Assembly: GCF_009720625.1 (NCBI RefSeq)
Contig: NZ_CP046266.1
Coordinates: 3,047,501 to 3,111,500 of the forward strand
Source: Metabacillus sediminilitoris
GTDB lineage: Bacteria; Bacillota; Bacilli; Bacillales; Bacillaceae
DNA: 64,000 nucleotides
Direction of reading: 5' to 3'
The position numbers were made by a program, and so were the translations under genes. Shown here piece after piece: positions 1 to 64,000 of the stretch. Under the pieces are notes generated by a model. That model was not told where the DNA came from. It did not search any database and saw nothing but the letters and a program-made list of their open reading frames with translations. Numbering within the stretch: the stretch's first letter is position 1; each line of letters opens with the position of its first letter.

Positions 1-418
1 CCATACCGAGTAATTTAATAAATTCATTTCCTTTAAACCATTGGCTTAAAATTAAAACTAAATTCACCCAAATCGTCGCATCACCTGTTCCGACTATTAA
101 TCTTGCAAAAAGGAGAAAGGACTCATTAGGTGCAAGACTATAAATTATTGTACCTAAACCAGTAAGGAATGTGCCTACAATAAGAAAGAAATTTGGACCA
201 TAACGATCAGACAAAATTCCGATCGGAACTTGCAAACCTGCATATGCAAAAAATTGTATACTTGTTAATAAACCAATAGTTGCTGCAGTAACGTTGAAAT
301 CTTTCATCAATTGGTCAGAAATTAATCCCGGTGCAGTTCTTTGGCTTACAATAATAAAATATGTGAACAATACTGTGGCAAAAACAACCCATCTGTATTT
401 GCTATTTTGTTTATCCAT
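1..418 (-). CDS. MFS transporter, N-terminal part (cut by window edge)
   Basis: Reading from ATG at 418 toward position 1 gives about 139 residues of a membrane transporter that runs off the window. It starts MDKQNSKYRWVVFATVLF, and the loop between membrane segments 2 and 3 reads GILSDRYGPN, the MFS motif A pattern (G-x-x-x-D-R-x-G). Four hydrophobic segments are visible. An AGGAGTG-type ribosome binding site precedes the ATG. The substrate cannot be told from this half; the family is the major facilitator superfamily, inner membrane, proton-coupled uptake or efflux. No frameshift in the visible part. Confidence 0.8.
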   Translation of the reverse strand, partial: MDKQNSKYRWVVFATVLFTYFIIVSQRTAPGLISDQLMKDFNVTAATIGLLTSIQFFAYAGLQVPIGILSDRYGPNFFLIVGTFLTGLGTIIYSLAPNESFLLFARLIVGTGDATIWVNLVLILSQWFKGNEFIKLLGM

Positions 419-612
419 CTGTCTGCACTCCTGTTCCATAAGTATCGATTCTTATTATACTCTTTATTAACATAGATGAATTTATTATTTAGGAAGGAGG
501 GCAGAAAAATTCCTTTATTTTCAGGACACCTAAACTAAATTAAAAAAGTGTTTTTAATTAACTTGAACCAATATACAATCCTTCTATTAAATATCACCCA
601 TCAACAGCTGAT

Positions 613-846
613 TTATGATGCTGAAAACTTATTTTGATTTCGCATCTCATTCAGATCATCGTTTAATATTGTGATTTTCTCATCTATATATTTTTTTATC
701 AACAAATCTAACTTAATTGAATAATTAATATAATCTCTATTAACTGGACCTTTTTTCGAATACAATTCGTTTACAGTTGTTTTTAGATTATATATTTCCA
801 ATAATAGATTCATGTTTTCACTTTGAACATGATCAATTGCTTTCAT
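613..846 (-). CDS. Spo0E-like sporulation regulatory protein
   Basis: A 77-residue protein. The start at 846 is chosen because GAGGTG lies 7 nt upstream; an ATG 15 nt earlier overlaps that site. Residues about 40-60 contain SIKLDLLIKKY, which fits the Spo0E family signature (S-x-x-L-D-x-x-I-x-x-Y), preceded by a helix and a short turn with G and P. Family members dephosphorylate Spo0A~P and delay sporulation. It stands alone next to an MFS gene on the same strand. The signature is slightly degenerate (usual SQELD reads SIKLD), so activity is inferred only. Confidence 0.6.
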   Translation of the reverse strand: MKAIDHVQSENMNLLLEIYNLKTTVNELYSKKGPVNRDYINYSIKLDLLIKKYIDEKITILNDDLNEMRNQNKFSAS

Positions 847-1617
847 CTTTGTACACCTCATAAGCTTTCATATTTGATTTTGAAAATGATGATTTGACTT
901 GATAATTAAATTCACTGATGTACATATCAATTCTTCCAAAACCTATACGATAGTAACATAGTCAAATTTTTGTGAGAATATGATGAGGAAAAGTAAAAAA
1001 ATTTAGAAAAATCTTGCGGATTATTAATATAATTCTTTATTTTTATAGTTAGTAGATAAAATTAGAGTTTATGTTGAAAATTAAAGCCTTTAATTTCTTC
1101 TTTTATTTTTATTAATAAATATTATTTTATTTCTATAGTAATGAATATAAAAATAAAAATCTTCAGAATAGTGAACTATTTTATCAATTCCCTCCCGACA
1201 TGATTATCATACTTAATTAAACGTTTGTTTAAAAATCGAATAAATAGTCTTTCATCATTGAAACGACATATCAATAATAAAAATTTAATTAACATTTTAA
1301 TAGAAGTAATAACTTAGACTCGAATTCTTTCCTTTACTGCAGAAAAAGGTCAGTTTACGCGCTTACCCAGGAAATTTAATTCCTTATAGATGCGATTTAT
1401 ATGTGTTTTCACATGAACCAAAACTATAAAACCTGAGCATGAGTTCAGCCCCCTCATTCATTTCACTTAACAACTGAACAGGAGATGTGGTTACTTTTGT
1501 TGTATGTTATTATGATTTAATTATATTGTCTTATTTCTTAATATTTTTGTAATGGAGCTATCATGTATTTTATGTATGATTATCTACATAACACAATGTA
1601 AGGAGTAAATTCACATC
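847..1617. other. Gene-free AT-rich stretch
   Basis: About 770 bases with no open frame that has a ribosome binding site and no recognisable protein fragment. Very AT-rich. I see no convincing RNA or repeat here. Confidence 0.5.
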
Positions 1618-1719
1618 ATGAAAGTACTAAAATCTATTGTATGCTTTTTTCGCAGATATCATAAATACGATTATTTCACTGAAAAATGTATTGATTGTGG
1701 TAGAAAAAAACATGCTTAA
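1618..1719 (+). CDS. Small protein with a Cys-x2-Cys knuckle, 33 aa
   Basis: ATG at 1618 preceded by AAGGAG at a rather long spacing of 12 nt. The product is basic and aromatic and ends EKCIDCGRKKHA, one half of a zinc-ribbon-like knuckle. I do not recognise the family. It could be a genuine small protein or the tail of a lost gene; a 77-codon frame overlaps on the other strand but has no ribosome binding site. Confidence 0.3.
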   Translation: MKVLKSIVCFFRRYHKYDYFTEKCIDCGRKKHA

Positions 1720-1873
1720 ATCCTTCTTCATTTTGTAATTGAACCAGGGATTATCCACATAATAAGGAGTTCTTAGCTGAAGACTTTTTTTATGTGTTTT
1801 TTTAAAGATAAAATTTATGATATGGTGCTCACCATCTATAGTTGGATAATTGTGACTCAATTTATTTTAGCTG

Positions 1874-2032
1874 TCATTCTCTGAAATTCTGCTGAACTGC
1901 TTGATCAAGGTCTATATTGGATATGTTGTCGTCCAATGAAATTTCCCACTCTTCTAGTAAATGGTGAATGCAAAAGGGCCAATGATGATTCTTCAAATCG
2001 TATAGAGTCCAGATAAAGTCTTTCACAATCAT
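1874..2032 (-). CDS. Small hypothetical protein next to phage replication genes, 52 aa
   Basis: Start at 2032 chosen because GAGGTG sits 7 nt upstream (GAGGTGTTATCACATG); a GTG further up lacks this spacing. The product is acidic at its C-terminus and rich in His and Trp (LKNHHWPF). It follows the ruined DnaB-like helicase gene in the same direction, as small accessory genes do in phage replication modules. Function not recognised. Confidence 0.45.
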   Translation of the reverse strand: MIVKDFIWTLYDLKNHHWPFCIHHLLEEWEISLDDNISNIDLDQAVQQNFRE

Positions 2033-2086
2033 GTGATAACACCTCGATATGAGAATTTTTTTCACCTTGGGTCATTGTTTTTTAGG

Positions 2087-3206
2087 TTATTCAAGGATAA
2101 GTCTTTGTTGCTCCTCAATCTTTCCTGTATACTCGTTGTGATTCACTGCGATGGTTCCATCTAGACCATTTCGGAATTTCAAAACAATGATTTCTAGTGT
2201 TTGATTCTGAGAGTCCTTGTCATAATACGCTTCACGATACAAGAACAAAATGTCATCGGCGTCCTGTTCAACACTGCCTGATTCTCGGATATCTGACATC
2301 ATCGGCCGTTTATTGGCTCTTGATTCCACCGATCGATTTAGCTGCACAAAACATTGACTGGACAATGAAAATCCTTTGCCATCGTATTGAGAGATTTCGA
2401 TATTTCAGTAACCTGTAAATGGGAATTCCCTCCGTAAAGCTCACCAGAACGGATGAGTGTTAAGTAATCGATATAAAGAATTGGTTTTTTGTTTGGAAAT
2501 TGATTCATCAATTTTCGCGTTTTTGCTCTCATCTCAGCAACCGTTTGTTCAGCACATCAAAAATTTGCATATGCGTTTCATTGAGATCATCAATCACATC
2601 CGACCATTTATTCTGTTGATTTATTTAGCATTCTTTTCGGGTCCCGCATTTTTCTACGGTTATAGCCCCCTGTCGAAGCAATTAATCGTTTGGTGATCAG
2701 CTTTTCAGGCATTTCCAAGGAAAAGACGAGCGGCAAATATCCAGCCCAACCGGACACCTTTGCAAAATGAAGCATGACGTCGGTTTTTCCCATCTATGGT
2801 CTTGCGGCTAGGATTGTCACTTCCCCATCCTGAAAACCTCCTGTCACTTCGTCGAGCTTTTTGATACCTGTTGTTGCACTTTTTAAGATTGTTTGATCTT
2901 CCCAGGGTGCCTCATAGATAGCTGACAATGCTTGTTGTATGGACATATGATCATCCATCTTCATTTGGTTAATGTTATCCAATTCAGTAATGACTTTCGT
3001 GATTTCCCAATCATTCACAGCTGCAACTCTTAAAATGATTTTCTTTTCCCGTTCCTTACAAAGATCGAGAACGAGCTTTCCACCATTCTTCGCATTAATT
3101 CTTTATGCCTTGTTCCTTCCAGATGCTGGGGTTGTATAACGGTATCCTTGAGCAGGTACTCTGCCTTCATCAAGGTACCAAGGAACGCTTTTTCGGCAAT
3201 ACTCAC
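2087..3206 (-). pseudogene. Phage DnaB-like replicative helicase, pseudogene
   Basis: Conceptual joining of frames gives a DnaB-family helicase: an N-terminal start SIAEKAFLGTLMKAEYLL, the RecA-type core entry TGIKKLDEVTGGFQDGE, the Walker A region, FSLEM (typical SLEM motif), YIDYL, and the C-terminal [15 protein letters not shown]. It is broken at least four times: a frameshift near 3080, an in-frame TAG exactly where Walker A should read R-P-S-M-G-K-T (near 2795), further frameshifts around 2620-2560, and one near 2360. Its GTG start (3204-3206) overlaps the stop of the upstream initiator gene, the usual coupling in such phage pairs. No functional helicase can be made. Confidence 0.85.
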
Positions 3207-4138
3207 CAATCCTCACCTGCTGATAGATCAAGGTTAACTTCATCTGGAATTGCTCTTCCAGCAGGAAATGATTCGGTTGAATGCTTATTCTTAGGAACGG
3301 ACTTTTGGTTCTCATGATAAGAGTCAATTTCGCGGGCTGTCAGTAATGATTCATTTTCCCAGTTTTTCAGAATCCCCACGACATAATTAAGCTTTCGCTT
3401 GTTATTCGCACAGGCAATCGCCATCGCTTTTAAGATGACTTCTTTTGGCTGTAAAAAGCTAGAATTCTCTAACCAGGATAACAGCTGCTGTTTGCCATTC
3501 ATGTTTGAAAGACCAAATCCATTGTGATCCCAAAACTCAACAATTTCTTTCACATCTTGTGTTTGATCCTCTATTTCTAGATTGTTCTCTACACTTGGTT
3601 GTTGTCTAAGTACCTTATCACCAGGTATAAAAGGATCGTCAACTTCATCACTCTCATTATCTGGATATGTATCATCATCAGCTTGATGGCTAATTTCCTT
3701 CTCTACATCATGTTTACAAAAAGATTCATATAGACTGCGAATTTCCTCTTTCGTAATGGCTTCGGCAACGTATGAAATAAGCGAAGTATCCTCGACATCT
3801 TTTAATTCCGTTTTCATACAATCCATAACAGGCTTCCCGCCCTTCTGCAGGTTATCTTTCCCCCAGTTTTTAATCGCGAGTTCTCTTGTGATCGGATTGT
3901 AACGAATCAGTTTGTGATGTTCAATGAATCGTTCCATTAATGATTGAACAGTCTCAATCGAATACCCCAAATCAAATGCCATTTGTTTCTTCGTCATTCG
4001 ATAGATTCCAATTTGAGTTGTATTTGAATTTGTAAGAAGATAAAGGTAAAAATACTTATCCTCAGGGGTCATCTCTTCTAAAGCAATCGGATTCTTCCAA
4101 AAATCAGTACGCACCATACGATATTTTGCCATTTTCAA
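3203..4138 (-). CDS. DnaD-like phage replication initiation protein
   Basis: A 311-residue protein, apparently intact. The N-terminal third (RTDFWKNPIALEEMTPEDK, then a winged-helix-like region to about residue 95) matches the start of many Gram-positive phage initiators. The C-terminal region around residues 200-275 (EIVEFWDHNGFGLS through LNYVVGILKNW) is a DnaD/DnaB2-type domain. Such proteins load the DnaB-like helicase, here encoded directly downstream with a 4-bp overlap but broken. The start is a TTG with AAAGGA 6 nt upstream; an ATG two codons later is an alternative. With its helicase dead, this is probably a relic of a lost prophage. Confidence 0.75.
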   Translation of the reverse strand: MKMAKYRMVRTDFWKNPIALEEMTPEDKYFYLYLLTNSNTTQIGIYRMTKKQMAFDLGYSIETVQSLMERFIEHHKLIRYNPITRELAIKNWGKDNLQKGGKPVMDCMKTELKDVEDTSLISYVAEAITKEEIRSLYESFCKHDVEKEISHQADDDTYPDNESDEVDDPFIPGDKVLRQQPSVENNLEIEDQTQDVKEIVEFWDHNGFGLSNMNGKQQLLSWLENSSFLQPKEVILKAMAIACANNKRKLNYVVGILKNWENESLLTAREIDSYHENQKSVPKNKHSTESFPAGRAIPDEVNLDLSAGEDW

Positions 4139-4302
4139 CCACTATCCTTTCATCTTAGAAAATTCTTTTCATGGACTATATAGGGAAAATGAGACGAAAA
4201 GTAGCGGATTGAAATGTGAACATTTTGTGACAACACTATTCTGTGTTACTATTAATCTCCTGTTAAGCAAAAAAAGATTTGGTTGATGTACTCATTTTCA
4301 AA

Positions 4303-4338
4303 ATAAAAAACGTTCCTCACAATGTGTAAGAAACGTTT
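4303..4338 (-). terminator. Rho-independent terminator
   Basis: A 12-bp stem with one mismatch (AACGTTCCTCAC at 4309-4320 against 4326-4337), 5-nt loop, followed on the minus strand by a T-rich run. It would end minus-strand transcripts coming from 4354-4530 and insulates the initiator gene below. Confidence 0.7.
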
Positions 4339-4353
4339 GATTTCTAAATTCAG

Positions 4354-4530
4354 TTACGGTTGGACATTCCAAAAGGGAACAACTACTACTTTCACATCGA
4401 TTGTTTTTTGTATATGTGATTGACCCTCTACTTCTTGATTATTCTCTATACTTGGGTTAAAAGCTTTTTCTTTTTGTTGTTGTTTTTCTTTTTGTTTTTC
4501 TTTTTGCCCACGTATCGTAGAACGACGCAT
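4354..4530 (-). CDS. Small Lys/Gln-rich protein, possibly truncated
   Basis: An open frame of 58 codons with a repetitive K-E-K-Q middle and a C-terminus ending VVVVPFWNVQP, followed 13 nt later by a good terminator. No ribosome binding site stands before the ATG at 4530. The frame stays open upstream to about 4562, so the real start may have been lost by a frameshift. No family recognised. Confidence 0.3.
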   Translation of the reverse strand: MRRSTIRGQKEKQKEKQQQKEKAFNPSIENNQEVEGQSHIQKTIDVKVVVVPFWNVQP

Positions 4531-4838
4531 GAAAGGATTAACTACTTCAACACATTCGGTTTCTGGATTCTGTCATTTTATCCTATTTTATATCTCGCCT
4601 ATCCCCACACGCTTTTCTTTCCATTCTGAATACTCTTTTTAAATGTATAGACACGCAAACTTCGCTATCCCAATCATATTCTTTGAAAAGTGAAAGCTTG
4701 ATTCGGATGGAAGAATCATCAAAAGATGAATTTGAGCTTTTGGACGCTTCATATATCTGCTTTTGATTAACAAACTCTAAAGTATGTTAAATTAATTTAT
4801 TATCTAAAAGATTTTTTGTCCACTATACATGTAGTTCC

Positions 4839-4961
4839 TTAGTAAAATAGATACTCACTTAATAGCAACGATAAAAATCCCACAAATACGACGTATGGTG
4901 AACCTAATTCTGAAATAAATAATCCACCTACAGCCGCACCAATTGTTGTTCCTAAGTTCAA
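4839..4961 (-). pseudogene. MFS transporter C-terminal fragment
   Basis: Forty codons ending in TAA read NLGTTIGAAVGGLFISELG and then two hydrophobic stretches, the pattern of the last part of an AraJ/Bcr-like drug-efflux MFS protein. The frame is closed by a TAG right before it, and no earlier part of the gene is present. A relic. Confidence 0.55.
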
Positions 4962-5234
4962 CTATCCTTCCCTATTGTTTATGTGAAACCTTTTCAATCA
5001 AATCGGATTTGAATTCAATTTTGGTTCTTTGTTAAATGAAAAAAGCACATCTCTTATTATAGAAATGCGCCCTTAAATTGAGCAATACTCTGTTTTATAA
5101 CTGATTGAAAAGAAAATTATTGATTATCTTCTTTTATCAGGGTATTTAAGAAAGCTCTAAGGGGCCTTCATACAAATCATCATAAAAAGTTCTTTTCTGC
5201 ATTAAAAAAGTAATTTCCAAGTGAAGATTATTAT

Positions 5235-5704
5235 TCAATGCTTTTTAATTAAAACGTTATTTCTATTCTCGAAAAGATATTGGAACCAATATAATAAAAA
5301 TGCCTTTGAAAAGAAATAAAGGAAAAATTGGAAATTATTAAAACGAACTAGGGTATAATATTTTACTTTTTTCGCTAACATTGAGTATGGAAATGCAAAG
5401 AAAGCATCTACTAATGCATTGATAAAAATAAACTTTTTAAAATTACCGTATGCTATCTTAAGAGTCCACAATGAGATAAAAATAAACGGACCAGAATTAA
5501 AAGGTAATTCACCAAATAAAAAGGAGTTTGGCTTATTGTAAAAAACCCACCATTTACGTTTTTTTCCAGTTCACGCATGAATTACTTCTATAACAACAAT
5601 TATGAGTGTTGCAGGAAAAAATCTTATTACGAATACCTAGAATGGGTAATGACAACCACGATAGTACCACCATTAGGATATCACCATTGATTTTTTAATG
5701 ACAT
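5235..5704 (-). pseudogene. Conserved Bacillus-type membrane protein, multiply frameshifted
   Basis: Pieces in different frames join into one membrane protein: start ATG at 5704 after a GAGG site, then LSWLSLPILGIRNK, FFPATLIIVVIEVIHA, KKRKWWVFYNKPNSFLFGEL and finally an open frame of about 108 codons ending at 5235. At least three shifts are needed. One falls in an A7 run near 5560 on the minus strand, where eight A would restore the frame. The layout (several membrane helices, KRKWW, GELPF) matches a family of unknown function common in Bacillus. Confidence 0.6.
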
Positions 5705-5738
5705 ATTAAAAACCTCACTTTTTTATTAGGGTTCTAGT

Positions 5739-5843
5739 ATGGCAAATATACATGATATTAAAGAGTTTGTAATTAAAGATATCCCAAAAGATCAAATAAT
5801 ACTGAATATATACAAATTGAATAACACAGCTTTTTATTTTTAA
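5739..5843 (+). CDS. Possible 34-aa small protein
   Basis: ATG at 5739 with a weak TTAGGG site 7 nt upstream; 34 codons, hydrophilic start and aromatic end. No family recognised and no partner gene. It may equally be noise in a decaying region. Confidence 0.2.
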   Translation: MANIHDIKEFVIKDIPKDQIILNIYKLNNTAFYF

Positions 5844-6127
5844 ACTAAATGGCCCTAAAATAAAAAATAAGCGCTTATTCCAGGATAGCGCCCAATTGTA
5901 TAAGATAATTTATGTTGTCTTATTGAATAAAAAAACACCAGTTCGTATTATTAAGTCATCCAGATATTTCTAGCGGCTGACTATCAATTTTTCATTTTTT
6001 ACGAAATCGAGAATTTAAAAAGCCCCTTTCGAATACCAATCTAATAATAAACCACAACATATATTATTATATTTTATTACTCTTACTCATAAAGAATAAG
6101 TAGAAAAAATATAAGGGGCTAGATTTA

Positions 6128-6838
6128 ATGAGAACAAGATACAGAAGATGGTCAGAATATCCTTACCAAGGAGAGCAAACCCCACCAAAAGCTTATCCAG
6201 CGCCAGCGTATTTTCCAATGTTTTTTATTATTAGACAAAGAAACAATGAATTCCTAGATCCCTTTCGGCAGCGTATTAATTGGCAAATTAAAAATCCTAT
6301 TGAGGTTGATTGGGGAAAAGAGTTAACTATTGTAGAACAAACATTATCATCCATAAAGCCTCAACAAATACACATCGCACAATACTGGGGGACGGTCGAA
6401 GCAACTCAGAATATGACTCCTATGATTTTCAGTTTAGCCAAAAAATATAGACTAGGATCACCGCATATTGCCAGAGCACTCGGATATTTTCACGCTGCTG
6501 TTAATGATGCCTTTGTTATGTCGTGGTATTTTAAATATCTTTGGGATGTGGCACGTCCAAATCAATATGGCAGAAACCTATCTACTGTGTTAACTACACC
6601 GCGTTTTCCATCCTACCCTTCTTCACACGCCACTGTTGCAGGATGTGCAGAATCGGTATTAAGTTATTTCTTTCCACCAGAAGCATCAGAAATAAAAAAC
6701 ACAATGGAAGAATGCGCAATATCACGCTTGTACGCTGGCGTACATTTTAAAGTAGATAATGATGAAGGGTTGAGATTAGGCAGGCAAATCGGGGGTATGG
6801 TTGTATGTTTATTGAAGGTACAAAATCTCATTCGATAG
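6128..6838 (+). CDS. PAP2 / vanadium-haloperoxidase-related phosphatase
   Basis: A 236-residue protein with the three PAP2/haloperoxidase active-site motifs: KYLWDVARP near residues 135-143 (K-x6-R-P), PSYPSSHA near 162-169 (the P-S-x-H element), and SRLYAGVHFKVD near 200-211 (S-R-x5-H-x3-D). Members either hydrolyse phosphate esters or bind vanadate and halogenate; the sequence alone does not decide. There is no signal peptide and no obvious set of membrane helices, which favours the soluble haloperoxidase-like branch. Start ATG follows AAGGGG. Monocistronic; flanked by decaying DNA but itself intact. Confidence 0.8.
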   Translation: MRTRYRRWSEYPYQGEQTPPKAYPAPAYFPMFFIIRQRNNEFLDPFRQRINWQIKNPIEVDWGKELTIVEQTLSSIKPQQIHIAQYWGTVEATQNMTPMIFSLAKKYRLGSPHIARALGYFHAAVNDAFVMSWYFKYLWDVARPNQYGRNLSTVLTTPRFPSYPSSHATVAGCAESVLSYFFPPEASEIKNTMEECAISRLYAGVHFKVDNDEGLRLGRQIGGMVVCLLKVQNLIR

Positions 6839-7238
6839 TATAAAAAACTCTGTAATTTAGGTTTTATTTGTTAAATGATAATGAACCTAAAACAGCTAAT
6901 AAAAAACTTAAATTAAAATAAAATGATGTAGTTTTAGCTTCATTTAAAGGGGTTGTTCAACAATCTGGCCAGATTATTAAATAATATTGTTGGTATATAA
7001 GGAATAAAACACAAAAATCCTGTATAAATCAATACAGGATTTCGATCAAACTTTTATTATAATTTATCATTTTTTAAAACCCTAAGCCTCTTTTATAAAT
7101 GAGAAAACTTAATTTTATATCTAGGCAACCTAATCTCTTTTATTTCCCGAATTGAAACCAGATTGCATTGCATTTCAGTTCAATCTATTAGAACAATTGG
7201 CAATAAATATAGATCTGCTAAATACTTAGAATAAATGA
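6839..7238. other. Intergenic region between convergent genes
   Basis: Four hundred bases without a supported gene. It contains a 14-bp palindrome near 6962-6975 and the hairpin listed at 7015-7042; otherwise nothing recognised. Confidence 0.5.
7015..7042 (-). terminator. Hairpin terminator
   Basis: A perfect 11-bp stem (AAATCCTGTAT and its complement) with 6-nt loop. T-rich sequence follows on the minus strand, so it suits the 7239-7448 gene, though 200 nt away. Confidence 0.6.
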
Positions 7239-7448
7239 TTATTCAAGAAGATGTAAACCATGTTGTTGAATCCTATTTTTGATTTTTTCATGACCAACCT
7301 GAGTTTCGTCGTATATAATCTTTACTTCACCATCATCGATATCCACCAAAGCTCTATCAATGCCATTCATTTGCATAAGAATAGTTTCTAAAGTTTGAAT
7401 CGGTTGCTCTTTTGTTGCTTCTTTAATAAAAAGTGTTATTTCCTGCAA
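7239..7448 (-). CDS. HMA-fold (metal-chaperone-like) small protein lacking CxxC
   Basis: A 69-residue protein with the length and beta-alpha-beta-beta-alpha-beta spacing of heavy-metal-associated domains (ITLFIKE, then ILMQMNGIDRALVDIDDGEVKIIYDE, then RIQQHGLHL). The loop where copper chaperones carry C-x-x-C reads EATKEQ, with no cysteine anywhere. It therefore probably does not bind copper in the usual way. A purine-rich site precedes the start. Similar Cys-less HMA proteins occur in Bacillus; role unknown. Confidence 0.6.
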   Translation of the reverse strand: MQEITLFIKEATKEQPIQTLETILMQMNGIDRALVDIDDGEVKIIYDETQVGHEKIKNRIQQHGLHLLE

Positions 7449-7766
7449 TTTTGTCCCTTCCTTCCAAACGTTTTTTCTTTGAGATTCATGACTACAATAC
7501 TCTTGTTTTATGTTACCCTTTATTTTAAGAAGTATTTATATATCGTTGATAAAGCAATGTTCGTACATGCTCAAGTAAGCTTGATGAGTAGTATAAAAAA
7601 GTGAGGGGGATGCAATCTTTTATCAAATTAGACTTGGCCCAATAACGAAAAAGACCAGTTCCTAAAAAAACGTGACCTTTTCTTGAATAAGCAAGAAGTT
7701 CCTATTTAGCTGGTATTTTGAAAGATCATTTATGTTTTCTTTTTAAAGAAAGGATATTGATACTTA
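7449..7766. other. Gene-free stretch
   Basis: About 318 bases between two minus-strand genes. No open frame with a ribosome binding site; I see nothing specific. Confidence 0.5.
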
Positions 7767-8276
7767 TTAATCTCTTATTTCCATTACCAAAGTATCAAAT
7801 AATTTACCATCAATATAAACCAAAAGTGCCCATTTCCCTGCTTCTGGTAGTACGACATTCGAAGGCATACTTCCATCAGCTCCGTTAACTTTACCACCGA
7901 CACCATTCCTAGCCCATACTCCATCACTTAAAACTGGATGTATATTGGAAGTGCTTTGGTTATAACCAACGACTGTCATCTCCCCTTTATCAATCCCCCA
8001 AAAGTGCCACAACCACTTTTCCACTTCATTTGGTTTTAATTCTGGTCCTATTATGCCAAGTTTATTTTTGTTTCCAACCATATCACTTCGTGTACCTGTG
8101 TCAAATTCGGTAACTGTTCTATCCCAATCTACTTTTTCAAAGTCTTTTTCCGTTACAAAACTTGGAATATCTTTAGGTAAATTTATGGAACTGCTTTTAT
8201 TATCAACCTTGGTTGAATCACAACCGGTAATAACTATAAAAAAGAATAAAGTTAAAAATATGTACATATTCCTCAC
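7767..8276 (-). CDS. Putative lipoprotein with DUF-type extracellular domain
   Basis: Start GTG at 8276 is chosen because AGGAGG lies 6 nt upstream. The product (169 aa) begins MRNMYIFLTLFFFIVITGC, a short signal peptide ending in a lipobox, so Cys19 should be lipidated and the protein anchored outside the membrane. The mature part is acidic with WLWHFWG and a beta-rich C-terminus (GKWALLVYIDGKLFDTLVMEI) resembling domains of uncharacterised Bacillus lipoproteins. Monocistronic. No enzyme motif seen. Confidence 0.7.
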   Translation of the reverse strand: MRNMYIFLTLFFFIVITGCDSTKVDNKSSSINLPKDIPSFVTEKDFEKVDWDRTVTEFDTGTRSDMVGNKNKLGIIGPELKPNEVEKWLWHFWGIDKGEMTVVGYNQSTSNIHPVLSDGVWARNGVGGKVNGADGSMPSNVVLPEAGKWALLVYIDGKLFDTLVMEIRD

Positions 8277-8455
8277 AAAATTCCTCCTGTTGTTTTGGAC
8301 ATTACTGTATATTTCGTTAGATTGTATAAATTCCCCTTTAATTTCATTCAACCTTTACCGATACTTGAAGTAGAAAAGTGCGAATCGTTTGGATTAAGGA
8401 ATCGCGCCCTATGCTGGAATACCGGATTCTGTTATCAGGTATATGAAGATGAAGC

Positions 8456-9313
8456 TTAGTATAGCTCACCTTTTGTTAATATAATTGCTTTTCCGCCTAC
8501 CATAACTCTTGGATTATTTTTATTAATTAATTTTGTAATGATAGAAGAAGGTCTGCCCATACTATACCCTTGAAGGAAAGAGTACTCTTGATTAAATTTA
8601 TTTAATACGTGGTAATTAAAAAGATAATATGTTAAGGCCCCATTCGAAGTACCTGTCGCGGCTTCCTCATCAATACCATAGAGTGGGCAAAAGTTTCTAC
8701 TCTCTGCTATTCCTTCTTTTGTGTCAAGTGTAAATGCATGGACTCCTCCCACTAAATTATTCCTTGTATATTCAGCAAGTACTTTAAAATCAGGATTTAG
8801 AGCATACAAAGCATCCTTCGTTTTTATTGGAAGCATGATATCCCAAAGACCAGTGCTTGCAGCTTGAGGAACTAGATTGAAGTTTATATTTCCTATTTGG
8901 CTTTTATCAATTTTAAAAAGGTCAGATAAATAATCATAATCATCAAATATTTTTCCTAGCTTTGGTTCAGCTTGCTCCATCATTATAAATGATTGATTCA
9001 GCTCAACAGAAAGTGTACCAGCAAGTGTTTTCATAAAATATGTATTATTATCTTCAACTGCATAGCTGTCCAATAGGGCCTTGAAGGATGCAATGGTAGC
9101 ATGTCCACAAAGTCCAACCTGTGAAGTTGGTGTGAAAAACTTTATTTCAAAATTTTTATTGTCTATTTTTTTGATAAATGCTGTTTCTGAAAAGCGAACT
9201 TCTGCAGCAAATTTCTGCATAAACTCTTCGTCTAAATTTTCATGGATTACTACGCCTGCTGGATTCCCGCCAAATTTTGTTTCTGTAAATGCATCAATTA
9301 CATAATATAACAA
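8456..9313 (-). CDS. PhzF-family isomerase/epimerase-like protein
   Basis: Start TTG at 9313 after GGAGAG gives MLYYVIDAFTETKFGGNPAG, the typical PhzF N-terminus (D-x-F-x3-x-F-x-G-N-P-x-x-V), where the following Glu (FSETAFI, about residue 45) is the family's catalytic acid. VGLCGHATIAS (about 67-77) and EEAATGTSNGAL (about 210) are further hallmarks. Members are pseudo-dimeric and catalyse proton shifts in small-molecule metabolism; the substrate here is unknown. Length (285 aa) is normal. No partner genes. Confidence 0.85.
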   Translation of the reverse strand: MLYYVIDAFTETKFGGNPAGVVIHENLDEEFMQKFAAEVRFSETAFIKKIDNKNFEIKFFTPTSQVGLCGHATIASFKALLDSYAVEDNNTYFMKTLAGTLSVELNQSFIMMEQAEPKLGKIFDDYDYLSDLFKIDKSQIGNINFNLVPQAASTGLWDIMLPIKTKDALYALNPDFKVLAEYTRNNLVGGVHAFTLDTKEGIAESRNFCPLYGIDEEAATGTSNGALTYYLFNYHVLNKFNQEYSFLQGYSMGRPSSIITKLINKNNPRVMVGGKAIILTKGELY

Positions 9314-9910
9314 TTCTAATTCTCTCCTATTAAGTAATTTCAAAAAATGTCTCTTTTGCTTAACTTAATCATTTCAGTTTGCCGGCATTTTAGCAATTGT
9401 TAATCTGGTCCGATTGCGGAATAAAGAAATAGTACTATGCCCTAGTTTAGAGATTAGTCTACTTAACCATTAATTTTTTATTGCAGATAAGTATAGTAAA
9501 TTCAGAAACTACAAATAAAAAAGGATACCATCGGTGATAAACCAATGTGATATGAAAGAAATCAATAGTAATAATGGAATCCAGTTCAATTGTTAATGTA
9601 CTATAATTATTAGAGACTGATAGGAGGTGGTTTCAAAAGGTCGCAAATTGTGACTTTTAATGAGACAGCCTTCTTTCATTTTGTTTAATTTAAGAAAATA
9701 GTAATGTGAAGAAAATGCTCTTTTGCTTTTTTTAGTTTTTTAACATCCGATAAATCATTTACTGTGTAACCACAGAATAAAAAAACTTTCCTTAAGATCT
9801 AAAGCAGGGTTAACCCTGCTGGTTTCACTTCAAGCAATGTTCAATTCGTTCTTTTAGATTCAAACAAAATCCCTAACAATTCAAAAAAGACAAACGTGTG
9901 TCTGCCTATC
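9314..9910. other. Intergenic region with a perfect 18-bp palindrome
   Basis: About 600 bases with no supported gene. It contains a perfect palindrome at 9803-9820 (AGCAGGGTT and its complement) that could be an operator or weak terminator for the Hfq-like gene reading toward it. A purine-rich AGGAGGTGG at about 9623 has no following open frame. Confidence 0.45.
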
Positions 9911-10069
9911 TTATCTAACAGTCTGCTGTTTCCCATTAACTTTAATAATAATTGAGTATTTATCGTGTCCTTCAAATGTTCCTTGTATAGGAATTCCTTT
10001 TGTTAATATTATTTTTACTTCTTTCTTGCTGTTTTTTATCTCTTCTAGACAATCCCCTTGTAAATTCAA
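9911..10069 (-). CDS. Short Hfq-like (Sm-fold) protein, C-terminally truncated
   Basis: TTG start at 10069 after GGGAG; 52 residues. The middle matches the Hfq Sm1 motif region: KEVKIILTKGIPIQGTFEGH then KYSIIIKVNGKQQTV, parallel to YVTVFLLNGFQLRGQVKGFD and VLLESEGKQQLIYKHAIS of Bacillus Hfq. The frame stops just where the Sm2 Y-K-H-A-I-S strand should follow, so the fifth beta strand is missing. It may be a decayed paralogue of hfq, or an unusual short form. The true hfq normally lies elsewhere. Flanked by a frameshifted phage gene, which favours decay. Confidence 0.5.
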   Translation of the reverse strand: MNLQGDCLEEIKNSKKEVKIILTKGIPIQGTFEGHDKYSIIIKVNGKQQTVR

Positions 10070-10170
10070 TAATTGTCTCCCTTATTATCTCAATTTCCAA
10101 TATTTATTTAATTATAGAATAAAAGACTAATAGAATGTATCTATTACTTTACATAAAAAACGTTCCTCAT

Positions 10171-10441
10171 TTATCGTTGAAAAACTGCATAAAAAATAGC
10201 GATTGCGCCTTTAATGATTCCGGTGCAAATCGCTATTATGATGGCACCAGTGATGGTGGTTTTTATCGAAGTTATTTTATCATCAATTTTATTTAGCTTC
10301 TCATTCATATTCATAATCTGATGATCATTCAGATGTGAAGTTCTTTCAAGAGTAGCAACCCGTTGCTCTAAATTCTTCACGTCAGTTTTTAATTCAGCCC
10401 CATGAGTTCATTTCCTGTTGAACCTCCACAGTTTGTAACAT
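10171..10441 (-). pseudogene. XhlA-like phage membrane protein, frameshifted near the start
   Basis: A strong GGGGGAGGAGTGAGCA site precedes ATG at 10441, giving MLQTVEVQQEMNSWG, and then the frame closes. One base out, the protein continues as AELKTDVKNLEQRVATLE, a coiled coil, and a C-terminal membrane helix with a charged tip, the layout of XhlA/haemolysin-type proteins of phage lysis modules (about 88 residues when joined). The internal open part has no ribosome binding site of its own. It is probably dead. Confidence 0.6.
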
Positions 10442-10486
10442 TGCTCACTCCTCCCCCTTTTAACATTTTTGTTCACCTCTTTAAAG

Positions 10487-10516
10487 GCAAAATAAAAAGC
10501 CCTCATTGAGGACTTA
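10487..10516 (-). terminator. Terminator of the 59-aa gene
   Basis: Stem of 9 bp with one mismatch (AAGTCCTCA with TGAGGGCTT on the minus strand), 1-nt loop plus fraying, then TTTTTATTTT. Confidence 0.6.
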
Positions 10517-10557
10517 TTGAATTGTGTCGTTTTAAAAATTTAAAAAAGAGAAATAGA

Positions 10558-10737
10558 TTAATTCGGATGCTCTTTTTTCATTTCATTATTCACCAAGTTT
10601 TGTGTTGAATCTTGAGTCGTTTCTTTAACATTTTCAATGGCGTTCTGTACATAATAAGTGGCAGATTGAGCTCCATTCTTAAATATCTTCGTTTTGTCTT
10701 CATATGCATTGTTAATGTTTTGATCATTATCAGTCAT
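10558..10737 (-). CDS. Small hydrophilic protein, 59 aa
   Basis: ATG at 10737 has an excellent GGAGGT site 7 nt upstream. The protein starts MTDNDQNINNAYEDKTKIF and is Asn/Gln/Lys-rich with one amphipathic helix (NAIENVKETTQDSTQNLV), resembling small sporulation or stress-associated proteins in character but not in an identifiable family. It has its own terminator, so it is a transcription unit of its own. Confidence 0.6.
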   Translation of the reverse strand: MTDNDQNINNAYEDKTKIFKNGAQSATYYVQNAIENVKETTQDSTQNLVNNEMKKEHPN

Positions 10738-10894
10738 CGTACTACCTCCAAATATCGATTCACAATTTATATTGTCATCGATATCAAAATTCTATTCATT
10801 TCTTAAACATTTAAAAATTACTTTATTGTATTTTTCTTCAAAATTAAAAAATAATAATACTTTGCAAAGTATGCAGCTCCACAACAATAGAATT

Positions 10895-12004
10895 TCAATC
10901 AGAATAATTATCTAAGTTTAATTTTTTACGTATAAATGCAATGAAAAGTAATATTATCGGGAAAATAATTTGTAAAGGAACATGGAAATAAGGAACAAAA
11001 TATTCCAGTCCTAATTCTAGATGCCTAGTAAAATTTGATGCAATTAATAATGATAAAGGAGTTATAATGGTCCCCAGAGCGAGTAAAACCGATTTCATAT
11101 CATTTATCTTTAATAATTGTGAGATTGCAACTGCAGCTCCGAATGCCCAGCCACCAATCTTAAAAAATACTCCTACTACCATCATTAATATAATCAAAGC
11201 ATCAAAACGTTCCAGGAAATCAGCAATTGACACTAACCGAGTTGCAGTAAGAAGAGGAAATAAATCCTTTTTGTAAATTCCAGGACCTAATACAGATAAA
11301 GTTATAACGATATTAGCTGTTAGCAATAACCCCGTAATTAAAATTACCGCCATGCCTACTTTTCTGACATTTTTTCTATTATTTAAAAAAGGAAAAAACA
11401 TCATAATGATAAAAGCTTCTCCAAATGGAAAGTTTATTGTAACTGGAAATACTTCTTTCAATATTGGTTTTAAACCATATCCTAAAACGGGCGTTAAATT
11501 CTTAATATTGAATTGACCTGTACTAAAAATTAAAAACCAAACCACCACAGTTGCTAAAATATAAATTGGTAAAATCACTTCTCCCATTCTACCAAAAGTT
11601 TCAAGTCCACCCCGAAGACAATACATCATTAACACCATAAAACTTCCGATAATAACTACTAAGGGGGTATCAACTAAGATTGTTGAGACGATCAGAACCC
11701 CAAAATCACGACAGGCTCTTGCCGCAGAATAAATGAAATGTAATATATAAATTATAATTAAGGGATAAGATAAATATTTTCCAATAATTTTAGGTATCAT
11801 CTGAACTAAAGTATCATCCGGGTAATAAACAGATAATTGCGTATAAACACCCATTAATATCATGCCGGTCAACATACTAATTAAAATAACTAACCATGCA
11901 TCCTGCTTAGCTTCTGCACCTATCCCAATAATCATTGTTGTTCCTAACTCGAATCCGAATATGATATAAAAGAGTTGAAGTGCACTTATGTTTTGTTTTT
12001 GCAT
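10895..12004 (-). CDS. GerAB-family spore germination permease
   Basis: Start at 12004 because GGGAG lies upstream at good spacing; it gives 369 residues, the usual GerAB length. About ten membrane helices. The N-terminal region ISALQLFYIIFGFELGTTM and the internal GRMGEVILPIYIL match the GerAB/spore germination permease family (APC-type transporter fold). In germinant receptors the B subunit binds the small germinant in the spore inner membrane together with A and C subunits. No gerA or gerC gene lies beside it, so it is an orphan B subunit. Intact. Confidence 0.8.
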   Translation of the reverse strand: MQKQNISALQLFYIIFGFELGTTMIIGIGAEAKQDAWLVILISMLTGMILMGVYTQLSVYYPDDTLVQMIPKIIGKYLSYPLIIIYILHFIYSAARACRDFGVLIVSTILVDTPLVVIIGSFMVLMMYCLRGGLETFGRMGEVILPIYILATVVVWFLIFSTGQFNIKNLTPVLGYGLKPILKEVFPVTINFPFGEAFIIMMFFPFLNNRKNVRKVGMAVILITGLLLTANIVITLSVLGPGIYKKDLFPLLTATRLVSIADFLERFDALIILMMVVGVFFKIGGWAFGAAVAISQLLKINDMKSVLLALGTIITPLSLLIASNFTRHLELGLEYFVPYFHVPLQIIFPIILLFIAFIRKKLNLDNYSD

Positions 12005-12139
12005 AATCGTCTCCCAAGGAAATTCCATTTTTTTCTTATCATTACCTTGTCCGACTACGTTATTCATACCTTTAAGCAATAAGGAATGTTGTCCACTCGT
12101 TAAACATATCCATAAACGTTTATTTATCTGTATTCATAA

Positions 12140-12315
12140 CTATTTATAACGTGTTGTATCTACAAATGCTGTATAAATTACTCGCCACTTATGCACACTC
12201 TCTGCGATTCTTTCCCAACAATTCTCACAGATCCAACCACTAAAATATCCACAGTATTGTATTGGACTTCCTTATCACAGCACTCACATGTACCATTTTT
12301 ATCACCAGTCTGCAT
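12140..12315 (-). pseudogene. Small CxxC...CxxC zinc-knuckle protein, frameshifted
   Basis: GAGGTAAGCATA precedes ATG at 12315. The first frame reads MQTGDKNGTCECCDKEVQYN, and after a shift near 12240 another frame reads WICENCWERIAESVHKWRV, together a two-knuckle zinc protein of about 57 residues as found widely in Bacillus. One indel separates the two halves. It could be a sequencing error; otherwise a pseudogene. Confidence 0.4.
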
Positions 12316-12532
12316 TATGCTTACCTCAAAAATAAAAAGCACTCAATATATGAGCACTTCTTCTGCCGTATTGCTTCATTCATTTCTTCATTCATCTTGT
12401 CTATTCTCATTTATCGTTAAGGGAAATAAAAAATGCCCTACGCATTGTACGACTCTCTTGTGATTTTCTCATATTGAAATAATGTTATACCGTTTAGGGA
12501 GCAATAAATGTGGTCGTTTTGTGGTTAGAATA

Positions 12533-12577
12533 ACAAAAAAACAAGGTAAAACCCTTATATATCAAGAGTTTTACCTT
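12533..12577 (-). terminator. mutL terminator
   Basis: Long stem (AAGGTAAAAC at 12543-12552 with GTTTTACCTT at 12568-12577, extended inward) followed on the minus strand by TTG and a run of eight T. It lies 8 nt after the mutL stop. Confidence 0.85.
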
Positions 12578-12585
12578 ATAAGTAA

Positions 12586-14553
12586 TTACATCACCCGCTT
12601 AAACATCTTCTCCATCTCATATGTCGAGTAATGAATAATGATCGGGCGTCCATGTGGACATGTAAAAGGGTCTGTTGTTTTTCTTAATGTCTCAAGTAAG
12701 GCGAAGATTTCATCGTTGCGCAAATGGTGATTGGCTTTAATCGATGCCTTACAACTCATCATGATCGCTGCTTCTTCTCGGAGTTTTTTGATATCGATTT
12801 GTTTCTCTTCTAAAACTTGTTGAATCATTTCTTCAATCGTTTTCGTTTCTTCTCCTTTAGGAAACCATTGCGGATGTGACCGTACGATATAACTATTTCG
12901 TCCAAATGGTTCGAGGAAAATGCCAACACTCGCAAGGATATCCAGATGTGCTTCAATAATCATCACTTCATCATTTGAATATTCAAATGTTAGCGGCACT
13001 AACATCTCTTGCACTTCTGAATGGATTTGACCAACTTTTTCTCGATAAAATTCGTATTTAATCCGTTCTTGGGCTGCGTGTTGATCAATGATAAACAGTC
13101 CTTGTTCATTTTGCGCTAAAATATAGGTCCCGTGCATTTGTCCAATTGGGTAGAGTGGAGGTACCCGATCTTTTGTTGTTTGTTCTTCATGTACTTCTTG
13201 TACTTCTTGTACTTCTTGTACTTCTTGTACTTCTTGTACTTCATATTCTTCATGATCATGTTCAATCGAACAATCATTATTTACCTTACTCTCTTCTCCT
13301 AACGGTTGTTCCTGGCTACTTACATCACTTTCTCTACCTAAAAATGGATCAAAGTCATATTTGTCGATTTCCACATTCGTTTCTTCTGTTTGTAGAATAG
13401 GAGTTGGTTCGTTAAACTCTTCTTTTACAAACGTATATTGTGGCTTTTGGTTAAATCCTTGTTGTTCCTTTTTCACATCATTGTGACTATGGTCAAATGA
13501 AAATTGCTGTTGTTCATCTAGTATTTTTACTCGTTGTTTCTTAGGAATTTCCACAGATGGAATGAGCTGTTGTTGTCGAAAGACATCCTTGATTCCATTT
13601 GTAATGAGCTCATTTAATTCTGCTTCTTTACTTAGCCTTACCTCGAGCTTTGAAGGATGCACATTGACATCCACAAGGATTGGATCCATTTTTATATTTA
13701 AAAACACAATTGGATAACGCCCAATCGGCAACAATGTGTGATAGCCTTGTTGGATCGCTTTTACAAGTGGATAGTTTTTAATAAATCGACCGTTAATAAT
13801 TGTGGAAATATAATTTCGGGACGCTCTTGTGATCTCAGGAAGTGCAACATAGCCATCCACTTCGAAATCTAATGATTCTAGCGATATCTTCTTCATTTTT
13901 TTTGCGATTGAGATACCATAAATGGCAGCTAATACTTGGCGAACATCACCATTCCCATTTGTATGCAGGAGCTTTTTGCCATTATGAACTAAACGAATCG
14001 AGACCTCAGGATGTGATAAGGCGATTCTATTTACAATATCAGTTATATTACCAAGCTCGGTATGAACGGTTTTCATATACTTTAAGCGAGCAGGTGTGTT
14101 AAAAAAAAGATTGCTGACGGTGATATCCGTTCCTTTACGGCTAGCCGTTGATTCATGCTTCTCCATTTTTCCGCCTGAAAGAACAATGTGTGAACCAGGG
14201 CCATTTCCTGTGCTTGTTTTCATTTCTAATAAAGAAACGGAGGCAATACTCGGGAGAGCCTCGCCTCTAAAACCTAAGGTTCTTATCCTGAATAAGTCAT
14301 TTTCATCCTTGATCTTACTTGTGGCATGACGATGAAAGGCATTCAGGCAATCATCTTGTTCGATTCCATCGCCATTATCTAAAATTCTAATTTTCCCTAA
14401 GCCTGCTTCTTCAATTTCAATCTCCACAATCGTACTATTGGCATCAATCGCATTCTCAAGTAGTTCTTTTACGACTGATGCTGGTCGTTCAACAACCTCA
14501 CCAGCGGCAATTTTATTGGAAAGTTGCTCATCTAGGCGAATAATCTTTCCCAA
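12586..14553 (-). CDS. mutL: DNA mismatch repair protein MutL
   Basis: 655 residues, TTG start after GGAGGTGAG. The GHKL ATPase motifs are present: [10 protein letters not shown] (31-40), DNGDGI (about 58), [19 protein letters not shown] (about 93). The C-terminal domain keeps the endonuclease motif [12 protein letters not shown] near 490-501 plus [11 protein letters not shown] and CPHGRP near 629, so this is a nicking MutL as in other Bacillus. Between the domains lies a Gln/Glu-rich linker with a tandem EVQ repeat (see separate entry). It lies 20 nt after mutS in an operon and ends at a strong terminator. Role: couples MutS mismatch recognition to strand incision. Confidence 0.98.
13191..13244 (-). 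repeat. 9-bp tandem repeat inside mutL linker
   Basis: Five perfect copies of the 9-bp unit GTACTTCTT (plus strand) followed by a sixth partial copy, encoding EVQ five times then EVH around residues 436-454. Slippage changes the linker by three residues per unit and keeps the frame. Confidence 0.95.
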
Positions 14554-14573
14554 GAATTCTCACCTCCATGTAA

Positions 14574-17168
14574 TTACTTTACTTTCTTTTGCAGCTTGTA
14601 TAGCTCATTCATTGCATCAAGTGGCGTCATTTCTAAGATGTTCATTGTTTTTAACAGCTCGATAACAGCTTGAACATTTTTTGGTAATGCTGATGCTTTC
14701 TTAGCTTTCGGCTCTTCTTCAGAAAACAGTGATAGCTGAGCATCGGAAAATACTTCTTCTTTTACGACTTGCTTTACGACAACAGGATTTGGCATATCGG
14801 TTTTATCTGCTTCTAATTCTGACAGAATTTCTTTCGCCCTGCTGATGAGCGACTTTGGAAGGTCAGCTAATTCCGCAACATGAATACCATAGCTTTTGTC
14901 TGCAGCACCTTCTTCAATTTTGTGTAGGAAGACAACCTTGCCATTCTCTTCAATTGCTTTTACATGGATATTTCTTAATGAAGTTAATTGCTCTTCCAGA
15001 ATCGTTAGCTCGTGATAATGGGTTGAAAATAATGTTTTTGCACCAATGTGTTCATGAATATATTCAATGATCGCTTGGGCTAAAGCCATCCCATCATACG
15101 TAGACGTTCCTCTACCGATTTCATCGAAAAGGATTAAGCTTTGTGAAGTAGCATGTGCGATTGCATTTTTTGCTTCAAGCATTTCAACCATAAACGTACT
15201 TTGTCCAGAAATTAAATCATCTGCTGCCCCGATTCTTGTAAAGATTTGATCAAAAATGGGTAAAACAGCTTCAGTAGCCGGTACATAACAACCGATTTGC
15301 GCTAAAATCGCGGTTAAGGCAACTTGACGCATATATGTGCTTTTCCCTGACATATTCGGACCTGTTATTAAAAGCATCTGACGATCATGATTAAAATAAC
15401 AATCATTTGGTACATATTCTTGTGAATCCATTACTTTTTCCACGACTGGATGACGGCCGTTTTTTAGAAAAAGCTCACCATTTTGTGAAAATTGCGGCTT
15501 ACTATAATGTCTGTTTTCACTTACTGTTGCAAAGCATTGTAGCACATCAAGCTCACTGATTTGTTTTGCTAAAATTTGTAATCTAGGAATAAAGTTTTTT
15601 ACCTTTTCTCTTAATTCTAGAAATAATTGATATTCAAGATCAACAATCTTTTCTTCCGCTTCTAATATTAAAGCTTCTTTTTCTTTTAATTCCGGTGTAA
15701 TAAAACGCTCGGCATTCGTCAACGTTTGCTTTCGCTCATATTTTCCTTCCGGCAATAAATGAAGATTTGCTCTCGTGACTTCGATATAATAACCAAACAC
15801 TCGATTATAGCCGATTTTCAGGGATTTTATCCCAGTATGTTGACGCTCCTGCTGCTCAAGCTGGGCGATCCACGTTTTTCCATTACGGCTTGCATCACGA
15901 TATTGATCAAGACCTGCATGAAATCCATCCTTGATAATATTTCCTTCTTTTACAGATAGCGGCGGATTATCAACGATCGCTTCGTCTAATAGCTGTGTTA
16001 AGTCCTCACAAGGGTCGAGTGGTTTTGTTAAATACACATCGTTTTGCAGTGTTTGCAATAATTCTTCAATTGCTGGAACTTGTTGAAGTGATTTTTTTAA
16101 TTGGATTAGATCTCTCGCATTTACATTTCCGAATGCTACTCTTCCGGCAAGACGTTCTAAATCATATACTTCTTTTAGTAGAGTACGAAGATCTTCACGT
16201 TCAAAAAAGTTAGCAATAAAGGTTTCGACCATTGCCAATCGTGATTCAATTTTCTCGCGATCAACAAGTGGTTTATCCACCCATTGTTTAAGTAATCTGC
16301 CACCCATCGCTGTTTTTGTTTCATCTAAAAGCCAAAGCAATGAACCCTTCTTCCCTTTTGAGCGAATTGTTTCTGTTAGTTCTAAATTCCGTTTGGAAAA
16401 AAGATCGATTTTCATTGCATCTTGTAAATAATAGACTTTTACAAGTTGGAGATGATCAAGACTACGTTTTTGTGTTCGTTGCAGATATGTTAGCAATCTA
16501 GCAAATGTGGAAGTCAGACGTTCATCGTGTAGGTCTTTCACGACTTCCAAAATCTCCTGTGTAATGGTTGTTGTTTGTTCATAGGATAATGTCGCTTGGC
16601 AACGATCTATTAATTGTTTTTTCCATTCATCAGGTAAATCGGTTGAAATAACGACTTCTTTGGCACCAACGGAATAAATCTCATTTAATGCTTCATCAAA
16701 ATGAGAGCAAATTGCAACAAGATTTTCCCCTGTCGTTAAATCACTGAAAGCAAGTCCAATTTGTGAATCAAATGCTGTTAATGATGCAATAAAATTATTT
16801 TCCTTATCATGTATCCCTTTTCCATCCATAACGGTCCCAGGAGTAATAAGCTGGACAACTTCTCTTCTCACTACACCTTTTGCTTGTTTTGGATCCTCTG
16901 TTTGCTCACAAATGGCTACTTTATGACCTTTTAAAATAAGTTGTTCTATATAATTCGGTGCTGAATGATACGGGACTCCACACATTGGAATCCGTTCTTC
17001 TCCCCCACCATCTCTGCTTGTTAAGGTAATTTCGAGTTCTTGTGATGCTTGAATCGCATCATTAAAGAACATTTCATAAAAATCTCCTAAACGAAAAAAT
17101 AAAAAGGCATCTTGATATTCTGCCTTAATCTTTAAATATTGCTGTATCATCGGCGTATAAGTTGCCAT
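14574..17168 (-). CDS. mutS: DNA mismatch repair protein MutS
   Basis: 864 residues, a normal length. N-terminal mismatch-binding domain holds [11 protein letters not shown] (the F-x-E clamp Phe and Glu, about residues 24-34). The ATPase has Walker [10 protein letters not shown] near 602-610, [14 protein letters not shown] near 680, and FSTHYHELT. MutS recognises mispairs and recruits MutL, whose gene follows after 20 nt. Upstream lies cotE on the same strand with its own terminator, so mutSL is probably transcribed from its own start in the 17170-17310 gap. No lesions. Confidence 0.98.
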
Positions 17169-17302
17169 GTATATCCCCCACTATTAACGTAACGTTCTTT
17201 AAAAATCACATATCATTATATCATAAATCGACAAATTTCTGTGAATTTAGAGAGAGGGAATGATAGGAATCATTATCCCGAGTTTGCATAATATTATTAT
17301 GA

Positions 17303-17342
17303 CTACAAAAAAAGAAAACTAGGAGGACTAAACCTCCTAGTT
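17303..17342 (-). terminator. cotE terminator
   Basis: Perfect 10-bp stem (AACTAGGAGG, 17333-17342 and 17317-17326 on opposite arms), 6-nt loop, then TTTTCTTTTTTTG on the minus strand. The stem overlaps the cotE stop codon. Confidence 0.85.
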
Positions 17343-17883
17343 ATTCTTCAACATCGCCAACTAAAAATTCTGGATTTAAATCTTCAAATTCCTCTTCTAA
17401 TTCTTCCCATTCTTCATCATTGTCATCATAACCATCAGGGTTTACATGTACACAAACTTTTGTTTCGCCAATCACTTCAGCCAGATGCTCTCGTTCTGCT
17501 TGAACGATGATTTTATTTCCATTTGGAGAAATGGTAACTTCTAAGCAGTTAGGTTGTTGTAATGCTTTACAGATGACTTCATGTTCATCATCAAGAAAGT
17601 TATCGTCTTTATATCTTAATTTGATGACATCAACATATTCTACACGCTCAGTAACAACCTCAGTTTTTGTGTTTTCATTGTAGGAATACCAAACGTTAAT
17701 ATCGTAAGTACCTTCTACTTCAACAGTATTCCCATTCTTTTGAGCATCATAATTATGGTTAATAATCCAGCCACCTAAAATGCTCGCAGGTTTTTGCGAT
17801 GGTGAAATCGTATGTGTACATTGTGAAAATTTACGTCCTTTCGCAACAACTGCTTTTGTAATTATTTCTCTGTATTCAGACAT
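17341..17883 (-). CDS. cotE: Outer spore coat morphogenetic protein CotE
   Basis: 180 residues starting [20 protein letters not shown], characteristic of CotE, with a strongly acidic C-terminal tail ([18 protein letters not shown]) as in other Bacillus. CotE assembles on the forespore surface and is needed for outer coat deposition; it acts in the mother cell. It lies between ymcA and mutS as in B. subtilis. A sporulation promoter is expected in the 17884-18140 gap but I could not assign it with confidence. Confidence 0.95.
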
Positions 17884-18137
17884 TAGACCATACCCTCCTC
17901 AATAAATCTTCCTTTTAATCCTATGCTAGGCTAGTTACAATTGTGCCAATTAATTAACGAAAATGATGACAAGTTACGCCAATTCATGAAACGATATAGT
18001 TCATTGTATGCTTGGGATTCTAAATATTTGCCTAAAATTCAAAAAAGGTGCTACTTTAATATGAAAAATTTACACCCTCGAATGTTGCATTTTATGTTTG
18101 ATTGAAAAAGGGTATGGTCATGTTTTTATTCGAAAGA

Positions 18138-18174
18138 AATAAAATAAGGGACTGACAGTTAATGTCAATCCCTT
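18138..18174 (-). terminator. ymcA terminator
   Basis: Stem AAGGGA-TGACA against its complement (18146-18174, one mismatch pair), then ATTTTATTTC on the minus strand. It lies about 100 nt after ymcA. The remaining gap up to cotE (17884-18137) shows no gene. Confidence 0.75.
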
Positions 18175-18270
18175 ACTAATATGATTCGCAATATACTTGA
18201 ACATAAACTCAAAAGGGCCATCGTTAGGCGAATGCCTTATTCGTGGTATTCCTAATGTGATAAGTCTAGG

Positions 18271-18705
18271 TTATGAACAACTTCCTCCAGAAGAATTACG
18301 AACTTTAGAACCCGTTTCACCAGCTAATAGATCGCCGCCAGTTGAAGAGATAATCTCATTCGTCACTTTGTTAGAAATTGTATGAGAAACAAGTTGAAGT
18401 AATTCGTTTACTTCTATTTGTGATTCTTGAAATTCCTGGATAATCGGTATTTCATCTAATTCATTTTGAATTTTTTCAATTTTTTCTTCAACCTTTTTTA
18501 AGGCTTCAGATTTATTATAATGCTGGAAGTTAACTGCTTGCTTTTGAAGACTTTTAATACTGGCAATCATTTCACGTACTTTTTGGTTTTCATTGATTTG
18601 AGCCTCTGCACGTTTAAAAAAATCAACTTCCTTTGATTCTGAAATCATTTGCGCAAGTTCACGAGCTTTTGCCACAATATCATCTTTTGTATAGATTGTC
18701 GTCAT
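18271..18705 (-). CDS. ymcA: RicA/YmcA, RicAFT complex subunit
   Basis: 144 residues of mostly helical, Glu/Lys-rich sequence (VREMIASIKSLQKQAVNFQH) ending in a Cys-containing GGSCS tail, matching YmcA and in its conserved place between miaB and cotE. With YlbF and YaaT it forms the RicAFT complex, which binds iron-sulfur clusters and affects RNase Y-dependent mRNA processing, biofilm formation, competence and sporulation. One nucleotide separates it from miaB, so the two are co-transcribed, now from the promoter supplied by the integrated element. Confidence 0.9.
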   Translation of the reverse strand: MTTIYTKDDIVAKARELAQMISESKEVDFFKRAEAQINENQKVREMIASIKSLQKQAVNFQHYNKSEALKKVEEKIEKIQNELDEIPIIQEFQESQIEVNELLQLVSHTISNKVTNEIISSTGGDLLAGETGSKVRNSSGGSCS

Positions 18706-18706
18706 C

Positions 18707-20233
18707 TTATTTCACCTCAACCGCTTCTTCTATCATTTCTCCATTAAGCGTCCATGTTTTTGCTTTTGTAATTTTCACCTTTACAATCTGCCCAATCGCA
18801 GATTTAGGTGCTCTGAAGTTAACTAGCTTACTTTTTTCCGTATAGCCAGATAAAACATCAGGATTTTTTTTACTTTCCCCTTCAACTAAAACATTAACAA
18901 TCTTACCTTCGTATTCTTTTAATTTCTTTGCAGATGTTTCATTTACAAGAGCATTTAAACGTTGAAGACGTTCCTTTTTTACTTCCAACGGAACATTATC
19001 CTCCATTTTTGCAGCTGGTGTACCTTCACGAGGTGAATAGATAAACGTATAGGCGCTATCAAATTCTACTTCACGATACAATGATAAAGTTTCTTCAAAT
19101 TGCTCTTCTGTTTCATTCGGGAAGCCGACAATAATATCAGTTGTTAATGATGCGTTAGGCATTGCTTCTTTAATTTTACGTACTAATTCTAAATAATGTT
19201 CACGAGTATATTTTCGTGCCATAATTTTGAGAACATCCGTACTTCCTGATTGAACTGGTAAATGAATATGATCCAGAAGGTTTCCACCTTTTGCTAATAC
19301 TTCGATTAAGTGATCATCAAAATCACGTGGATGACTTGTCGTGAAGCGAATTCTCGGAATATCGATTTTACGAATTTCATCCATTAAATCGCCTAATCCG
19401 TACTTCATATCTTCAAAGTCTTTACCATATGCATTTACGTTCTGACCAAGAAGGGTGATTTCTTTATATCCTTGTGCTGCTAATTGACGAACCTCATGAA
19501 TAATTTCTTCTGGTCTGCGGCTTCGCTCTTTTCCGCGAGTATAAGGAACGATACAGTACGTACAGAATTTATCACACCCATACATAATGTTGACCCATCC
19601 CTTAATATTTCCTTTGCGGACTTTAGGGAGATTTTCGATAACGTCCCCTTCTTTTGACCAAACTTCAATGACCATTTCTTTTGAAAGATATGCTTCATTT
19701 AAAATGTTTGGTAATCGGTGGATATTATGCGTACCGAAAATCATGTCAACGAATGGATGAACCTTTAAGATTCGATTCACAACAGACTCTTCCTGTGACA
19801 TACAGCCGCAAACACCTAATAATAAGTCAGGTCTTTCTTTTTTTAATGTTTTAAGATGGCCAAGTTCACCGAATACTTTGTTTTCCGCATTTTCACGAAT
19901 TGCACATGTATTTAGTAAGATGACATTTGCATCCTCAACACCATCAGTTGGTTCATAGCCAAGTGCCATAAAAATACCCGCCATGACTTCTGTGTCATGT
20001 TCATTCATTTGACAGCCATATGTGCGAATATAAAATTTTCGACCTTCACCCATTCCTCTAAATTCCTCAGGAATTGAAAAGCCTTCGTATTTAACATCTT
20101 CTTTCCCGCGCTTTTTCGCATCTTTTAAGGAAGGTGGCATATATACTGCTTGGAAATACTGGCTGTAGTCCTTTTCGGATTTTTTGTCCGATGGATTTAC
20201 TTTTTGGGAATCTAATCTTTGTTTTTCGTTCAT
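18707..20233 (-). CDS. miaB: tRNA-2-methylthio-N6-dimethylallyladenosine synthase MiaB, 5' end replaced by mobile element
   Basis: 508 residues. Radical-SAM methylthiotransferase that adds the 2-methylthio group to i6A37 in tRNAs reading UNN codons. The N-terminal cluster domain has [12 protein letters not shown] (about 76-87), [16 protein letters not shown] and CGCM; the SAM cluster motif is GCDKFCTYC (about 219-227); a TRAM domain ends the protein. The first 11 codons ([11 protein letters not shown]), the AAGGAG site and the promoter come from the inserted element, while codons from about [11 protein letters not shown] onward lie in the 38-bp att repeat and host DNA. The original first codons survive 9.95 kb away at 30150-30180. 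The reading frame is kept exactly, so the protein should be functional. Confidence 0.97.
20165..20202. repeat. attL core, 38-bp direct repeat
   Basis: Identical to 30112-30149; flanking bases differ on both sides. It encodes about [12 protein letters not shown] of MiaB on the minus strand. Confidence 0.95.
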
Positions 20234-20300
20234 CTATTAGTTCAACTCCTTGCTGTTATTGCGTTTTCATGAGTTTGTTATCGCAATCTCTAACCCTTCT

Positions 20301-20329
20301 ATTATAAGGCAGGATTATGGCAAACTCAA
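20301..20329 (-). promoter_or_regulatory. Element-borne sigma-A promoter now driving miaB-ymcA
   Basis: On the minus strand TTGAGT (20324-20329), 17-nt spacer, TATAAT (20301-20306). It lies about 70 nt before the miaB ATG, with AAGGAG in between. It is inside the element, downstream of a terminator that ends the element's own operon. In the excised circle it would face attP and then the integrase gene. Confidence 0.8.
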
Positions 20330-20401
20330 GTTGATTTCATTTCCTGTTTGCGGTAATCCCTTAGTTTAACCGTTTCCCACCTCTATTATTAGGATAGACA
20401 C

Positions 20402-20439
20402 AAAAAAAAGACTAGGATACCTCCTTTAAGGATACCTAG
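20402..20439 (-). terminator. Terminator ending the DUF3231 transcript and insulating miaB
   Basis: Stem CTAGG-CCTAG with an internal loop and an inner 4-bp helix (20412-20439), followed by a run of eight T on the minus strand. It stands between 20588 and the miaB promoter. Confidence 0.75.
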
Positions 20440-20587
20440 CCTATTTGAATAATTATGTCTGAATGATTTATTTTGCTTACATCAAGTTTGAAATAAACAT
20501 CTAAAAAGTGGTCTTTGTAGTTTGGATATTAGCTTCAATAATATTGTATTCAAACGGTTTACAAAGTCATAAGCTTTCTAATTTTTG

Positions 20588-21592
20588 CTACACTTCTTTA
20601 GCAATTTCTTTTCTATTAGGGGCGAGTGGGGGTTGTTCTAACCATTTATTTTGTACCATCAAATCAAACCATTTCTTTGTTACCATAAGATTTTGTAGAA
20701 TTGTACTCTCAAAAGTGGTCACAAGGTCTGTTCTCATAGCTGATGCTAGACCTGTCCCATGATATGCCTGTGCGGCTTGGAACAAGAAACCTATATGATA
20801 CAACATTAACTTATCGGAAAAAGGGGAATCTGTTGAAGTTGTCACTTCTGTTTCCCACGACTTAGGAACTGGCAAATTATCCTTGTGCATGATTTTTGCA
20901 AGGGCTTGTATTTGTCCATCAGACGTTTTCTCGGAATCCTCTAAAAATTTTCTTACTTCTTTTATTTGGGTGACCTGACTGAATGCGATAGAAAGAGTTT
21001 TAGCCATAATACTCTTTTTAAGATTGAAAGAAATACTGATAATTTCTGTTGCAGTTAAACGCCTTCCTTTTCCAAAAAACCCATCTGTGAAATCTTGGCT
21101 AGTAATAAATTCAGGATTCTTAGCAGGATAAAATAATGGGTCTCTTTGAAAATTTCCTTTCTCAAGCAATAACTCTATGGTTTGATGATACATCTTTTTC
21201 GCATCGTTATCGCATGAATCGTAAAAATCCCTTAAGTCTTTTCTAACTGATACGGCAAATGCTGTGCTGTGCCCCAACAAACCATGTAATGTCATGATAT
21301 GTAAATAATTTAGGCAAAATATATCCGTGAACAATCTCGGTTTACCTTTAAACAGGTCTGATTCTGTAAATCCAATTGGGACTGGAAACCCCTCGTTCTC
21401 CATAAAAGTTACGATTTGTTCCTTTTGTTTTCCAAACGTCTTAATAGCATCCTCAAAAATGGCTTTAATTGACTCGTCCTCAATAATTGAAACCATATAT
21501 CTATTTACTACATCTGTCATTGTACCGTTCACATATTCTCCCCACAGTGTTCCTATTTCGGAAGATGTGAGTTTTAATTTATTCTCTTCCAC
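20588..21592 (-). CDS. DUF3231 family protein
   Basis: 334 residues consisting of two similar halves (each with a L-T-S-x-E-I or L-T-A-T-E-I start and helical bundles; GLLGHSTAFAVSVRKDL in the first, YHGTGLASAMRTDLV in the second), the pattern of DUF3231 proteins of Bacillus. These look like ferritin-like or coat-associated helical bundles; function unknown. Last gene of the element's minus-strand cargo, followed by a good terminator. A second-half H-G-T-G and first-half H-S-T-A are in matching positions, supporting internal duplication. Confidence 0.75.
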   Translation of the reverse strand: MEENKLKLTSSEIGTLWGEYVNGTMTDVVNRYMVSIIEDESIKAIFEDAIKTFGKQKEQIVTFMENEGFPVPIGFTESDLFKGKPRLFTDIFCLNYLHIMTLHGLLGHSTAFAVSVRKDLRDFYDSCDNDAKKMYHQTIELLLEKGNFQRDPLFYPAKNPEFITSQDFTDGFFGKGRRLTATEIISISFNLKKSIMAKTLSIAFSQVTQIKEVRKFLEDSEKTSDGQIQALAKIMHKDNLPVPKSWETEVTTSTDSPFSDKLMLYHIGFLFQAAQAYHGTGLASAMRTDLVTTFESTILQNLMVTKKWFDLMVQNKWLEQPPLAPNRKEIAKEV

Positions 21593-22003
21593 ATTATCAC
21601 CTCTAGGATATTATTTACCAATTCAATAAAAGGTATGAATTTGAATTTGTATCAAATGAAATCAGTAAAAGAAAGCTGATAATTCATAAACCAAGACATC
21701 TAAAACGGTTTAAGCAAAAAAGCAATTCCGTTTTTCTTTTCTAAATTCAAATACCGCTTGCCTAATAATCATAATGGTTTACTTTCCTTATCCTCTAAAT
21801 AAAAAACAGCCTTTTTAGTCTAAAAATTTCTTCGGATAAACTTACAAAATAAAAAGGTAGGTTTTAACTTAATTCCAGCCTTTCTTTTTCACTCAAATTC
21901 CTTCCCCGTATTCCCCGTCCTACCGAATAAGGCAAACAAAATATATAATTCCCTTTTATTTTGGAGATATTAACTCTAAATGCTATATATTAGGAGGCTT
22001 TTT
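21593..22003. other. Divergent intergenic region inside the element
   Basis: About 410 bases between the DUF3231 gene and the plus-strand small genes; AT-rich with T/A runs, presumably holding both promoters. No RNA or repeat recognised. Confidence 0.45.
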
Positions 22004-22096
22004 ATGGGCGTTTACCTACCAGTTAATATTCTAATGATTGATAATGGATGGCTTAATATACAACCTTCAACACTTGACCAAAAAAGTAACGGTTGA
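22004..22096 (+). CDS. Possible 30-aa peptide
   Basis: ATG at 22004 with a strong TTAGGAGG site 7 nt upstream; 30 codons, starting MGVYLPVNILMIDNGW. No family recognised. The strong ribosome binding site is the only support; it could be a leader peptide for the membrane protein gene that begins 90 nt downstream. Confidence 0.4.
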   Translation: MGVYLPVNILMIDNGWLNIQPSTLDQKSNG

Positions 22097-22186
22097 AAAA
22101 ATGAAGCAGTCTAAACTTCTATTAGTAGATTATGATGATTCTCCCTATGGAAAAAACTAAATTGATAAAAGGATAGTCGGGATAAT

Positions 22187-22630
22187 GTGAACAGTGCAAA
22201 AGAAAAATTATTATGGAGTATAGCACTTCCAGGGTTTGGACAATTTTTAAACGGAAAAGTGGTAAAAGGTGTTGTTATTCTGTTTTTAGAATTTCTAGTT
22301 AATGTACAAGCGAATTTTAATGAAGCAATCATTTCAAGTTTTCATAGGGATATTGAAAAAGCGATTGAACAAGTTGATTATCAATGGTTAATGTTTTATC
22401 CATGTTTGTATTTTTTCGCAATGTGGGATGCGTTTAAAGACGCAGGTGGGGGAAAAGAAAAGTATGCTTTCCTTCCGTTTGTATTTTCAGCCTATTTTGT
22501 AACGGTTGGATGTATCTATTCATCAAGTTTTAGGATATTTGGGGTTTTATTCGGACCTGTTTGGCTTCCTATGCTATTTGTTATACCGGGATTGGTTGTT
22601 GGTTTATTAATTAAGAAAATATTAAGTTAA
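22187..22630 (+). CDS. Small multi-helix membrane protein
   Basis: 147 residues, GTG start. It has an N-terminal ALPGFGQFLNGKVVKG motif similar to TM2/DUF5683-type small membrane proteins (P-G-x-G-Q-x-x-x-G-x), followed by three to four hydrophobic segments. Function unknown; proteins of this kind are common in Bacillus. It is one of only three plus-strand genes in the element. Confidence 0.6.
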   Translation: MNSAKEKLLWSIALPGFGQFLNGKVVKGVVILFLEFLVNVQANFNEAIISSFHRDIEKAIEQVDYQWLMFYPCLYFFAMWDAFKDAGGGKEKYAFLPFVFSAYFVTVGCIYSSSFRIFGVLFGPVWLPMLFVIPGLVVGLLIKKILS

Positions 22631-22804
22631 CCGTTAATCAGATTTTTATGACTTCCTTCTTTTGCTTTTTTAACCCTTTTTCTCACTCCTAGTTAGGTCG
22701 TGCTTATAGGAAATCTTAATTTTCAAAAAACATTCTAGTAATTAGTCTAAAAATATTTCATAATTACTTATAGATATAATGCTTAGCTTAGGGGGGGAGT
22801 AATA

Positions 22805-22945
22805 ATGGTTGAAAGTGAGTTACTTTATCGGGAACTAAAAAGACTAACAGACGATTATTCCAAGTGTAACAATCCATCCATCCAAAAACTATTACAAAGC
22901 GATATTGAACTTTTAACAAAAGCCTTGTTGTTGAGGAAGAGTTAG
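22805..22945 (+). CDS. 46-aa helical-hairpin peptide, distant Spo0E-like shape
   Basis: ATG at 22805 directly after GGGGGGGAG. The peptide (MVESELLYRELKRLTDDYSK, a short N-N-P turn, then a second helix) has the length and hairpin layout of Spo0E-family phosphatases, but the S-Q-E-L-D signature is absent (LLQSDIELL instead). I therefore leave the family open. It converges with the Sda-like gene 16 nt away, so the two small genes form a tail-to-tail pair. Confidence 0.45.
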   Translation: MVESELLYRELKRLTDDYSKCNNPSIQKLLQSDIELLTKALLLRKS

Positions 22946-22961
22946 CCATTTAAATTAGAGT

Positions 22962-23126
22962 TTACTTAATACGTAAAAGATGAACTGGCTTTTCACTAAC
23001 CAAATCTCTTCCTTTGATTTCAGTAAATACAAATTCAATAAATTCTTTATCTAAATTTTGTTCAACAGATTTTCTATAGATATTAATTAATAATTCATCC
23101 TCTACATAGAACCAAGAATAAGACAT
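22962..23126 (-). CDS. sda: Sda-like inhibitor of sporulation histidine kinases
   Basis: ATG at 23126 after GAGGAAGTG; 54 residues. The core YVEDELLINIYRKS followed by VEQNLDKEFIEFVFTEIKGR lines up with B. subtilis Sda ([33 protein letters not shown]), including the helical hairpin residues. Sda binds the dimerisation domain of KinA/KinB and blocks the phosphorelay when replication is disturbed. Chromosomal sda normally lies elsewhere, so this is probably an extra copy carried by the element. It has a longer C-terminal tail (about 8 residues) than Sda. Confidence 0.8.
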   Translation of the reverse strand: MSYSWFYVEDELLINIYRKSVEQNLDKEFIEFVFTEIKGRDLVSEKPVHLLRIK

Positions 23127-23202
23127 AATTTATCACTTCCTCATTTAATATCTATATTTTCTTTACTTCAAAGTGTTTTTATTCTTTAGTAAAGCAATTA
23201 GA

Positions 23203-23233
23203 CAAAAAAGAGAATAACCCGTTTAGGCTATCC
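23203..23233 (-). terminator. Terminator after the 81-aa gene
   Basis: ATAGCC-loop-GGGTTAT stem (23214-23231) followed by CTCTTTTTTG on the minus strand. The loop sequence is shared with the terminator at 28466-28492. Confidence 0.65.
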
Positions 23234-23234
23234 C

Positions 23235-23480
23235 CTAGAAGTCCTCCAGTGTTAAATTGTTTTCTTCATTACCTGTTAAACCCAATCCCGTACAATCAAT
23301 AATCCTAGTATGTGATTGCATGTACTTAGATATGAAAGAAGTTTGCTGTACATGTAACGGATGATTCTTTTTTAACCATGCACGACTAACAATGTTATCC
23401 AGTAAATGTACTGTACCATTAGCATCTGTTATAAAGTAAAGTTTCCTATTCTGTAATCCTTCAAAACTATCAATAAACAT
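23235..23480 (-). CDS. Hypothetical element protein, 81 aa
   Basis: 81 residues with an antiparallel-strand-like first half (RKLYFITDANGTVHLLDNIV) and a Cys in DCTGLGL. A GGAGTTG-type site precedes the start. It follows the 149-aa gene by about 30 nt in the same direction and ends at a terminator, so it is the last gene of the terminase-containing operon. Function not recognised. Confidence 0.55.
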   Translation of the reverse strand: MFIDSFEGLQNRKLYFITDANGTVHLLDNIVSRAWLKKNHPLHVQQTSFISKYMQSHTRIIDCTGLGLTGNEENNLTLEDF

Positions 23481-23509
23481 TTTTAGAACAACTCCTTTTC
23501 TCTTTGGGC

Positions 23510-23959
23510 TTATAAGACGATTTGTATAATTGACGGGTCTATTTTAGTTCCTTCTAGCCTGAAATGAACGTCAATGTAAAAATCCTCCACTTTGGTTATG
23601 TCCTTACCTTTTCCAAAGGCTTCCACTGGTAAATTGACTTCTACTTTAAAGATTTCAAACTTAACCTTTCTCAACTGGATAACTTTTCCTATTGGATATT
23701 TTTCTATTGCCTTAACCCAATTGGATTCTTTTGGAAGTTTCATAGTTTGGTAGTGATTGGAATGTAACCCGTAGGCAAGATTTTCCTTTTTCTTCATTCG
23801 GTGATACACTTTGTTAACTGCAAGTAGTTCCGCATATTTAAATTTTCCAACCATTTGCCCACTGGATATTTCTTCCTCACCATCCCAAATTTCACCATGT
23901 AAATCAATAATGATAGTTCCATCATCTTCCAGTCGATAACTACTGATACTATTCTCCAT
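23510..23959 (-). CDS. Hypothetical element protein, 149 aa
   Basis: The ATG at 23959 overlaps the stop region of the terminase-like gene (translational coupling); an alternative TTG start lies 18 nt upstream. The protein is beta-rich (YRLEDDGTIIIDLHGEIW near the N-terminus, FYIDVHFRLEGT near the end). Its position right after a small terminase, and soluble beta-rich character, would suit a capsid-remodelling or packaging accessory, but no homologue is recognised. Confidence 0.55.
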   Translation of the reverse strand: MENSISSYRLEDDGTIIIDLHGEIWDGEEEISSGQMVGKFKYAELLAVNKVYHRMKKKENLAYGLHSNHYQTMKLPKESNWVKAIEKYPIGKVIQLRKVKFEIFKVEVNLPVEAFGKGKDITKVEDFYIDVHFRLEGTKIDPSIIQIVL

Positions 23960-24464
23960 TGTCTTCACCGCTTCCAAAGATGTTATTTAAATCCTCTTCA
24001 CTTGGGGCATAGACTTCTTTACGGTTTATGGAATCCCATCTTTTCTCTAGGTCTATGATTTCCTTCGGTTTCTCCGTTAGATGGATATGAAGGTTATCTG
24101 GTGCTAGAAGGTTACCTGTCATTTTGGCTAATAATTCAATAGCCTTTATTTTATCCCTGTTAGGCATGGCAACCTTTACTATTTCACCAGTTTGATAATT
24201 TACTACTTCATCCTTACCGTTTAGTATCATCTTGGATAACTCTTCCTGCATTTGTAAACCTGTCATAACTTCGGTGTTAACAGTGGATAGTTCCTGAATG
24301 TAAGCTTTTACCAGTTCATTCTTCATGTATTTTTCACCTGTCTTTACATGAATACCAACTTGTTCACTAGCTTGTTTTATAACTCCCGTTCCTGCATAGG
24401 CTATTGCAAAGCTTCTTTGTTTATCGGTTAATCCATCTAATTTACTCTTGGTACGTTTTTCCAT
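23949..24464 (-). CDS. Terminase-small-subunit-like DNA-binding protein
   Basis: 171 residues. The N-terminal LTDKQRSFAIAYAGTGVIKQ and ASEQVGIHVKTGEKYMKN region (residues 12-50) is the helix-turn-helix DNA-binding start typical of Terminase_2 small subunits (L-T-x-K-Q-x-x-F, A-A-x-x-A-G-x...T), followed by helices that oligomerise. TerS recognises the packaging site on phage DNA. No large terminase is encoded nearby, which is the arrangement in SaPI-type satellites that redirect a helper phage's packaging motor. RBS GGAGGATATAAC precedes ATG. Alternative: a general HTH regulator of similar fold. Confidence 0.6.
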   Translation of the reverse strand: MEKRTKSKLDGLTDKQRSFAIAYAGTGVIKQASEQVGIHVKTGEKYMKNELVKAYIQELSTVNTEVMTGLQMQEELSKMILNGKDEVVNYQTGEIVKVAMPNRDKIKAIELLAKMTGNLLAPDNLHIHLTEKPKEIIDLEKRWDSINRKEVYAPSEEDLNNIFGSGEDNGE

Positions 24465-24492
24465 GTTATATCCTCCTTAGTTTTAAGACAAA

Positions 24493-24520
24493 TAAAAAAA
24501 GGGAGTGGATTTTACTCTCC
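24493..24520 (-). terminator. Terminator between 24512 gene and terminase-like gene
   Basis: GGAGaGT / ACTCC stem overlapping the stop of the upstream gene, then seven T on the minus strand. It would reduce read-through into the terminase-like gene. Confidence 0.55.
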
Positions 24521-25210
24521 GTTTCCTCCTTCAAATTGAACATAACTGGAAGACATTCCAACTTCTCTTTCCAGTGATTTAATTTCTGTTTCCAATTCCT
24601 CTATCTTTGCTTTCCGTTCTTGTCTACCTTCGATTGAAGTAGCTTGTTGGTATGCTTTCATTTCCTTAGTGATTCCTTTTGTATAGTCCTCATAGCTATC
24701 ATAAGCATTATAGACTTCAGGAACTTTATGGAAATCCATATCATGTTCTACTTTCGGTCTATTCAACTCTAATTCAAAGAGATGGCTGTCCATTCCGTTA
24801 GCTACAACAACCTTGTTATAGTAATCCATTGAAGGCTTTTGGTCAAAGCTTCCATATTCTAAAGCCATCGCTTCGGCTTTGAAAGTAGAATTAAAGTTAG
24901 CCTTGGATAAATCATCTAATCCTTCATATGTCTTAGCGGTTACTGGTTTAATATCAGAAACTTTACCGTTTTGGGAAACAGTGTAATAACTTACAATCCC
25001 ATCCACTTTTACAAATCGTTTTTCACCTGCATTACTAGCAAGTGTAATGGTTGGATTTCCCATTTCTTTAAGCTTGGATAGTTCTTGTACCTTTTGTGCC
25101 ATAAGTGACTTTTGAGATTTTAAATTTTGTTCTGCCATTAATTTCATCTGTCTTCCCACTGGTGAATTGATAAATGAGTTCATTGCTTTTAATTGTGCTT
25201 CCATGTTCAT
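24512..25210 (-). CDS. Hypothetical element protein with C-terminal coiled coil, 232 aa
   Basis: 232 residues: an N-terminal helical part (MNSFINSPVGRQMKLMAEQN), a central region with short strands, and a C-terminal charged coiled coil (RKAKIEELETEIKSLEREVG, about 200-218). Begins 2 nt after the 68-aa coiled-coil gene, so the two are co-translated. No known domain recognised; a structural or scaffolding role is possible but not shown. Confidence 0.55.
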   Translation of the reverse strand: MNMEAQLKAMNSFINSPVGRQMKLMAEQNLKSQKSLMAQKVQELSKLKEMGNPTITLASNAGEKRFVKVDGIVSYYTVSQNGKVSDIKPVTAKTYEGLDDLSKANFNSTFKAEAMALEYGSFDQKPSMDYYNKVVVANGMDSHLFELELNRPKVEHDMDFHKVPEVYNAYDSYEDYTKGITKEMKAYQQATSIEGRQERKAKIEELETEIKSLEREVGMSSSYVQFEGGNGE

Positions 25211-25212
25211 AA

Positions 25213-25419
25213 TTATTTTCTCCCCCTGTCATATAGTGCTAACATCTTAGTTAGTCTTCGGTATTCTAATTCCAGTTTGTCAATTTCTTCAATTGCTTTC
25301 TTTAAATCTTGCTTTAACTGGTGATTCTCCTTAGTAGCAAAGAAGTATTTTCTTTTTAATTTCTCATTTTCCACCGATAAGACGGTAACAGTATCTTCCA
25401 ACAATTGGTTAGTTTCCAT
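25213..25419 (-). CDS. Small coiled-coil protein, 68 aa
   Basis: 68 residues predicted to be one long helix (VENEKLKRKYFFATKENHQL, then KKAIEEIDKLELEYRRLTKM) with heptad spacing of hydrophobics. AGGAG precedes the start. First gene after the 0.7 kb non-coding block and coupled to the next gene. Function unknown; length and shape resemble phage scaffolds or regulators that work as coiled-coil dimers. Confidence 0.5.
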   Translation of the reverse strand: METNQLLEDTVTVLSVENEKLKRKYFFATKENHQLKQDLKKAIEEIDKLELEYRRLTKMLALYDRGRK

Positions 25420-26116
25420 ACCAACTCCAATCTCCTTTCTATTTTTCGGATTATAAAAATTATTGGACTACCCTATAACCACCTCACAGGATGATTTTAA
25501 TAGGATAGTCCTAAGCCATTACAATCCATGTTGTAACGGGTCTTGCACTTGTGGTTAAAGCTTTTAGGTTTTACATTCCCTTCCTCAAGGGGAACAACCT
25601 GACTCAAGATAACCCGTCAACCCTTCCAAAGCGAACAGGTAAAAGAGAAAGCCTGTACAAGAACAATGATGGTTCTTGAAAGAAAAATAAGAAATGGCGG
25701 AGGGATACTAACAAGATTGTTTCGTCTTGGATTGGTTACCAGTTTTTCTTCTCTTGCTTTTTCCCATGATAGAAAGGCGGTGGATAGCGTTCCAATTCTA
25801 CCCACCAAATTACAAGGATTGTCCACATGAATACGTCAACGTTCTTTTTACATCTTGGTTGTTGATTCCAAGAAAACCTTAAAGGTAAATACAATACCAT
25901 GTCCAAGAATGTGCTAGGCTTCTAGTCATTAGTATTTTATTTAGAAAATGGTTTCCCACTTTCCATAAACCTCACTAACAAAGCGTGTTATCTCAACATG
26001 GCAGTTAATGAAGTCTAGCAAAGGAGGAATATAAGATAGACAAACTAAAAAATAAAAGAGAGGTAAAAGTAATTGCGATTCGCACTACCTTACATATATA
26101 TAAGAGGATATTATTT
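25420..26116. other. 0.7 kb non-coding block with hairpins inside the element
   Basis: No supported frame on either strand. It contains GTAACGGGT (about 25534) against ACCCGT (about 25610) as distant complementary arms, a small CCTTCCTCAAGGGG-type hairpin near 25578, and several shorter inverted repeats, all upstream of the 68-aa gene. It may be a long structured 5' leader, a packaging site region or an ncRNA. Confidence 0.35.
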
Positions 26117-26875
26117 TTAAAATCTTACAGTTTTTGCAAATTTTCTTAGAGATTTTTTATCATTCTCTAGTAGTTTAGCAATCTCCTTTAGTAGTCTAGT
26201 GATGGTAGAAGGGTGCATTCCAAGTTCTTCCCCTAACCCCTCAAGATGGATTGTACCGTTATCCTTTACACTTCCAGTCTTTACTAGTTTGTCATCTTTC
26301 ATAGTCCATTTATCAGCAAAGGCGATTCCTTCCAGTACGATAGTAAACTTTTCATACTTGTTAACACTTACTTTATCTTCCAGTAGCATTAGGACTTCAT
26401 CCACCAATTCAATAATGGTGTTATCAGTTGTTACTTTGTCAGTTTTCTGCGAATTGTCATTTCCTACCATTTCATGTAGGGTAAGGTTATTGTCTTGGTT
26501 ACCGTTTCCTTTTACCTTGTTATCCATTGAAGCACGTTTAACACTTAGTTTCTCTGTGTAAGAATCTCCAAGGTTTAGGACATCTTGTGTCTTCATATGT
26601 TTATAGAAGTCCTTTACAATCCATTCCATGCCCCTATTAAGCCAGTTCTCTAATTCGGTAGTCCTTTCATTCTCTGGGCGATTAATGAAGCGTATTGCCC
26701 TTACTGTTGCCTTCTCCATTAGATAGGATTCAACCTCCTGTGCTTTCCAGTGTCCTCCATTCCATTTACCTTTAACTTTTGCTACCTTCCAGTTGTTAGA
26801 TAGGATTACCTGATTTAATTTTCTTTGAACTACCTTGTTAATGATTTTTCCCTCTGCTTCTGTTAACATTGTCAT
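26117..26875 (-). CDS. Sigma-factor-like helix-turn-helix protein
   Basis: 252 residues; the start at 26875 follows AGGAGG by 7 nt (an earlier in-frame ATG at 26938 has no such site). The C-terminal region LEGLGEELGMHPSTITRLLK (about 213-232) is a helix-turn-helix like sigma region 4, and the middle FINRPENERTTELENWLNRG resembles the linker of phage-type sigma-like activators. It stands alone between two large non-coding blocks and may activate late element promoters. The exact family is not certain. Confidence 0.5.
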   Translation of the reverse strand: MTMLTEAEGKIINKVVQRKLNQVILSNNWKVAKVKGKWNGGHWKAQEVESYLMEKATVRAIRFINRPENERTTELENWLNRGMEWIVKDFYKHMKTQDVLNLGDSYTEKLSVKRASMDNKVKGNGNQDNNLTLHEMVGNDNSQKTDKVTTDNTIIELVDEVLMLLEDKVSVNKYEKFTIVLEGIAFADKWTMKDDKLVKTGSVKDNGTIHLEGLGEELGMHPSTITRLLKEIAKLLENDKKSLRKFAKTVRF

Positions 26876-26921
26876 TTTAATTCCTCCTGTTTTTGTTTTG
26901 TTTATACTTCTTAATAAAGTC

Positions 26922-27177
26922 AAACTGGTTTTTTGCACCCCTCATAGTTGTTAATCGAATGATGTTCTTAACATGGGACATTTTTCTGTTGATTAAAAAG
27001 CCTTATAATTTACTAACAAAGCAAACTCGTTTTCTGTACCCTTGCCCCTATAATTTTTTAACGATTGAAACTTGTTTTCTGTACCCTTCCTATTTAAAAA
27101 ACGATTCAAATTGATGAAATGCACAATTTTTATATAAGCTTTCTCTTACTAATAAAGGGAACTGGATTGAATGCACA
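26922..27177 (+). repeat. Degenerate iteron-like direct repeats
   Basis: Three clear copies of AAACTNGTTTTCTGTACCCTT-like sequence at 26922, 27023-27043 and 27068-27088, and two weaker ones (CAAATTGATGAAATGCAC near 27107 and GAACTGGATTGAATGCAC near 27159). They lie just upstream of the sigma-like gene on its promoter side. They may be operators or initiator-binding iterons. Confidence 0.5.
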
Positions 27178-27235
27178 AAAGGACATAAAAAAAGAACCGT
27201 ACCGTTAGGACAGTTCTTTAAATTGGGATATGTTT

Positions 27236-27328
27236 TTGTTAGATTTTCAAAACTTTTCTCTCTTATATAACTGTAAGGGTAATAAGTTAGTGATAATTAC
27301 TTAGTTTAAATTTGTTAGATTTTCAAAA
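27236..27328 (+). repeat. 17-bp direct repeat pair
   Basis: TTGTTAGATTTTCAAAA occurs at 27236-27252 and 27312-27328, 76 nt apart (about seven helical turns), so both face the same side of the DNA. Confidence 0.7.
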
Positions 27329-28197
27329 GTTTTGTCGCTTTAATTATTGAGAGGTAAGTTAGTTAATAGAGAAATAAATAATAGATAAGAAATAAAACAC
27401 TACCGAAGGTAATCAGTTCTTATTAAAAAGCTTTACAAGTTAATGAAGATATGAATTGTTCGTCTACACTCACAATTAAATATTTAAATAGGATACAAAC
27501 GGTAAACTTAATAAGAGAATTATGATAAAGGTTTATAAGAAGGGGAAACGATATAAACAAGAGTTATACCGATACGATAGACATACTACATTATATTTAT
27601 TCTAATTAAGGAAAACACTGTCATAGCAGCGTTTGTGATGGGTGGAATTTGTTGGAAGGTGTTAAGAATAAGTATCGTTACGGGGATGATATGTCAATAG
27701 TAAATTGTTGGAAATTTTAATATTTACAAATAAATATTTTTGTCAATGGTTATTTTAGGGAAACTTTTTAGTCACAACTAACCGTTAATGTCAACATGAA
27801 ATTTATGGAAGGATTTTTGTATTTGTTGGAAAGAGGGTTTGTCAACCAATGGTAAATGTACCGTTATGTCAAGTACCAATTTAAGGAAGCGGGAGATTAT
27901 CCTTATACACCCCTCATACAACCAAGATGGTAAGAATTGGAGTGATATTTGCGGTAATCCATAGGAGATTGTCTTTAATTCAATAGGTAAGCTAGGACTA
28001 CCAAGGATAGAGATGAATGCCACATACATCCGATTGTATAATTATAAGTGTAGATACACCAACCCCCTAGCCCCACCCCTTTCCAATAAAGTTAATATTA
28101 TCTTGTTTGGTTGTAGAATTATGGAAATAAAAAGATAATGTCATATTATACCACCCGTTCCAATAGTACCCAATTATAACGGTACATTCCTACACTA

Positions 28198-28313
28198 CCA
28201 TTTGTTTACATTAAATCCTTATCACTAACACATTACCAATACCTGTCATTATAACCAGTACATACCATTTAACCTTATTGCCATTTTGATACATTTAATC
28301 CATTTGTTTACAT
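28198..28313 (+). repeat. 14-bp direct repeat pair near a DnaA-box-like site
   Basis: CCATTTGTTTACAT at 28198-28211 and 28300-28313, with TTATCCATA (one mismatch to a DnaA box) 11 nt further on. Confidence 0.6.
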
Positions 28314-28465
28314 AACGATTAGATTATCCATAGTTGGGAATTGTTGGTAATGCTGGGGGGCTTTAAAAATTGGAATAATTTGGTGGATGGTATTAATATC
28401 TAATACATTTTTAAAATAAACTTGGGGCATCCATTTTTATTTTTTTCTCAGTATAAATTGGCGAA

Positions 28466-28492
28466 ACAAAAAAGATTAACCGTTTAGGCTAG
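28466..28492 (-). terminator. Terminator after the membrane-anchored protein gene
   Basis: TAGCC-TAAAC-GGTTA stem-loop (28477-28491) followed by CTTTTTTG on the minus strand; same loop sequence as the terminator at 23203-23233. Confidence 0.65.
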
Positions 28493-28532
28493 AATCCTTT
28501 ATAAAGAAAAAGCGTCTCTACCTCATAGGCTT

Positions 28533-28919
28533 TTACTCGTCTACATATTCAATATTAATCCCATTTACTTTTTTATCCATTTCGCAAGTTTCAGAAGATT
28601 TATCATAAATAACTTTTAGGTTCTTTTCGTCAATCCATTCAACAGAAAAGTCTTTATCAGACCTAAATGTATTTCCTGATTCATTTTGAAAATCATCATC
28701 TTTGTTTAATATGGATAATTGAGGTGAAAATCCCGTTGTTGCACCACAACTTCTTTCGAAAATATAAGCAACATTCTCACCATTAGGAGAAGGGATTTTT
28801 TGTTTAATATCATTTCCACACAAATCCTCAAATAAGAAATCCAATAGATAATTACCAGCCATAAATACAAATAATATTATGATTAACTTCATTAAAAGAG
28901 TTTTTAATCTTTTTGTCAT
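28533..28919 (-). CDS. DUF5412-like membrane-anchored protein
   Basis: 128 residues from the ATG at 28919 (GGGTGG upstream). One N-terminal membrane helix (LLMKLIIILFVFMAGNYLL) then an extracytoplasmic beta-rich domain with SPNGENVAYIFERSCGATTG, the signature of DUF5412-type Bacillus proteins, including the paired cysteines. Function unknown. It lies between the integrase and the non-coding block, where satellites and phages often keep superinfection or lysogeny cargo. Confidence 0.6.
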   Translation of the reverse strand: MTKRLKTLLMKLIIILFVFMAGNYLLDFLFEDLCGNDIKQKIPSPNGENVAYIFERSCGATTGFSPQLSILNKDDDFQNESGNTFRSDKDFSVEWIDEKNLKVIYDKSSETCEMDKKVNGINIEYVDE

Positions 28920-29054
28920 TAGAACCACCCAAAATTCAAGTAAATTAAAATTATTTTTACCTAAATGTACTGTTTTATTATGTTCTTCTTTATCTATCCT
29001 GCCCCTTTCTAAAAAAAAGAACCTACCATTAATAGGTAGGCTTGTAATCTCTAA

Positions 29055-29990
29055 TTATGAATACTTCTTTCTAAGAGTGGTTAACGGCGAAGCATTTCTC
29101 CCACGTTCTAAAACAGTCTTGTCTTCCATTGATTGAATATATCTTTCGGTTGTCGCTAACTGGTTATGTCCTAGTAACCGACTAACCGTATAAAGGTCTG
29201 TATGCCCTAGTGATATTTGTGCATAGCTTCTCCTACAACTATGTACAAGTAGCTTAACATCTACCCCACAGGCTTTCCCGCTTCTCTTTACTACATTGAG
29301 AACTGCATCATGACCCATTCTACCGATAGAGTTAACATCCTTCATTACAAGCCCTCCACCTTTGGCACGTGTACAGACGAACAGGAAGGGGCATTCCTCG
29401 CCTTTTAGGTACTTCTCTCTAACTCTCCTATACTTGTTTAATTGTCGCTTTAAATGTAGGCTTACAGGCACTAACCGCTGTTTGTTACCTTTCCCCCTAA
29501 TCAGTAGGGCATCATCGAATACATCCGTTAACATTATATTGGATAACTCCGCAGAACGGATACCAGTTTCAAACAAACAGGTTAAGATAGTTTTATTCCT
29601 GACATCCATGTAATTACTTCCACAATAGAAGTCAATCATCTTCTGAATATCATCAATGCTAAAAGGCTTAATCATTACCTTCTCTTCCTTAAGTAGTTCA
29701 ATGTCATTCAGTGGATTGTCTTTCAGGATTTTCTCTTTGATACAGAACTTATAGAAGTTGTTAAGTGTTTTTAGTTTGGTGTTAATGGTATTGGCTTTGA
29801 TACTTTCGTCTAACAGGTGCTTAATCCACCTTTTGATATGTCTTGTTGTAGCATCCTCTAGTTCAATCTGAAAGGATTCCCACAACCATCTTTCAAACTG
29901 TATTAAAATTGCTTTCTTGTTTTTGACGGTTGACTTACTGTAATTTTGGATTTCGATTTCTGTAATGTAGTCTTCTAGTGATAGGTTCAT
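29055..29990 (-). CDS. int: Tyrosine recombinase / integrase of the element
   Basis: 311 residues. The N-terminal SAM-like core-binding domain (residues about 3-90) is followed by the catalytic domain with all key residues: Arg in ETGIRSAELS (about 143), Lys in GKGNKQRLVPV, H-x-x-R in HSCRRSYA (about 250), His in RLLGHNQL and the nucleophile Tyr in TTERYIQ (about 287). XerC/D-like in architecture. It sits 122 nt from the right att repeat. Upstream lie the surviving miaB promoter and start, with no terminator in between, so in the integrated state host transcription probably expresses it. Confidence 0.93.
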   Translation of the reverse strand: MNLSLEDYITEIEIQNYSKSTVKNKKAILIQFERWLWESFQIELEDATTRHIKRWIKHLLDESIKANTINTKLKTLNNFYKFCIKEKILKDNPLNDIELLKEEKVMIKPFSIDDIQKMIDFYCGSNYMDVRNKTILTCLFETGIRSAELSNIMLTDVFDDALLIRGKGNKQRLVPVSLHLKRQLNKYRRVREKYLKGEECPFLFVCTRAKGGGLVMKDVNSIGRMGHDAVLNVVKRSGKACGVDVKLLVHSCRRSYAQISLGHTDLYTVSRLLGHNQLATTERYIQSMEDKTVLERGRNASPLTTLRKKYS

Positions 29991-30023
29991 TTGCGATAAT
30001 CCTCCCTGATTTTAATAATCGTT

Positions 30024-30041
30024 AGGATTACGGCAAACTCA
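30024..30041. repeat. Terminal 18-bp repeat, right copy
   Basis: AGGATTACGGCAAACTCA; matches 20311-20328 with one mismatch. The left copy overlaps the -35 of the miaB promoter; this copy lies between attR and the integrase gene. Possible integrase arm site or shared operator. Confidence 0.6.
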
Positions 30042-30045
30042 TAAT

Positions 30046-30180
30046 TTAAACTTTGCGGAAATAGGCTTGAAGCCTTGGGGCTGTAAGGCTGAATGAACGC
30101 GAAGCGTAGGGGTAGTCCTTTTCGGATTTTTTGTCCGATGGATTTACTTGAGTACTTTCCTTACGTTGTTGTTCATTCAT
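30046..30180 (-). pseudogene. miaB: Displaced original miaB 5' end, fused to element sequence
   Basis: ATG at 30180 with AAGGAG upstream begins [20 protein letters not shown], the original MiaB N-terminus. After the 38-bp att core the frame runs into element DNA and stops at 30046 (44 codons). The distance from start codon to core (31 nt) is the same as in the element-supplied version, showing precise replacement. It may serve only as a translated leader ahead of the integrase gene, which begins 56 nt later. Confidence 0.9.
30112..30149. repeat. attR core, 38-bp direct repeat
   Basis: Identical to 20165-20202. Confidence 0.95.
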
Positions 30181-30295
30181 TACGTTTTTCTCCTTTCAAA
30201 CTTACCCTTTTATTTCTAAATGGTCTTGATCTCGTTGTTTTTTGCATAAATGTTGTACATAAAGCGAATAAAAATAGAGAAACATACAACTAAAT

Positions 30296-30324
30296 AGTAT
30301 ATCGATAACAGTCTTATAAGACAA
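30296..30324 (-). promoter_or_regulatory. Original miaB promoter, now upstream of the integrase
   Basis: Minus strand TTGTCT (30319-30324), 17-nt spacer, TATACT (30296-30301), about 115 nt before the original ATG. The rest of 30181-30398 shows no gene. Confidence 0.65.
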
Positions 30325-30398
30325 TCATTTCTAGCAACTAGTCAAAATTTTACACGTTTTGTCTAGAAAAAGCGAATTCTTTAAAAACAAAGTATTCA

Positions 30399-31358
30399 TT
30401 AATATCCTCGCTGACGATTCACAAGCCCTTGCAATGGTTGATCATTTACATAGCGTTGGATATTATTCACAAAAAAGCTACAAACTCCATCAGTTGTACT
30501 TGGTCCTGATAAATGTGACGTGATATGGACATTTGATAGTGTGTATAGTGGATGATCTACTGGCAGCGGTTCTGTCTCAAATACATCAAGAATGGCAGCT
30601 TTAAGATGACCTTTCCTCATAACAGAAACCAAATCCGTTTCATTTATTAATGCGCCGCGTCCCACATTCATAATAGTGGCATTAGTTTTCATCGCGAGCA
30701 AAATATCATGATTTATGATGTGTTTTGTGGCATCTGTTAATGGTAATGTCAGCACTAAATAATCCAAATCTTTAACAAAAGCTACCCATTGTTCCGGTGA
30801 AAAATGGCGATCTACTATATGAGCTTGCTTGCCATTAAAACTTAACCCATGAACATTCATCTGAAATGCTCGTGCTTTTTGGACAATTTCTGCTCCAATT
30901 GACCCTAAGCCTGCTACTCCTATTGTTTTCCCAGCTAGTAATTCTGGAATAAATGGATCCCAGCGATTTTCACGTTGCGATTGTTTCATCCTTGCGACAT
31001 CTTTTAACATGTATAACAGAAACGTAAAAACGTATTCAGAAATATAAGTACCGAATTGATCAACAATTCGTGTGATCGTTATGTTATTAGGAATGGTAGC
31101 ATCTGCCATCAAATCATCGACCCCGGCTCCCATTGACTGATACCATGATACAGATGAAGCGCTTGGTTTATTTAAAAGGTGGGTTGGAAATTTCCAGCCT
31201 AAAATAATCTCTGTACCTGGTAAATGCTTTTTTGCTTCCTCTGACGTTGCTGCTACTTTTATATGATTAAATCCATGATTTCTTACACATTCTGCATAAG
31301 CTTTTGCTCGGTCTGGACTATATACTAGAATGGTTGGTTGTGTTGATTTCAATTTCAT
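30399..31358 (-). CDS. D-2-hydroxyacid dehydrogenase
   Basis: 319 residues. The NAD-binding motif is GVAGLGSIGAEIVQKARAF (about 147-165), with NVGRGALINETDLV around 226 and the catalytic His in HITSHLSGPS near 278. Most similar in layout to glyoxylate/hydroxypyruvate reductase-like members that reduce 2-keto acids with NAD(P)H. AGGAG precedes ATG. Monocistronic; the natural substrate is not evident. Confidence 0.85.
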   Translation of the reverse strand: MKLKSTQPTILVYSPDRAKAYAECVRNHGFNHIKVAATSEEAKKHLPGTEIILGWKFPTHLLNKPSASSVSWYQSMGAGVDDLMADATIPNNITITRIVDQFGTYISEYVFTFLLYMLKDVARMKQSQRENRWDPFIPELLAGKTIGVAGLGSIGAEIVQKARAFQMNVHGLSFNGKQAHIVDRHFSPEQWVAFVKDLDYLVLTLPLTDATKHIINHDILLAMKTNATIMNVGRGALINETDLVSVMRKGHLKAAILDVFETEPLPVDHPLYTLSNVHITSHLSGPSTTDGVCSFFVNNIQRYVNDQPLQGLVNRQRGY

Positions 31359-31503
31359 CGAATCTCTCCTTCAGCAAAAGCTTTTTTTCATCATTTTCAT
31401 GATAAGCTATCTTATGATCAGCTCTTCGTTGTTGGAAATTATATGTAAGAAATGACCTCTATTAATCATTTAATCAAGCCATCTTATTCACTACAATTAA
31501 CCT

Positions 31504-31941
31504 TTACATTTTATTTGTTTCACCACCATTTTGTGTATAGGCATTTTGTAAAACAATTCTCCATCCATCAGGGTCTTCAATCGTAACACCGTTCTTTTTC
31601 CAGTACGGATTTTCTGGCGCTACTTCTGGATAACCCATTGCAGCTAATCTATGGACGATTTTGTCTCTAGCATTCCGGTCAGGTATATAAAACACTAATA
31701 AATGATCTTCTGAAGGGGGAGGACATGCTTCTGCATCAATATACTGAGTAAATTCCAAGTGATATGCTGCATTTGGTAATCCAAACATGACTCCATCATA
31801 CCCGCTATGTTGCTCAAAATGACCAATTATTTCTAATCCAATTCCATCGCGATAAAATTCGATGATCTTCTGTAATTGATTTGTAGGTCTTGCAATGCGA
31901 AACTGAGTGACAGGTAGTTTTTTTGACCAAACGTTGCTCAT
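31504..31941 (-). CDS. VOC/glyoxalase-superfamily protein
   Basis: Start at 31941 (GAGGTG upstream); 145 residues. Two beta-alpha-beta-beta-beta modules: TQFRIARPTNQLQKIIEFYR with Glu-rich metal-binding strand YHLEFTQY, and HLLVFYIPD followed by TIEDPDGWRIVLQNA, typical of VOC proteins. Members include fosfomycin-resistance and dioxygenase-type enzymes; specificity cannot be read here. Next to no functional partner. Confidence 0.8.
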   Translation of the reverse strand: MSNVWSKKLPVTQFRIARPTNQLQKIIEFYRDGIGLEIIGHFEQHSGYDGVMFGLPNAAYHLEFTQYIDAEACPPPSEDHLLVFYIPDRNARDKIVHRLAAMGYPEVAPENPYWKKNGVTIEDPDGWRIVLQNAYTQNGGETNKM

Positions 31942-32195
31942 GCTATCACCTCTTGAACTATTTTTAAAATGGAGTCTAAAGAAAACGCTTTTAAGGCTAT
32001 GTTGATTAAGATGCAAAAGATTCCTATCCATGCTGCAAGCTTCCGACTAATTTCTTCACAAAGCTATATTATTAACTTACAATACTAAAGCTCCTATTTA
32101 AAACTACTAAATTTGAACAGATTGTTATAGACTATCGATAAGAATGGTTTTTTAGCAAGATATGGAAACATTATGAATCTGGGAGGTTGTTTTAG

Positions 32196-32645
32196 TTGCA
32201 AACCATTTACAAGATGTTTGAGCATTTACATTGGGCAAATGAACAAATACTAGCTGTCTTGCAAAATAGTGAAGATAAAATGAATGAAGAGAAACGATTA
32301 TTTTCTCATATTCTTCTAACGGAAGAAGTATGGTTAAATCGAATAATAGGTCTCGAAAATCAAGCTTCACTGATTTGGACAGAACTAGGAATTGAAGAAT
32401 GTTCGAAACAAATAAATCAAAATAAGCAAAAGTATGAACAATTTTTTGCAAGTTTGCCTGACCAGCATGCGGATAAACTTATTACCTATAGAAATAGTAC
32501 TGGTCAAGAATTTACAACATCAATAAGAGATATTTTAACCCATATCGCCCTTCACGGTCATTATCACCGCGGTCAAATTAATCAGAAACTTCGACTTGAC
32601 GGTTTCGAACCTGTTGGTACAGATTTCATTACATTTGTAAGATAA
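32196..32645 (+). CDS. DinB-like four-helix protein
   Basis: 149 residues, TTG start after GGGAGG. It has the DinB/YfiT pattern of three metal-binding His: HLHWANEQIL (His near residue 10), HILLTEEVWLNRI (about 45) and HGHYHRGQIN (about 125). Family members are metal-dependent, some act in thiol transfer (bacillithiol S-transferase BstA). Damage inducibility is inferred only from family name. Converges with topB. Confidence 0.8.
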   Translation: MQTIYKMFEHLHWANEQILAVLQNSEDKMNEEKRLFSHILLTEEVWLNRIIGLENQASLIWTELGIEECSKQINQNKQKYEQFFASLPDQHADKLITYRNSTGQEFTTSIRDILTHIALHGHYHRGQINQKLRLDGFEPVGTDFITFVR

Positions 32646-32688
32646 TTCCACAAGAACGATCAAGACCATGATTACTCTTTATGTACAA

Positions 32689-32723
32689 AAGCAGGATATA
32701 ACAAAACGTGTCATATCCCGCTT
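32689..32723. terminator. Bidirectional terminator between DinB-like gene and topB
   Basis: AAGCAGGATAT-like arm pairing with GTCATATCCCGCTT across a short loop, with one mismatch. T-rich ends follow on the minus strand. Confidence 0.7.
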
Positions 32724-32747
32724 CAACGAATGCTTAAAAAAATAAGC

Positions 32748-34892
32748 TTACGTTTCAAACAAAAACCCAATTTTCCCATCTTTCCATTCAAGTTTTGCAT
32801 CAAACGCTTTTTCGCCCTTTTTAAAGCCTTTTATTTGGTCGGAGCTTCCGTCTTTTAATAACTTTTGAACATTTGCCTGCGTAATTTTTTTACCGAGGAT
32901 TTTTTTGGAAATCGTAAAGGTACATTTATTCGTTTTGTAATTAGCACATCCGTAAAATTCACCTTTGTCAACTATGTCACCGTCACACAGCTTACATTTA
33001 CCGAGTTTTTTACTCACTTTGAAGCGTGAAGATTTACGTTGAATAGCTTCTACTTCTAATCCTTCGAAGCTCCAATTTGGTGCAACTGTTATGGCATCTT
33101 GAACGATCTTTGAAGAGAGCTTTTTCGTTAACTCCATAAAAACGCTTGGTGATGCCTGTCCTTCACCAATTTCTGAAAGACGCTGCTCCCATTTCGCAGT
33201 CATTTCAGGTGAGGCTAAAATTTGATCACCGATGGCTTCAATCAAAACCTTGCCTTTATCTGTAGCGAATACCTGATTTTTTTTCACATCTATATATTTA
33301 CGATCTTTTAACATCGTAATAATCCCGGCTCTCGTTGCCTCCGTTCCTAACCCTTCTACTCTGCTTAACACTTTTTCTAATTCATCATTCTCCAGATATT
33401 TTCCAGCCGTTTTCATTAATGTGATTAACTGACCTTCTGTATATCGTTTTGGAGGCTGTGTTTTGCTTTCCTTTGTTTCCACTTTGTGAACTTGCCCGCG
33501 ATCGCCTTTACTTACATTCGGAAGGAGCTGGTCTTTTTCTTTCTCCTCTTGGAAAATGACTTTTCTCCAGCCTTCCTGAATTTGCTGTTTTCCCTTTGTA
33601 ATAAATTCTGCACGGCCATCAACCAATGTTGTTAAAGTAGAATAGTCAAAAATGGCTTTATCGTAATGAGCAGCAATCAGTCTTCTAACGATCATGTCAT
33701 ACATTTTTTGTTCATCAGCTGATAATCTTTTTGGATCTTTCACCTGCTCTGTTGGGATAATCGCATAGTGATCCGTCACTTTTTTTTCATTTACATAACG
33801 TGAATTATCTATGATTGATGATTTTGGCAAAGGAAATAAGTCTTTGTAGTCATCAAAAGCACTTAATTTCGCTAAAATTTCTGGAAAGAGCTCTGCTTCA
33901 CCTTTTGTGACGTAGGTTGAATCACTTCGTGGATAGGAAACAATCCCTTTTTGATACAGTGATTGTACAATGTCCAAAGTCTTTTTAGGAGAAAATTTAT
34001 ACGCCTTATTTGCTGTAGCTTGAAGCGATGACAAGTTAAATAATAATGGCGGTTGGTATTCCTTGCGCTCGGTTATGATTTCATTAATTTCAGCGGGCTT
34101 ATCTTTACAAAATGCTGCAATTTTATTAGCAAGCTCAACATCCATTACCCTTGTTTGATGATCTTTTTGCCATTTCCCTTGATACTTCTTACCATTGACT
34201 TGAAACGTTGCAACGATTTCCCAAAATGGTTCAGGTTTAAATGCATCGATCTCTTTTTCTCTTTTTACAATTAATGCAAGTGTTGGTGTTTGAACACGTC
34301 CTGCTGAAAAAACGTCATTCATCCCTTTCTCTTTTAATAAAAGGGAATATACCCGTGAAGCGTTCATTCCAACTAGCCAATCGGCACAAGCTCGGGAATA
34401 TGCTTCATAATAGAGATTTCTCGTTTTTTCATCATCTAGTAAATGGCGAAATCCTTCAAGAATGGATGCTGGTGTAAGGGAAGAAATCCACAATCTTTTT
34501 AATGGTTTTTTCACACCTGAAAGCTGAATAATATTTCGGATAATTAGCTCCCCTTCACGCCCGGCATCACCTGCATGAATGATTTCATTTACTGCTGGAT
34601 TTTTTATTAACTGTTTGACAATATTGAATTGCTTCGCTTTTGATTTTGTTACTTCATATTTAAATTTATCAGGAATGATCGGCAACATTGAGATTGACCA
34701 CTTTTTCCATTCATCCTTATAAGCTTCAGGTGCACTTAATTGTGTTAAATGACCGATTGCCCATGTACAAAACGCGCCATTTGGGAAAAGTTCATTAGGT
34801 TTGACCTCAAAGTAGCCATCTTTCTTAACCCTTTGAAATTGTGCACAAAGGGTTGATGCTTGATCTGGTTTTTCTGCGATTATAAGCTTCAT
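32748..34892 (-). CDS. topB: DNA topoisomerase III
   Basis: 714 residues. TOPRIM motif IIHAGDAGREGELI (about 104-117), the catalytic Tyr in GIVSYPRSDSTYV (about 314) and a C-terminal zinc-binding region (CKLCDGDIVDKGEFYGC) are all present. Type IA enzyme that relaxes negatively supercoiled DNA and decatenates with single-strand passage; in Bacillus it works with RecQ-type helicases. Monocistronic. Start ATG follows AAGGTGATAAAG. Intact. Confidence 0.95.
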   Translation of the reverse strand: MKLIIAEKPDQASTLCAQFQRVKKDGYFEVKPNELFPNGAFCTWAIGHLTQLSAPEAYKDEWKKWSISMLPIIPDKFKYEVTKSKAKQFNIVKQLIKNPAVNEIIHAGDAGREGELIIRNIIQLSGVKKPLKRLWISSLTPASILEGFRHLLDDEKTRNLYYEAYSRACADWLVGMNASRVYSLLLKEKGMNDVFSAGRVQTPTLALIVKREKEIDAFKPEPFWEIVATFQVNGKKYQGKWQKDHQTRVMDVELANKIAAFCKDKPAEINEIITERKEYQPPLLFNLSSLQATANKAYKFSPKKTLDIVQSLYQKGIVSYPRSDSTYVTKGEAELFPEILAKLSAFDDYKDLFPLPKSSIIDNSRYVNEKKVTDHYAIIPTEQVKDPKRLSADEQKMYDMIVRRLIAAHYDKAIFDYSTLTTLVDGRAEFITKGKQQIQEGWRKVIFQEEKEKDQLLPNVSKGDRGQVHKVETKESKTQPPKRYTEGQLITLMKTAGKYLENDELEKVLSRVEGLGTEATRAGIITMLKDRKYIDVKKNQVFATDKGKVLIEAIGDQILASPEMTAKWEQRLSEIGEGQASPSVFMELTKKLSSKIVQDAITVAPNWSFEGLEVEAIQRKSSRFKVSKKLGKCKLCDGDIVDKGEFYGCANYKTNKCTFTISKKILGKKITQANVQKLLKDGSSDQIKGFKKGEKAFDAKLEWKDGKIGFLFET

Positions 34893-35532
34893 TTCTTTAT
34901 CACCTTATCATTTATCTAAAGCTATTTATCTATTAAGCATCTATTATTTTACTCTATTTTTTCTCTCTTGAAAAACAGGGAAAATGATTTTTTATCTTAT
35001 TGTGTTAGTAAAAACACTGTTTTTTGACTATATTCCAAGCATTTCTTGGAAAAAGTGTTCGGATTAATTTAAGAAAATAAATGGCTAAAAACACAGAGCA
35101 CCCAAAACTGAATACTAGGAAAACTACCTAAAGACCGTGATTATTGTAGCGAGGTACCAACATACTATAGAGTAATCAAATATACTACCACTGCCAAAAT
35201 CAATGGTTCTAAATAAAAACGATCAATGAATAATAGTTGAGGTGACTACATTTTTAGTCATCTCTTTTCATACATTCATTAATGAGGATCTCTAAATTTG
35301 TAATATCACTAATAGAAACAATCACAAAGTATCCCTCTTGAAAAATTAGTTTTTAAAAATTATTATTAATAATTTAATTTACAAAGGCATACTTATAAAC
35401 TAAAATATAAAACGTAATTATTTCGATTTAATCACCTAACATAATTTAATATCATTTCCAATACATACTCTATCAATTATGACTATATATATTTTACATA
35501 GAATCATATAAATGATCATTTCGGAGGTAACT
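34893..35532. other. Divergent intergenic region with Zur box
   Basis: 640 bases between topB and the permease gene. Apart from the Zur box at 35409-35429 I see no coding potential; the DNA is AT-rich. Confidence 0.5.
35409..35429 (+). promoter_or_regulatory. Zur (zinc uptake regulator) box
   Basis: The 21-nt site matches the Bacillus Zur consensus AAATCGTAATNATTACGATT(T) at 18 of 20 defined positions (AAAACGTAATTATTTCGATT here). It lies 104 nt before the permease start. Zn-loaded Zur would repress. Confidence 0.75.
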
Positions 35533-36531
35533 ATGAACCGCATAATTCGTGGCAATATTATTGATATTACCGGTATATTAATTATAGCTTTGGCCCTTTT
35601 TCTCGTATCGCTAAGCTCTGGTGTTAAAGTTTCTTCAGATTTCCCCCCTTCTTTATTAAACCTAAACACTATTTTTCTTAGTATTTTGATAGAAGCCCTT
35701 CCCTTTGTTTTAATTGGAGTACTTATTGCAGGAATGATTCAAATTTTTGTAACCGAAGAACATATTCAAAGATGGATTCCTAAAAACAAAATAATGGCGG
35801 TTATCATGAGTTGTGTAGTAGGAGCATTATTTCCTGCATGTGAATGTGGAATTGTCCCCATCGTCCGGAGGCTTGTTTCAAAAGGTGTACCTATATACGC
35901 AGCAATGGGCTTTATGTTGACAGGTCCTCTTATCAATCCTATTGTTATCGCTTCAACTTATATGGCATTTGGCAATGATATTAAAATAGCAGGATTGAGG
36001 ATGGGTTTGGGCTTTATTATTGCAATAATAGTTGCAATGATAGTAAGTATGCTATTTAAAGGAAATCAATTCAAAGCTTCCCTTCATTTAAGTCACTCTC
36101 ACGAACAAGTTAAGGATGAAACTTTTATGAATCGCTTTTGGTCAATGCTCACCCATTCAATAGATGAATTTTTTGACATGGCTAAATATTTAATCATGGG
36201 TGCCTTTTTGGCTGCTTTTGTACAAACCTATATGCCGGCTAAATCTCTTTTAGAAGCTGGCAGTGGACCCGTTTCATCATTACTAGTCATGATGGGCTTA
36301 GCATATGTTTTATCACTATGCTCTGAAGCAGATGCATTTATAGGGGCTTCCTTTAGCAATCTTTTTCCAACTCCATCTATCCTTGGTTTTTTGATTTTCG
36401 GGCCTATGATTGATTTAAAGAATACCCTCATGATGCTTAGCGTCTTCCGATTTAAGTTTGTTTTTGGCGTACTCTCGATTGTTGCTTCAATTATATTTAT
36501 TACTCTAATGCTGCTGAAAGGTTTTATATAA
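35533..36531 (+). CDS. Permease of the DUF318/YraQ family (YcgR-like)
   Basis: 332 residues from the ATG after CGGAGGTAACT (an earlier ATG at 35512 overlaps). About eight membrane helices; FPACECGIVPIVRRLVSKGV (about 104-123) is the family's conserved C-E-C-G loop, and LCSEADAFIGASF is the second half's counterpart. Members are found next to TIGR03943 proteins and are thought to transport small solutes, with zinc often proposed because of Zur control. Followed 12 nt later by its partner gene. Behind a Zur box. Confidence 0.8.
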   Translation: MNRIIRGNIIDITGILIIALALFLVSLSSGVKVSSDFPPSLLNLNTIFLSILIEALPFVLIGVLIAGMIQIFVTEEHIQRWIPKNKIMAVIMSCVVGALFPACECGIVPIVRRLVSKGVPIYAAMGFMLTGPLINPIVIASTYMAFGNDIKIAGLRMGLGFIIAIIVAMIVSMLFKGNQFKASLHLSHSHEQVKDETFMNRFWSMLTHSIDEFFDMAKYLIMGAFLAAFVQTYMPAKSLLEAGSGPVSSLLVMMGLAYVLSLCSEADAFIGASFSNLFPTPSILGFLIFGPMIDLKNTLMMLSVFRFKFVFGVLSIVASIIFITLMLLKGFI

Positions 36532-36543
36532 GGGGGTGATATC

Positions 36544-37530
36544 GTGATTTTCAATTTTCAGCAGGCAATTAGAGCACTAATTTTACTTGCATTTACAATT
36601 CTGATTTTCCATCTCCATTTTACTGGGGACATTACTAAGTTTATTAATCCTAAATATGTGGGGTTAAGTCAATCAGCATCTATTATTTTTTTATTATTGT
36701 TTTTCATTCAGATTACTAGAATATGGACTAATAGGGAAAATCATCATGATCGTTGTCATCATAATCATGATGATCACAATTGTGAACATCACCACGATCA
36801 TGGGAACACTCCATTTACAGTAAAAAAACTATTTTCTTACTTAATTATTATTTCTCCTTTATTATCAGGATTTCTGCTCCCAGCTAAGATTCTGGATGCT
36901 GCTATTGCTGAAAAAAAAGGTGGTATGGCGATTCTAACCAATCAAAAACAAATGGCTGATGCAGGCTTAAATAACGGTTCATCTGAAAATAATAATAAAA
37001 CAGGAACGGAAGAACGGTATGTTGATGACAATACTGAGGAAAATGAAATTGATGAAAATTTACTCATTCATGAAAATGCAGACCCTAATGACTTAGAACA
37101 AAATACAATAACAAAAGATGAATATGAACAATTAACACAAGAATTATTACAAAACTCAAATATCGTGATGGACGAGGCAATGTTTGCTACTTACTATGAT
37201 GAAATTAGTATGAATATCGATAAATATAAGGGCAAAAATATTGAATTAACAGGATTTGTCTATAAAGAGGCAGGGTTAAAACAGGAGCAACTCGTCATTT
37301 CAAGATATTTGATTTCCCACTGTGTAGCAGATGCGAGCATTATTGGATTTCTAACCGAATTACCCGAAGCTTCTTCAATTAAAGAGGATACATGGATTAA
37401 AGCTAAAGGCATATTAGATGTAACGACTTATAACGGTACAGTCCTTCCCTATATTAAAATTACGAATTGGGAAAAAGTCAGTGAGCCAAAAGAACCTTAT
37501 CTTTATCCTTTAAACATTAAAGTCTTATAA
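36544..37530 (+). CDS. TIGR03943/YcgQ-like membrane protein with His-rich loop
   Basis: 328 residues, GTG start after GGGGGTGAT. N-terminal membrane segments, then a His/Asp-rich loop of about 22 residues (starting NHHDRCHHNHDDHNC, about 61-83) with metal-binding potential. The large C-terminal domain contains TGFVYKEAGLKQEQLVISRY and ISHCVADASIIGFL, hallmarks of the family. Co-transcribed with the permease upstream and under the same Zur box. Likely works with it at the membrane in zinc-limited cells. Confidence 0.8.
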   Translation: MIFNFQQAIRALILLAFTILIFHLHFTGDITKFINPKYVGLSQSASIIFLLLFFIQITRIWTNRENHHDRCHHNHDDHNCEHHHDHGNTPFTVKKLFSYLIIISPLLSGFLLPAKILDAAIAEKKGGMAILTNQKQMADAGLNNGSSENNNKTGTEERYVDDNTEENEIDENLLIHENADPNDLEQNTITKDEYEQLTQELLQNSNIVMDEAMFATYYDEISMNIDKYKGKNIELTGFVYKEAGLKQEQLVISRYLISHCVADASIIGFLTELPEASSIKEDTWIKAKGILDVTTYNGTVLPYIKITNWEKVSEPKEPYLYPLNIKVL

Positions 37531-37704
37531 AGATGTGATAGGAAGCTGATGATACCACTCTAATTCAGCTTCTTTCTTTATGTATTTATATAGTTTCTAT
37601 CATTTCTGAGCAATTTATTTCCGTTACAATTAATTATCCTTTATTATGGTAAAGTGATAAGGATGATACAATAACAACTATACATGTAATTTGGAGGTAT
37701 TTTA

Positions 37705-38250
37705 ATGAAAATTGTCGCAATTGTGGGAAGTATTCGCAAAGACTCTTACAACTTAAAGCTTGCAAAATTTATTCAAAGCCGATATACAGAACAATTTGAT
37801 CTTGAAATTCTTTCTATTCGTGAATTGCCTTTCTATGATCAAGATATTGAAAATGATCCACCTCAGGTTGTTAAAGATTTCAAAAATAAAGTTGCTAATT
37901 CTGACGCAGTGTTATGGGTAACGCCTGAATATAATGCTACAATTCCAGGAGTATTAGGGAATGCAATTGATTGGTTGTCACGCGTAGAGAAAGTAATGAT
38001 TGGTAAACCTTCTTGGATTGTCGGCGCTTCAATGGGGAATTTAGGTACTGTTAAAGCCCAATTACATTTACGTGATATTTTATTTGCTATGGGCCTTTCA
38101 TCACCACTTCTTCCAGGAAACGAAGTTTATGTTGGGGCTGTACATGAGAAATTCAATGATAAAGGAGAACTAATTCACGAGCCGACAGTGCAGTTTTTAG
38201 ATAAAGTCGTTGATAACTTTATTAATTGGTTTAATCACCAAAATCGATAA
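37705..38250 (+). CDS. NADPH-dependent FMN reductase-like flavoprotein
   Basis: 181 residues with the flavodoxin-like FMN phosphate site GSIRKDSYNLKLA (about 8-20) and TPEYNATIPGVLGNAIDWLS (about 72-91), the signature of the NAD(P)H-dependent FMN/azo/chromate reductase family. GGAGG precedes ATG. It adjoins the ligase gene tail-to-tail and is separated by a strong hairpin, so it is not part of the catabolic operon, though it could supply reduced flavin. Confidence 0.85.
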   Translation: MKIVAIVGSIRKDSYNLKLAKFIQSRYTEQFDLEILSIRELPFYDQDIENDPPQVVKDFKNKVANSDAVLWVTPEYNATIPGVLGNAIDWLSRVEKVMIGKPSWIVGASMGNLGTVKAQLHLRDILFAMGLSSPLLPGNEVYVGAVHEKFNDKGELIHEPTVQFLDKVVDNFINWFNHQNR

Positions 38251-38255
38251 TATAT

Positions 38256-38307
38256 TTCAAACTCCCCCCCCAATAGGTATATATCCTTATTGGGGGGGGA
38301 GTTTGAA
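38256..38307. terminator. Long C8/G8 inverted repeat between convergent genes
   Basis: Perfect 20-bp arms (TTCAAACTCCCCCCCCAATA at 38256-38275 and its complement at 38288-38307) around a 12-nt loop. Each arm has a run of eight C or G. It is placed like a bidirectional terminator but lacks a T-run. Confidence 0.7.
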
Positions 38308-38319
38308 GGTAATTACTGA

Positions 38320-39894
38320 TTATACACGTAATCTAAAACGTTGAACTTTACCAGTTGCTGTTTTTGGTAATTCATCTAAGAATTCTATTTCTCTAGGATA
38401 TTTATATGGTGCTAAATTAGTTTTCACGTAATCCTTTAGTTCTTGGCTTAATTCTTCTGAAGGAGACACTCCATCTTTTAATACAATATAAGCTTTTGGA
38501 TAAACGAGATTATTTTCTTTTTTCTTTCCAATCACTGCAACTTCAAGCACTTTATCATGTTGGAATAGTAAGGATTCAATTTCGATTGGTGATACCCAAA
38601 TGCCGCCAACTTTTAACATATCATCAGAACGACCTGCATACCAAAAGTATCCTTCATCATCTTGATAATATTTATCCCCAGTATGCATCCACTTACCATA
38701 AAATTTACGTTGATTTTCTTCGATGTTACACCAATATCCACCTGTTATACTTTCACCTTTAATGAGTAAATCACCAGTCTCATTTGGTCCTACTTCAATT
38801 GATTGATCATTAAGAATTCTTGCTTCATATCCCGGCACAATCTTACCAGTGCTTCCAGGTTTAATATCTCCTATACGGTTGGACAGATAAATGTGTGCAA
38901 CTTCTGTTGAACCAATTCCATCAAGAATATCAAGATTAAAAAGTTCTCGCCACTTCTGGATAAAGGTTGAAGGTAGTGCTTCACCAGCTGATACACAGAT
39001 TCTGACTGAAGAAAGATCTGGGATTTTACCCGTTTTCTCAACATAATTAATCATCGATCCATATAAAGTTGGTACACCAAAAAAGATGGTAGGCTTCGTC
39101 TTTTCTAATGTCTCGTAAATTTTATCAGGAGTTGGTCTATCTTTTAAGAGAACGGTTGTGCCTCCTGCTCCAAACGGGAAATACATAGCATTTCCTAATC
39201 CATAAGCAAAGAAAAGCTTTGAAGCTGAGAATGTAACATCATTTTCGGTCATCTTTAAAATATTTTGAGCATAATTTTTAAATGAAGCTTCCATGTTTTT
39301 TTGATAATGGATAACTCCTTTAGGATTACCAGTACTACCTGAACTATAAAGCCAAAAACCAGTGTCCTCTGCTGTTGTATAAAAAGGCTCTAATTCTTCA
39401 GAACCACGATTAATAAATTCTTTATAATCGGTCACATCAGCATCTTGGACAACTTGATCAGAAATAACAATAACATGTTTAAGATAAATATAGCGCTCTC
39501 TTTGATCCTTTAGCTTCACCCAAAAGTCTTCATGGATAAGGAGTACCTTTGCACGACTATTATTTAAAACATATTCATAATCATTGGGTTGAAACATTGT
39601 ATTAATCGGAATCGGAACAGCACCAACTTTTATGGCACCGTAGAACGAAACAACAAATTCTGGCGAGTCATAAGTTATTAAAAGCATTCGATTCTCATTT
39701 TCTACACCGATGGTCTTTAAAGCGCTTCCAAATTTATTAACATCTGTTAATAGTTCATTGTATGTCATCGTCTTATCATCACTAATTATCGCTACTTTGT
39801 TACCTAAACCATTACGTACGTTTTCTTCGATGAATCGGCTCGCTGCATTATAATGGCTTTTTACACCTTTTAAATTTAGTGTTGTTTCAATCAC
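38320..39894 (-). CDS. Benzoate-CoA-ligase-family aryl-CoA ligase
   Basis: 524 residues of the ANL superfamily. P-loop YSSGSTGNPKGVIHY (about 186-200), DGIGSTEVAHIY (about 313), YWYAGRSDDMLKVGG and the C-terminal PKTATGKVQRFRLR with the acylating Lys. The N-terminus NAASRFIEENVRNGLGNKVA and the C-terminus are those of benzoate-CoA-ligase-like enzymes (500+ aa) rather than PaaK (about 430 aa, single-domain style). It would activate the aromatic acid with ATP and CoA. Separated from the hydratase gene upstream by a hairpin. Exact substrate not shown. Confidence 0.75.
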   Translation of the reverse strand: MIETTLNLKGVKSHYNAASRFIEENVRNGLGNKVAIISDDKTMTYNELLTDVNKFGSALKTIGVENENRMLLITYDSPEFVVSFYGAIKVGAVPIPINTMFQPNDYEYVLNNSRAKVLLIHEDFWVKLKDQRERYIYLKHVIVISDQVVQDADVTDYKEFINRGSEELEPFYTTAEDTGFWLYSSGSTGNPKGVIHYQKNMEASFKNYAQNILKMTENDVTFSASKLFFAYGLGNAMYFPFGAGGTTVLLKDRPTPDKIYETLEKTKPTIFFGVPTLYGSMINYVEKTGKIPDLSSVRICVSAGEALPSTFIQKWRELFNLDILDGIGSTEVAHIYLSNRIGDIKPGSTGKIVPGYEARILNDQSIEVGPNETGDLLIKGESITGGYWCNIEENQRKFYGKWMHTGDKYYQDDEGYFWYAGRSDDMLKVGGIWVSPIEIESLLFQHDKVLEVAVIGKKKENNLVYPKAYIVLKDGVSPSEELSQELKDYVKTNLAPYKYPREIEFLDELPKTATGKVQRFRLRV

Positions 39895-40088
39895 ATTTTT
39901 CCCCCCAATATAATGAATGGTTGCTAGAGATCAAACGTAAATGTTCCATATTTTTAAAGATTTTAAGAGTAAATGAGATTATAAATAGGATCTACTATTA
40001 CTAAAAGATTTGCTACATATTGTTTATTCAATTATTTACAAATGGTCAGAATTTTTCAATAGAATTATTTGCAATAAAAAAATGCTTA

Positions 40089-40121
40089 TCAAAAGGTAAA
40101 AGCTAAGCTTTTACCTTTTGA
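40089..40121 (-). terminator. Hairpin after enoyl-CoA hydratase copy 1
   Basis: Near-perfect palindrome (TCAAAAGGTAAAAGCT at 40089-40104 and its complement at 40106-40121) on the operon's minus strand, between the hydratase and the ligase genes. A T-rich tract follows weakly; may be partial. Confidence 0.55.
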
Positions 40122-40140
40122 TGTTGGATAAAATCCTATA

Positions 40141-40935
40141 TTATTTACCAATCCAATTTGCTTCACGTTTTTCAATGAATGAACTTAGTCCTTCTTGTGC
40201 ATCTTGTGAACGGAATAATAGGTTTTGCAGCTCACCTTCGTAACGGATTGCTACATTTAACGGCATTTCCTTACCATTCATAATGGATAGTTTAATATTT
40301 GATGCTGCATATGTTGCACTGTTCGCAATCTTTTCTGCGTATTCTAATGTTTTCGCTCTTGTTTCTTCTTGTGGGAAGATACGGTCAACTAAGCGAATAT
40401 TTAATGCTTCCTGTGGTGTTAATGTTTCACCAGTTAAGTTTAGGTCTAATGCTTTTGAATGTCCAACTTGACGAGCTAAACGTTGTGTACCACCTGTACC
40501 AGCTAATACTCCAAGTGTAATTTCAGGAAGGCCGATTTTACCTGCTTCATCACCCATGAAACGTAAGTCACAAGCTAATGCCATTTCTAAACCGCCGCCA
40601 ACTGTATGTCCTTCTAAGCACGCGATCCAGATTTGTGGTGAACGAGCAATTTTATCTAACGTTTCATTACAGAATAAGCAGAATTGCGTTTTGAAACGAG
40701 GTTCTGATGCTTTTAAAAAGTTAATGTTTGCGCCAGCTGAGAAAAATTTAGGCATATCACTCATTAACACGGCTACTTTAATATCATTATCAAAACGGAT
40801 ATCATCGATTGCTGCATTTAATTCTTTGTAGTAATCAAGATCATAAGCATTTGTTTTGTTAACGTGGATATGAACCTCTGCTATTCCATTGTTTTTAACT
40901 ACTGTTAAATTTTGAGTTTTAGTTTCTGTTGTCAT
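40141..40935 (-). CDS. Enoyl-CoA hydratase/isomerase, copy 1
   Basis: 264 residues of the crotonase family. Oxyanion-hole and active-site regions SAGANINFL (about 66-74) and GHTVGGGLEMALACDLRFMG (about 109-128) with Glu, then IGLPEITLGVLAGTGGTQRL (about 137-156) with the second Glu, so both catalytic glutamates are kept. Nearly identical to the gene at 52360-53157: beyond the first 20 residues I count three changes. It would hydrate or open an unsaturated ring intermediate during aromatic degradation. 103 nt after the aldehyde dehydrogenase. Confidence 0.85.
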   Translation of the reverse strand: MTTETKTQNLTVVKNNGIAEVHIHVNKTNAYDLDYYKELNAAIDDIRFDNDIKVAVLMSDMPKFFSAGANINFLKASEPRFKTQFCLFCNETLDKIARSPQIWIACLEGHTVGGGLEMALACDLRFMGDEAGKIGLPEITLGVLAGTGGTQRLARQVGHSKALDLNLTGETLTPQEALNIRLVDRIFPQEETRAKTLEYAEKIANSATYAASNIKLSIMNGKEMPLNVAIRYEGELQNLLFRSQDAQEGLSSFIEKREANWIGK

Positions 40936-41038
40936 TTTTTATTCCTCCAATTAGTTAACTTTTTTTATTTTATTAGGCACTTTTGAAAAACATCATTCTA
41001 AAAATAGCCTATTTCACATGTGATTAAGATAACAAAGT

Positions 41039-42544
41039 TTAAATTCCAAATAGATTTAATGGACGTTCTCCAATATAAGAGACAACACTTTTTGTTTCAG
41101 AGTATAAATCCAATGTCTCAATACATAGCTCTCTTCCAAATCCAGATTGCTTATAGCCTCCAAAAGGAGTACCTGGGAATGCTGAGATTGGGCTGTTAAC
41201 CATAACAATTCCAGCTCGAAGTCCTGCGGCGATTCGATGTGCCTTCCCATTATCTTTCGTCCACACAGCTGAACCAAGACCAAAGATTGAATCATTTGAT
41301 AGTTTCAGAACTTCTTTCTCATCACTAAACTTCATAACTACTACTACCGGACCAAACACTTCTTCTTGCGCGATTCTCATATTGTTTGTCACATTACCAA
41401 TAATAGTTGGCATATACCAGTACCCTTTTTCAAACTCTGGGCCTTCAGGACGTTTTCCTCCGTAAAGAACCTCTGCACCTTCTTCAATAGCGATTTTTAC
41501 ATAACCATCAACTACTTCTTCATGACTCTTAGAAATTAATGCACCCATATGTGTTTCTTTATTAAATGGATCGCCAATTTTTAGTAATTTAGCTTTTTCA
41601 ATAAATTTGTCTAAAAATTCATCATATATTTTTTCATGAACAAAAATTCTTGATCTTGCTTCACAAGATTGTCCAGTATTGTAAAAGATTCCATAAATAG
41701 AACCTACGACTGCTGCATCAATATCACAATCATCAAACACAATGCTTGGTGATTTTCCACCTAATTCAAGTGTCACTCGCTTTAACGTTTCAGAAGCTCG
41801 GGACATAATGTCTTTCCCTGTATCTGTTTCTCCTGTGAATGCTACTTTGTCAACACCTGGATGCTCAGTTAAATATGGTCCAATTTCAGAACCACTTCCA
41901 GTCAGGACGTTTACAACACCTTCTGGAACACCTGCTTCACGGCAAATATCTGCTAGCATATAGGCTGTAATAGGTGTATTTGAAGCTGGTTTTAAAATCA
42001 CAGTACAACCTGCTGCTAATGCAGGGGCAATTTTCCAAGCAGCCATCATTAACGGATAATTCCAAGGAATGATTTGTGCACATACGCCGACAGGCTCTTT
42101 TAATGTATAATTGAAAAATCCATTTGGAGTAGGATTCGTACGCCCGCCATAAGTTGTAATTGCTCCAGCATAAAATTCAAAATCTTCGATTGCTTGACCT
42201 ATTTGCCCTTGTGCTGCAGCTACTGTCTTACCACTATTTAACACTTCAGCCTCAACAAGCTCGTTAAAACGTTTTCTCATAATTTCAGCAATATTATTTA
42301 AAAGTCTTGCACGTTTTGTATGTGTTTGTCTTGGCCATTTTCCTGATTCAAACGCAGTTCTTGCTGCTTCTACCGTACGATCCACATCTTCTTTTGTTGC
42401 TTTTGCAACTTTTGCCAACACTTCACCAGTTGCAGGATTGTACGTTTCAAAAAATTCATTATTGCTGCTGTTCGTATATTCTCCATTGATAAATAGTTGG
42501 TACGTCTCTTTGATTACACCTACACCGTTTCTCACTTCGATCAC
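41039..42544 (-). CDS. NAD(P)-dependent aldehyde dehydrogenase
   Basis: 501 residues; GTG start after AAGGAGTGAT. Catalytic Glu in TLELGGKSPSIVFDD (about 265), catalytic Cys in YNTGQSCEARSRIF (about 298) and GSGSEIGPYL nearby are all present. A stand-alone ALDH, unlike PaaZ, which fuses an ALDH to a MaoC hydratase. In this cluster it probably oxidises the aldehyde from ring opening (as BoxD or the PaaZ ALDH domain do). It follows thiolase by 14 nt. Confidence 0.85.
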   Translation of the reverse strand: MIEVRNGVGVIKETYQLFINGEYTNSSNNEFFETYNPATGEVLAKVAKATKEDVDRTVEAARTAFESGKWPRQTHTKRARLLNNIAEIMRKRFNELVEAEVLNSGKTVAAAQGQIGQAIEDFEFYAGAITTYGGRTNPTPNGFFNYTLKEPVGVCAQIIPWNYPLMMAAWKIAPALAAGCTVILKPASNTPITAYMLADICREAGVPEGVVNVLTGSGSEIGPYLTEHPGVDKVAFTGETDTGKDIMSRASETLKRVTLELGGKSPSIVFDDCDIDAAVVGSIYGIFYNTGQSCEARSRIFVHEKIYDEFLDKFIEKAKLLKIGDPFNKETHMGALISKSHEEVVDGYVKIAIEEGAEVLYGGKRPEGPEFEKGYWYMPTIIGNVTNNMRIAQEEVFGPVVVVMKFSDEKEVLKLSNDSIFGLGSAVWTKDNGKAHRIAAGLRAGIVMVNSPISAFPGTPFGGYKQSGFGRELCIETLDLYSETKSVVSYIGERPLNLFGI

Positions 42545-42558
42545 GTGTATATCACTCC

Positions 42559-43758
42559 TTATACTTTCTCAATAATTGTTGCGATACCTTGCCCTACGCC
42601 AATACACATTGTTGCTAATCCATATCTAGCGTCACGCTTTTGCATTTCATGTACAAGAGTCGTTAAAATACGGGCTCCGCTGCATCCAAGTGGATGACCT
42701 AATGCAATAGCACCACCATTAACATTAACTTTATCCATGTCTAAACCTAGTTCTTTGATACAAGCAACAGATTGTGCTGCAAAAGCCTCGTTGATTTCGA
42801 TTAGATCCAGATCATCAGTTGTGATACTAGCTCTTTGTAATGCCTTTTGAGTCGCAGGGATTGGACCGATCCCCATATAAGATGGATCAACACCACTTAC
42901 AGCAGAAGTTACGATTTTTGCAAAAGGCTTTAAATTCAATTTTTCAGCCAATTCTCTCTCCATGATTAATAGCGCACAAGCCCCATCATTAATACCTGAA
43001 GAGTTGCCAGCTGTCACTGTACCACCTTGTCTAAAAACAGGACGTAAGTTTGACAGCGCTTCAATTGTTGTCCCAGGTCTAACATGTTCATCCTTAGCAA
43101 AAGTGATGCTCTCACCTTTTTTTTGCGGAATTTCTATTGGCACAATCTCTTCATTAAATCTTCCGCTTTCAATTGCAATAGCTGCTTTCTGTTGACTAAT
43201 CAATGCTAGATGATCTTGTTCTTCTCTTGTTACGTTATACCGTTCAGCAACATTTTCAGCTGTTTCTCCTAAACTAATAGGAGGGTACATTTCTTCCATT
43301 TTTGGATTTACTAAGCGCCAACCAAGTGTTGTATCATGTAACGTCTGATTTCCTCTTGATCCGGACAAATGCGGCTTCATCATGACATATGGGGCACGCG
43401 TCATACTTTCTGTTCCACCAGCAATAAATACATCACCTAATCCAGCTTTTATAGCAGCTGTTGCTTGGTTAACCGCATCTAATCCAGAGCCACATAATCT
43501 ATTAACAGTTACACCTGGTACTGTTTCAGGTACACCTGCTAATAATAATCCCATTCTCGCTACATTTCGATTATCTTCTCCGCCTTGATTTGCACAGCCA
43601 AAGTAGACATCTTCAATAAGTGATTTATCAATATTTACTCGAGCAAGCAGCTCTTTTATCACATGACCTGCTAAGTCATCTGGTCTAACATTTGATAAAG
43701 CACCATTTACTCTGCCAATCGGTGTACGAACAGCATCTATGATGACGGCTTCTCTCAT
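42559..43758 (-). CDS. Acetyl-CoA C-acyltransferase (thiolase)
   Basis: 399 residues, degradative thiolase: nucleophilic Cys in NRLCGSGLDAVNQA (about 90), NEAFAAQS and GGAIALGHPLGCSGAR with His (about 350), and CIGVGQG with the second Cys (about 385). It would cleave the 3-oxoacyl-CoA formed from the ring, as PaaJ does. ATG overlaps the end of the HADH-like gene by 4 bp. Intact. Confidence 0.92.
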   Translation of the reverse strand: MREAVIIDAVRTPIGRVNGALSNVRPDDLAGHVIKELLARVNIDKSLIEDVYFGCANQGGEDNRNVARMGLLLAGVPETVPGVTVNRLCGSGLDAVNQATAAIKAGLGDVFIAGGTESMTRAPYVMMKPHLSGSRGNQTLHDTTLGWRLVNPKMEEMYPPISLGETAENVAERYNVTREEQDHLALISQQKAAIAIESGRFNEEIVPIEIPQKKGESITFAKDEHVRPGTTIEALSNLRPVFRQGGTVTAGNSSGINDGACALLIMERELAEKLNLKPFAKIVTSAVSGVDPSYMGIGPIPATQKALQRASITTDDLDLIEINEAFAAQSVACIKELGLDMDKVNVNGGAIALGHPLGCSGARILTTLVHEMQKRDARYGLATMCIGVGQGIATIIEKV

Positions 43759-44507
43759 ATTGAATACTCCTTTGTTTTGCGATATTGATAGTGATAGAAT
43801 CCTTTCTCTTTATCACCACCAACCCAGCCTGCAGAAACAAGCTTTTTGATAAGAGGTGCTGGTCTATACCGCTCTTCACCATATTGATTATATAAACCAA
43901 GTAAAACAGCATACACATCCTCTAAACCTATTTTCTCAGCCCACTCAAAAGGTCCTAAAGGATAATTCGTCCCTTTTTTCATAGCTAGATCAATGTCCTG
44001 AACCGTTGCAGTCCCTTCAGTCAGTGCAAAAGCCGCTTCGTTAATAATTAAAGATAGTATACGTGGAAAGACTAGACCAACCTCATCTTCAACGATTTCG
44101 GTTTCCAATTGTAACAATTGGAAAGTTTCTTGTGCAGTTTGGAGATAACTAGAATCAGCTTGCAATGGATAGGCAATTTCTATCAGATTACTTTCATAAA
44201 AGTTAGAAAATGTACCAAATCCTATTAATCTTTCAGGATGTTTTAGCCATGATGCAACCTCTGTTGCTGTTACATGAAGGATTGATGATAAAATTAATGT
44301 ATTTGATGTAACCATTGCTTCAATCTCTTGAAGTTTTCTTTTCTTATCATTTAAATCTAGATTTGTTGTTTCAATTACGATGTCAACATGACCGATTGTA
44401 GACAATTCATTTAAATGTACCTGGCCGGTATTATTTTTTTGAATCGCTTTAAATAATTCCTTTGCAAGTAAATTTTCACCTAGTACGATAATCGTTTTAC
44501 TCGTCAT
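43755..44507 (-). CDS. 3-hydroxyacyl-CoA dehydrogenase-like protein with degenerate NAD site
   Basis: 250 residues from ATG at 44507 (GGAGGG upstream). The C-terminal 3HCDH domain is present (FPRILSLIINEAAFALTEGT, then KKGTNYPLGPFEWAEKIGL). The N-terminal Rossmann region starts TIIVLGENLLAKELFKA, where the usual G-x-G-x-x-G is missing, and the mid-region is shorter than normal. So NAD binding is doubtful; it may be a partner or regulatory subunit, or a decayed duplicate. It overlaps the intact HADH gene by 11 bp. Confidence 0.7.
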   Translation of the reverse strand: MTSKTIIVLGENLLAKELFKAIQKNNTGQVHLNELSTIGHVDIVIETTNLDLNDKKRKLQEIEAMVTSNTLILSSILHVTATEVASWLKHPERLIGFGTFSNFYESNLIEIAYPLQADSSYLQTAQETFQLLQLETEIVEDEVGLVFPRILSLIINEAAFALTEGTATVQDIDLAMKKGTNYPLGPFEWAEKIGLEDVYAVLLGLYNQYGEERYRPAPLIKKLVSAGWVGGDKEKGFYHYQYRKTKEYSI

Positions 44508-45363
44508 AACGATAGTACCCTCCATTTGCCTTTCTACCTAGGTTCCCTGCTTGAACCATTCGCTCTTGATAAAAATGAGGCTTAAATCGGCTCTCTCCGT
44601 AGTAACCTGCATGAACCGATTTTGTGGCTGCAAAATTAATATCAATTCCAATAAAATCTTGAAGCTCGAATGGTCCCATTTTAAAATTACCTGCTCGTTT
44701 CATAATTCGATCGATTTGCTCGACTGTAGCAACTTGATCATTCATTATTCTGAGCGCTTCATTGTAAAAAGGACGGGCAACGCGATTAACAATAAACCCT
44801 GGTGAATCCATACAGACAACAGGCTCTTTATTTAAGGCTTTTGCAAATTCCACTAACGCTTCTATTGTTTCTGGTGCCGTTTTTAAACCTTGTATAACCT
44901 CAACTAATGGCATAATGGGTGCAGGATTAAAGAAATGGAATCCCGCAACACGTTTTGAATGTGTAATTTGGCCAGAAATTTCGGTAATTGAAAGTGACGA
45001 TGTATTTGTCGCTAAAATTGTTTTATGTGAACAAATTTGTTCTAGTTGTTGAAAAATCGAACGTTTTATTTCAATTTTTTCAGGTGCTGCTTCAATTACT
45101 AATTGACAATCTTTAAAGTCTTCCATGGTAGTTGTTGATTTAAGTAATTGTTTAGCTGAAGTTATTTCATCAATACTTGCTTTTTTCTTTTGAACAAGGC
45201 GATCTAATCTCGCTTCAATACCTATTTTTGCTTTGTTTACCGTTTCTTGATCGATATCGAACATGATGGCAGTATAGCCATTCTGAATGACTAGTTGAGC
45301 GATTCCAGCGCCCATCGTTCCAGAACCAACTACCCCCACTTTATTAATCTGAACCATTGTCAT
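44497..45363 (-). CDS. 3-hydroxyacyl-CoA dehydrogenase (PaaH/Hbd-like)
   Basis: 288 residues. NAD site VGVVGSGTMGAGIAQL (about 8-23), catalytic His in RVAGFHFFNPAPIMPLVEVI (about 137-156) and PGFIVNRVARPFYNEALRI, all standard. It would oxidise the 3-hydroxyacyl-CoA intermediate before thiolysis. It overlaps the zinc-ribbon gene by 4 bp (ATGA), showing tight coupling in the operon. Confidence 0.9.
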   Translation of the reverse strand: MTMVQINKVGVVGSGTMGAGIAQLVIQNGYTAIMFDIDQETVNKAKIGIEARLDRLVQKKKASIDEITSAKQLLKSTTTMEDFKDCQLVIEAAPEKIEIKRSIFQQLEQICSHKTILATNTSSLSITEISGQITHSKRVAGFHFFNPAPIMPLVEVIQGLKTAPETIEALVEFAKALNKEPVVCMDSPGFIVNRVARPFYNEALRIMNDQVATVEQIDRIMKRAGNFKMGPFELQDFIGIDINFAATKSVHAGYYGESRFKPHFYQERMVQAGNLGRKANGGYYRYDE

Positions 45364-45539
45364 TCGACACCTTTCATTCTTTCATCTGCTGATTCCTGCC
45401 AGCGAATATATTCGAATACACTATTACAATTATTGCAATAATACTGTCTTACTAATTGGGCTGTACCAAATGAAGATATTTTCTCTACGTTAGTAGAAGA
45501 GCAAAATGAACATTCTACCAAAGCAGTTTTATCAGACAC
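45360..45539 (-). CDS. PaaD-like zinc-ribbon domain as a separate protein
   Basis: About 59 residues from a GTG at 45539 with GGAG 9 nt upstream; an ATG at 45554 is an alternative. It contains CSFCSSTNVEKISSFG and YYCNNCNSVFEYIRW, a C-x2-C...C-x2-C ribbon with the S-S-F-G spacing of the C-terminal zinc domain of E. coli PaaD. The DUF59 half of PaaD is a different gene at 46407-46742. Overlaps the PaaC gene end. Probably needed to mature the di-iron or redox components of the epoxidase. Confidence 0.7.
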   Translation of the reverse strand: MSDKTALVECSFCSSTNVEKISSFGTAQLVRQYYCNNCNSVFEYIRWQESADERMKGVE

Positions 45540-46179
45540 TTGTAACAACTCCATTATTTAGTAATTCATCGATTTGTTGTTTACTTTCAGAAACAAGGTT
45601 CGCATTTGGACCAATGATATTTTGTGAGATTAAAAGAGGATCATTCTCTACCTTCTTCAACCAATCTACTACTTCAATCGTAACTTTCTCGATTGCATGT
45701 TTAAATCTAACAGGTATTGAGCCCTTGTCATTTAATAATTGTTTACACCAGCTTTTGGAATAAATCAGGTGTTCATTTTGCTCCTTTAGCATTTTACTAA
45801 ATGGATGATTGATACTAGTATTTTCCGCTGCAATTATTGCTTTCATTACTAAATCTGTCGCAACATTTGTTGCATATAACCCAGCAATTAGTTCGATCCA
45901 ATTACTAATTTCAACATTTTTTGAAAAGGCTTTCCCTGTTTGGTCTTTTATTTCAACTTTACTTCCATTGATCCCTTTTAAATCATAAGACCATCTATAA
46001 ATAAGTCTCGAATGTCCTAATTCTTGTTGTGCCATTGCAATCGCAGAAAGCGTTGCTTCTAGTTTTGGTCCACTTACTCCAATTTCAACTAGTCGGTCAC
46101 CTAAAATATATTTATTGTCTGCAATTGTTTCTGCTAATTCGATTAATGAAGTGTTGTTTTGCTCTGTCATTTCCCTCAC
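45532..46179 (-). CDS. paaC: PaaC-like structural subunit of aryl-CoA epoxidase
   Basis: 215 residues, helical bundle. IAMAQQELGHSRLIYRWSYD (about 48-67) and LVMKAIIAAENTS, with a later E-x-x-E-H-like region, resemble PaaC, the structural partner of PaaA. Family knowledge: PaaA and PaaC form the catalytic heterodimer of the 1,2-phenylacetyl-CoA epoxidase. Shorter than E. coli PaaC (about 248 aa). It follows PaaB by 15 nt. Confidence 0.75.
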   Translation of the reverse strand: MREMTEQNNTSLIELAETIADNKYILGDRLVEIGVSGPKLEATLSAIAMAQQELGHSRLIYRWSYDLKGINGSKVEIKDQTGKAFSKNVEISNWIELIAGLYATNVATDLVMKAIIAAENTSINHPFSKMLKEQNEHLIYSKSWCKQLLNDKGSIPVRFKHAIEKVTIEVVDWLKKVENDPLLISQNIIGPNANLVSESKQQIDELLNNGVVTSV

Positions 46180-46194
46180 TCCTCACTCAGTTCA

Positions 46195-46410
46195 TCACTT
46201 AAATAGTGGTTCTGGCTTACGGATGCAAATCATCGCATCTTTCGGCACAATTTGCATTTCTACCCAATCCTCTTCGTCATATATATGCTGAGCATAAATT
46301 TCGGCCAACTCATTGCTGACAGCTTTAAAAGAGCCTACTTGTATTAAGTCATCCCCGCGTTTTATACGAGTAAAAAGAACATAATCTATTAAATTATTTT
46401 CTTTTGTCAT
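46195..46410 (-). CDS. paaB: PaaB-like small epoxidase subunit
   Basis: 71 residues, shorter than usual PaaB (about 95 aa). VLFTRIKRGDDLIQVGSFKA and YAQHIYDEEDWVEMQIVP follow the beta-alpha-beta outline of PaaB (V-F-x-x-x-x-R-G-x-x-x...G-S). It overlaps the DUF59 gene by 4 bp. PaaB is thought to bridge PaaAC heterodimers. Assignment relies on context as well as pattern. Confidence 0.6.
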   Translation of the reverse strand: MTKENNLIDYVLFTRIKRGDDLIQVGSFKAVSNELAEIYAQHIYDEEDWVEMQIVPKDAMICIRKPEPLFK

Positions 46411-46742
46411 GAACTAACCCCCCAATTTTTTAGTATCTTTTTCCCTTCTTCACTTAGGTTTTTTGTTGTCCATGGCGGATCCCAAACAACTTGGATATCA
46501 ACATTGTCGATTTCTTCCTCTTTTAGCAACCGTTCCTTGATATCGCTTTCAATCCATTGCATACAAGCACATCCAGTTGATGTATATGTCATTCTAACTT
46601 CCAAATCACGATCACTTTTAAAAATTTCATAAATTAATCCCATATCCACAACACTAATTGGGAATTCCGGATCCATTACTTCTTTTAAGGCGTTCCAATA
46701 TTTTTCTGTTGATGTGCTAATCATTGTTGTCTCGCTCATCAT
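46407..46742 (-). CDS. paaD: PaaD N-terminal (DUF59/MIP18) protein
   Basis: 111 residues. KEVMDPEFPISVVDMGLIYE (about 18-37) and TYTSTGCACMQWIESDIKER are the DUF59 signature, with the Cys in T-G-C-A-C-M (about 58-60) used in Fe-S maturation. The zinc ribbon that completes PaaD in proteobacteria is encoded apart at 45360-45539. Start overlaps paaA by a few bases. Likely assembles the Fe-S or di-iron parts of the system. Confidence 0.8.
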   Translation of the reverse strand: MMSETTMISTSTEKYWNALKEVMDPEFPISVVDMGLIYEIFKSDRDLEVRMTYTSTGCACMQWIESDIKERLLKEEEIDNVDIQVVWDPPWTTKNLSEEGKKILKNWGVSS

Positions 46743-47683
46743 TAAACCACCTCTGCTCTCATTTCTTCTAATTCTCGGGCTCCTTTTTGAATTCTTGTTA
46801 CGAACTCTACGTTTTGCGGCCCACGCTCTTTAAAGCGTTTAATGACATTTTCCCAAGTATCCGGTTGGTCAAATAACCATTTTTTATTCTCAGGGTCAAA
46901 TTTACATGGGAATGGTACATCTAAAACATATTTCCCTTGCTCTTCATCATAATGAGCAGGTACTTTAACTCCGATTGATTCACAGAATGGAACGGCCGTT
47001 GATAACCATTTTTGTCTAAGTTCATCATTTGTTCTACCTTTTAGTTTGTAATCAAGTTGTGCTGAACGACTTTTTAAGCCATCTGCAACACCAAAGAACT
47101 CTAATGACATTAGGAACATCCAATCCACTGCTTCCTGAACCTGTTTAGCTGTCTCTGGATTTTTCATACCTGCTCTCATGATAATTTCGCCATTTCTTAA
47201 ATGGAATAACTCTTCTTTATCTACTTTTACTAACGCTCTTTTCCATGGTCCGTATGATGTATGTTCGTGTGCATCACCAAGTAATGTGTAGCCGGCACGA
47301 TCAAAGAATCCATTAAAGACGCCTAATTCAATCCAGTTATCGAGCTTATAATCAAAAGCATATGGGTTTTTCCAACGGTTTGGTTGACGATCGTAAAGAA
47401 GTTCATCGACATTCTCACCTAAGTCTTCTAATAATCTGTAAGCGATATGTGCGTGGCCAATTTCATCTTGCATAACTGCTAGAGCAGTAATTTTATAGTT
47501 TAGATTAGGAGCTTGATCATAAACCGTTAATAGAGGTGGAACACTTAGAAGCTCTGTATCTCCCACAATTGTTAGCGTTTGCTTTAATGCTTTTAAATAC
47601 TCTTCATTCATATCTTCAACACGTTCAACTTTGTAACCGCTTTTTACTTTTTCCATTAATACTTCAGTTTGATTCACACTCAT
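46742..47683 (-). CDS. paaA: PaaA-like catalytic subunit of aryl-CoA epoxidase
   Basis: 313 residues from ATG at 47683 after GAGGTG. Di-iron carboxylate ligands are visible: MQDEIGHAHIAYR (E-x-x-H, about 60-72) and KVDKEELFHLRNG (E-x-x-H, about 147-159), both as in PaaA. SYGPWKRALVK and GRTNDELRQKWLSTAVPFCE match the E. coli PaaA line. It inserts one oxygen atom from O2 into the aromatic CoA thioester to give the 1,2-epoxide. First gene of the operon, with its own promoter and shared operator. Its companions PaaB, PaaC and split PaaD follow. Confidence 0.85.
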   Translation of the reverse strand: MSVNQTEVLMEKVKSGYKVERVEDMNEEYLKALKQTLTIVGDTELLSVPPLLTVYDQAPNLNYKITALAVMQDEIGHAHIAYRLLEDLGENVDELLYDRQPNRWKNPYAFDYKLDNWIELGVFNGFFDRAGYTLLGDAHEHTSYGPWKRALVKVDKEELFHLRNGEIIMRAGMKNPETAKQVQEAVDWMFLMSLEFFGVADGLKSRSAQLDYKLKGRTNDELRQKWLSTAVPFCESIGVKVPAHYDEEQGKYVLDVPFPCKFDPENKKWLFDQPDTWENVIKRFKERGPQNVEFVTRIQKGARELEEMRAEVV

Positions 47684-47696
47684 TATAAACACCTCT

Positions 47697-47761
47697 TTTA
47701 TTACGTTTTTTATATTATCGTTTATATTAAATAATATAAAGCATTCGAAATTATCTGTCAA
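47697..47761 (-). promoter_or_regulatory. paaA promoter with shared operator
   Basis: Minus strand TTGACA (47756-47761), 17-nt spacer, TATATT (47733-47738), 10-nt gap, then a 26-nt motif (47697-47722) starting AACGATAATA and ending GTAATAAA, just before the ribosome binding site. Spacer, gap and motif match those of the ferredoxin reductase gene and of hydratase copy 2. The rest of 47762-48035 holds no gene. Confidence 0.8.
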
Positions 47762-48038
47762 TATTTTTATTATGTTTTTTTGACGAAAGAAAATAAAAAT
47801 GAATAATTGATATCCGAATAAACTGATAACATCGACTAACTTGGCTATTTTTCCAATATGTCGGTCATAATCTGATTTTTAATTTCATGTTCATTTCGTA
47901 TACAAAACAAATTTTTCGACTCACTATTGATCAAGTTGTAATAAATGCTTTGACTAAGTCATTACATTATTGTACTTAATGTCCATTTTCGAACTTTTGG
48001 AAAAGTGACGATCATTGTAAAAAGGATAATAACAAAAT

Positions 48039-48074
48039 AAAAAACATGAACTCGTGTAGAGAGCCCATGTTTTT
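48039..48074 (-). terminator. Terminator after MBL hydrolase gene 1
   Basis: AAAACATG arm pairing with CATGTTTT plus an inner CTC-GAG helix, followed by T-rich sequence on the minus strand. Confidence 0.7.
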
Positions 48075-48080
48075 GGTGTT

Positions 48081-49052
48081 TTATTGTACATTTACTTTTC
48101 GTTTATAAATAATAGGTCTGGTTCCCTCATGCTCAATTCTCATTTCTTGTTCTAAATAGTTTAAATGAGCAATGGTTTCTGCAATTGCAAATCTCCATTG
48201 ATGAGGGTTTAAGCTTTTGTGTGCAAATAAAACTTCTGCGATTTCAAAAGCTGTTTTATTTTCAGCAAGTTTTTCAATTTTATCCAAACGTTCATCATGG
48301 TGTAAGATAATTTCATCAATTCTTTGCTTAAATTGTGTAATTGGTGTGTGGTGTGCGGAATAGGCGACTTTTACAGGGAGTTCTTTTAGCATACGTAACG
48401 ATTCAATGTACTCATGTAACGGTTTTTGGCTAGAGCCAGGCCATACACTTATATTTGGTGTAATTTTCTCTAATACTGTGTCACCTGCTATTAAAATTTG
48501 CTCTTCCTTTTGCAGGAAACAAATATGTCCTTCACTATGTCCAGGTGTATGAATAACTTGCCACACCAAGCCTGAGAATTCTACTTTATCACCGATTATC
48601 TCAACTATTGGCAGCGGCAGCACACTGTTATTAAGTTTATCCATATGAATCATAATCTCTTCACTTAGTTTTTCAGGTACACCGTGATTAAGTACCATTT
48701 CCTTCATACGGATTGATTGCATACTATCCTTTCCCCACACTCGCTCAAGCATTTTTGCATCAATTTCATGCATATAAACTTTTGCACCCGTTAATCCTTG
48801 CATCCATCCGGCAAGCCCTGAATGATCTGGATGGAAATGCGTCAAATAAATTGTCCTGATTTCTTTTGGATTGATTGCTAAATACTCAAAAACCTGTTCC
48901 CATGTTTCTCGTGCTTTACTATAATTTAAGCCTACATCAATTAATACATAACCATCGTCTTGTTTTAAAAGATAACAGTAGACATATTTCATTGGAAACG
49001 GAACAGGAATACCAATGCGATATCCAATATCTTCAATCTGTGCTATATTCAT
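48081..49052 (-). CDS. Metallo-beta-lactamase-fold hydrolase 1
   Basis: 323 residues from ATG at 49052 (GGGGGCG upstream). Zinc motif THFHPDHSGLAGWM (about 70-83), further His in HTPGHSEGHICF (about 180) and the Asp in AGDTVLE, and the C-terminal AHHTP. A winged-helix-like C-terminal part (FAIAETIAHLNYLEQE) is shared with the second MBL at 60281. It follows the hydratase gene by 10 nt. Candidate ring-opening or thioester hydrolase, but this is inference. Confidence 0.8.
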   Translation of the reverse strand: MNIAQIEDIGYRIGIPVPFPMKYVYCYLLKQDDGYVLIDVGLNYSKARETWEQVFEYLAINPKEIRTIYLTHFHPDHSGLAGWMQGLTGAKVYMHEIDAKMLERVWGKDSMQSIRMKEMVLNHGVPEKLSEEIMIHMDKLNNSVLPLPIVEIIGDKVEFSGLVWQVIHTPGHSEGHICFLQKEEQILIAGDTVLEKITPNISVWPGSSQKPLHEYIESLRMLKELPVKVAYSAHHTPITQFKQRIDEIILHHDERLDKIEKLAENKTAFEIAEVLFAHKSLNPHQWRFAIAETIAHLNYLEQEMRIEHEGTRPIIYKRKVNVQ

Positions 49053-49062
49053 TTTGCGCCCC

Positions 49063-49833
49063 CTAAGAATGCTTCCATACTGGTTCACGCTTCTCTAAAA
49101 ATGAAATTAATCCTTCCTGTGCATCATTTGTTTTCATTAAGTCAGTCAAATATATTTGCTCAACTTTGCTGATTGTTTGCGCAAACGTATTTGCCATCGC
49201 TTCACGAATTGCCATTCTCGTGTAACTGAGTGCGATTCTGCTTTTTGATCTAAAGGAGTCTAGTAATTCTTCTAAATAGTTTGCAAGTTCATCATCACTA
49301 ACAACTTCATTAATAAGCCCATATTCCTTAGCTTTTGCAGCAGAAATTGTTTTCCCCGTTAATAACAACTCCATTGTTTTGTTGAACCCCATTAACCATG
49401 GAAAGATCGCAACAGATACTGGTGGAAATAGTCCTAAATTAATTTCAGGTTGTCCAAACTTTGCTTTTTCTGTCGCAACTGAAATGTCACAAAAACTGGC
49501 AATTTCACAACCGCCACCGATGGCAGCTCCCTCTACAACTGCAATTGTCGGGCATGGAATTTTCGCTAACAAATGAAACATTTTATGAAATACATGGATC
49601 ATTTGCTCTGCCTTTTCACCAATATGATCCTCTATTGATACACCTGCAGAAAAAACCTTTTGATTTGATCGGATGACTAATGCATGTGGTTCTTCATGTG
49701 CAAGAAGGTTTTCTAATGCGTCTACTATTTCATTCATCATATCAATATTTAATACGTTTACTGGTTCACGACATAATGTAAGCCATGCAACGTTTTGTTC
49801 AATTTGTACGTGAATCGTTTCATAGTTTTTCAT
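49063..49833 (-). CDS. Crotonase-family hydratase, dienoyl-CoA-hydratase-like
   Basis: 256 residues from ATG at 49833 (GAGGTG upstream). AAIGGGCEIASFCDISVATE (about 98-117) and FGQPEINLGLFPP (about 123-135) carry both catalytic Glu. The G-Q-P-E-I-x-L-G-x-F-P-P pattern recalls cyclohexa-1,5-dienecarbonyl-CoA hydratases of benzoyl-CoA pathways, suggesting an alicyclic or ring-derived substrate. Coupled to MBL hydrolase 1. Substrate inferred. Confidence 0.75.
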   Translation of the reverse strand: MKNYETIHVQIEQNVAWLTLCREPVNVLNIDMMNEIVDALENLLAHEEPHALVIRSNQKVFSAGVSIEDHIGEKAEQMIHVFHKMFHLLAKIPCPTIAVVEGAAIGGGCEIASFCDISVATEKAKFGQPEINLGLFPPVSVAIFPWLMGFNKTMELLLTGKTISAAKAKEYGLINEVVSDDELANYLEELLDSFRSKSRIALSYTRMAIREAMANTFAQTISKVEQIYLTDLMKTNDAQEGLISFLEKREPVWKHS

Positions 49834-49950
49834 TACATTCACCTCTTGTTATTTTTAAATGAAGCAGGAACATTTCAGTGATTAAGTCCCTCATTTATTT
49901 ACTATATTGTTTATTGAATGCTAGATTCATAGAAGTAAAATGAATACAAT

Positions 49951-50727
49951 TTATTCTCCCTTAAATATCGCTGGACGTTTTTCATTAAAAGCCTGTAGAG
50001 CTTCAATGCGATCTTTTGTCGGTATGATTACTTCATAAGCTTTTGACTCAATCGCAAGTCCGGTTTTCATGTCAACATTGCTACCATAATTAATTGCATA
50101 TTTTGCTTGAGCTACAGCTAATGGACCATTTTTCATAATTTCTTCCGAAAGAGCTATCGAACTTTTGATTAACTCATCATCTTCAACGACCTTATTTACT
50201 ATTCCTAAATCAAAAGCTTGTTGTGCATCGATTTTCCTTGCCGTTAAGATTAATTCCTTAGCCTTAGAAGTTCCAATTAATCTGCTTAATCTTTGTGTAC
50301 CGCCTGCACCTGGTATAATTGCCCAACTTACTTCAGTCAAGCCCATTTTGGCCTTTTTCACTGCGTACCGAAAATCACATACAAGTGCGAGCTCAAATCC
50401 GCCGCCAAGTGCATATCCATTAATGGCCGCTATCGTTGGTTGCGGAAGTTCCTCAATCATCGTAAACACATCGCGGATTTTACTTACATTTCTCCTTACT
50501 TCCTTTTCATTTAATGTACGTCTTTCTTTTAAATCAGCACCAGCACTGAATGCTTTTTCTCCCGCACCAGTAAAAATAACCGAACGAATGTCTTTATCTA
50601 ATTTAATCTCTTCAATGATGTTTTCTAATTCAACTAATGTTTCATAATCAAAACAATTTAGTTGCTCAGGTCGATTTATTGTGACAAATGCTAAATGGTT
50701 GTTTGTTTCAAACAAAACTTTTTTCAT
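49951..50727 (-). CDS. Enoyl-CoA hydratase (PaaF/crotonase-like)
   Basis: 258 residues from ATG at 50727 (GAGGG upstream). SAGADLKERRTL, NGYALGGGFELALVCDFRYA (about 102-121) and MGLTEVSWAIIPGAGGTQRL (about 129-148) contain both catalytic Glu, the common short-chain enoyl-CoA hydratase pattern. Follows paaX by 73 nt. Probably the hydration step of the ring-derived acyl-CoA during beta-oxidation. Confidence 0.85.
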   Translation of the reverse strand: MKKVLFETNNHLAFVTINRPEQLNCFDYETLVELENIIEEIKLDKDIRSVIFTGAGEKAFSAGADLKERRTLNEKEVRRNVSKIRDVFTMIEELPQPTIAAINGYALGGGFELALVCDFRYAVKKAKMGLTEVSWAIIPGAGGTQRLSRLIGTSKAKELILTARKIDAQQAFDLGIVNKVVEDDELIKSSIALSEEIMKNGPLAVAQAKYAINYGSNVDMKTGLAIESKAYEVIIPTKDRIEALQAFNEKRPAIFKGE

Positions 50728-50800
50728 TATCATCCCTCAGTTCCTAAAAAATGACATCACTTGCTTAGAGACATCCATATCCGTCGAAAAATTTAATGAC

Positions 50801-51679
50801 TTACATATAAATTTCTCTGAAAGGGTTAATCGCCTTATCACGCTGTGCCTGTATGTTTTTATCTGGAGCCGGTTCATATACAGATTCAAAAAACCGCACA
50901 GCAGGTATCGATATGAGCTGGTGGATGTTCCAAAATAACTCTCTTGCCTTCGTTCCAGCCCACTGTGGAGGTAATAAATCTCGTGGAAATCCAGGATCTT
51001 GAAAAAGAAACTTTCTATATTGATGAACCAAATTCGTTCTTTCAATAAAACATTCATCATCTGTTAACGTATTATTTAAAGCCTTTTCACGTAACTCTTC
51101 AAATTTAGGCGTATACTTTTCTATAAATATGTTGTATTCATTAGAAATACGATCTAAATCCCAGCCTTTTTTAATAATACTTTGATTATCATGAGATACA
51201 ATCGAAGCTGCACTAAATAAAAAGATATTATCTTCTATTTGATATGTTTCGATCATCTCTAATACTTGCTCCTCTAAAGGATTAGGACTCACCCATGTGC
51301 TATTTGAGATAACACCGAAGCCAGTCCAATTCAGTTCATTACGAATTTCATTTCGAAGTTCACGTTTTTCTTCTGGAAAAGAATATGTAAGTACTCTCCA
51401 CATCCCATCCCAAGTTTGACTTTGAGTTGTGTAGACCCTTTTTACACCTTCATCAACTTTCCGTTTCCCTTGTTCGGATACAGAATAATAGCTTTTGTTT
51501 CCGATTTTTCTTACCTGCATTAAATTCTTTTGAACCATACGAAAGATCGCCCCTCTTACAGACGATTCTGACACACCAAATTTATTCATTATTTGGATTA
51601 AGCTGCCAACCCAAATTTCCCCACCATAATATTGGATATATTCTCCATATAATGTATACATTAATGATCTTGGTTTCAA
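50801..51679 (-). CDS. paaX: PaaX-family transcriptional regulator
   Basis: 292 residues: N-terminal winged helix (IQIMNKFGVSESSVRGAIFR, about 28-47), a middle PaaX domain (TQSQTWDGMWRVLTYSFPEE) and a C-terminal domain with FPRDLLPPQWAGTKARELFW (about 228-247). PaaX represses phenylacetate genes and is released by phenylacetyl-CoA. Here the likely ligand is the CoA ester of the cluster's own substrate. It is the best candidate to bind the 26-nt motif at the three promoters. Confidence 0.9.
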   Translation of the reverse strand: MKPRSLMYTLYGEYIQYYGGEIWVGSLIQIMNKFGVSESSVRGAIFRMVQKNLMQVRKIGNKSYYSVSEQGKRKVDEGVKRVYTTQSQTWDGMWRVLTYSFPEEKRELRNEIRNELNWTGFGVISNSTWVSPNPLEEQVLEMIETYQIEDNIFLFSAASIVSHDNQSIIKKGWDLDRISNEYNIFIEKYTPKFEELREKALNNTLTDDECFIERTNLVHQYRKFLFQDPGFPRDLLPPQWAGTKARELFWNIHQLISIPAVRFFESVYEPAPDKNIQAQRDKAINPFREIYM

Positions 51680-51749
51680 AACAGTTCGCCCTCCATATAA
51701 AAACTATTAAAATTTTTTGAGTATTTTTATTATAGAGGAGAACTGAGAA

Positions 51750-52199
51750 TTACGCATTAAAAGATATCCGTTTTCCTTTATCACTTGTATGAATATCTTG
51801 GTTTAAAATCGCTATGACATCTTCGGGAATTGGAACAGCCTTTATCACATTATTCGTTTGCTTGACCCATCCTCTAAGCTCATATCCAAAACCTGTTCGA
51901 GTTTCTCCTCTAAAAACTTCATGATTGAGTTTAATTGTTTTATTATTAATCTCTGCTACCTGGGTTTTTATTGTTATGACATCTTCATATAATAAAGGTT
52001 TTTCAAAGCTACATCTTGCATCAAGCATGGGAACGATAATTTGGCGTTCTTCCTCCAGTTGGCGCGGTGATAAATCGCAACTACGGAAAAATTGATGTCC
52101 GGCAATATCAAACCATTTAAAATAATTAGGATAATAAACAATTCCAGCTTTATCCGTGTCCCCCCAGTTGACTAATAATTCTATCTCATTTGATCTCAT
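51750..52199 (-). CDS. 4HBT/YbgC-like hotdog acyl-CoA thioesterase
   Basis: 149 residues. LVNWGDTDKAGIVYYPNYFK (about 9-28) with the catalytic Asp, followed by WFDIAGHQFF, is the 4-hydroxybenzoyl-CoA-thioesterase motif pattern. Thioesterases of aromatic clusters (like PaaI) free CoA from dead-end aryl-CoA esters. It precedes paaX in the same direction. Purine-rich site upstream. Confidence 0.85.
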   Translation of the reverse strand: MRSNEIELLVNWGDTDKAGIVYYPNYFKWFDIAGHQFFRSCDLSPRQLEEERQIIVPMLDARCSFEKPLLYEDVITIKTQVAEINNKTIKLNHEVFRGETRTGFGYELRGWVKQTNNVIKAVPIPEDVIAILNQDIHTSDKGKRISFNA

Positions 52200-52312
52200 T
52201 TTCGTTCAATCCTCCTCTTTCCTAGCTATAAATCTTTGTATCTATTCAATCTCCATAATGAGTTTCCAAAATAGGAGGCTGTGAAGAAATCACTAGTCAT
52301 TCCCAACTGTCT

Positions 52313-52348
52313 AAAATGGCGATATCGGAATTCCGATATCGCCATTTT
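52313..52348. terminator. Perfect 36-bp palindrome, terminator of hydratase copy 2
   Basis: AAAATGGCGATATCGGAA and its exact complement, joined without loop (center 52330/52331), with T-run on the minus strand. It stands just after the hydratase copy 2 gene. Confidence 0.8.
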
Positions 52349-52359
52349 CGTTTCCTAAA

Positions 52360-53157
52360 TTACTTGCCAATCCAATTAGCTTCGCGTTTTTCAATGAATG
52401 CACTTAGTCCTTCTTGTGCATCTTGTGAACGGAATAATAGGTTTTGCAGCTCACCTTCGTAGCGGATTGCTACATTTAGCGGCATTTCTTTACCATTCAT
52501 AATGGATAGTTTAATGTTTGATGCTGCATATGTTGCACTGTTCGCAATCTTTTCTGCGTATTCTAATGTTTTCGCTCTTGTTTCTTCTTGTGGGAAGATA
52601 CGGTCAACTAAGCGAATATTTAATGCTTCCTGTGGTGTTAATGTTTCACCAGTTAAGTTTAGGTCTAATGCTTTTGAATGACCAACTTGACGAGCTAAAC
52701 GTTGTGTACCACCAGTACCAGCTAATACTCCAAGTGTAATTTCAGGAAGACCGATTTTACCTGCTTGATCTCCCATGAAACGTAAGTCACAAGCTAATGC
52801 CATTTCTAAACCGCCGCCAACTGTATGTCCTTCTAAGCAAGCGATCCAGATTTGCGGTGAACGAGCAATTTTATCTAACGTTTCATTACAGAATAAGCAG
52901 AATTGCGTTTTAAAACGTGGCTCTGATGCTTTTAAGAAGTTGATGTTTGCACCTGCTGAGAAAAATTTAGGCATATCACTCATTAACACGGCTACTTTAA
53001 TATCATTATCAAAACGGATATTATCGATCGCTGCATTTAATTCTTTGTAATAATCAAGATCATAAGCATTTGTTTTGTTAACGTGGATATGTACCTCAGC
53101 AATACCATTAGCTTTTTTAACTGTAAGCGTTTTAGTTTCAGATAAAGTTGTAGTCAT
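52360..53157 (-). CDS. Enoyl-CoA hydratase/isomerase, copy 2
   Basis: 265 residues, nearly identical to copy 1 at 40141-40935 from about residue 20 onward (changes include D to N near 43, E to Q near 131, S to A near 253); only the first 20 residues differ clearly. Same catalytic Glu positions. It has its own promoter with the cluster motif and a palindromic terminator, so it is a separate unit. GGAGG precedes ATG. Confidence 0.85.
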   Translation of the reverse strand: MTTTLSETKTLTVKKANGIAEVHIHVNKTNAYDLDYYKELNAAIDNIRFDNDIKVAVLMSDMPKFFSAGANINFLKASEPRFKTQFCLFCNETLDKIARSPQIWIACLEGHTVGGGLEMALACDLRFMGDQAGKIGLPEITLGVLAGTGGTQRLARQVGHSKALDLNLTGETLTPQEALNIRLVDRIFPQEETRAKTLEYAEKIANSATYAASNIKLSIMNGKEMPLNVAIRYEGELQNLLFRSQDAQEGLSAFIEKREANWIGK

Positions 53158-53178
53158 TGGTAAAAACCTCCTGGATTT

Positions 53179-53243
53179 TTTATTATGATTTTGTTTCTTT
53201 CGTAACTAATTCATAATATATATAATTTTCAAACAATGTACAA
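53179..53243 (-). promoter_or_regulatory. Promoter of hydratase copy 2 with shared operator
   Basis: TTGTAC (53238-53243), 17-nt spacer, TATATT (53215-53220), 10-nt gap, 26-nt motif (53179-53204) starting TACGAAAGAA and ending CATAATAAA. It matches the ferredoxin reductase copy at 20 of 26 positions. Confidence 0.75.
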
Positions 53244-53434
53244 AGTGATCATTCCCAAGTTTTAAGCCGAATTTACCTCACATGCTCACTATTTCTTTCA
53301 ATTACTCTCTTTTTCACAATATTTTGACGAACGTGAAAAAAACATAATTTTAATTTTTTATTTTAAATTTAGTGTATTTACTTTCTTGTACAGGATAAAA
53401 CAAATATATTAACTATTAATCTTATAAAAACACC

Positions 53435-53499
53435 TTGACAGACTTATTAGAATATTCTATATTACTTATAATTAACGATAGTAAAATAAACATAATAAA
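53435..53499 (+). promoter_or_regulatory. Ferredoxin reductase promoter with shared operator
   Basis: TTGACA (53435-53440), 17-nt spacer, TATATT (53458-53463), 10-nt gap, 26-nt motif (53474-53499) starting AACGATAGTA and ending CATAATAAA. It matches the paaA copy at 22 of 26 positions. No gene lies between the divergent start codons (53158-53529). Confidence 0.8.
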
Positions 53500-53529
53500 T
53501 ATTCATTTAAACCAATTAGGAGGTTTGTT

Positions 53530-54522
53530 ATGACAAATCAAGATGTTCATGAAATTACGATTATTGGAGGAGGGCCAACTGGCTTATTTGCTGCCTTTTA
53601 CGCAGGTATGCGTAACTCTTCTGTTAAAATTATTGAAAGCCTGCCACAATTAGGTGGGCAACTATCTGCCTTGTATCCGGAAAAATACATTTATGATGTA
53701 GCTGGATTCCCTAAAGTTAAGGCACAGGAATTAGTCGATCGATTAACTGAGCAAGCATTACACTTTAATCCGACCATTTGCATTGAACAAATGGTTGAAA
53801 ATTTAGAGTTACTAGATGATGGACTTATCCGACTTACAACAAATAAAGAAGTTCATCTTACCAAAACTGTCATTCTCACAGCTGGTAATGGGGCATTTCA
53901 GCCTCGTAAAATTGAATTAGAAGAAGCTGAACAATACGAAATTAGTAATCTTCATTACTTTATCGACAATCTTGAGAAATTTAGAGATAAAAAAGTTCTT
54001 GTTTGTGGAGGCGGTGATTCAGCCGTTGATTGGTCATTAATGTTAGAACCGATTGCAAGTCAAGTGACACTCGTTCATCGCCGGGATAAATTTCGGGCAC
54101 ATGAAGCAAGTGTATCAAATTTAATGGATAGCAATGTAGAAATTAAAACTCCATTCATACCAATTCATTTAACAGGTGACAGTAAGCGTATACATTCAGT
54201 AAAGATAGAGCATGCAAAAGACGGTACAGTACAGGAAGTCGAAGTAGATGATGTGATTGTAAATTTTGGATTCCTTTCATCATTAGGACCTATGAAAAAT
54301 TGGGGACTAAACATCGAAAAAAATTCGATTGTTGTAAACTCAAAAATGGAAACAAATATTCCAGGAGTCTACGCTGCAGGAGATATTTGTACGTACGAAG
54401 GAAAGGTAAAATTAATTGCAACCGGCTTTGGAGAAGCACCTACTGCAATAAATAATGCCAAAGCTTTTATTGATCCAAAAGCTAAAGTTCAACCGCTTCA
54501 TAGTACGAGTGTATTTGCTTAA
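53530..54522 (+). CDS. Ferredoxin-NADP+ reductase (YumC type)
   Basis: 330 residues, thioredoxin-reductase-like fold without the redox C-x-x-C. FAD site [17 protein letters not shown] (about 10-26), [25 protein letters not shown] site [15 protein letters not shown] (about 157-171) and [20 protein letters not shown] (about 280-299). It reduces ferredoxin with NADPH and here precedes a ferredoxin gene. Its promoter shares the paaA operator, so it probably feeds electrons to the epoxidase in place of PaaE. Confidence 0.92.
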
Positions 54523-54636
54523 GTGAGCTTCTATCTCTGTAGCATTCACGTGGCAAAAATGCTCGTCTGGTAGATTTTTACGTGAAGATATCCCCTCCTC
54601 ATTCTCGAAGTGGGGAAACTGAACATTCCTATTTGA

Positions 54637-54906
<270 letters not shown>

Positions 54907-54913
54907 TACTCGG

Positions 54914-54937
54914 GCCTCCATCATTGGGGGTTTTTTT
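54914..54937 (+). terminator. Ferredoxin gene terminator
   Basis: CCTCCA/TGGGGG stem with a short loop and seven T. Confidence 0.75.
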
Positions 54938-55012
54938 AATGGAGATAACCCTTATACTTTCCAGGGGCTGCTTTCACATACTTTTTGCTAATTACCAAGT
55001 AGTGCGGTGTGG

Positions 55013-55137
55013 TTGATTGCAGCGAGAGTTGCTTGCTTTCCGCGGGTGCATGTGGTGAGCGCCTCCTAGGTGAAACACTTGCGCGGCCTCAGCTCTCCCG
55101 CTGCTCCCGCAGGAGTCTCGCAATCTGCTCCAATCAA
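55013..55137. repeat. GC-rich dispersed repeat of Bacillaceae
   Basis: A 125-nt GC-rich block (TTGATTG...CAATCAA ends, with CTCCTGCGGGAGCAGCGGGA and CCGCGGAAAGCAAGC on the minus strand) stands out from the AT-rich surroundings. Its ends are inverted repeats. It matches by memory a repeated intergenic element of many Bacillus-group genomes, whose role is unknown. Confidence 0.65.
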
Positions 55138-55193
55138 TTTAAAATAGTTTCGTTATAAATCGACAATCTCTAAGAAGAGCCTAAAAAATCACT

Positions 55194-55237
55194 TCAAAAA
55201 AGGAAGGAGGGTCTCGAGAACCTCCTTCCTTTTTTGA
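55194..55237. terminator. Terminator after livF
   Basis: Arms of about 18 bp (AAAAAAGGAAGGAGG and complement) with a 6-nt loop and A/T-run ends on both sides, so it can act in both directions. The liv operon ends here. Confidence 0.9.
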
Positions 55238-55240
55238 ACG

Positions 55241-55933
55241 CTAAGAACTTAAAGCTAAGAATTTATTTTTTACGTCATTATCAAACTGTTCTGATTCACC
55301 CTCAAATACGACTGTGCCCTTATTTAATATATAGACATAATCCGCTAAACTTGAGGCCATAGCAAGATTTTGTTCAACTAGCAACATAGATAAACCATCT
55401 TCTTTTAACCGCTTGATTATTTTCATTACTTCACGAACCATTAATGGTGATAAACCTTCTGACGGTTCATCTAGTAGCAATAGGTCTGGATTTGTCAAAA
55501 GTGCTCTGCCAATTGAAAGCATTTGCTGCTCTCCACCACTGAGGTTGCCGCCCATTGATGTTTCACGTTCTTTTAATCTAGGAAACATGTCATAAATTTT
55601 ATCTAAATTCCAGCCATCTTTTACTGGTCTAGCTGTTGTGAGTAAATTTTCTTTTACTGTTAAATTACCGAAAATTCTTCTCCCTTGGGGTACTAATCCG
55701 ATTCCAGCTCTGGAAACTTGATAGCTTGATTTTTTCTGAATTTCATTTCCGTTCATGATGATTGTTCCTTCTTTAGGAGGAACCATTCCCATGATAGAAT
55801 GTAAGGTTGTTGTTTTTCCCATTCCATTACGACCGAGGAGGACAGATACAGATCCTTTTTTTACTGATAATGAAACACCATGTAGTATATGACTTTCTCC
55901 ATAATATGTATGGAGATTTTGAATATCTAACAT
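55241..55933 (-). CDS. livF: ABC transporter ATPase, LivF type
   Basis: 230 residues. Walker A LLGRNGMGKTT (about 32-42), signature NLSGGEQQMLSIGRAL (about 128-143), Walker B LLLLDEPSEG (about 152). Full-length with no lesions. One of two ATPases of a branched-chain-amino-acid-type (HAAT) importer; in aromatic clusters such systems take up aromatic acids. Its stop is followed by a strong terminator; it adjoins livG directly. Confidence 0.9.
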   Translation of the reverse strand: MLDIQNLHTYYGESHILHGVSLSVKKGSVSVLLGRNGMGKTTTLHSIMGMVPPKEGTIIMNGNEIQKKSSYQVSRAGIGLVPQGRRIFGNLTVKENLLTTARPVKDGWNLDKIYDMFPRLKERETSMGGNLSGGEQQMLSIGRALLTNPDLLLLDEPSEGLSPLMVREVMKIIKRLKEDGLSMLLVEQNLAMASSLADYVYILNKGTVVFEGESEQFDNDVKNKFLALSS

Positions 55934-56698
55934 TTAGATTTCATCTCCACTTCCGATATAGATTTTGTTCACTCGCTCATCATTTCTTACTTGATCAGGC
56001 TCACCTTCTACTAAAACTCCACCATCATATAAAACAACCATCCGGTCAGCTAATCCGAAAACAACGTCTAGATCATGTTCAATGATCATCAAAGTTAAAT
56101 CTTTAGGAAGATTGTGAAGCAAATTAACAATATAATTTGTTTCAGATTGAGACATGCCAGCTGTTGGTTCATCTAGCAAAAGAATGGATGGTTCTGTTGC
56201 TACACCTAGTAAAATCTCAATTTGTCGTTGTTCGCCATAAGACAGATTTTTCACAATGGAATCTCGCTGATGTGACAAGCCCCATGTTTCAAGTAATTCG
56301 TCGGCCTTTTCATATAATTTGGGGTATTGCTTTTCACCTCTTAATTTAAACCATACTTGACCAGATCCTTGCTTTCTTTGTAAAACTAAAAGCAAATTAT
56401 CTAAAACAGATAACTCATTTAATAAATTATTTTTTTGGAATGTACGAACAATCCCATTGCGAACTCGTTTAAAATTAGGCTGTTTCGTAATGTTTGTATC
56501 ATAATGATAGATTTCACCATGGGTTGGTTCTAAATCACCAACTAAAAGATTGAAAAATGTTGTTTTACCTGCACCATTAGGACCGATAATCCCAATTCTT
56601 TCTCCTTTTTCAACTTCTAATGAAATATCTTTTAAGATTTGTAAGCCCCCAAAACTTTTACCTATTCCATTGATTTTTAAGATTTTACCACTTCCCAA
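55934..56698 (-). CDS. livG: ABC transporter ATPase, LivG type
   Basis: 254 residues from TTG at 56698 with GAGGTG 6 nt upstream (an upstream ATG lacks this). Walker A GIIGPNGAGKTTFF, signature NLSYGEQRQIEILLGVA, Walker B LLLDEPTAGMSQSE and the H-loop EHDLD are all present. Second ATPase of the importer. The gene ends one nucleotide before livF. Confidence 0.9.
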   Translation of the reverse strand: MGSGKILKINGIGKSFGGLQILKDISLEVEKGERIGIIGPNGAGKTTFFNLLVGDLEPTHGEIYHYDTNITKQPNFKRVRNGIVRTFQKNNLLNELSVLDNLLLVLQRKQGSGQVWFKLRGEKQYPKLYEKADELLETWGLSHQRDSIVKNLSYGEQRQIEILLGVATEPSILLLDEPTAGMSQSETNYIVNLLHNLPKDLTLMIIEHDLDVVFGLADRMVVLYDGGVLVEGEPDQVRNDERVNKIYIGSGDEI

Positions 56699-56843
56699 GC
56701 AACTCACCTCAATTTCATTTTCAAATAAAACGGGACTTTTCACTATGAAAACAACACAGTCTTTGCTTTTGTCGTACTTTATTAAATTCAAAATTCAATA
56801 AAATCCTGAATCTTAAGGGTGGTGTATGACTGAATATGAAACA

Positions 56844-57815
56844 TTAAGCCGCATGTGATTTTTTTCCATATGTCTGTTGTTTTTTTGTTTTGATTTTTTG
56901 TATAACACTTTCTCCAATTCCGACAATACCTTTTGGGAAGAAGATAACAAAGATAATAAATACAGCACCAACAATCATCATCCATGAATTTGTATATGAA
57001 CTTATGACGGTTTCAAGGATCACATATAGAGCTGCTCCAAAGACTGGTCCAAGTATTTTCCCTGCTCCCCCAATTAACACCATAATTAATACTCCTCCAG
57101 ACATTGTCCAATACACATCACTAGGTGCAATAAATCCATTAAAATAAGTGTATAATGACCCTGCCAATCCACCAACACCACCAGCAAGTACAAAAGCTGT
57201 GTACTTATAGAGGCTTGTGTTATACCCCATCGATTTTACTCTTGTTTCGTTTTCACGGATGCCGATTAATACTTGGCCATATGGCGACTTAACAACAATT
57301 CTTAAAACAGCATAAGCAATGATAAAAATGAAGGCAACTAAATAGAAGATGAATACGGCATTTGCAAATTCAAATCCTCCTATTGTTGCTCGAGGTATAC
57401 CAGATAATCCGTTTGATCCTCCAGTTAGATTCGTTGATTGATGAATAAAAGAATAAATCATCTGTGAAAATGCTAATGTTAGCATTAAAAAGTAAAAACC
57501 ATTTACTTTCATACAGAAAATTCCGACAATAGCAGCAACAATAACTGAAAAGAGAATAGCCATCCCTAAAGTGACGATAATATTACTCGATACATTTTGC
57601 GCAGCAAGTCCAGCGGTATAAGCACCCACTCCAAAAAATGCTGCATGACCTAAAGATACAAGGCCAGTAAATCCTACTAAAACATTTAAACTAAGTGCAA
57701 ACACTGCAAAAATTAGAATTTCAGTTAATAAATTTAAATGAAAAAGTGAAAGCACAAAAGGTGCTAAACATAAAGCAATAATCACAAGTAAAAATTTAAC
57801 GAATGTGCTTTTCAT
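56844..57815 (-). CDS. livM: ABC transporter permease, LivM type
   Basis: 323 residues, about nine membrane helices. LNVLVGFTGLVSLGHAAFFG (about 44-63) and RENETRVKSMGYNTSLYKYT with the cytoplasmic coupling region are typical of LivM. Ends with a Lys-rich cytoplasmic tail (KIKTKKQQTYGKKSH). Its start is one nucleotide from the end of livH. Confidence 0.9.
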   Translation of the reverse strand: MKSTFVKFLLVIIALCLAPFVLSLFHLNLLTEILIFAVFALSLNVLVGFTGLVSLGHAAFFGVGAYTAGLAAQNVSSNIIVTLGMAILFSVIVAAIVGIFCMKVNGFYFLMLTLAFSQMIYSFIHQSTNLTGGSNGLSGIPRATIGGFEFANAVFIFYLVAFIFIIAYAVLRIVVKSPYGQVLIGIRENETRVKSMGYNTSLYKYTAFVLAGGVGGLAGSLYTYFNGFIAPSDVYWTMSGGVLIMVLIGGAGKILGPVFGAALYVILETVISSYTNSWMMIVGAVFIIFVIFFPKGIVGIGESVIQKIKTKKQQTYGKKSHAA

Positions 57816-57816
57816 G

Positions 57817-58689
57817 TTATGCCACCTTCTTTCCTAGTAATCCGTTTGGTTTAACAATAAGAATAATTGCCATTAATCCAAATACTAGAAACATACTAAG
57901 CTCAGGGACCAAAAACCGGCTAAACGTTTCTACGATTCCAACGAGTAAACCAGCGACAAGTGTTCCAGAAATCGATCCGAGTCCTCCAATAACTAAAACA
58001 ACTAATGCTAGAATTAAAGTTTGAAACTCCATACTTGGATAAAGCCCGAGGATTGGCCCTGCTACAACACCACCAAAACCTGCAAGAAGACCTCCAATAA
58101 CAAAAACAATTGTAAAAACTAGTTTTATATTAATTCCTAGTGCACTAACCATTTGCTTATCGCTTAATCCTGCACGAATGATAGCGCCCCATTTTGTTTT
58201 TTCTTGGATATACCATAGCAATACTGCAATCACAATTCCAACAATAATGACAGCGATGCGATAAACGGGAAATGTTTGTCCAAAGATTGCAATTGAACCA
58301 GAAAAAATAGATGGTACTGGAATTGAAAGAACATTTGATCCCCAAATAATCGAGGCTAGATCATGAAAAACATAAGCTAATCCAAATGTTAATAAAACTT
58401 GGGATAAATGCCCTAATTGATACGTTGGGCGGAGCAAAATAAGCTCCACCACCAACGCAAGTAATGCTACACTAATCGGGGCAATTAGCAAGGCTAACCA
58501 GAAACTCTGAGTGTATGTTGCAGTTAACGAATAGGCGATATACGCACCGAACATATACAAAGATCCATGTGCTAAATTCAATACTCCCAAAATTCCAAAG
58601 ACAAGCGACAATCCACACGTGATAATAAACAATAGCAGACCATATGATACGCCATTAACTAATTGCGCTCCGATTATATCCACATTCAT
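57817..58689 (-). CDS. livH: ABC transporter permease, LivH type
   Basis: 290 residues, about eight membrane helices. LVNGVSYGLLLFIITCGLSL (about 11-30) and FGILGVLNLAHGSLYMFGAY, with IRAGLSDKQMVSALGI coupling loop, fit LivH. First permease of the heterodimeric pore. Preceded by livK 18 nt away. Confidence 0.9.
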   Translation of the reverse strand: MNVDIIGAQLVNGVSYGLLLFIITCGLSLVFGILGVLNLAHGSLYMFGAYIAYSLTATYTQSFWLALLIAPISVALLALVVELILLRPTYQLGHLSQVLLTFGLAYVFHDLASIIWGSNVLSIPVPSIFSGSIAIFGQTFPVYRIAVIIVGIVIAVLLWYIQEKTKWGAIIRAGLSDKQMVSALGINIKLVFTIVFVIGGLLAGFGGVVAGPILGLYPSMEFQTLILALVVLVIGGLGSISGTLVAGLLVGIVETFSRFLVPELSMFLVFGLMAIILIVKPNGLLGKKVA

Positions 58690-58707
58690 ACACCTCTCTA
58701 CCTATGA

Positions 58708-59937
58708 TTATTTACCTGGATCCTTAACTTTTTCGACAGAATCAATCACTTTGTTTTCTGTTTTTCCATCTACAAGAACTGTCTCTGTAATGTACATATT
58801 TTGAATCACATGATGTGTTTCTTTATCAAATTCTATTTGTCCACGCGGACTAGTGAATGTTACATTCGACATTGCTTCTACAACTTTGTTTGGGTCAGAT
58901 ACATCTCCACCTAAACTCTTAATAGCTTCAACAATGACACGTGCTGCATCATAACCCTCTAATGACTCAATAGTTGGACGTCTGTTATAAGCATCTTCGT
59001 ACGCTTTAACGAACGCTTGATTCTCCTCAGTTTCTAGACTATAGTCCCAGAAAGTAGACACAAAGGCACCTTCTGCAGCATTACCAATTTGTTCACGTAA
59101 ATCTTCTGCTACTAACCACCCAGATCCAACAAGAGGGAACTTTTCTTTTAACCCAAATTGTTCGTATTGTTGTACAAAACGAACTGCATCACTACCCGCG
59201 AAAAACGCATAAACACCATCTGCTTCCACTCCACCGATTGTTGTTAAGTATGATGAATAATCATTGTTTCCTAGCGGTGGGTATACTTCACCAACGATTT
59301 CTCCACCTGCTGCAGTATAAGCTGCTTTAAATGCAGCAGAAACCTCTTTTCCGAATGCATAGTCAGCAGCAGCAATGTACATTTTTTCCCCGATATTGTC
59401 ATAAGCCCATTGCCCCATTGAATGGCCGATTTGCCAAGAAGAGAATGATGATCTCCAAATATAGTCACTTCGCTGAGCTCTAGTTAAATCGTTACCACCT
59501 GCATGTGAAGCAAGATACGGCAACTTCTTTGAATCTACTTCATCACGGATCGCATATGCAACAGCCGTACTTACTGCACCATTTAATATGTCAATATTAT
59601 CTTGATCCATAAGTTTTCTTAGTTTTCTTAGTGCAACTTGAGGATCGGCTTCAGTATCCTCCTCAATTAATTCAATCTTTTTCCCTTCAACTTCCCAATT
59701 TACACTTTCAAAATACAGCTTCATTCCATCTGACAAATCTTTACCTAGAGAGGCATATACACCAGAAAACGGTAAAATATTACCTATTTTAATAGATTCT
59801 GAGCTTTCCGTTTGTTTATCTGTTTGATTTTTTGAATCACTTGAACTAGAACTTGATTGTATTGCACTGTTTCCGCAAGCTGATAGTACTGTTAAAACGA
59901 AGATGATACACATTATTAAAAACCCTTTTTTCCTCAT
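58708..59937 (-). CDS. livK: Substrate-binding lipoprotein, LivK type
   Basis: 409 residues from ATG at 59937 (GAGGTG 7 nt upstream; the first ATG is too close). A signal peptide with lipobox VLSACG (Cys about 20) anchors it to the membrane. The mature protein begins with IGNILPFSGVYASLGKDL and has RSDYIWRSSFSSWQIG, the periplasmic-binding fold of the LivK/ligand-binding type I family. Starts the operon livKHMGF. In this cluster it likely captures the aromatic acid. Confidence 0.88.
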   Translation of the reverse strand: MRKKGFLIMCIIFVLTVLSACGNSAIQSSSSSSDSKNQTDKQTESSESIKIGNILPFSGVYASLGKDLSDGMKLYFESVNWEVEGKKIELIEEDTEADPQVALRKLRKLMDQDNIDILNGAVSTAVAYAIRDEVDSKKLPYLASHAGGNDLTRAQRSDYIWRSSFSSWQIGHSMGQWAYDNIGEKMYIAAADYAFGKEVSAAFKAAYTAAGGEIVGEVYPPLGNNDYSSYLTTIGGVEADGVYAFFAGSDAVRFVQQYEQFGLKEKFPLVGSGWLVAEDLREQIGNAAEGAFVSTFWDYSLETEENQAFVKAYEDAYNRRPTIESLEGYDAARVIVEAIKSLGGDVSDPNKVVEAMSNVTFTSPRGQIEFDKETHHVIQNMYITETVLVDGKTENKVIDSVEKVKDPGK

Positions 59938-60280
59938 AATCATTCACCTCTTCGATTTTTAAGTAACCGCTTTCAAAAAACGTCAAACTTCCCCTTTTTC
60001 TGCCCTTTTTATTATCTCCCCTTCAATTGTCCCCCTTTTCTATATATTCTAAATATTAGATTAAATGGATAAACTATTTTTTGCAACATCTTTTTTATTC
60101 TTTCGTTAAAAATTTATAAAACAATTTTTGTTTTGAGATAGAAAATTTCTACGATATAATCATATTAACATCATATTTTCACATGATTGATTATCTTTTT
60201 TATTCCGTATTTTTATCCTTCGTATACTTTTCGTTATAATATTATTCTGCTCGATATTATCTAAAATGAGGTGACATCTT
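59938..60280. other. Divergent region between livK and MBL hydrolase 2
   Basis: Contains a plus-strand promoter candidate TTTGAG (60132-60137), 17-nt spacer, TATAAT (60155-60160) for the MBL gene. Motif-like AACGAAAGAA (minus strand, near 60097-60106) resembles the start of the cluster operator but the rest diverges. No gene. Confidence 0.45.
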
Positions 60281-61252
60281 TTGAGAGAATTTAAAAATTC
60301 TAAGGTTGAAATTATTCCGATCATCGTTCCAGATCACACTAGCTTAAAAAGTATAAATTACTATCTTGTTAAATATGATCATGAGTTAATTTTGGTTGAT
60401 GCGGGACTAAACAATAATGATTCCCTTCATGCTCTGGAACATACTTTGCAATGTAATGACTTATCAATTCATGATTTAACTGCCATCATATTAACACATC
60501 ATCATATTGATCATGTCGGACTTGTCAATCACATAGCCTCCTTGACTCCGATTCCAGTCTATGTACATTCGGAATCTATCCCTCGTCTAAAGAGAGATGA
60601 TTCATTTCTTCAAATGCGGATTGAGTTCTTTTCCACTTTATATGAACAAATGGGTTGTGGCCATACAGGTAGAAAACAAGTCAATTATTTACAACAAGCC
60701 GTAAAAAAGAACAAAGAACTAGCCATTCATGCAAACTTACAAGTTATTGATGAAAAGAATAAATTATTCGGATTCGAAATTTTCGAAGTACCAGGACATG
60801 CACCTGATCAAATTGCTCTTTTCGATAGAACTAGTAACTGGTTAATATCCGGTGATTTATTAATAAATCACATTTCTAGTAATGCTCTTGTTGAACCAGA
60901 TCAGAGTGGTAAACAAATGCATACATTGATCGATCATATGAATTCGCTGCATAATTGTCTATCTTTACCGATTAAGCTTGTTTTCCCTGGACATGGTGTA
61001 CTAATTGAAAAACCTATGGAATTAATTCAAAAAAGATTACAAGGCATTGAAGAGAAAGCGGAAAGGATATTGCTACTTATTCAAGAGGGGATTTCAACTG
61101 GAAGTGAACTTGCACAAACTTACTACAAAAATAAATATGATACACAATTTTCACTTGTCATGTCAGAGATAATTGGTCATTTAGATTATTTAGAGGCTAA
61201 AGGACGTATACACAAAGATATGAAAAAAGGAATATGGCATTATACTGCATAA
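60281..61252 (+). CDS. Metallo-beta-lactamase-fold hydrolase 2
   Basis: 323 residues, TTG start after GAGGTGACATC. Zinc motif THHHIDHVGLVNHI (about 72-85), further His in VPGHAPDQI and VFPGHGV, Asp in SGDLL. Its C-terminal part resembles that of MBL hydrolase 1 (EIIGHLDYLEAKGRI), and the two have equal length, so they are probably paralogues. Divergent from the liv operon; likely part of the same catabolic set. Confidence 0.8.
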   Translation: MREFKNSKVEIIPIIVPDHTSLKSINYYLVKYDHELILVDAGLNNNDSLHALEHTLQCNDLSIHDLTAIILTHHHIDHVGLVNHIASLTPIPVYVHSESIPRLKRDDSFLQMRIEFFSTLYEQMGCGHTGRKQVNYLQQAVKKNKELAIHANLQVIDEKNKLFGFEIFEVPGHAPDQIALFDRTSNWLISGDLLINHISSNALVEPDQSGKQMHTLIDHMNSLHNCLSLPIKLVFPGHGVLIEKPMELIQKRLQGIEEKAERILLLIQEGISTGSELAQTYYKNKYDTQFSLVMSEIIGHLDYLEAKGRIHKDMKKGIWHYTA

Positions 61253-61475
61253 ATAAGAAGGAAAAACAAATGAGGTTACCTTTCTTTTGTCGGGCTCTCA
61301 AATCACTTATTCAACTGATACATTTTGATCTATTAATAAAGTAGACTATTTTTGAGTTTTAAAACAACCTTACTATCTTATAATCTGTATTGGACCGTGA
61401 GTCTTCCATCTCGGCACAATCAATTATTACATCTGCTCCCAAAGTTATATACAGTCCAAGCTTAAACATACTGCT

Positions 61476-61515
61476 AAAAAAAGAAAGCACTGTTTATACA
61501 GTGCTTTCTTTTTTC
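61476..61515 (-). terminator. kbl terminator
   Basis: Perfect stem AAAAAAGAAAGCACTGT with its complement, 4-nt loop, T-run on the minus strand; just after the kbl end. Confidence 0.9.
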
Positions 61516-61518
61516 TAC

Positions 61519-62693
61519 TTAAATAATGTTTAACTCTTTTCCAGCCTTTCGAAAGATATCTAACGCTTCTTGAAGAACCTCTTTTGTATGCTCTGCTGTA
61601 ACGATTGTTCTTATACGTGCCTGGCCTTTGGAACTGTAGGGAATCCAATCCCTTGAGCGAAAACTCCATAATCTAGTAATTTGCCGGAAAATTGGTGGGA
61701 GAGTACTTCATCACCCACCTTTATCGGGATGATCGGTGTTTCACTTCTGCCTGTGTCAAAGCCTAATTTTAGAAGACCTTCTTTAAAGAACTTTGTATGA
61801 TTCCATAACCGTTCAAATTAACAAAGGTTCGTCTAGAAGTACATTAATTGCCTCAATACAAACAGCTGTTACGGCTGGCGGATGTGAAGTGCTAAATAAA
61901 AACGGACGACCTTTATGAATTAAATAGTCAATCACTATTTTTGAACTTGCTACATAACCTCCTAATACACCTATCGCTTTACTTAATGTTCCGACTTGAA
62001 TATGAACTCGACCATCCAAACGAAAGTGATTAACTGTACCGCGTCCATTTTCACCTAATACTCCTGAGGCGTGTGCGTCATCGAGCATGACAAGTGCATT
62101 ATATTTTTCCGCTAACTCAACAATCTTTGGCAATGTGCAATATTACCGTCCATTGAAAACACACCATCTGTCACGTTTAGTCGTATCCGATAATCACTTG
62201 ATTCCCGTAGTGCTTTTTCCAAATCATTCATGTCAACATGGTTATATACCTTTCTTGCAGCCTTCGTTAAACGAATACCGTCAATAATTGATGCATGATT
62301 TAATGCATCTGAAATGACAACATCTTCATTTGTTAAGATAGATGATAACCCCCCTTGATTTGTCGTAAAACCAGATTGAAATACGATTGCAGCTTCTGTA
62401 TGCTTAAAACTTGCAAGCTTCTCTTCCAGATTTTGATGCATTGTAAACGTTCCAGCAATAGTGCGTACTGAACCAGTACCAGTACCGTATTTTTCTATCG
62501 CATGTAGTGCCGCTTTTTTTAGACGAGGATGTGAGGTTAACCCTAAATAATTATTTGAAGAAAGCTGAATAACTTCCTTTCCATTAATAGTTACCTTTGC
62601 ACCTTGCTGAGAATCTATCGGTGTTAGTGTTCGATATGTCCCAAGTTTTTTCATGGCATCAAGTTCACTTTGTAAATAGTCAAACCCCTTCAT
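61519..62693 (-). pseudogene. kbl: 2-amino-3-ketobutyrate CoA ligase, three frameshifts
   Basis: Conceptual product begins MKGFDYLQSELDAMKKLGTY and runs through the PLP-dependent fold ([30 protein letters not shown] with the PLP Lys, [11 protein letters not shown]) to AGKELNII at 61519. Three single-base lesions break it: one base missing near 62133 (after GNIA), one extra T near 61815 (after L-L-I), one missing near 61625. Kbl splits 2-amino-3-ketobutyrate to glycine and acetyl-CoA, with Tdh making the substrate. Unless these are read errors, threonine cannot be degraded through this route. Confidence 0.9.
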
Positions 62694-62725
62694 TAGCGAT
62701 ACCTCCTTTTAAACACTTTTCTTCT

Positions 62726-63766
62726 TTATGGGATTAAAATAACTTTTCCACAATTACCTTCTATCATCAGCTTGAATCCCTTTTCAAATTCTTCAAGGCT
62801 AAATTGATGTGTGATCAGTTCTTTTACTTTCACATTTCCAGAATAAATCAGGGCAGATGTCTGATACCAAGTTTCATACATCTTTCTGCCAGTAATTCCT
62901 TTTACCGTAATTCCTTTTAAGACAATATCATTTGCTACATCAATTTCAACAGGTAGATTTGGTAAACCCAATATGGATACAAGTCCTCCATTTTTCACCA
63001 TTTTAAAACCTTGTATAATGGCTGTTGAATGTCCAGACATCTCACATACAACATCTGCACCATTTCCATTACTTATTTGATGTACAACAAATAGTGGGTC
63101 GTTATTTTTTGAATGAACAATTTTTGTTGCACCCATTTTCTTAGCCAATTCAAGACGATATTCATGTATATCGAAGGCAATTACTTGAGCAGCCCCTGCA
63201 GCTTTAGCAATACCAACAGCCATCAAGCCAATCGGACCACATCCAATAATAGCGACGATTTTCCCAACTACATTACCAGTTAATACAGTGTGTACCGCAT
63301 TACCAAATGGTTCTTGTATAGAGGCAATATCATATGGCAATTCTTTAGGGTTTTTCCAAATATTCCTTGTTGGAAGTGCAATATATTCCGAAAAGCATCC
63401 TTGGGTATCAACACCGATTATTTTTGTATCTTGACATATATGTGAATGACCAGTAAGACACTGCGGACATCTCCCACATACTAGATGTGTTTCCGCAGAG
63501 ACAGAATCACCTATTTCTACATTACTCACTTTCTCGCCTTTTTCAACGACAATTCCTGAAAACTCATGTCCCAAAACATATGGTGGTTTCACTCTGCTTT
63601 GAGACCATTCATCCCACTTATAAATATGAACATCTGTACCACAAATAGATGTTGCCTTTATTTTAATTAATACTTCATCTTCTTTTATTTGCGGAATATC
63701 AACCGATTGTATTTCTGCACCAAAACCGCGGTGATGCTTCACGACTGCTTTCATTTTTCCACGCAT
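62726..63766 (-). CDS. tdh: L-threonine 3-dehydrogenase
   Basis: 346 residues from ATG at 63766 (GAGGTG upstream; a GTG 9 nt earlier overlaps that site). Zinc-dependent MDR dehydrogenase: catalytic zinc residues in CGTDVHIYKWDEW (about 40-52) and GHEFSG, structural zinc cysteines CGRCPQCLTGHSHIC (about 100-114), NAD site GCGPIGLMAVGIAKAAGA (about 176-193). Oxidises threonine to 2-amino-3-ketobutyrate. 32 nt before kbl, which is broken. Confidence 0.93.
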   Translation of the reverse strand: MRGKMKAVVKHHRGFGAEIQSVDIPQIKEDEVLIKIKATSICGTDVHIYKWDEWSQSRVKPPYVLGHEFSGIVVEKGEKVSNVEIGDSVSAETHLVCGRCPQCLTGHSHICQDTKIIGVDTQGCFSEYIALPTRNIWKNPKELPYDIASIQEPFGNAVHTVLTGNVVGKIVAIIGCGPIGLMAVGIAKAAGAAQVIAFDIHEYRLELAKKMGATKIVHSKNNDPLFVVHQISNGNGADVVCEMSGHSTAIIQGFKMVKNGGLVSILGLPNLPVEIDVANDIVLKGITVKGITGRKMYETWYQTSALIYSGNVKVKELITHQFSLEEFEKGFKLMIEGNCGKVILIP

Positions 63767-64000
63767 GATGAACACCTCACTATTTAAAAAACCCTTACAG
63801 TACTATAGTTTATGAAAACACACGATGAAAACGAACCACACTGTACATTTGAAATGCACATATGTATGCATTCAAAATAATTTTTATTTTTGTTCACTTA
63901 TAAAAGAAGAATCGAGTGGGAGGGAGTGGCTAACCCCCGACCTCTCGATTCATACGGAGCTTATCGTTCAGCCATTAAGGAAACATTCCAAGAGCCCAGT
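63767..64000. other. tdh upstream region ending in an unexplained inverted repeat
   Basis: A 10-bp stem with one mismatch (GAATCGAGtGG / CCtCTCGATTC) spans about 63910-63952 and encloses a GC-rich part. The last 50 bases look different in composition and may begin another repeated or mobile sequence, cut by the window. Confidence 0.3.

Follow-up and report, generated by a model that had tools for sequence, protein, structure and literature searches.

Mobile elements that integrate at a host gene's 5′ end and supply a promoter in return are already known from dusA elements and SXT/prfC. The dusA islands and IMEVchUSA3 are tyrosine-recombinase elements lodged at the 5′ end of dusA, a gene for tRNA modification, to which they supply a promoter and an in-frame N-terminus while the original 5′ end is moved to the outer border; their cargo is variable, and the integrase is the sole universal gene (PMC4482086, PMC8409611). 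For one comparable dusA element the supply of promoter and N-terminus was demonstrated, dusA expression being reduced (PMC8409611). The conjugative SXT/R391 ICE, cited in the same report, belongs to other hosts and resides in another gene, prfC. SpyCI is a small phage-like island in the 5′ end of a Firmicute gene, mutL, whose downstream operon is affected by the state of the element; mutL is cut off from its promoter, although in one strain a cryptic promoter lying within a broken int rescued it (PMC3430984). In KplE1, sites for recombination proteins overlap the att-region promoter of intS, which is repressed by Int, about fivefold, and by the directionality factor; mutating individual arm sites left the repression in place (PMC2951348).

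The element described here, about 9.95 kb long and inserted within the beginning of miaB, a tRNA-modification gene of Metabacillus sediminilitoris, shares with the dusA islands the 5′ coding-region insertion between direct repeats, the element-supplied start and N-terminus, the displaced original front end and the variable cargo around a constant integrase. It differs from those islands, which are proteobacterial and directed at dusA, and for which, in IMEVchUSA3, an active int promoter has been reported. As in SpyCI, element state would affect a downstream operon; in contrast to SpyCI, separation from the native promoter is accompanied by a replacement promoter-like site, Shine-Dalgarno sequence and start. 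In a possible parallel to KplE1, repeats that are candidate binding sites overlap the element promoter, but the overlapped promoter precedes, in the chromosome, the host gene rather than int, and Int has no recognised arm-binding domain. What is new relative to known 5′-end elements is that element-specific repeats lie across the putative new promoter. By title or abstract start, the open-access papers searched yielded no insertion at miaB of Bacilli and no displaced host promoter reading into int, and there was none on fold-back inhibition; one paper mentions the MiaB-like rimO as a target in Polaromonas.

An element in the start of miaB

Positions refer to the window, the whole 64,000-nt stretch analysed (NZ_CP046266.1, 3,047,501–3,111,500; GCF_009720625.1), and features lie on the minus strand unless marked (+). 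The element is bounded by a perfect direct repeat (38/38 bp identical), the two att cores being recognised by identity to each other at the miaB-side junction (20165–20202), where the core contains the dyad CGGA-CAAAAAA-TCCG, and at the int-side junction (30112–30149). This repeat falls among the first 23 miaB codons. A tRNA or Rfam RNA as insertion target was ruled out, as ARAGORN found no tRNA anywhere in the window and no Rfam RNA reached its gathering score in 17000–31500.

On one side, miaB is an intact hybrid ORF of 508 aa (18707–20233), of which the 31 nt ahead of the core (20233–20203) are element-derived. An element-supplied N-terminus of 11 residues stands in place of the native MNEQQRKESTQ with the frame preserved, and since the UPF0004 and TIGR01574 matches begin at residue 66, the swapped part precedes the modelled domains. 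The ORF directly abutting miaB is ricA (ymcA; 18271–18705; PF06133 Com_YlbF, YlbF/YmcA, 1.4e-23), with a terminator-like hairpin at its 3′ side (18177–18143) detected by terminator scan and folding. RicA is a partner of RNase Y and belongs to the Spo0A pathway. It is plausible that ricA expression would follow that of miaB, because the ORFs abut and the two genes in B. subtilis are described as appearing translationally coupled (PMC10470536).

On the other side lies int (29055–29990), encoding a XerC/D-like tyrosine recombinase of 311 aa (PF00589, 1.1e-17) that matches XerC model TIGR02224 at 8.3e-45, yet below that model's cut-off, and XerD structure 1a0p at 1.8e-15. Its SAM-like core-binding domain runs from residue 7 onward and the XerD alignment from residue 16, with no separate N-terminal arm-binding domain recognised. 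Scan and folding place a terminator-like site after int (29020–29042).

Promoters and the exchange of 5′ modules

Consensus matching alone proved no better than chance, with 55 promoter-like sites in 18000–31500 on both strands versus 51.6 expected; counting such sites was thus rejected as evidence, and support for promoters was taken from conservation. The native miaB promoter, TTGTCT-17-TATACT (30296–30324; TTGTCT from 30324, TATACT ending at 30296; 9/12 consensus bases), now faces a leader ORF and int. Of 20 genus relatives, 17 have the pattern TTGT..-17-TATACT ahead of miaB, a count that leaves out one unrelated distant match in L031 (script tally 18), whereas L030 and L032 have none. The element promoter-like site now 5′ of miaB, TTGAGT-17-TATAAT (20301–20329; TTGAGT at 20329–20324, TATAAT at 20306–20301; 10/12), has its −35 and −10 each invariant at 6/6 positions across three elements, against 2/5 for the spacer outside the repeat discussed below, although part of this conservation may reflect the repeats rather than the promoter. 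By a rough matrix, the element site scores 10.06 and the native one 8.91.

The element site belongs to a cassette of about 209 bp (20204–20412) with 169/209 columns invariant in the three elements. A Shine-Dalgarno sequence, AAGGAG (20246–20251), lies 12 nt ahead of the ATG at 20233, and upstream of the promoter a terminator-like hairpin is followed by a T-run (20409–20442; −16.2 kcal/mol for 20396–20452; 1/200 shuffles equally good), which came from folding and was not listed by the simple terminator scan. Read from sequence, the element end supplies a promoter-like site, Shine-Dalgarno, ATG and in-frame codons that rebuild full-length miaB. The displaced native start opens a leader ORF of 44 aa (30046–30180) with an element-encoded in-frame tail, whose stop lies 55 nt before int; the tail is open and of the same length in all four loci compared.

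A sequence check placed the two promoters, the start codon belonging to each and the 38-bp repeat where the initial annotation had put them. Its claim that native promoter, start and leader run into int also holds: from 30324 to 29990 the minus strand showed no terminator-like site, the next downstream being the one past int (29042–29020). Between 29990 and 30180, where separate strong promoters and terminators would have spoken against the annotation, no terminator was found. A promoter-like TTGCCG-16-TAAAAT lies just ahead of int (30036–30009) with a score of 8.56, near that of the native promoter, and might drive int regardless of the swap.

The further proposal, that one recombination changes what drives int and miaB, is supported as an exchange of parts but has no support as a switch. 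When the ends were joined in a script, the circle kept the leader ORF open behind the element start, and the empty site gave the native miaB start. A single recombination reciprocally exchanging the 5′ modules (promoter, Shine-Dalgarno, start and first codons) of miaB and the leader ORF is thereby supported at the sequence level. Since neither gene loses a sigma-A-like promoter or an in-frame start in either state, preservation of expression is the simpler reading.

The best explanation, to which we assign a probability of about 0.72, is an integrative element whose 5′-module swap is mainly expression-preserving, with possible repeat-based promoter control. The XerC/D-like integrase would recombine at the CGGA-7-TCCG dyad near the miaB start; by sequence, the cassette at the element end, from its terminator-like tail through the inverted repeats and promoter-like site to Shine-Dalgarno, start and miaB-like codons, rebuilds miaB abutting ricA, and the displaced native promoter and start read via the short leader ORF towards int. 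Two equivalent modules would thus be exchanged, leaving miaB-ricA and int with a promoter in either state rather than turning them on or off. Expression levels may still differ between states, since the element Shine-Dalgarno is farther from its start (12 vs. 9 nt) and more paired (unpaired fraction of GGAG bases in folded leaders about 0.06–0.1, vs. 0.14–0.35 at the native start), and the promoter is overlapped by a repeat. Such an element would add miaB of Bacillus relatives to the host genes known to be restored after 5′-end integration. It would also offer a testable case in which a host operon stays expressed and possibly comes under element control, with the developmental regulator RicA downstream.

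Relatives, empty site and gene content

The sequence CGGACAAAAAATCCG was found in miaB of all 20 genus relatives examined, and 17 of them have an uninserted core with 0–4 mismatches over 38 bp (0 in one relative). Two MiaB proteins, P0121 and P0122, equal that of the window except for 5 or 6 residues within positions 4–11 and one further residue each; the N-terminus of P0121 is exactly the orphan native fragment, and that of P0122 is the same with one change. These two near-identical proteins thus make an unoccupied site probable.

The same miaB/element arrangement is present in Neobacillus kokaensis (L009) and, split over two contigs, in Bacillus canaveralius (L011, int side; L041, miaB side). 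The element proteins matched in N. kokaensis are essentially Int (91%) and the terminase-small-like protein (36%), so that the conserved promoter-bearing att cassette is retained along with its integrase although the cargo varies. A recent capture of the cassette from another host's native miaB leader was rejected: a 176-bp search of 398 class genomes returned the own genome only, among the matches listed, with at most two candidates scored per genome. G915 and G951 encode integrases of about 40% identity, each with one stop, and miaB there is uninserted with a native-looking start. Phage records gave no DNA match to the element, and 67 of them matched Int by protein, all below 60% identity; viral contigs held no relatives. 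Twelve plasmid records matched, nine by the DUF3231 gene and three by a short stretch, and none matched the promoter cassette.

The cargo includes that DUF3231 gene (20588–21592; PF11553, 7.6e-86) and a terminase-small-subunit-like protein (23949–24464; PF03592, 7e-7; phrog_51, 2.5e-13). As in a phage satellite, a terminase small subunit (also PF03592 in N. kokaensis) occurs without a full capsid gene set, no capsid or primase family having been found among the proteins scanned. A 273-aa protein gave only a weak HTH match (E 0.004, below cut-off).

Element-specific repeats and competing readings

Across the 5.6-Mb genome the repeat GGATTAYVGCAAAY is matched exactly five times, always inside the element, versus one match for a reversed control pattern, the motif having been drawn from those same copies. 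One copy (20312–20325, +) covers the last 2 bases of the element −35 and 12 of the 17 spacer bases, and its inverted partner (20346–20359) lies upstream of that −35. Another overlaps the int Shine-Dalgarno and start (29989–30002), with its inverted partner between the leader stop and int (30025–30038, +). The fifth (27947–27960) lies in a noncoding block (~27691–28467) conserved with N. kokaensis, where a slightly looser pattern recovers the same 2+2+1 layout. By folding, the pair near int forms an RNA hairpin (29986–30042) in which the start region of int and some of its Shine-Dalgarno bases are paired, and transcription from the native promoter may therefore produce little Int. Two weaker steps could be added to the preferred expression-preserving exchange: a repeat-binding protein (Int or a partner) might lower the element promoter, which would trim miaB-ricA while the element is integrated and int once it is a circle, and the hairpin might keep Int low on transcripts from upstream promoters. 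Binding by Int itself is not predicted from its domains, given the missing arm-binding domain.

That int is shielded from the swap, the hairpin damping translation of read-through transcripts from either upstream promoter and Int being made from its own weak promoter, or only when a repeat binder or leader translation opens the hairpin, is a tentative possibility, comparable to the protection of transposase genes from outside transcription. The hairpin folds at −18.1 kcal/mol (1/500 shuffles equally good) and recurs at −15.8 and −14.7 in two relatives, but at −9.6 in a decayed one; the near-native score of the site ahead of int and the open, length-conserved leader tail also fit. The hairpin may, however, be a by-product of DNA-binding sites, because the same inverted repeat also occurs at the element promoter, ahead of the point where transcription is expected to begin. 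A start from the own-promoter site would cut into the Shine-Dalgarno, with the remainder still paired in the short transcripts folded, and none of the other three loci has the last T of its −10. Pairing at the int start is only partial in the circle transcript, and in the long B. canaveralius transcript the start codon is largely unpaired. A true switch, in which integration and excision markedly alter int and miaB-ricA expression and so set tRNA modification and RicA levels, appears unlikely. The two promoters are indeed unlike in sequence, in the length of their leaders and in the distance from Shine-Dalgarno to start, the repeat overlapping the element promoter has no exact copy at the native one, and ricA lies directly behind miaB; but the promoter scores are alike, starts are intact in both states, and the single integrated copy in the assembly is silent on dynamic excision.

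Equally doubtful is an inert remnant, with the new miaB front end a fixed replacement in an element that no longer moves. An int match at E ≤ 1e-60 is confined to the own genome among 21 of the genus, and a Fictibacillus relative holds a decayed int away from miaB; against this, the int ORF is intact, the cores are identical, an empty allele is probable and related elements occupy the same site in two other genera. Least probable of all would be that the element has placed miaB-ricA under its own operator, a repeat-binding factor tuning the promoter and thereby modulating tRNA ms2i6A and RicA. If so, the element, which also carries a gene of the Sda family (sporulation inhibitor A), would gain a hold on host sporulation. 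This 54-aa ORF (22962–23126; PF08970, 2.5e-8, above cut-off) is one of four Sda-family loci in the genome.

Anatomy of the promoter exchange

The element, about 9.95 kb long, is flanked in the window by a perfect 38-bp att repeat, the core (20165-20202 and 30112-30149), and miaB coding sequence contains both copies. The long miaB ORF (18707-20233, minus strand, 508 aa) lies behind the element promoter, TTGAGT-17-TATAAT (20329-20301), and a displaced miaB start fragment, the leader ORF (30046-30180, minus strand), lies at the far border of the element behind the native miaB promoter, TTGTCT-17-TATACT (30324-30296). The initial annotation had described a promoter swap between miaB and int, the element's XerC/D-like integrase gene; the 38-bp repeats, both miaB starts and a search for terminator-like sites, which found none between the native promoter and int and one after int, confirm that observation.

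The miaB ORF and the far-border fragment differ at five of their first 11 residues, and the shared core encodes the next 12 residues of both. Because the modelled MiaB domains begin only at residue 66 (domain profile match), the 5'-end exchange probably spares the enzyme core. Directly behind miaB stands ricA (ymcA), whose product belongs to the Com_YlbF family, followed by a terminator-like hairpin, cotE and mutS.

Joining the element flanks in silico restores the native miaB start. P0121 and P0122, two near-identical MiaB proteins and probable empty-site alleles, each differ from the window MiaB at five or six of positions 4-11 and at one additional residue; the N-terminus of P0121 is exactly that of the orphan fragment, and that of P0122 carries one change. 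Of 20 further genomes from the genus, 17 carry the core with 0-4 mismatches (none in one), three are diverged in its flanks (13-14 mismatches), and all contain the dyad CGGACAAAAAATCCG. That genus is probably Metabacillus, to judge by the closest named MiaB proteins, which are 92% identical.

Related elements, promoters and repeats

A scan of named genomes returned three related loci. In Neobacillus kokaensis (L009) the entire arrangement is present within miaB, and the start codon there is GTG. Bacillus canaveralius has its int side at the end of one contig (L011); a second contig (L041) bears the miaB side and presumably belongs to the same species, since in genome G829 int has contig coordinates identical to those in L011. 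In Fictibacillus terranigra (L010), int is decayed, lies elsewhere and comes with no miaB core. Judged from the window, N. kokaensis and B. canaveralius loci, placement in miaB extends to three genera. The F. terranigra int (9860-10916 of L010) is frameshifted, has lost its start codon and lies outside miaB, immediately 3' of a 133-aa membrane-protein-like ORF, possibly a secondary attachment site or a displaced remnant. Close int matches are rare, occurring in 1/21 genus (cut-off 1e-60), 1/80 family (1e-70) and 1/397 order genomes (1e-70), its own genome each time; another family gave matches in 4/193 genomes (1e-60), two at 87-91% identity. When element ORFs of at least 40 aa were compared, the N. 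kokaensis element matched int (91%) and a terminase-small-like protein (36%), the remaining matches being ORFs that overlap int or lie within a noncoding block.

In the promoter cassette (20204-20412), 169 of 209 alignment columns are common to three elements. Invariant columns comprise 6/6 of the -35, 6/6 of the -10, 14/14 of the downstream repeat, 12/14 of the upstream repeat, 2/5 of the rest of the spacer and 22/31 of the element-derived coding stretch (20233-20203). At the native promoter, 17 of 20 relatives in the genus read TTGT..-17-TATACT. N. kokaensis and two other genomes from its genus have TTGTTT-17-TATACT there, whereas B. canaveralius shares TTGTTT-17-TAAAAT with a sister species. 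On a rough matrix, the element promoter scores 10.06 and the native one 8.91. A terminator-like hairpin upstream could insulate the element promoter. In folded leaders, the Shine-Dalgarno that the element provides for miaB is paired to a greater extent than its native counterpart; it is also more widely spaced, and together these features would predict somewhat lower MiaB.

When one mismatch is allowed, the repeat GGATTAYVGCAAAY matches the window five times; all five matches are exact, and 0.43 would be expected (five reached in 0/100 shuffles). The whole genome holds exactly five, all within the element, against one for the reversed control. Because the motif was itself derived from the five copies, the count is in part a product of that choice. 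A first version, at up to three mismatches, gave 23 window matches against 15.35 expected. The same 2+2+1 layout in N. kokaensis, with pairs at both B. canaveralius ends (slightly looser pattern), offers independent support for the motif. One copy covers the last two bases of the element -35 and 12 of the 17 spacer bases. Int would be the obvious candidate binder, being nearly the sole protein common to the two complete elements; domain profiles and comparison with the XerD structure recognised no arm-binding domain in it. The fifth copy lies in the noncoding block (27691-28467). This block is conserved in the N. kokaensis element at 66.7% over 807 bp, and shorter pieces of it are conserved in L010 and L011. 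It gave no Rfam match at gathering score and is possibly a replication origin or regulatory RNA.

From the native promoter to int

The leader ORF opens with the miaB start, crosses the core and continues into a tail encoded by the element, ending 55 nt before int in the window and L009 and 56 nt in L011. Its final 24 codons stay open and equal in number across the four compared loci (the window plus L009, L010 and L011), L011 keeping the length with offsetting indels; an open reading frame this long counts as no more than modest evidence. When the element ends are joined in silico, as in the excised circle, the ORF reappears with the start supplied by the element in front of it, so int is predicted to follow a miaB-type start in both states. 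It may also have its own promoter, since a promoter-like site at 30036-30009 scores 8.56 on the rough matrix; the -10 of this site is not conserved, and its transcript would start inside the Shine-Dalgarno.

In RNA, the int-side repeat pair is predicted to form a hairpin of -18.1 kcal/mol (equalled in 1/500 shuffles) that takes in the start region of int and part of its Shine-Dalgarno. The corresponding values are -15.8 kcal/mol for N. kokaensis, -14.7 for B. canaveralius and -9.6 for the decayed copy of Fictibacillus. When the long transcript starting at the native promoter is folded, five of the seven Shine-Dalgarno bases come out almost completely paired. The circle transcript shows only partial pairing, and short transcripts initiated at the putative own promoter still pair those Shine-Dalgarno bases that remain. 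In the long transcript of B. canaveralius the int start codon is mostly unpaired, and the hairpin could also be no more than a consequence of the repeats in the DNA.

Taken together, the promoter exchange stands as anatomy; as the switch between element states first proposed, it appears less likely than an exchange that preserves expression, in which the element might also control the new promoter.

Known systems and cargo

IMEVchUSA3 was shown to supply a promoter and N-terminus to dusA, whose expression is lower, and SXT likewise supplies both to prfC, according to the same paper (PMC8409611). Unlike the miaB element, SpyCI blocks its target gene, mutL (PMC3430984). KplE1 intS is described as repressed where recombination sites overlap a promoter, a repression unrelieved by single arm-site mutations (PMC2951348). 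From these comparisons the kind of element is already known, and the miaB element is a variant, distinguished by its target gene, by int behind a displaced host promoter and by a repeat-overlapped promoter upstream of miaB-ricA. For B. subtilis, an apparent translational coupling of ymcB and ricA has been described (PMC10470536), which by analogy lends support to a possible effect on RicA.

A terminase-small-subunit-like protein (window 23949-24464; L009 16072-16611; 36% identical) is, besides int, the cargo protein clearly common to two elements. Its presence, with no capsid family among the proteins scanned, makes a phage satellite possible. An ORF of the Sda family (sporulation inhibitor A; 22962-23126, minus strand), one of four such loci in the genome, together with ricA downstream of the swapped promoter, is suggestive of a sporulation theme. 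The DUF3231 cargo region (20594-21642) has 82.6-84.7% identical DNA in nine plasmid records from Priestia and Metabacillus and is therefore common to plasmids.
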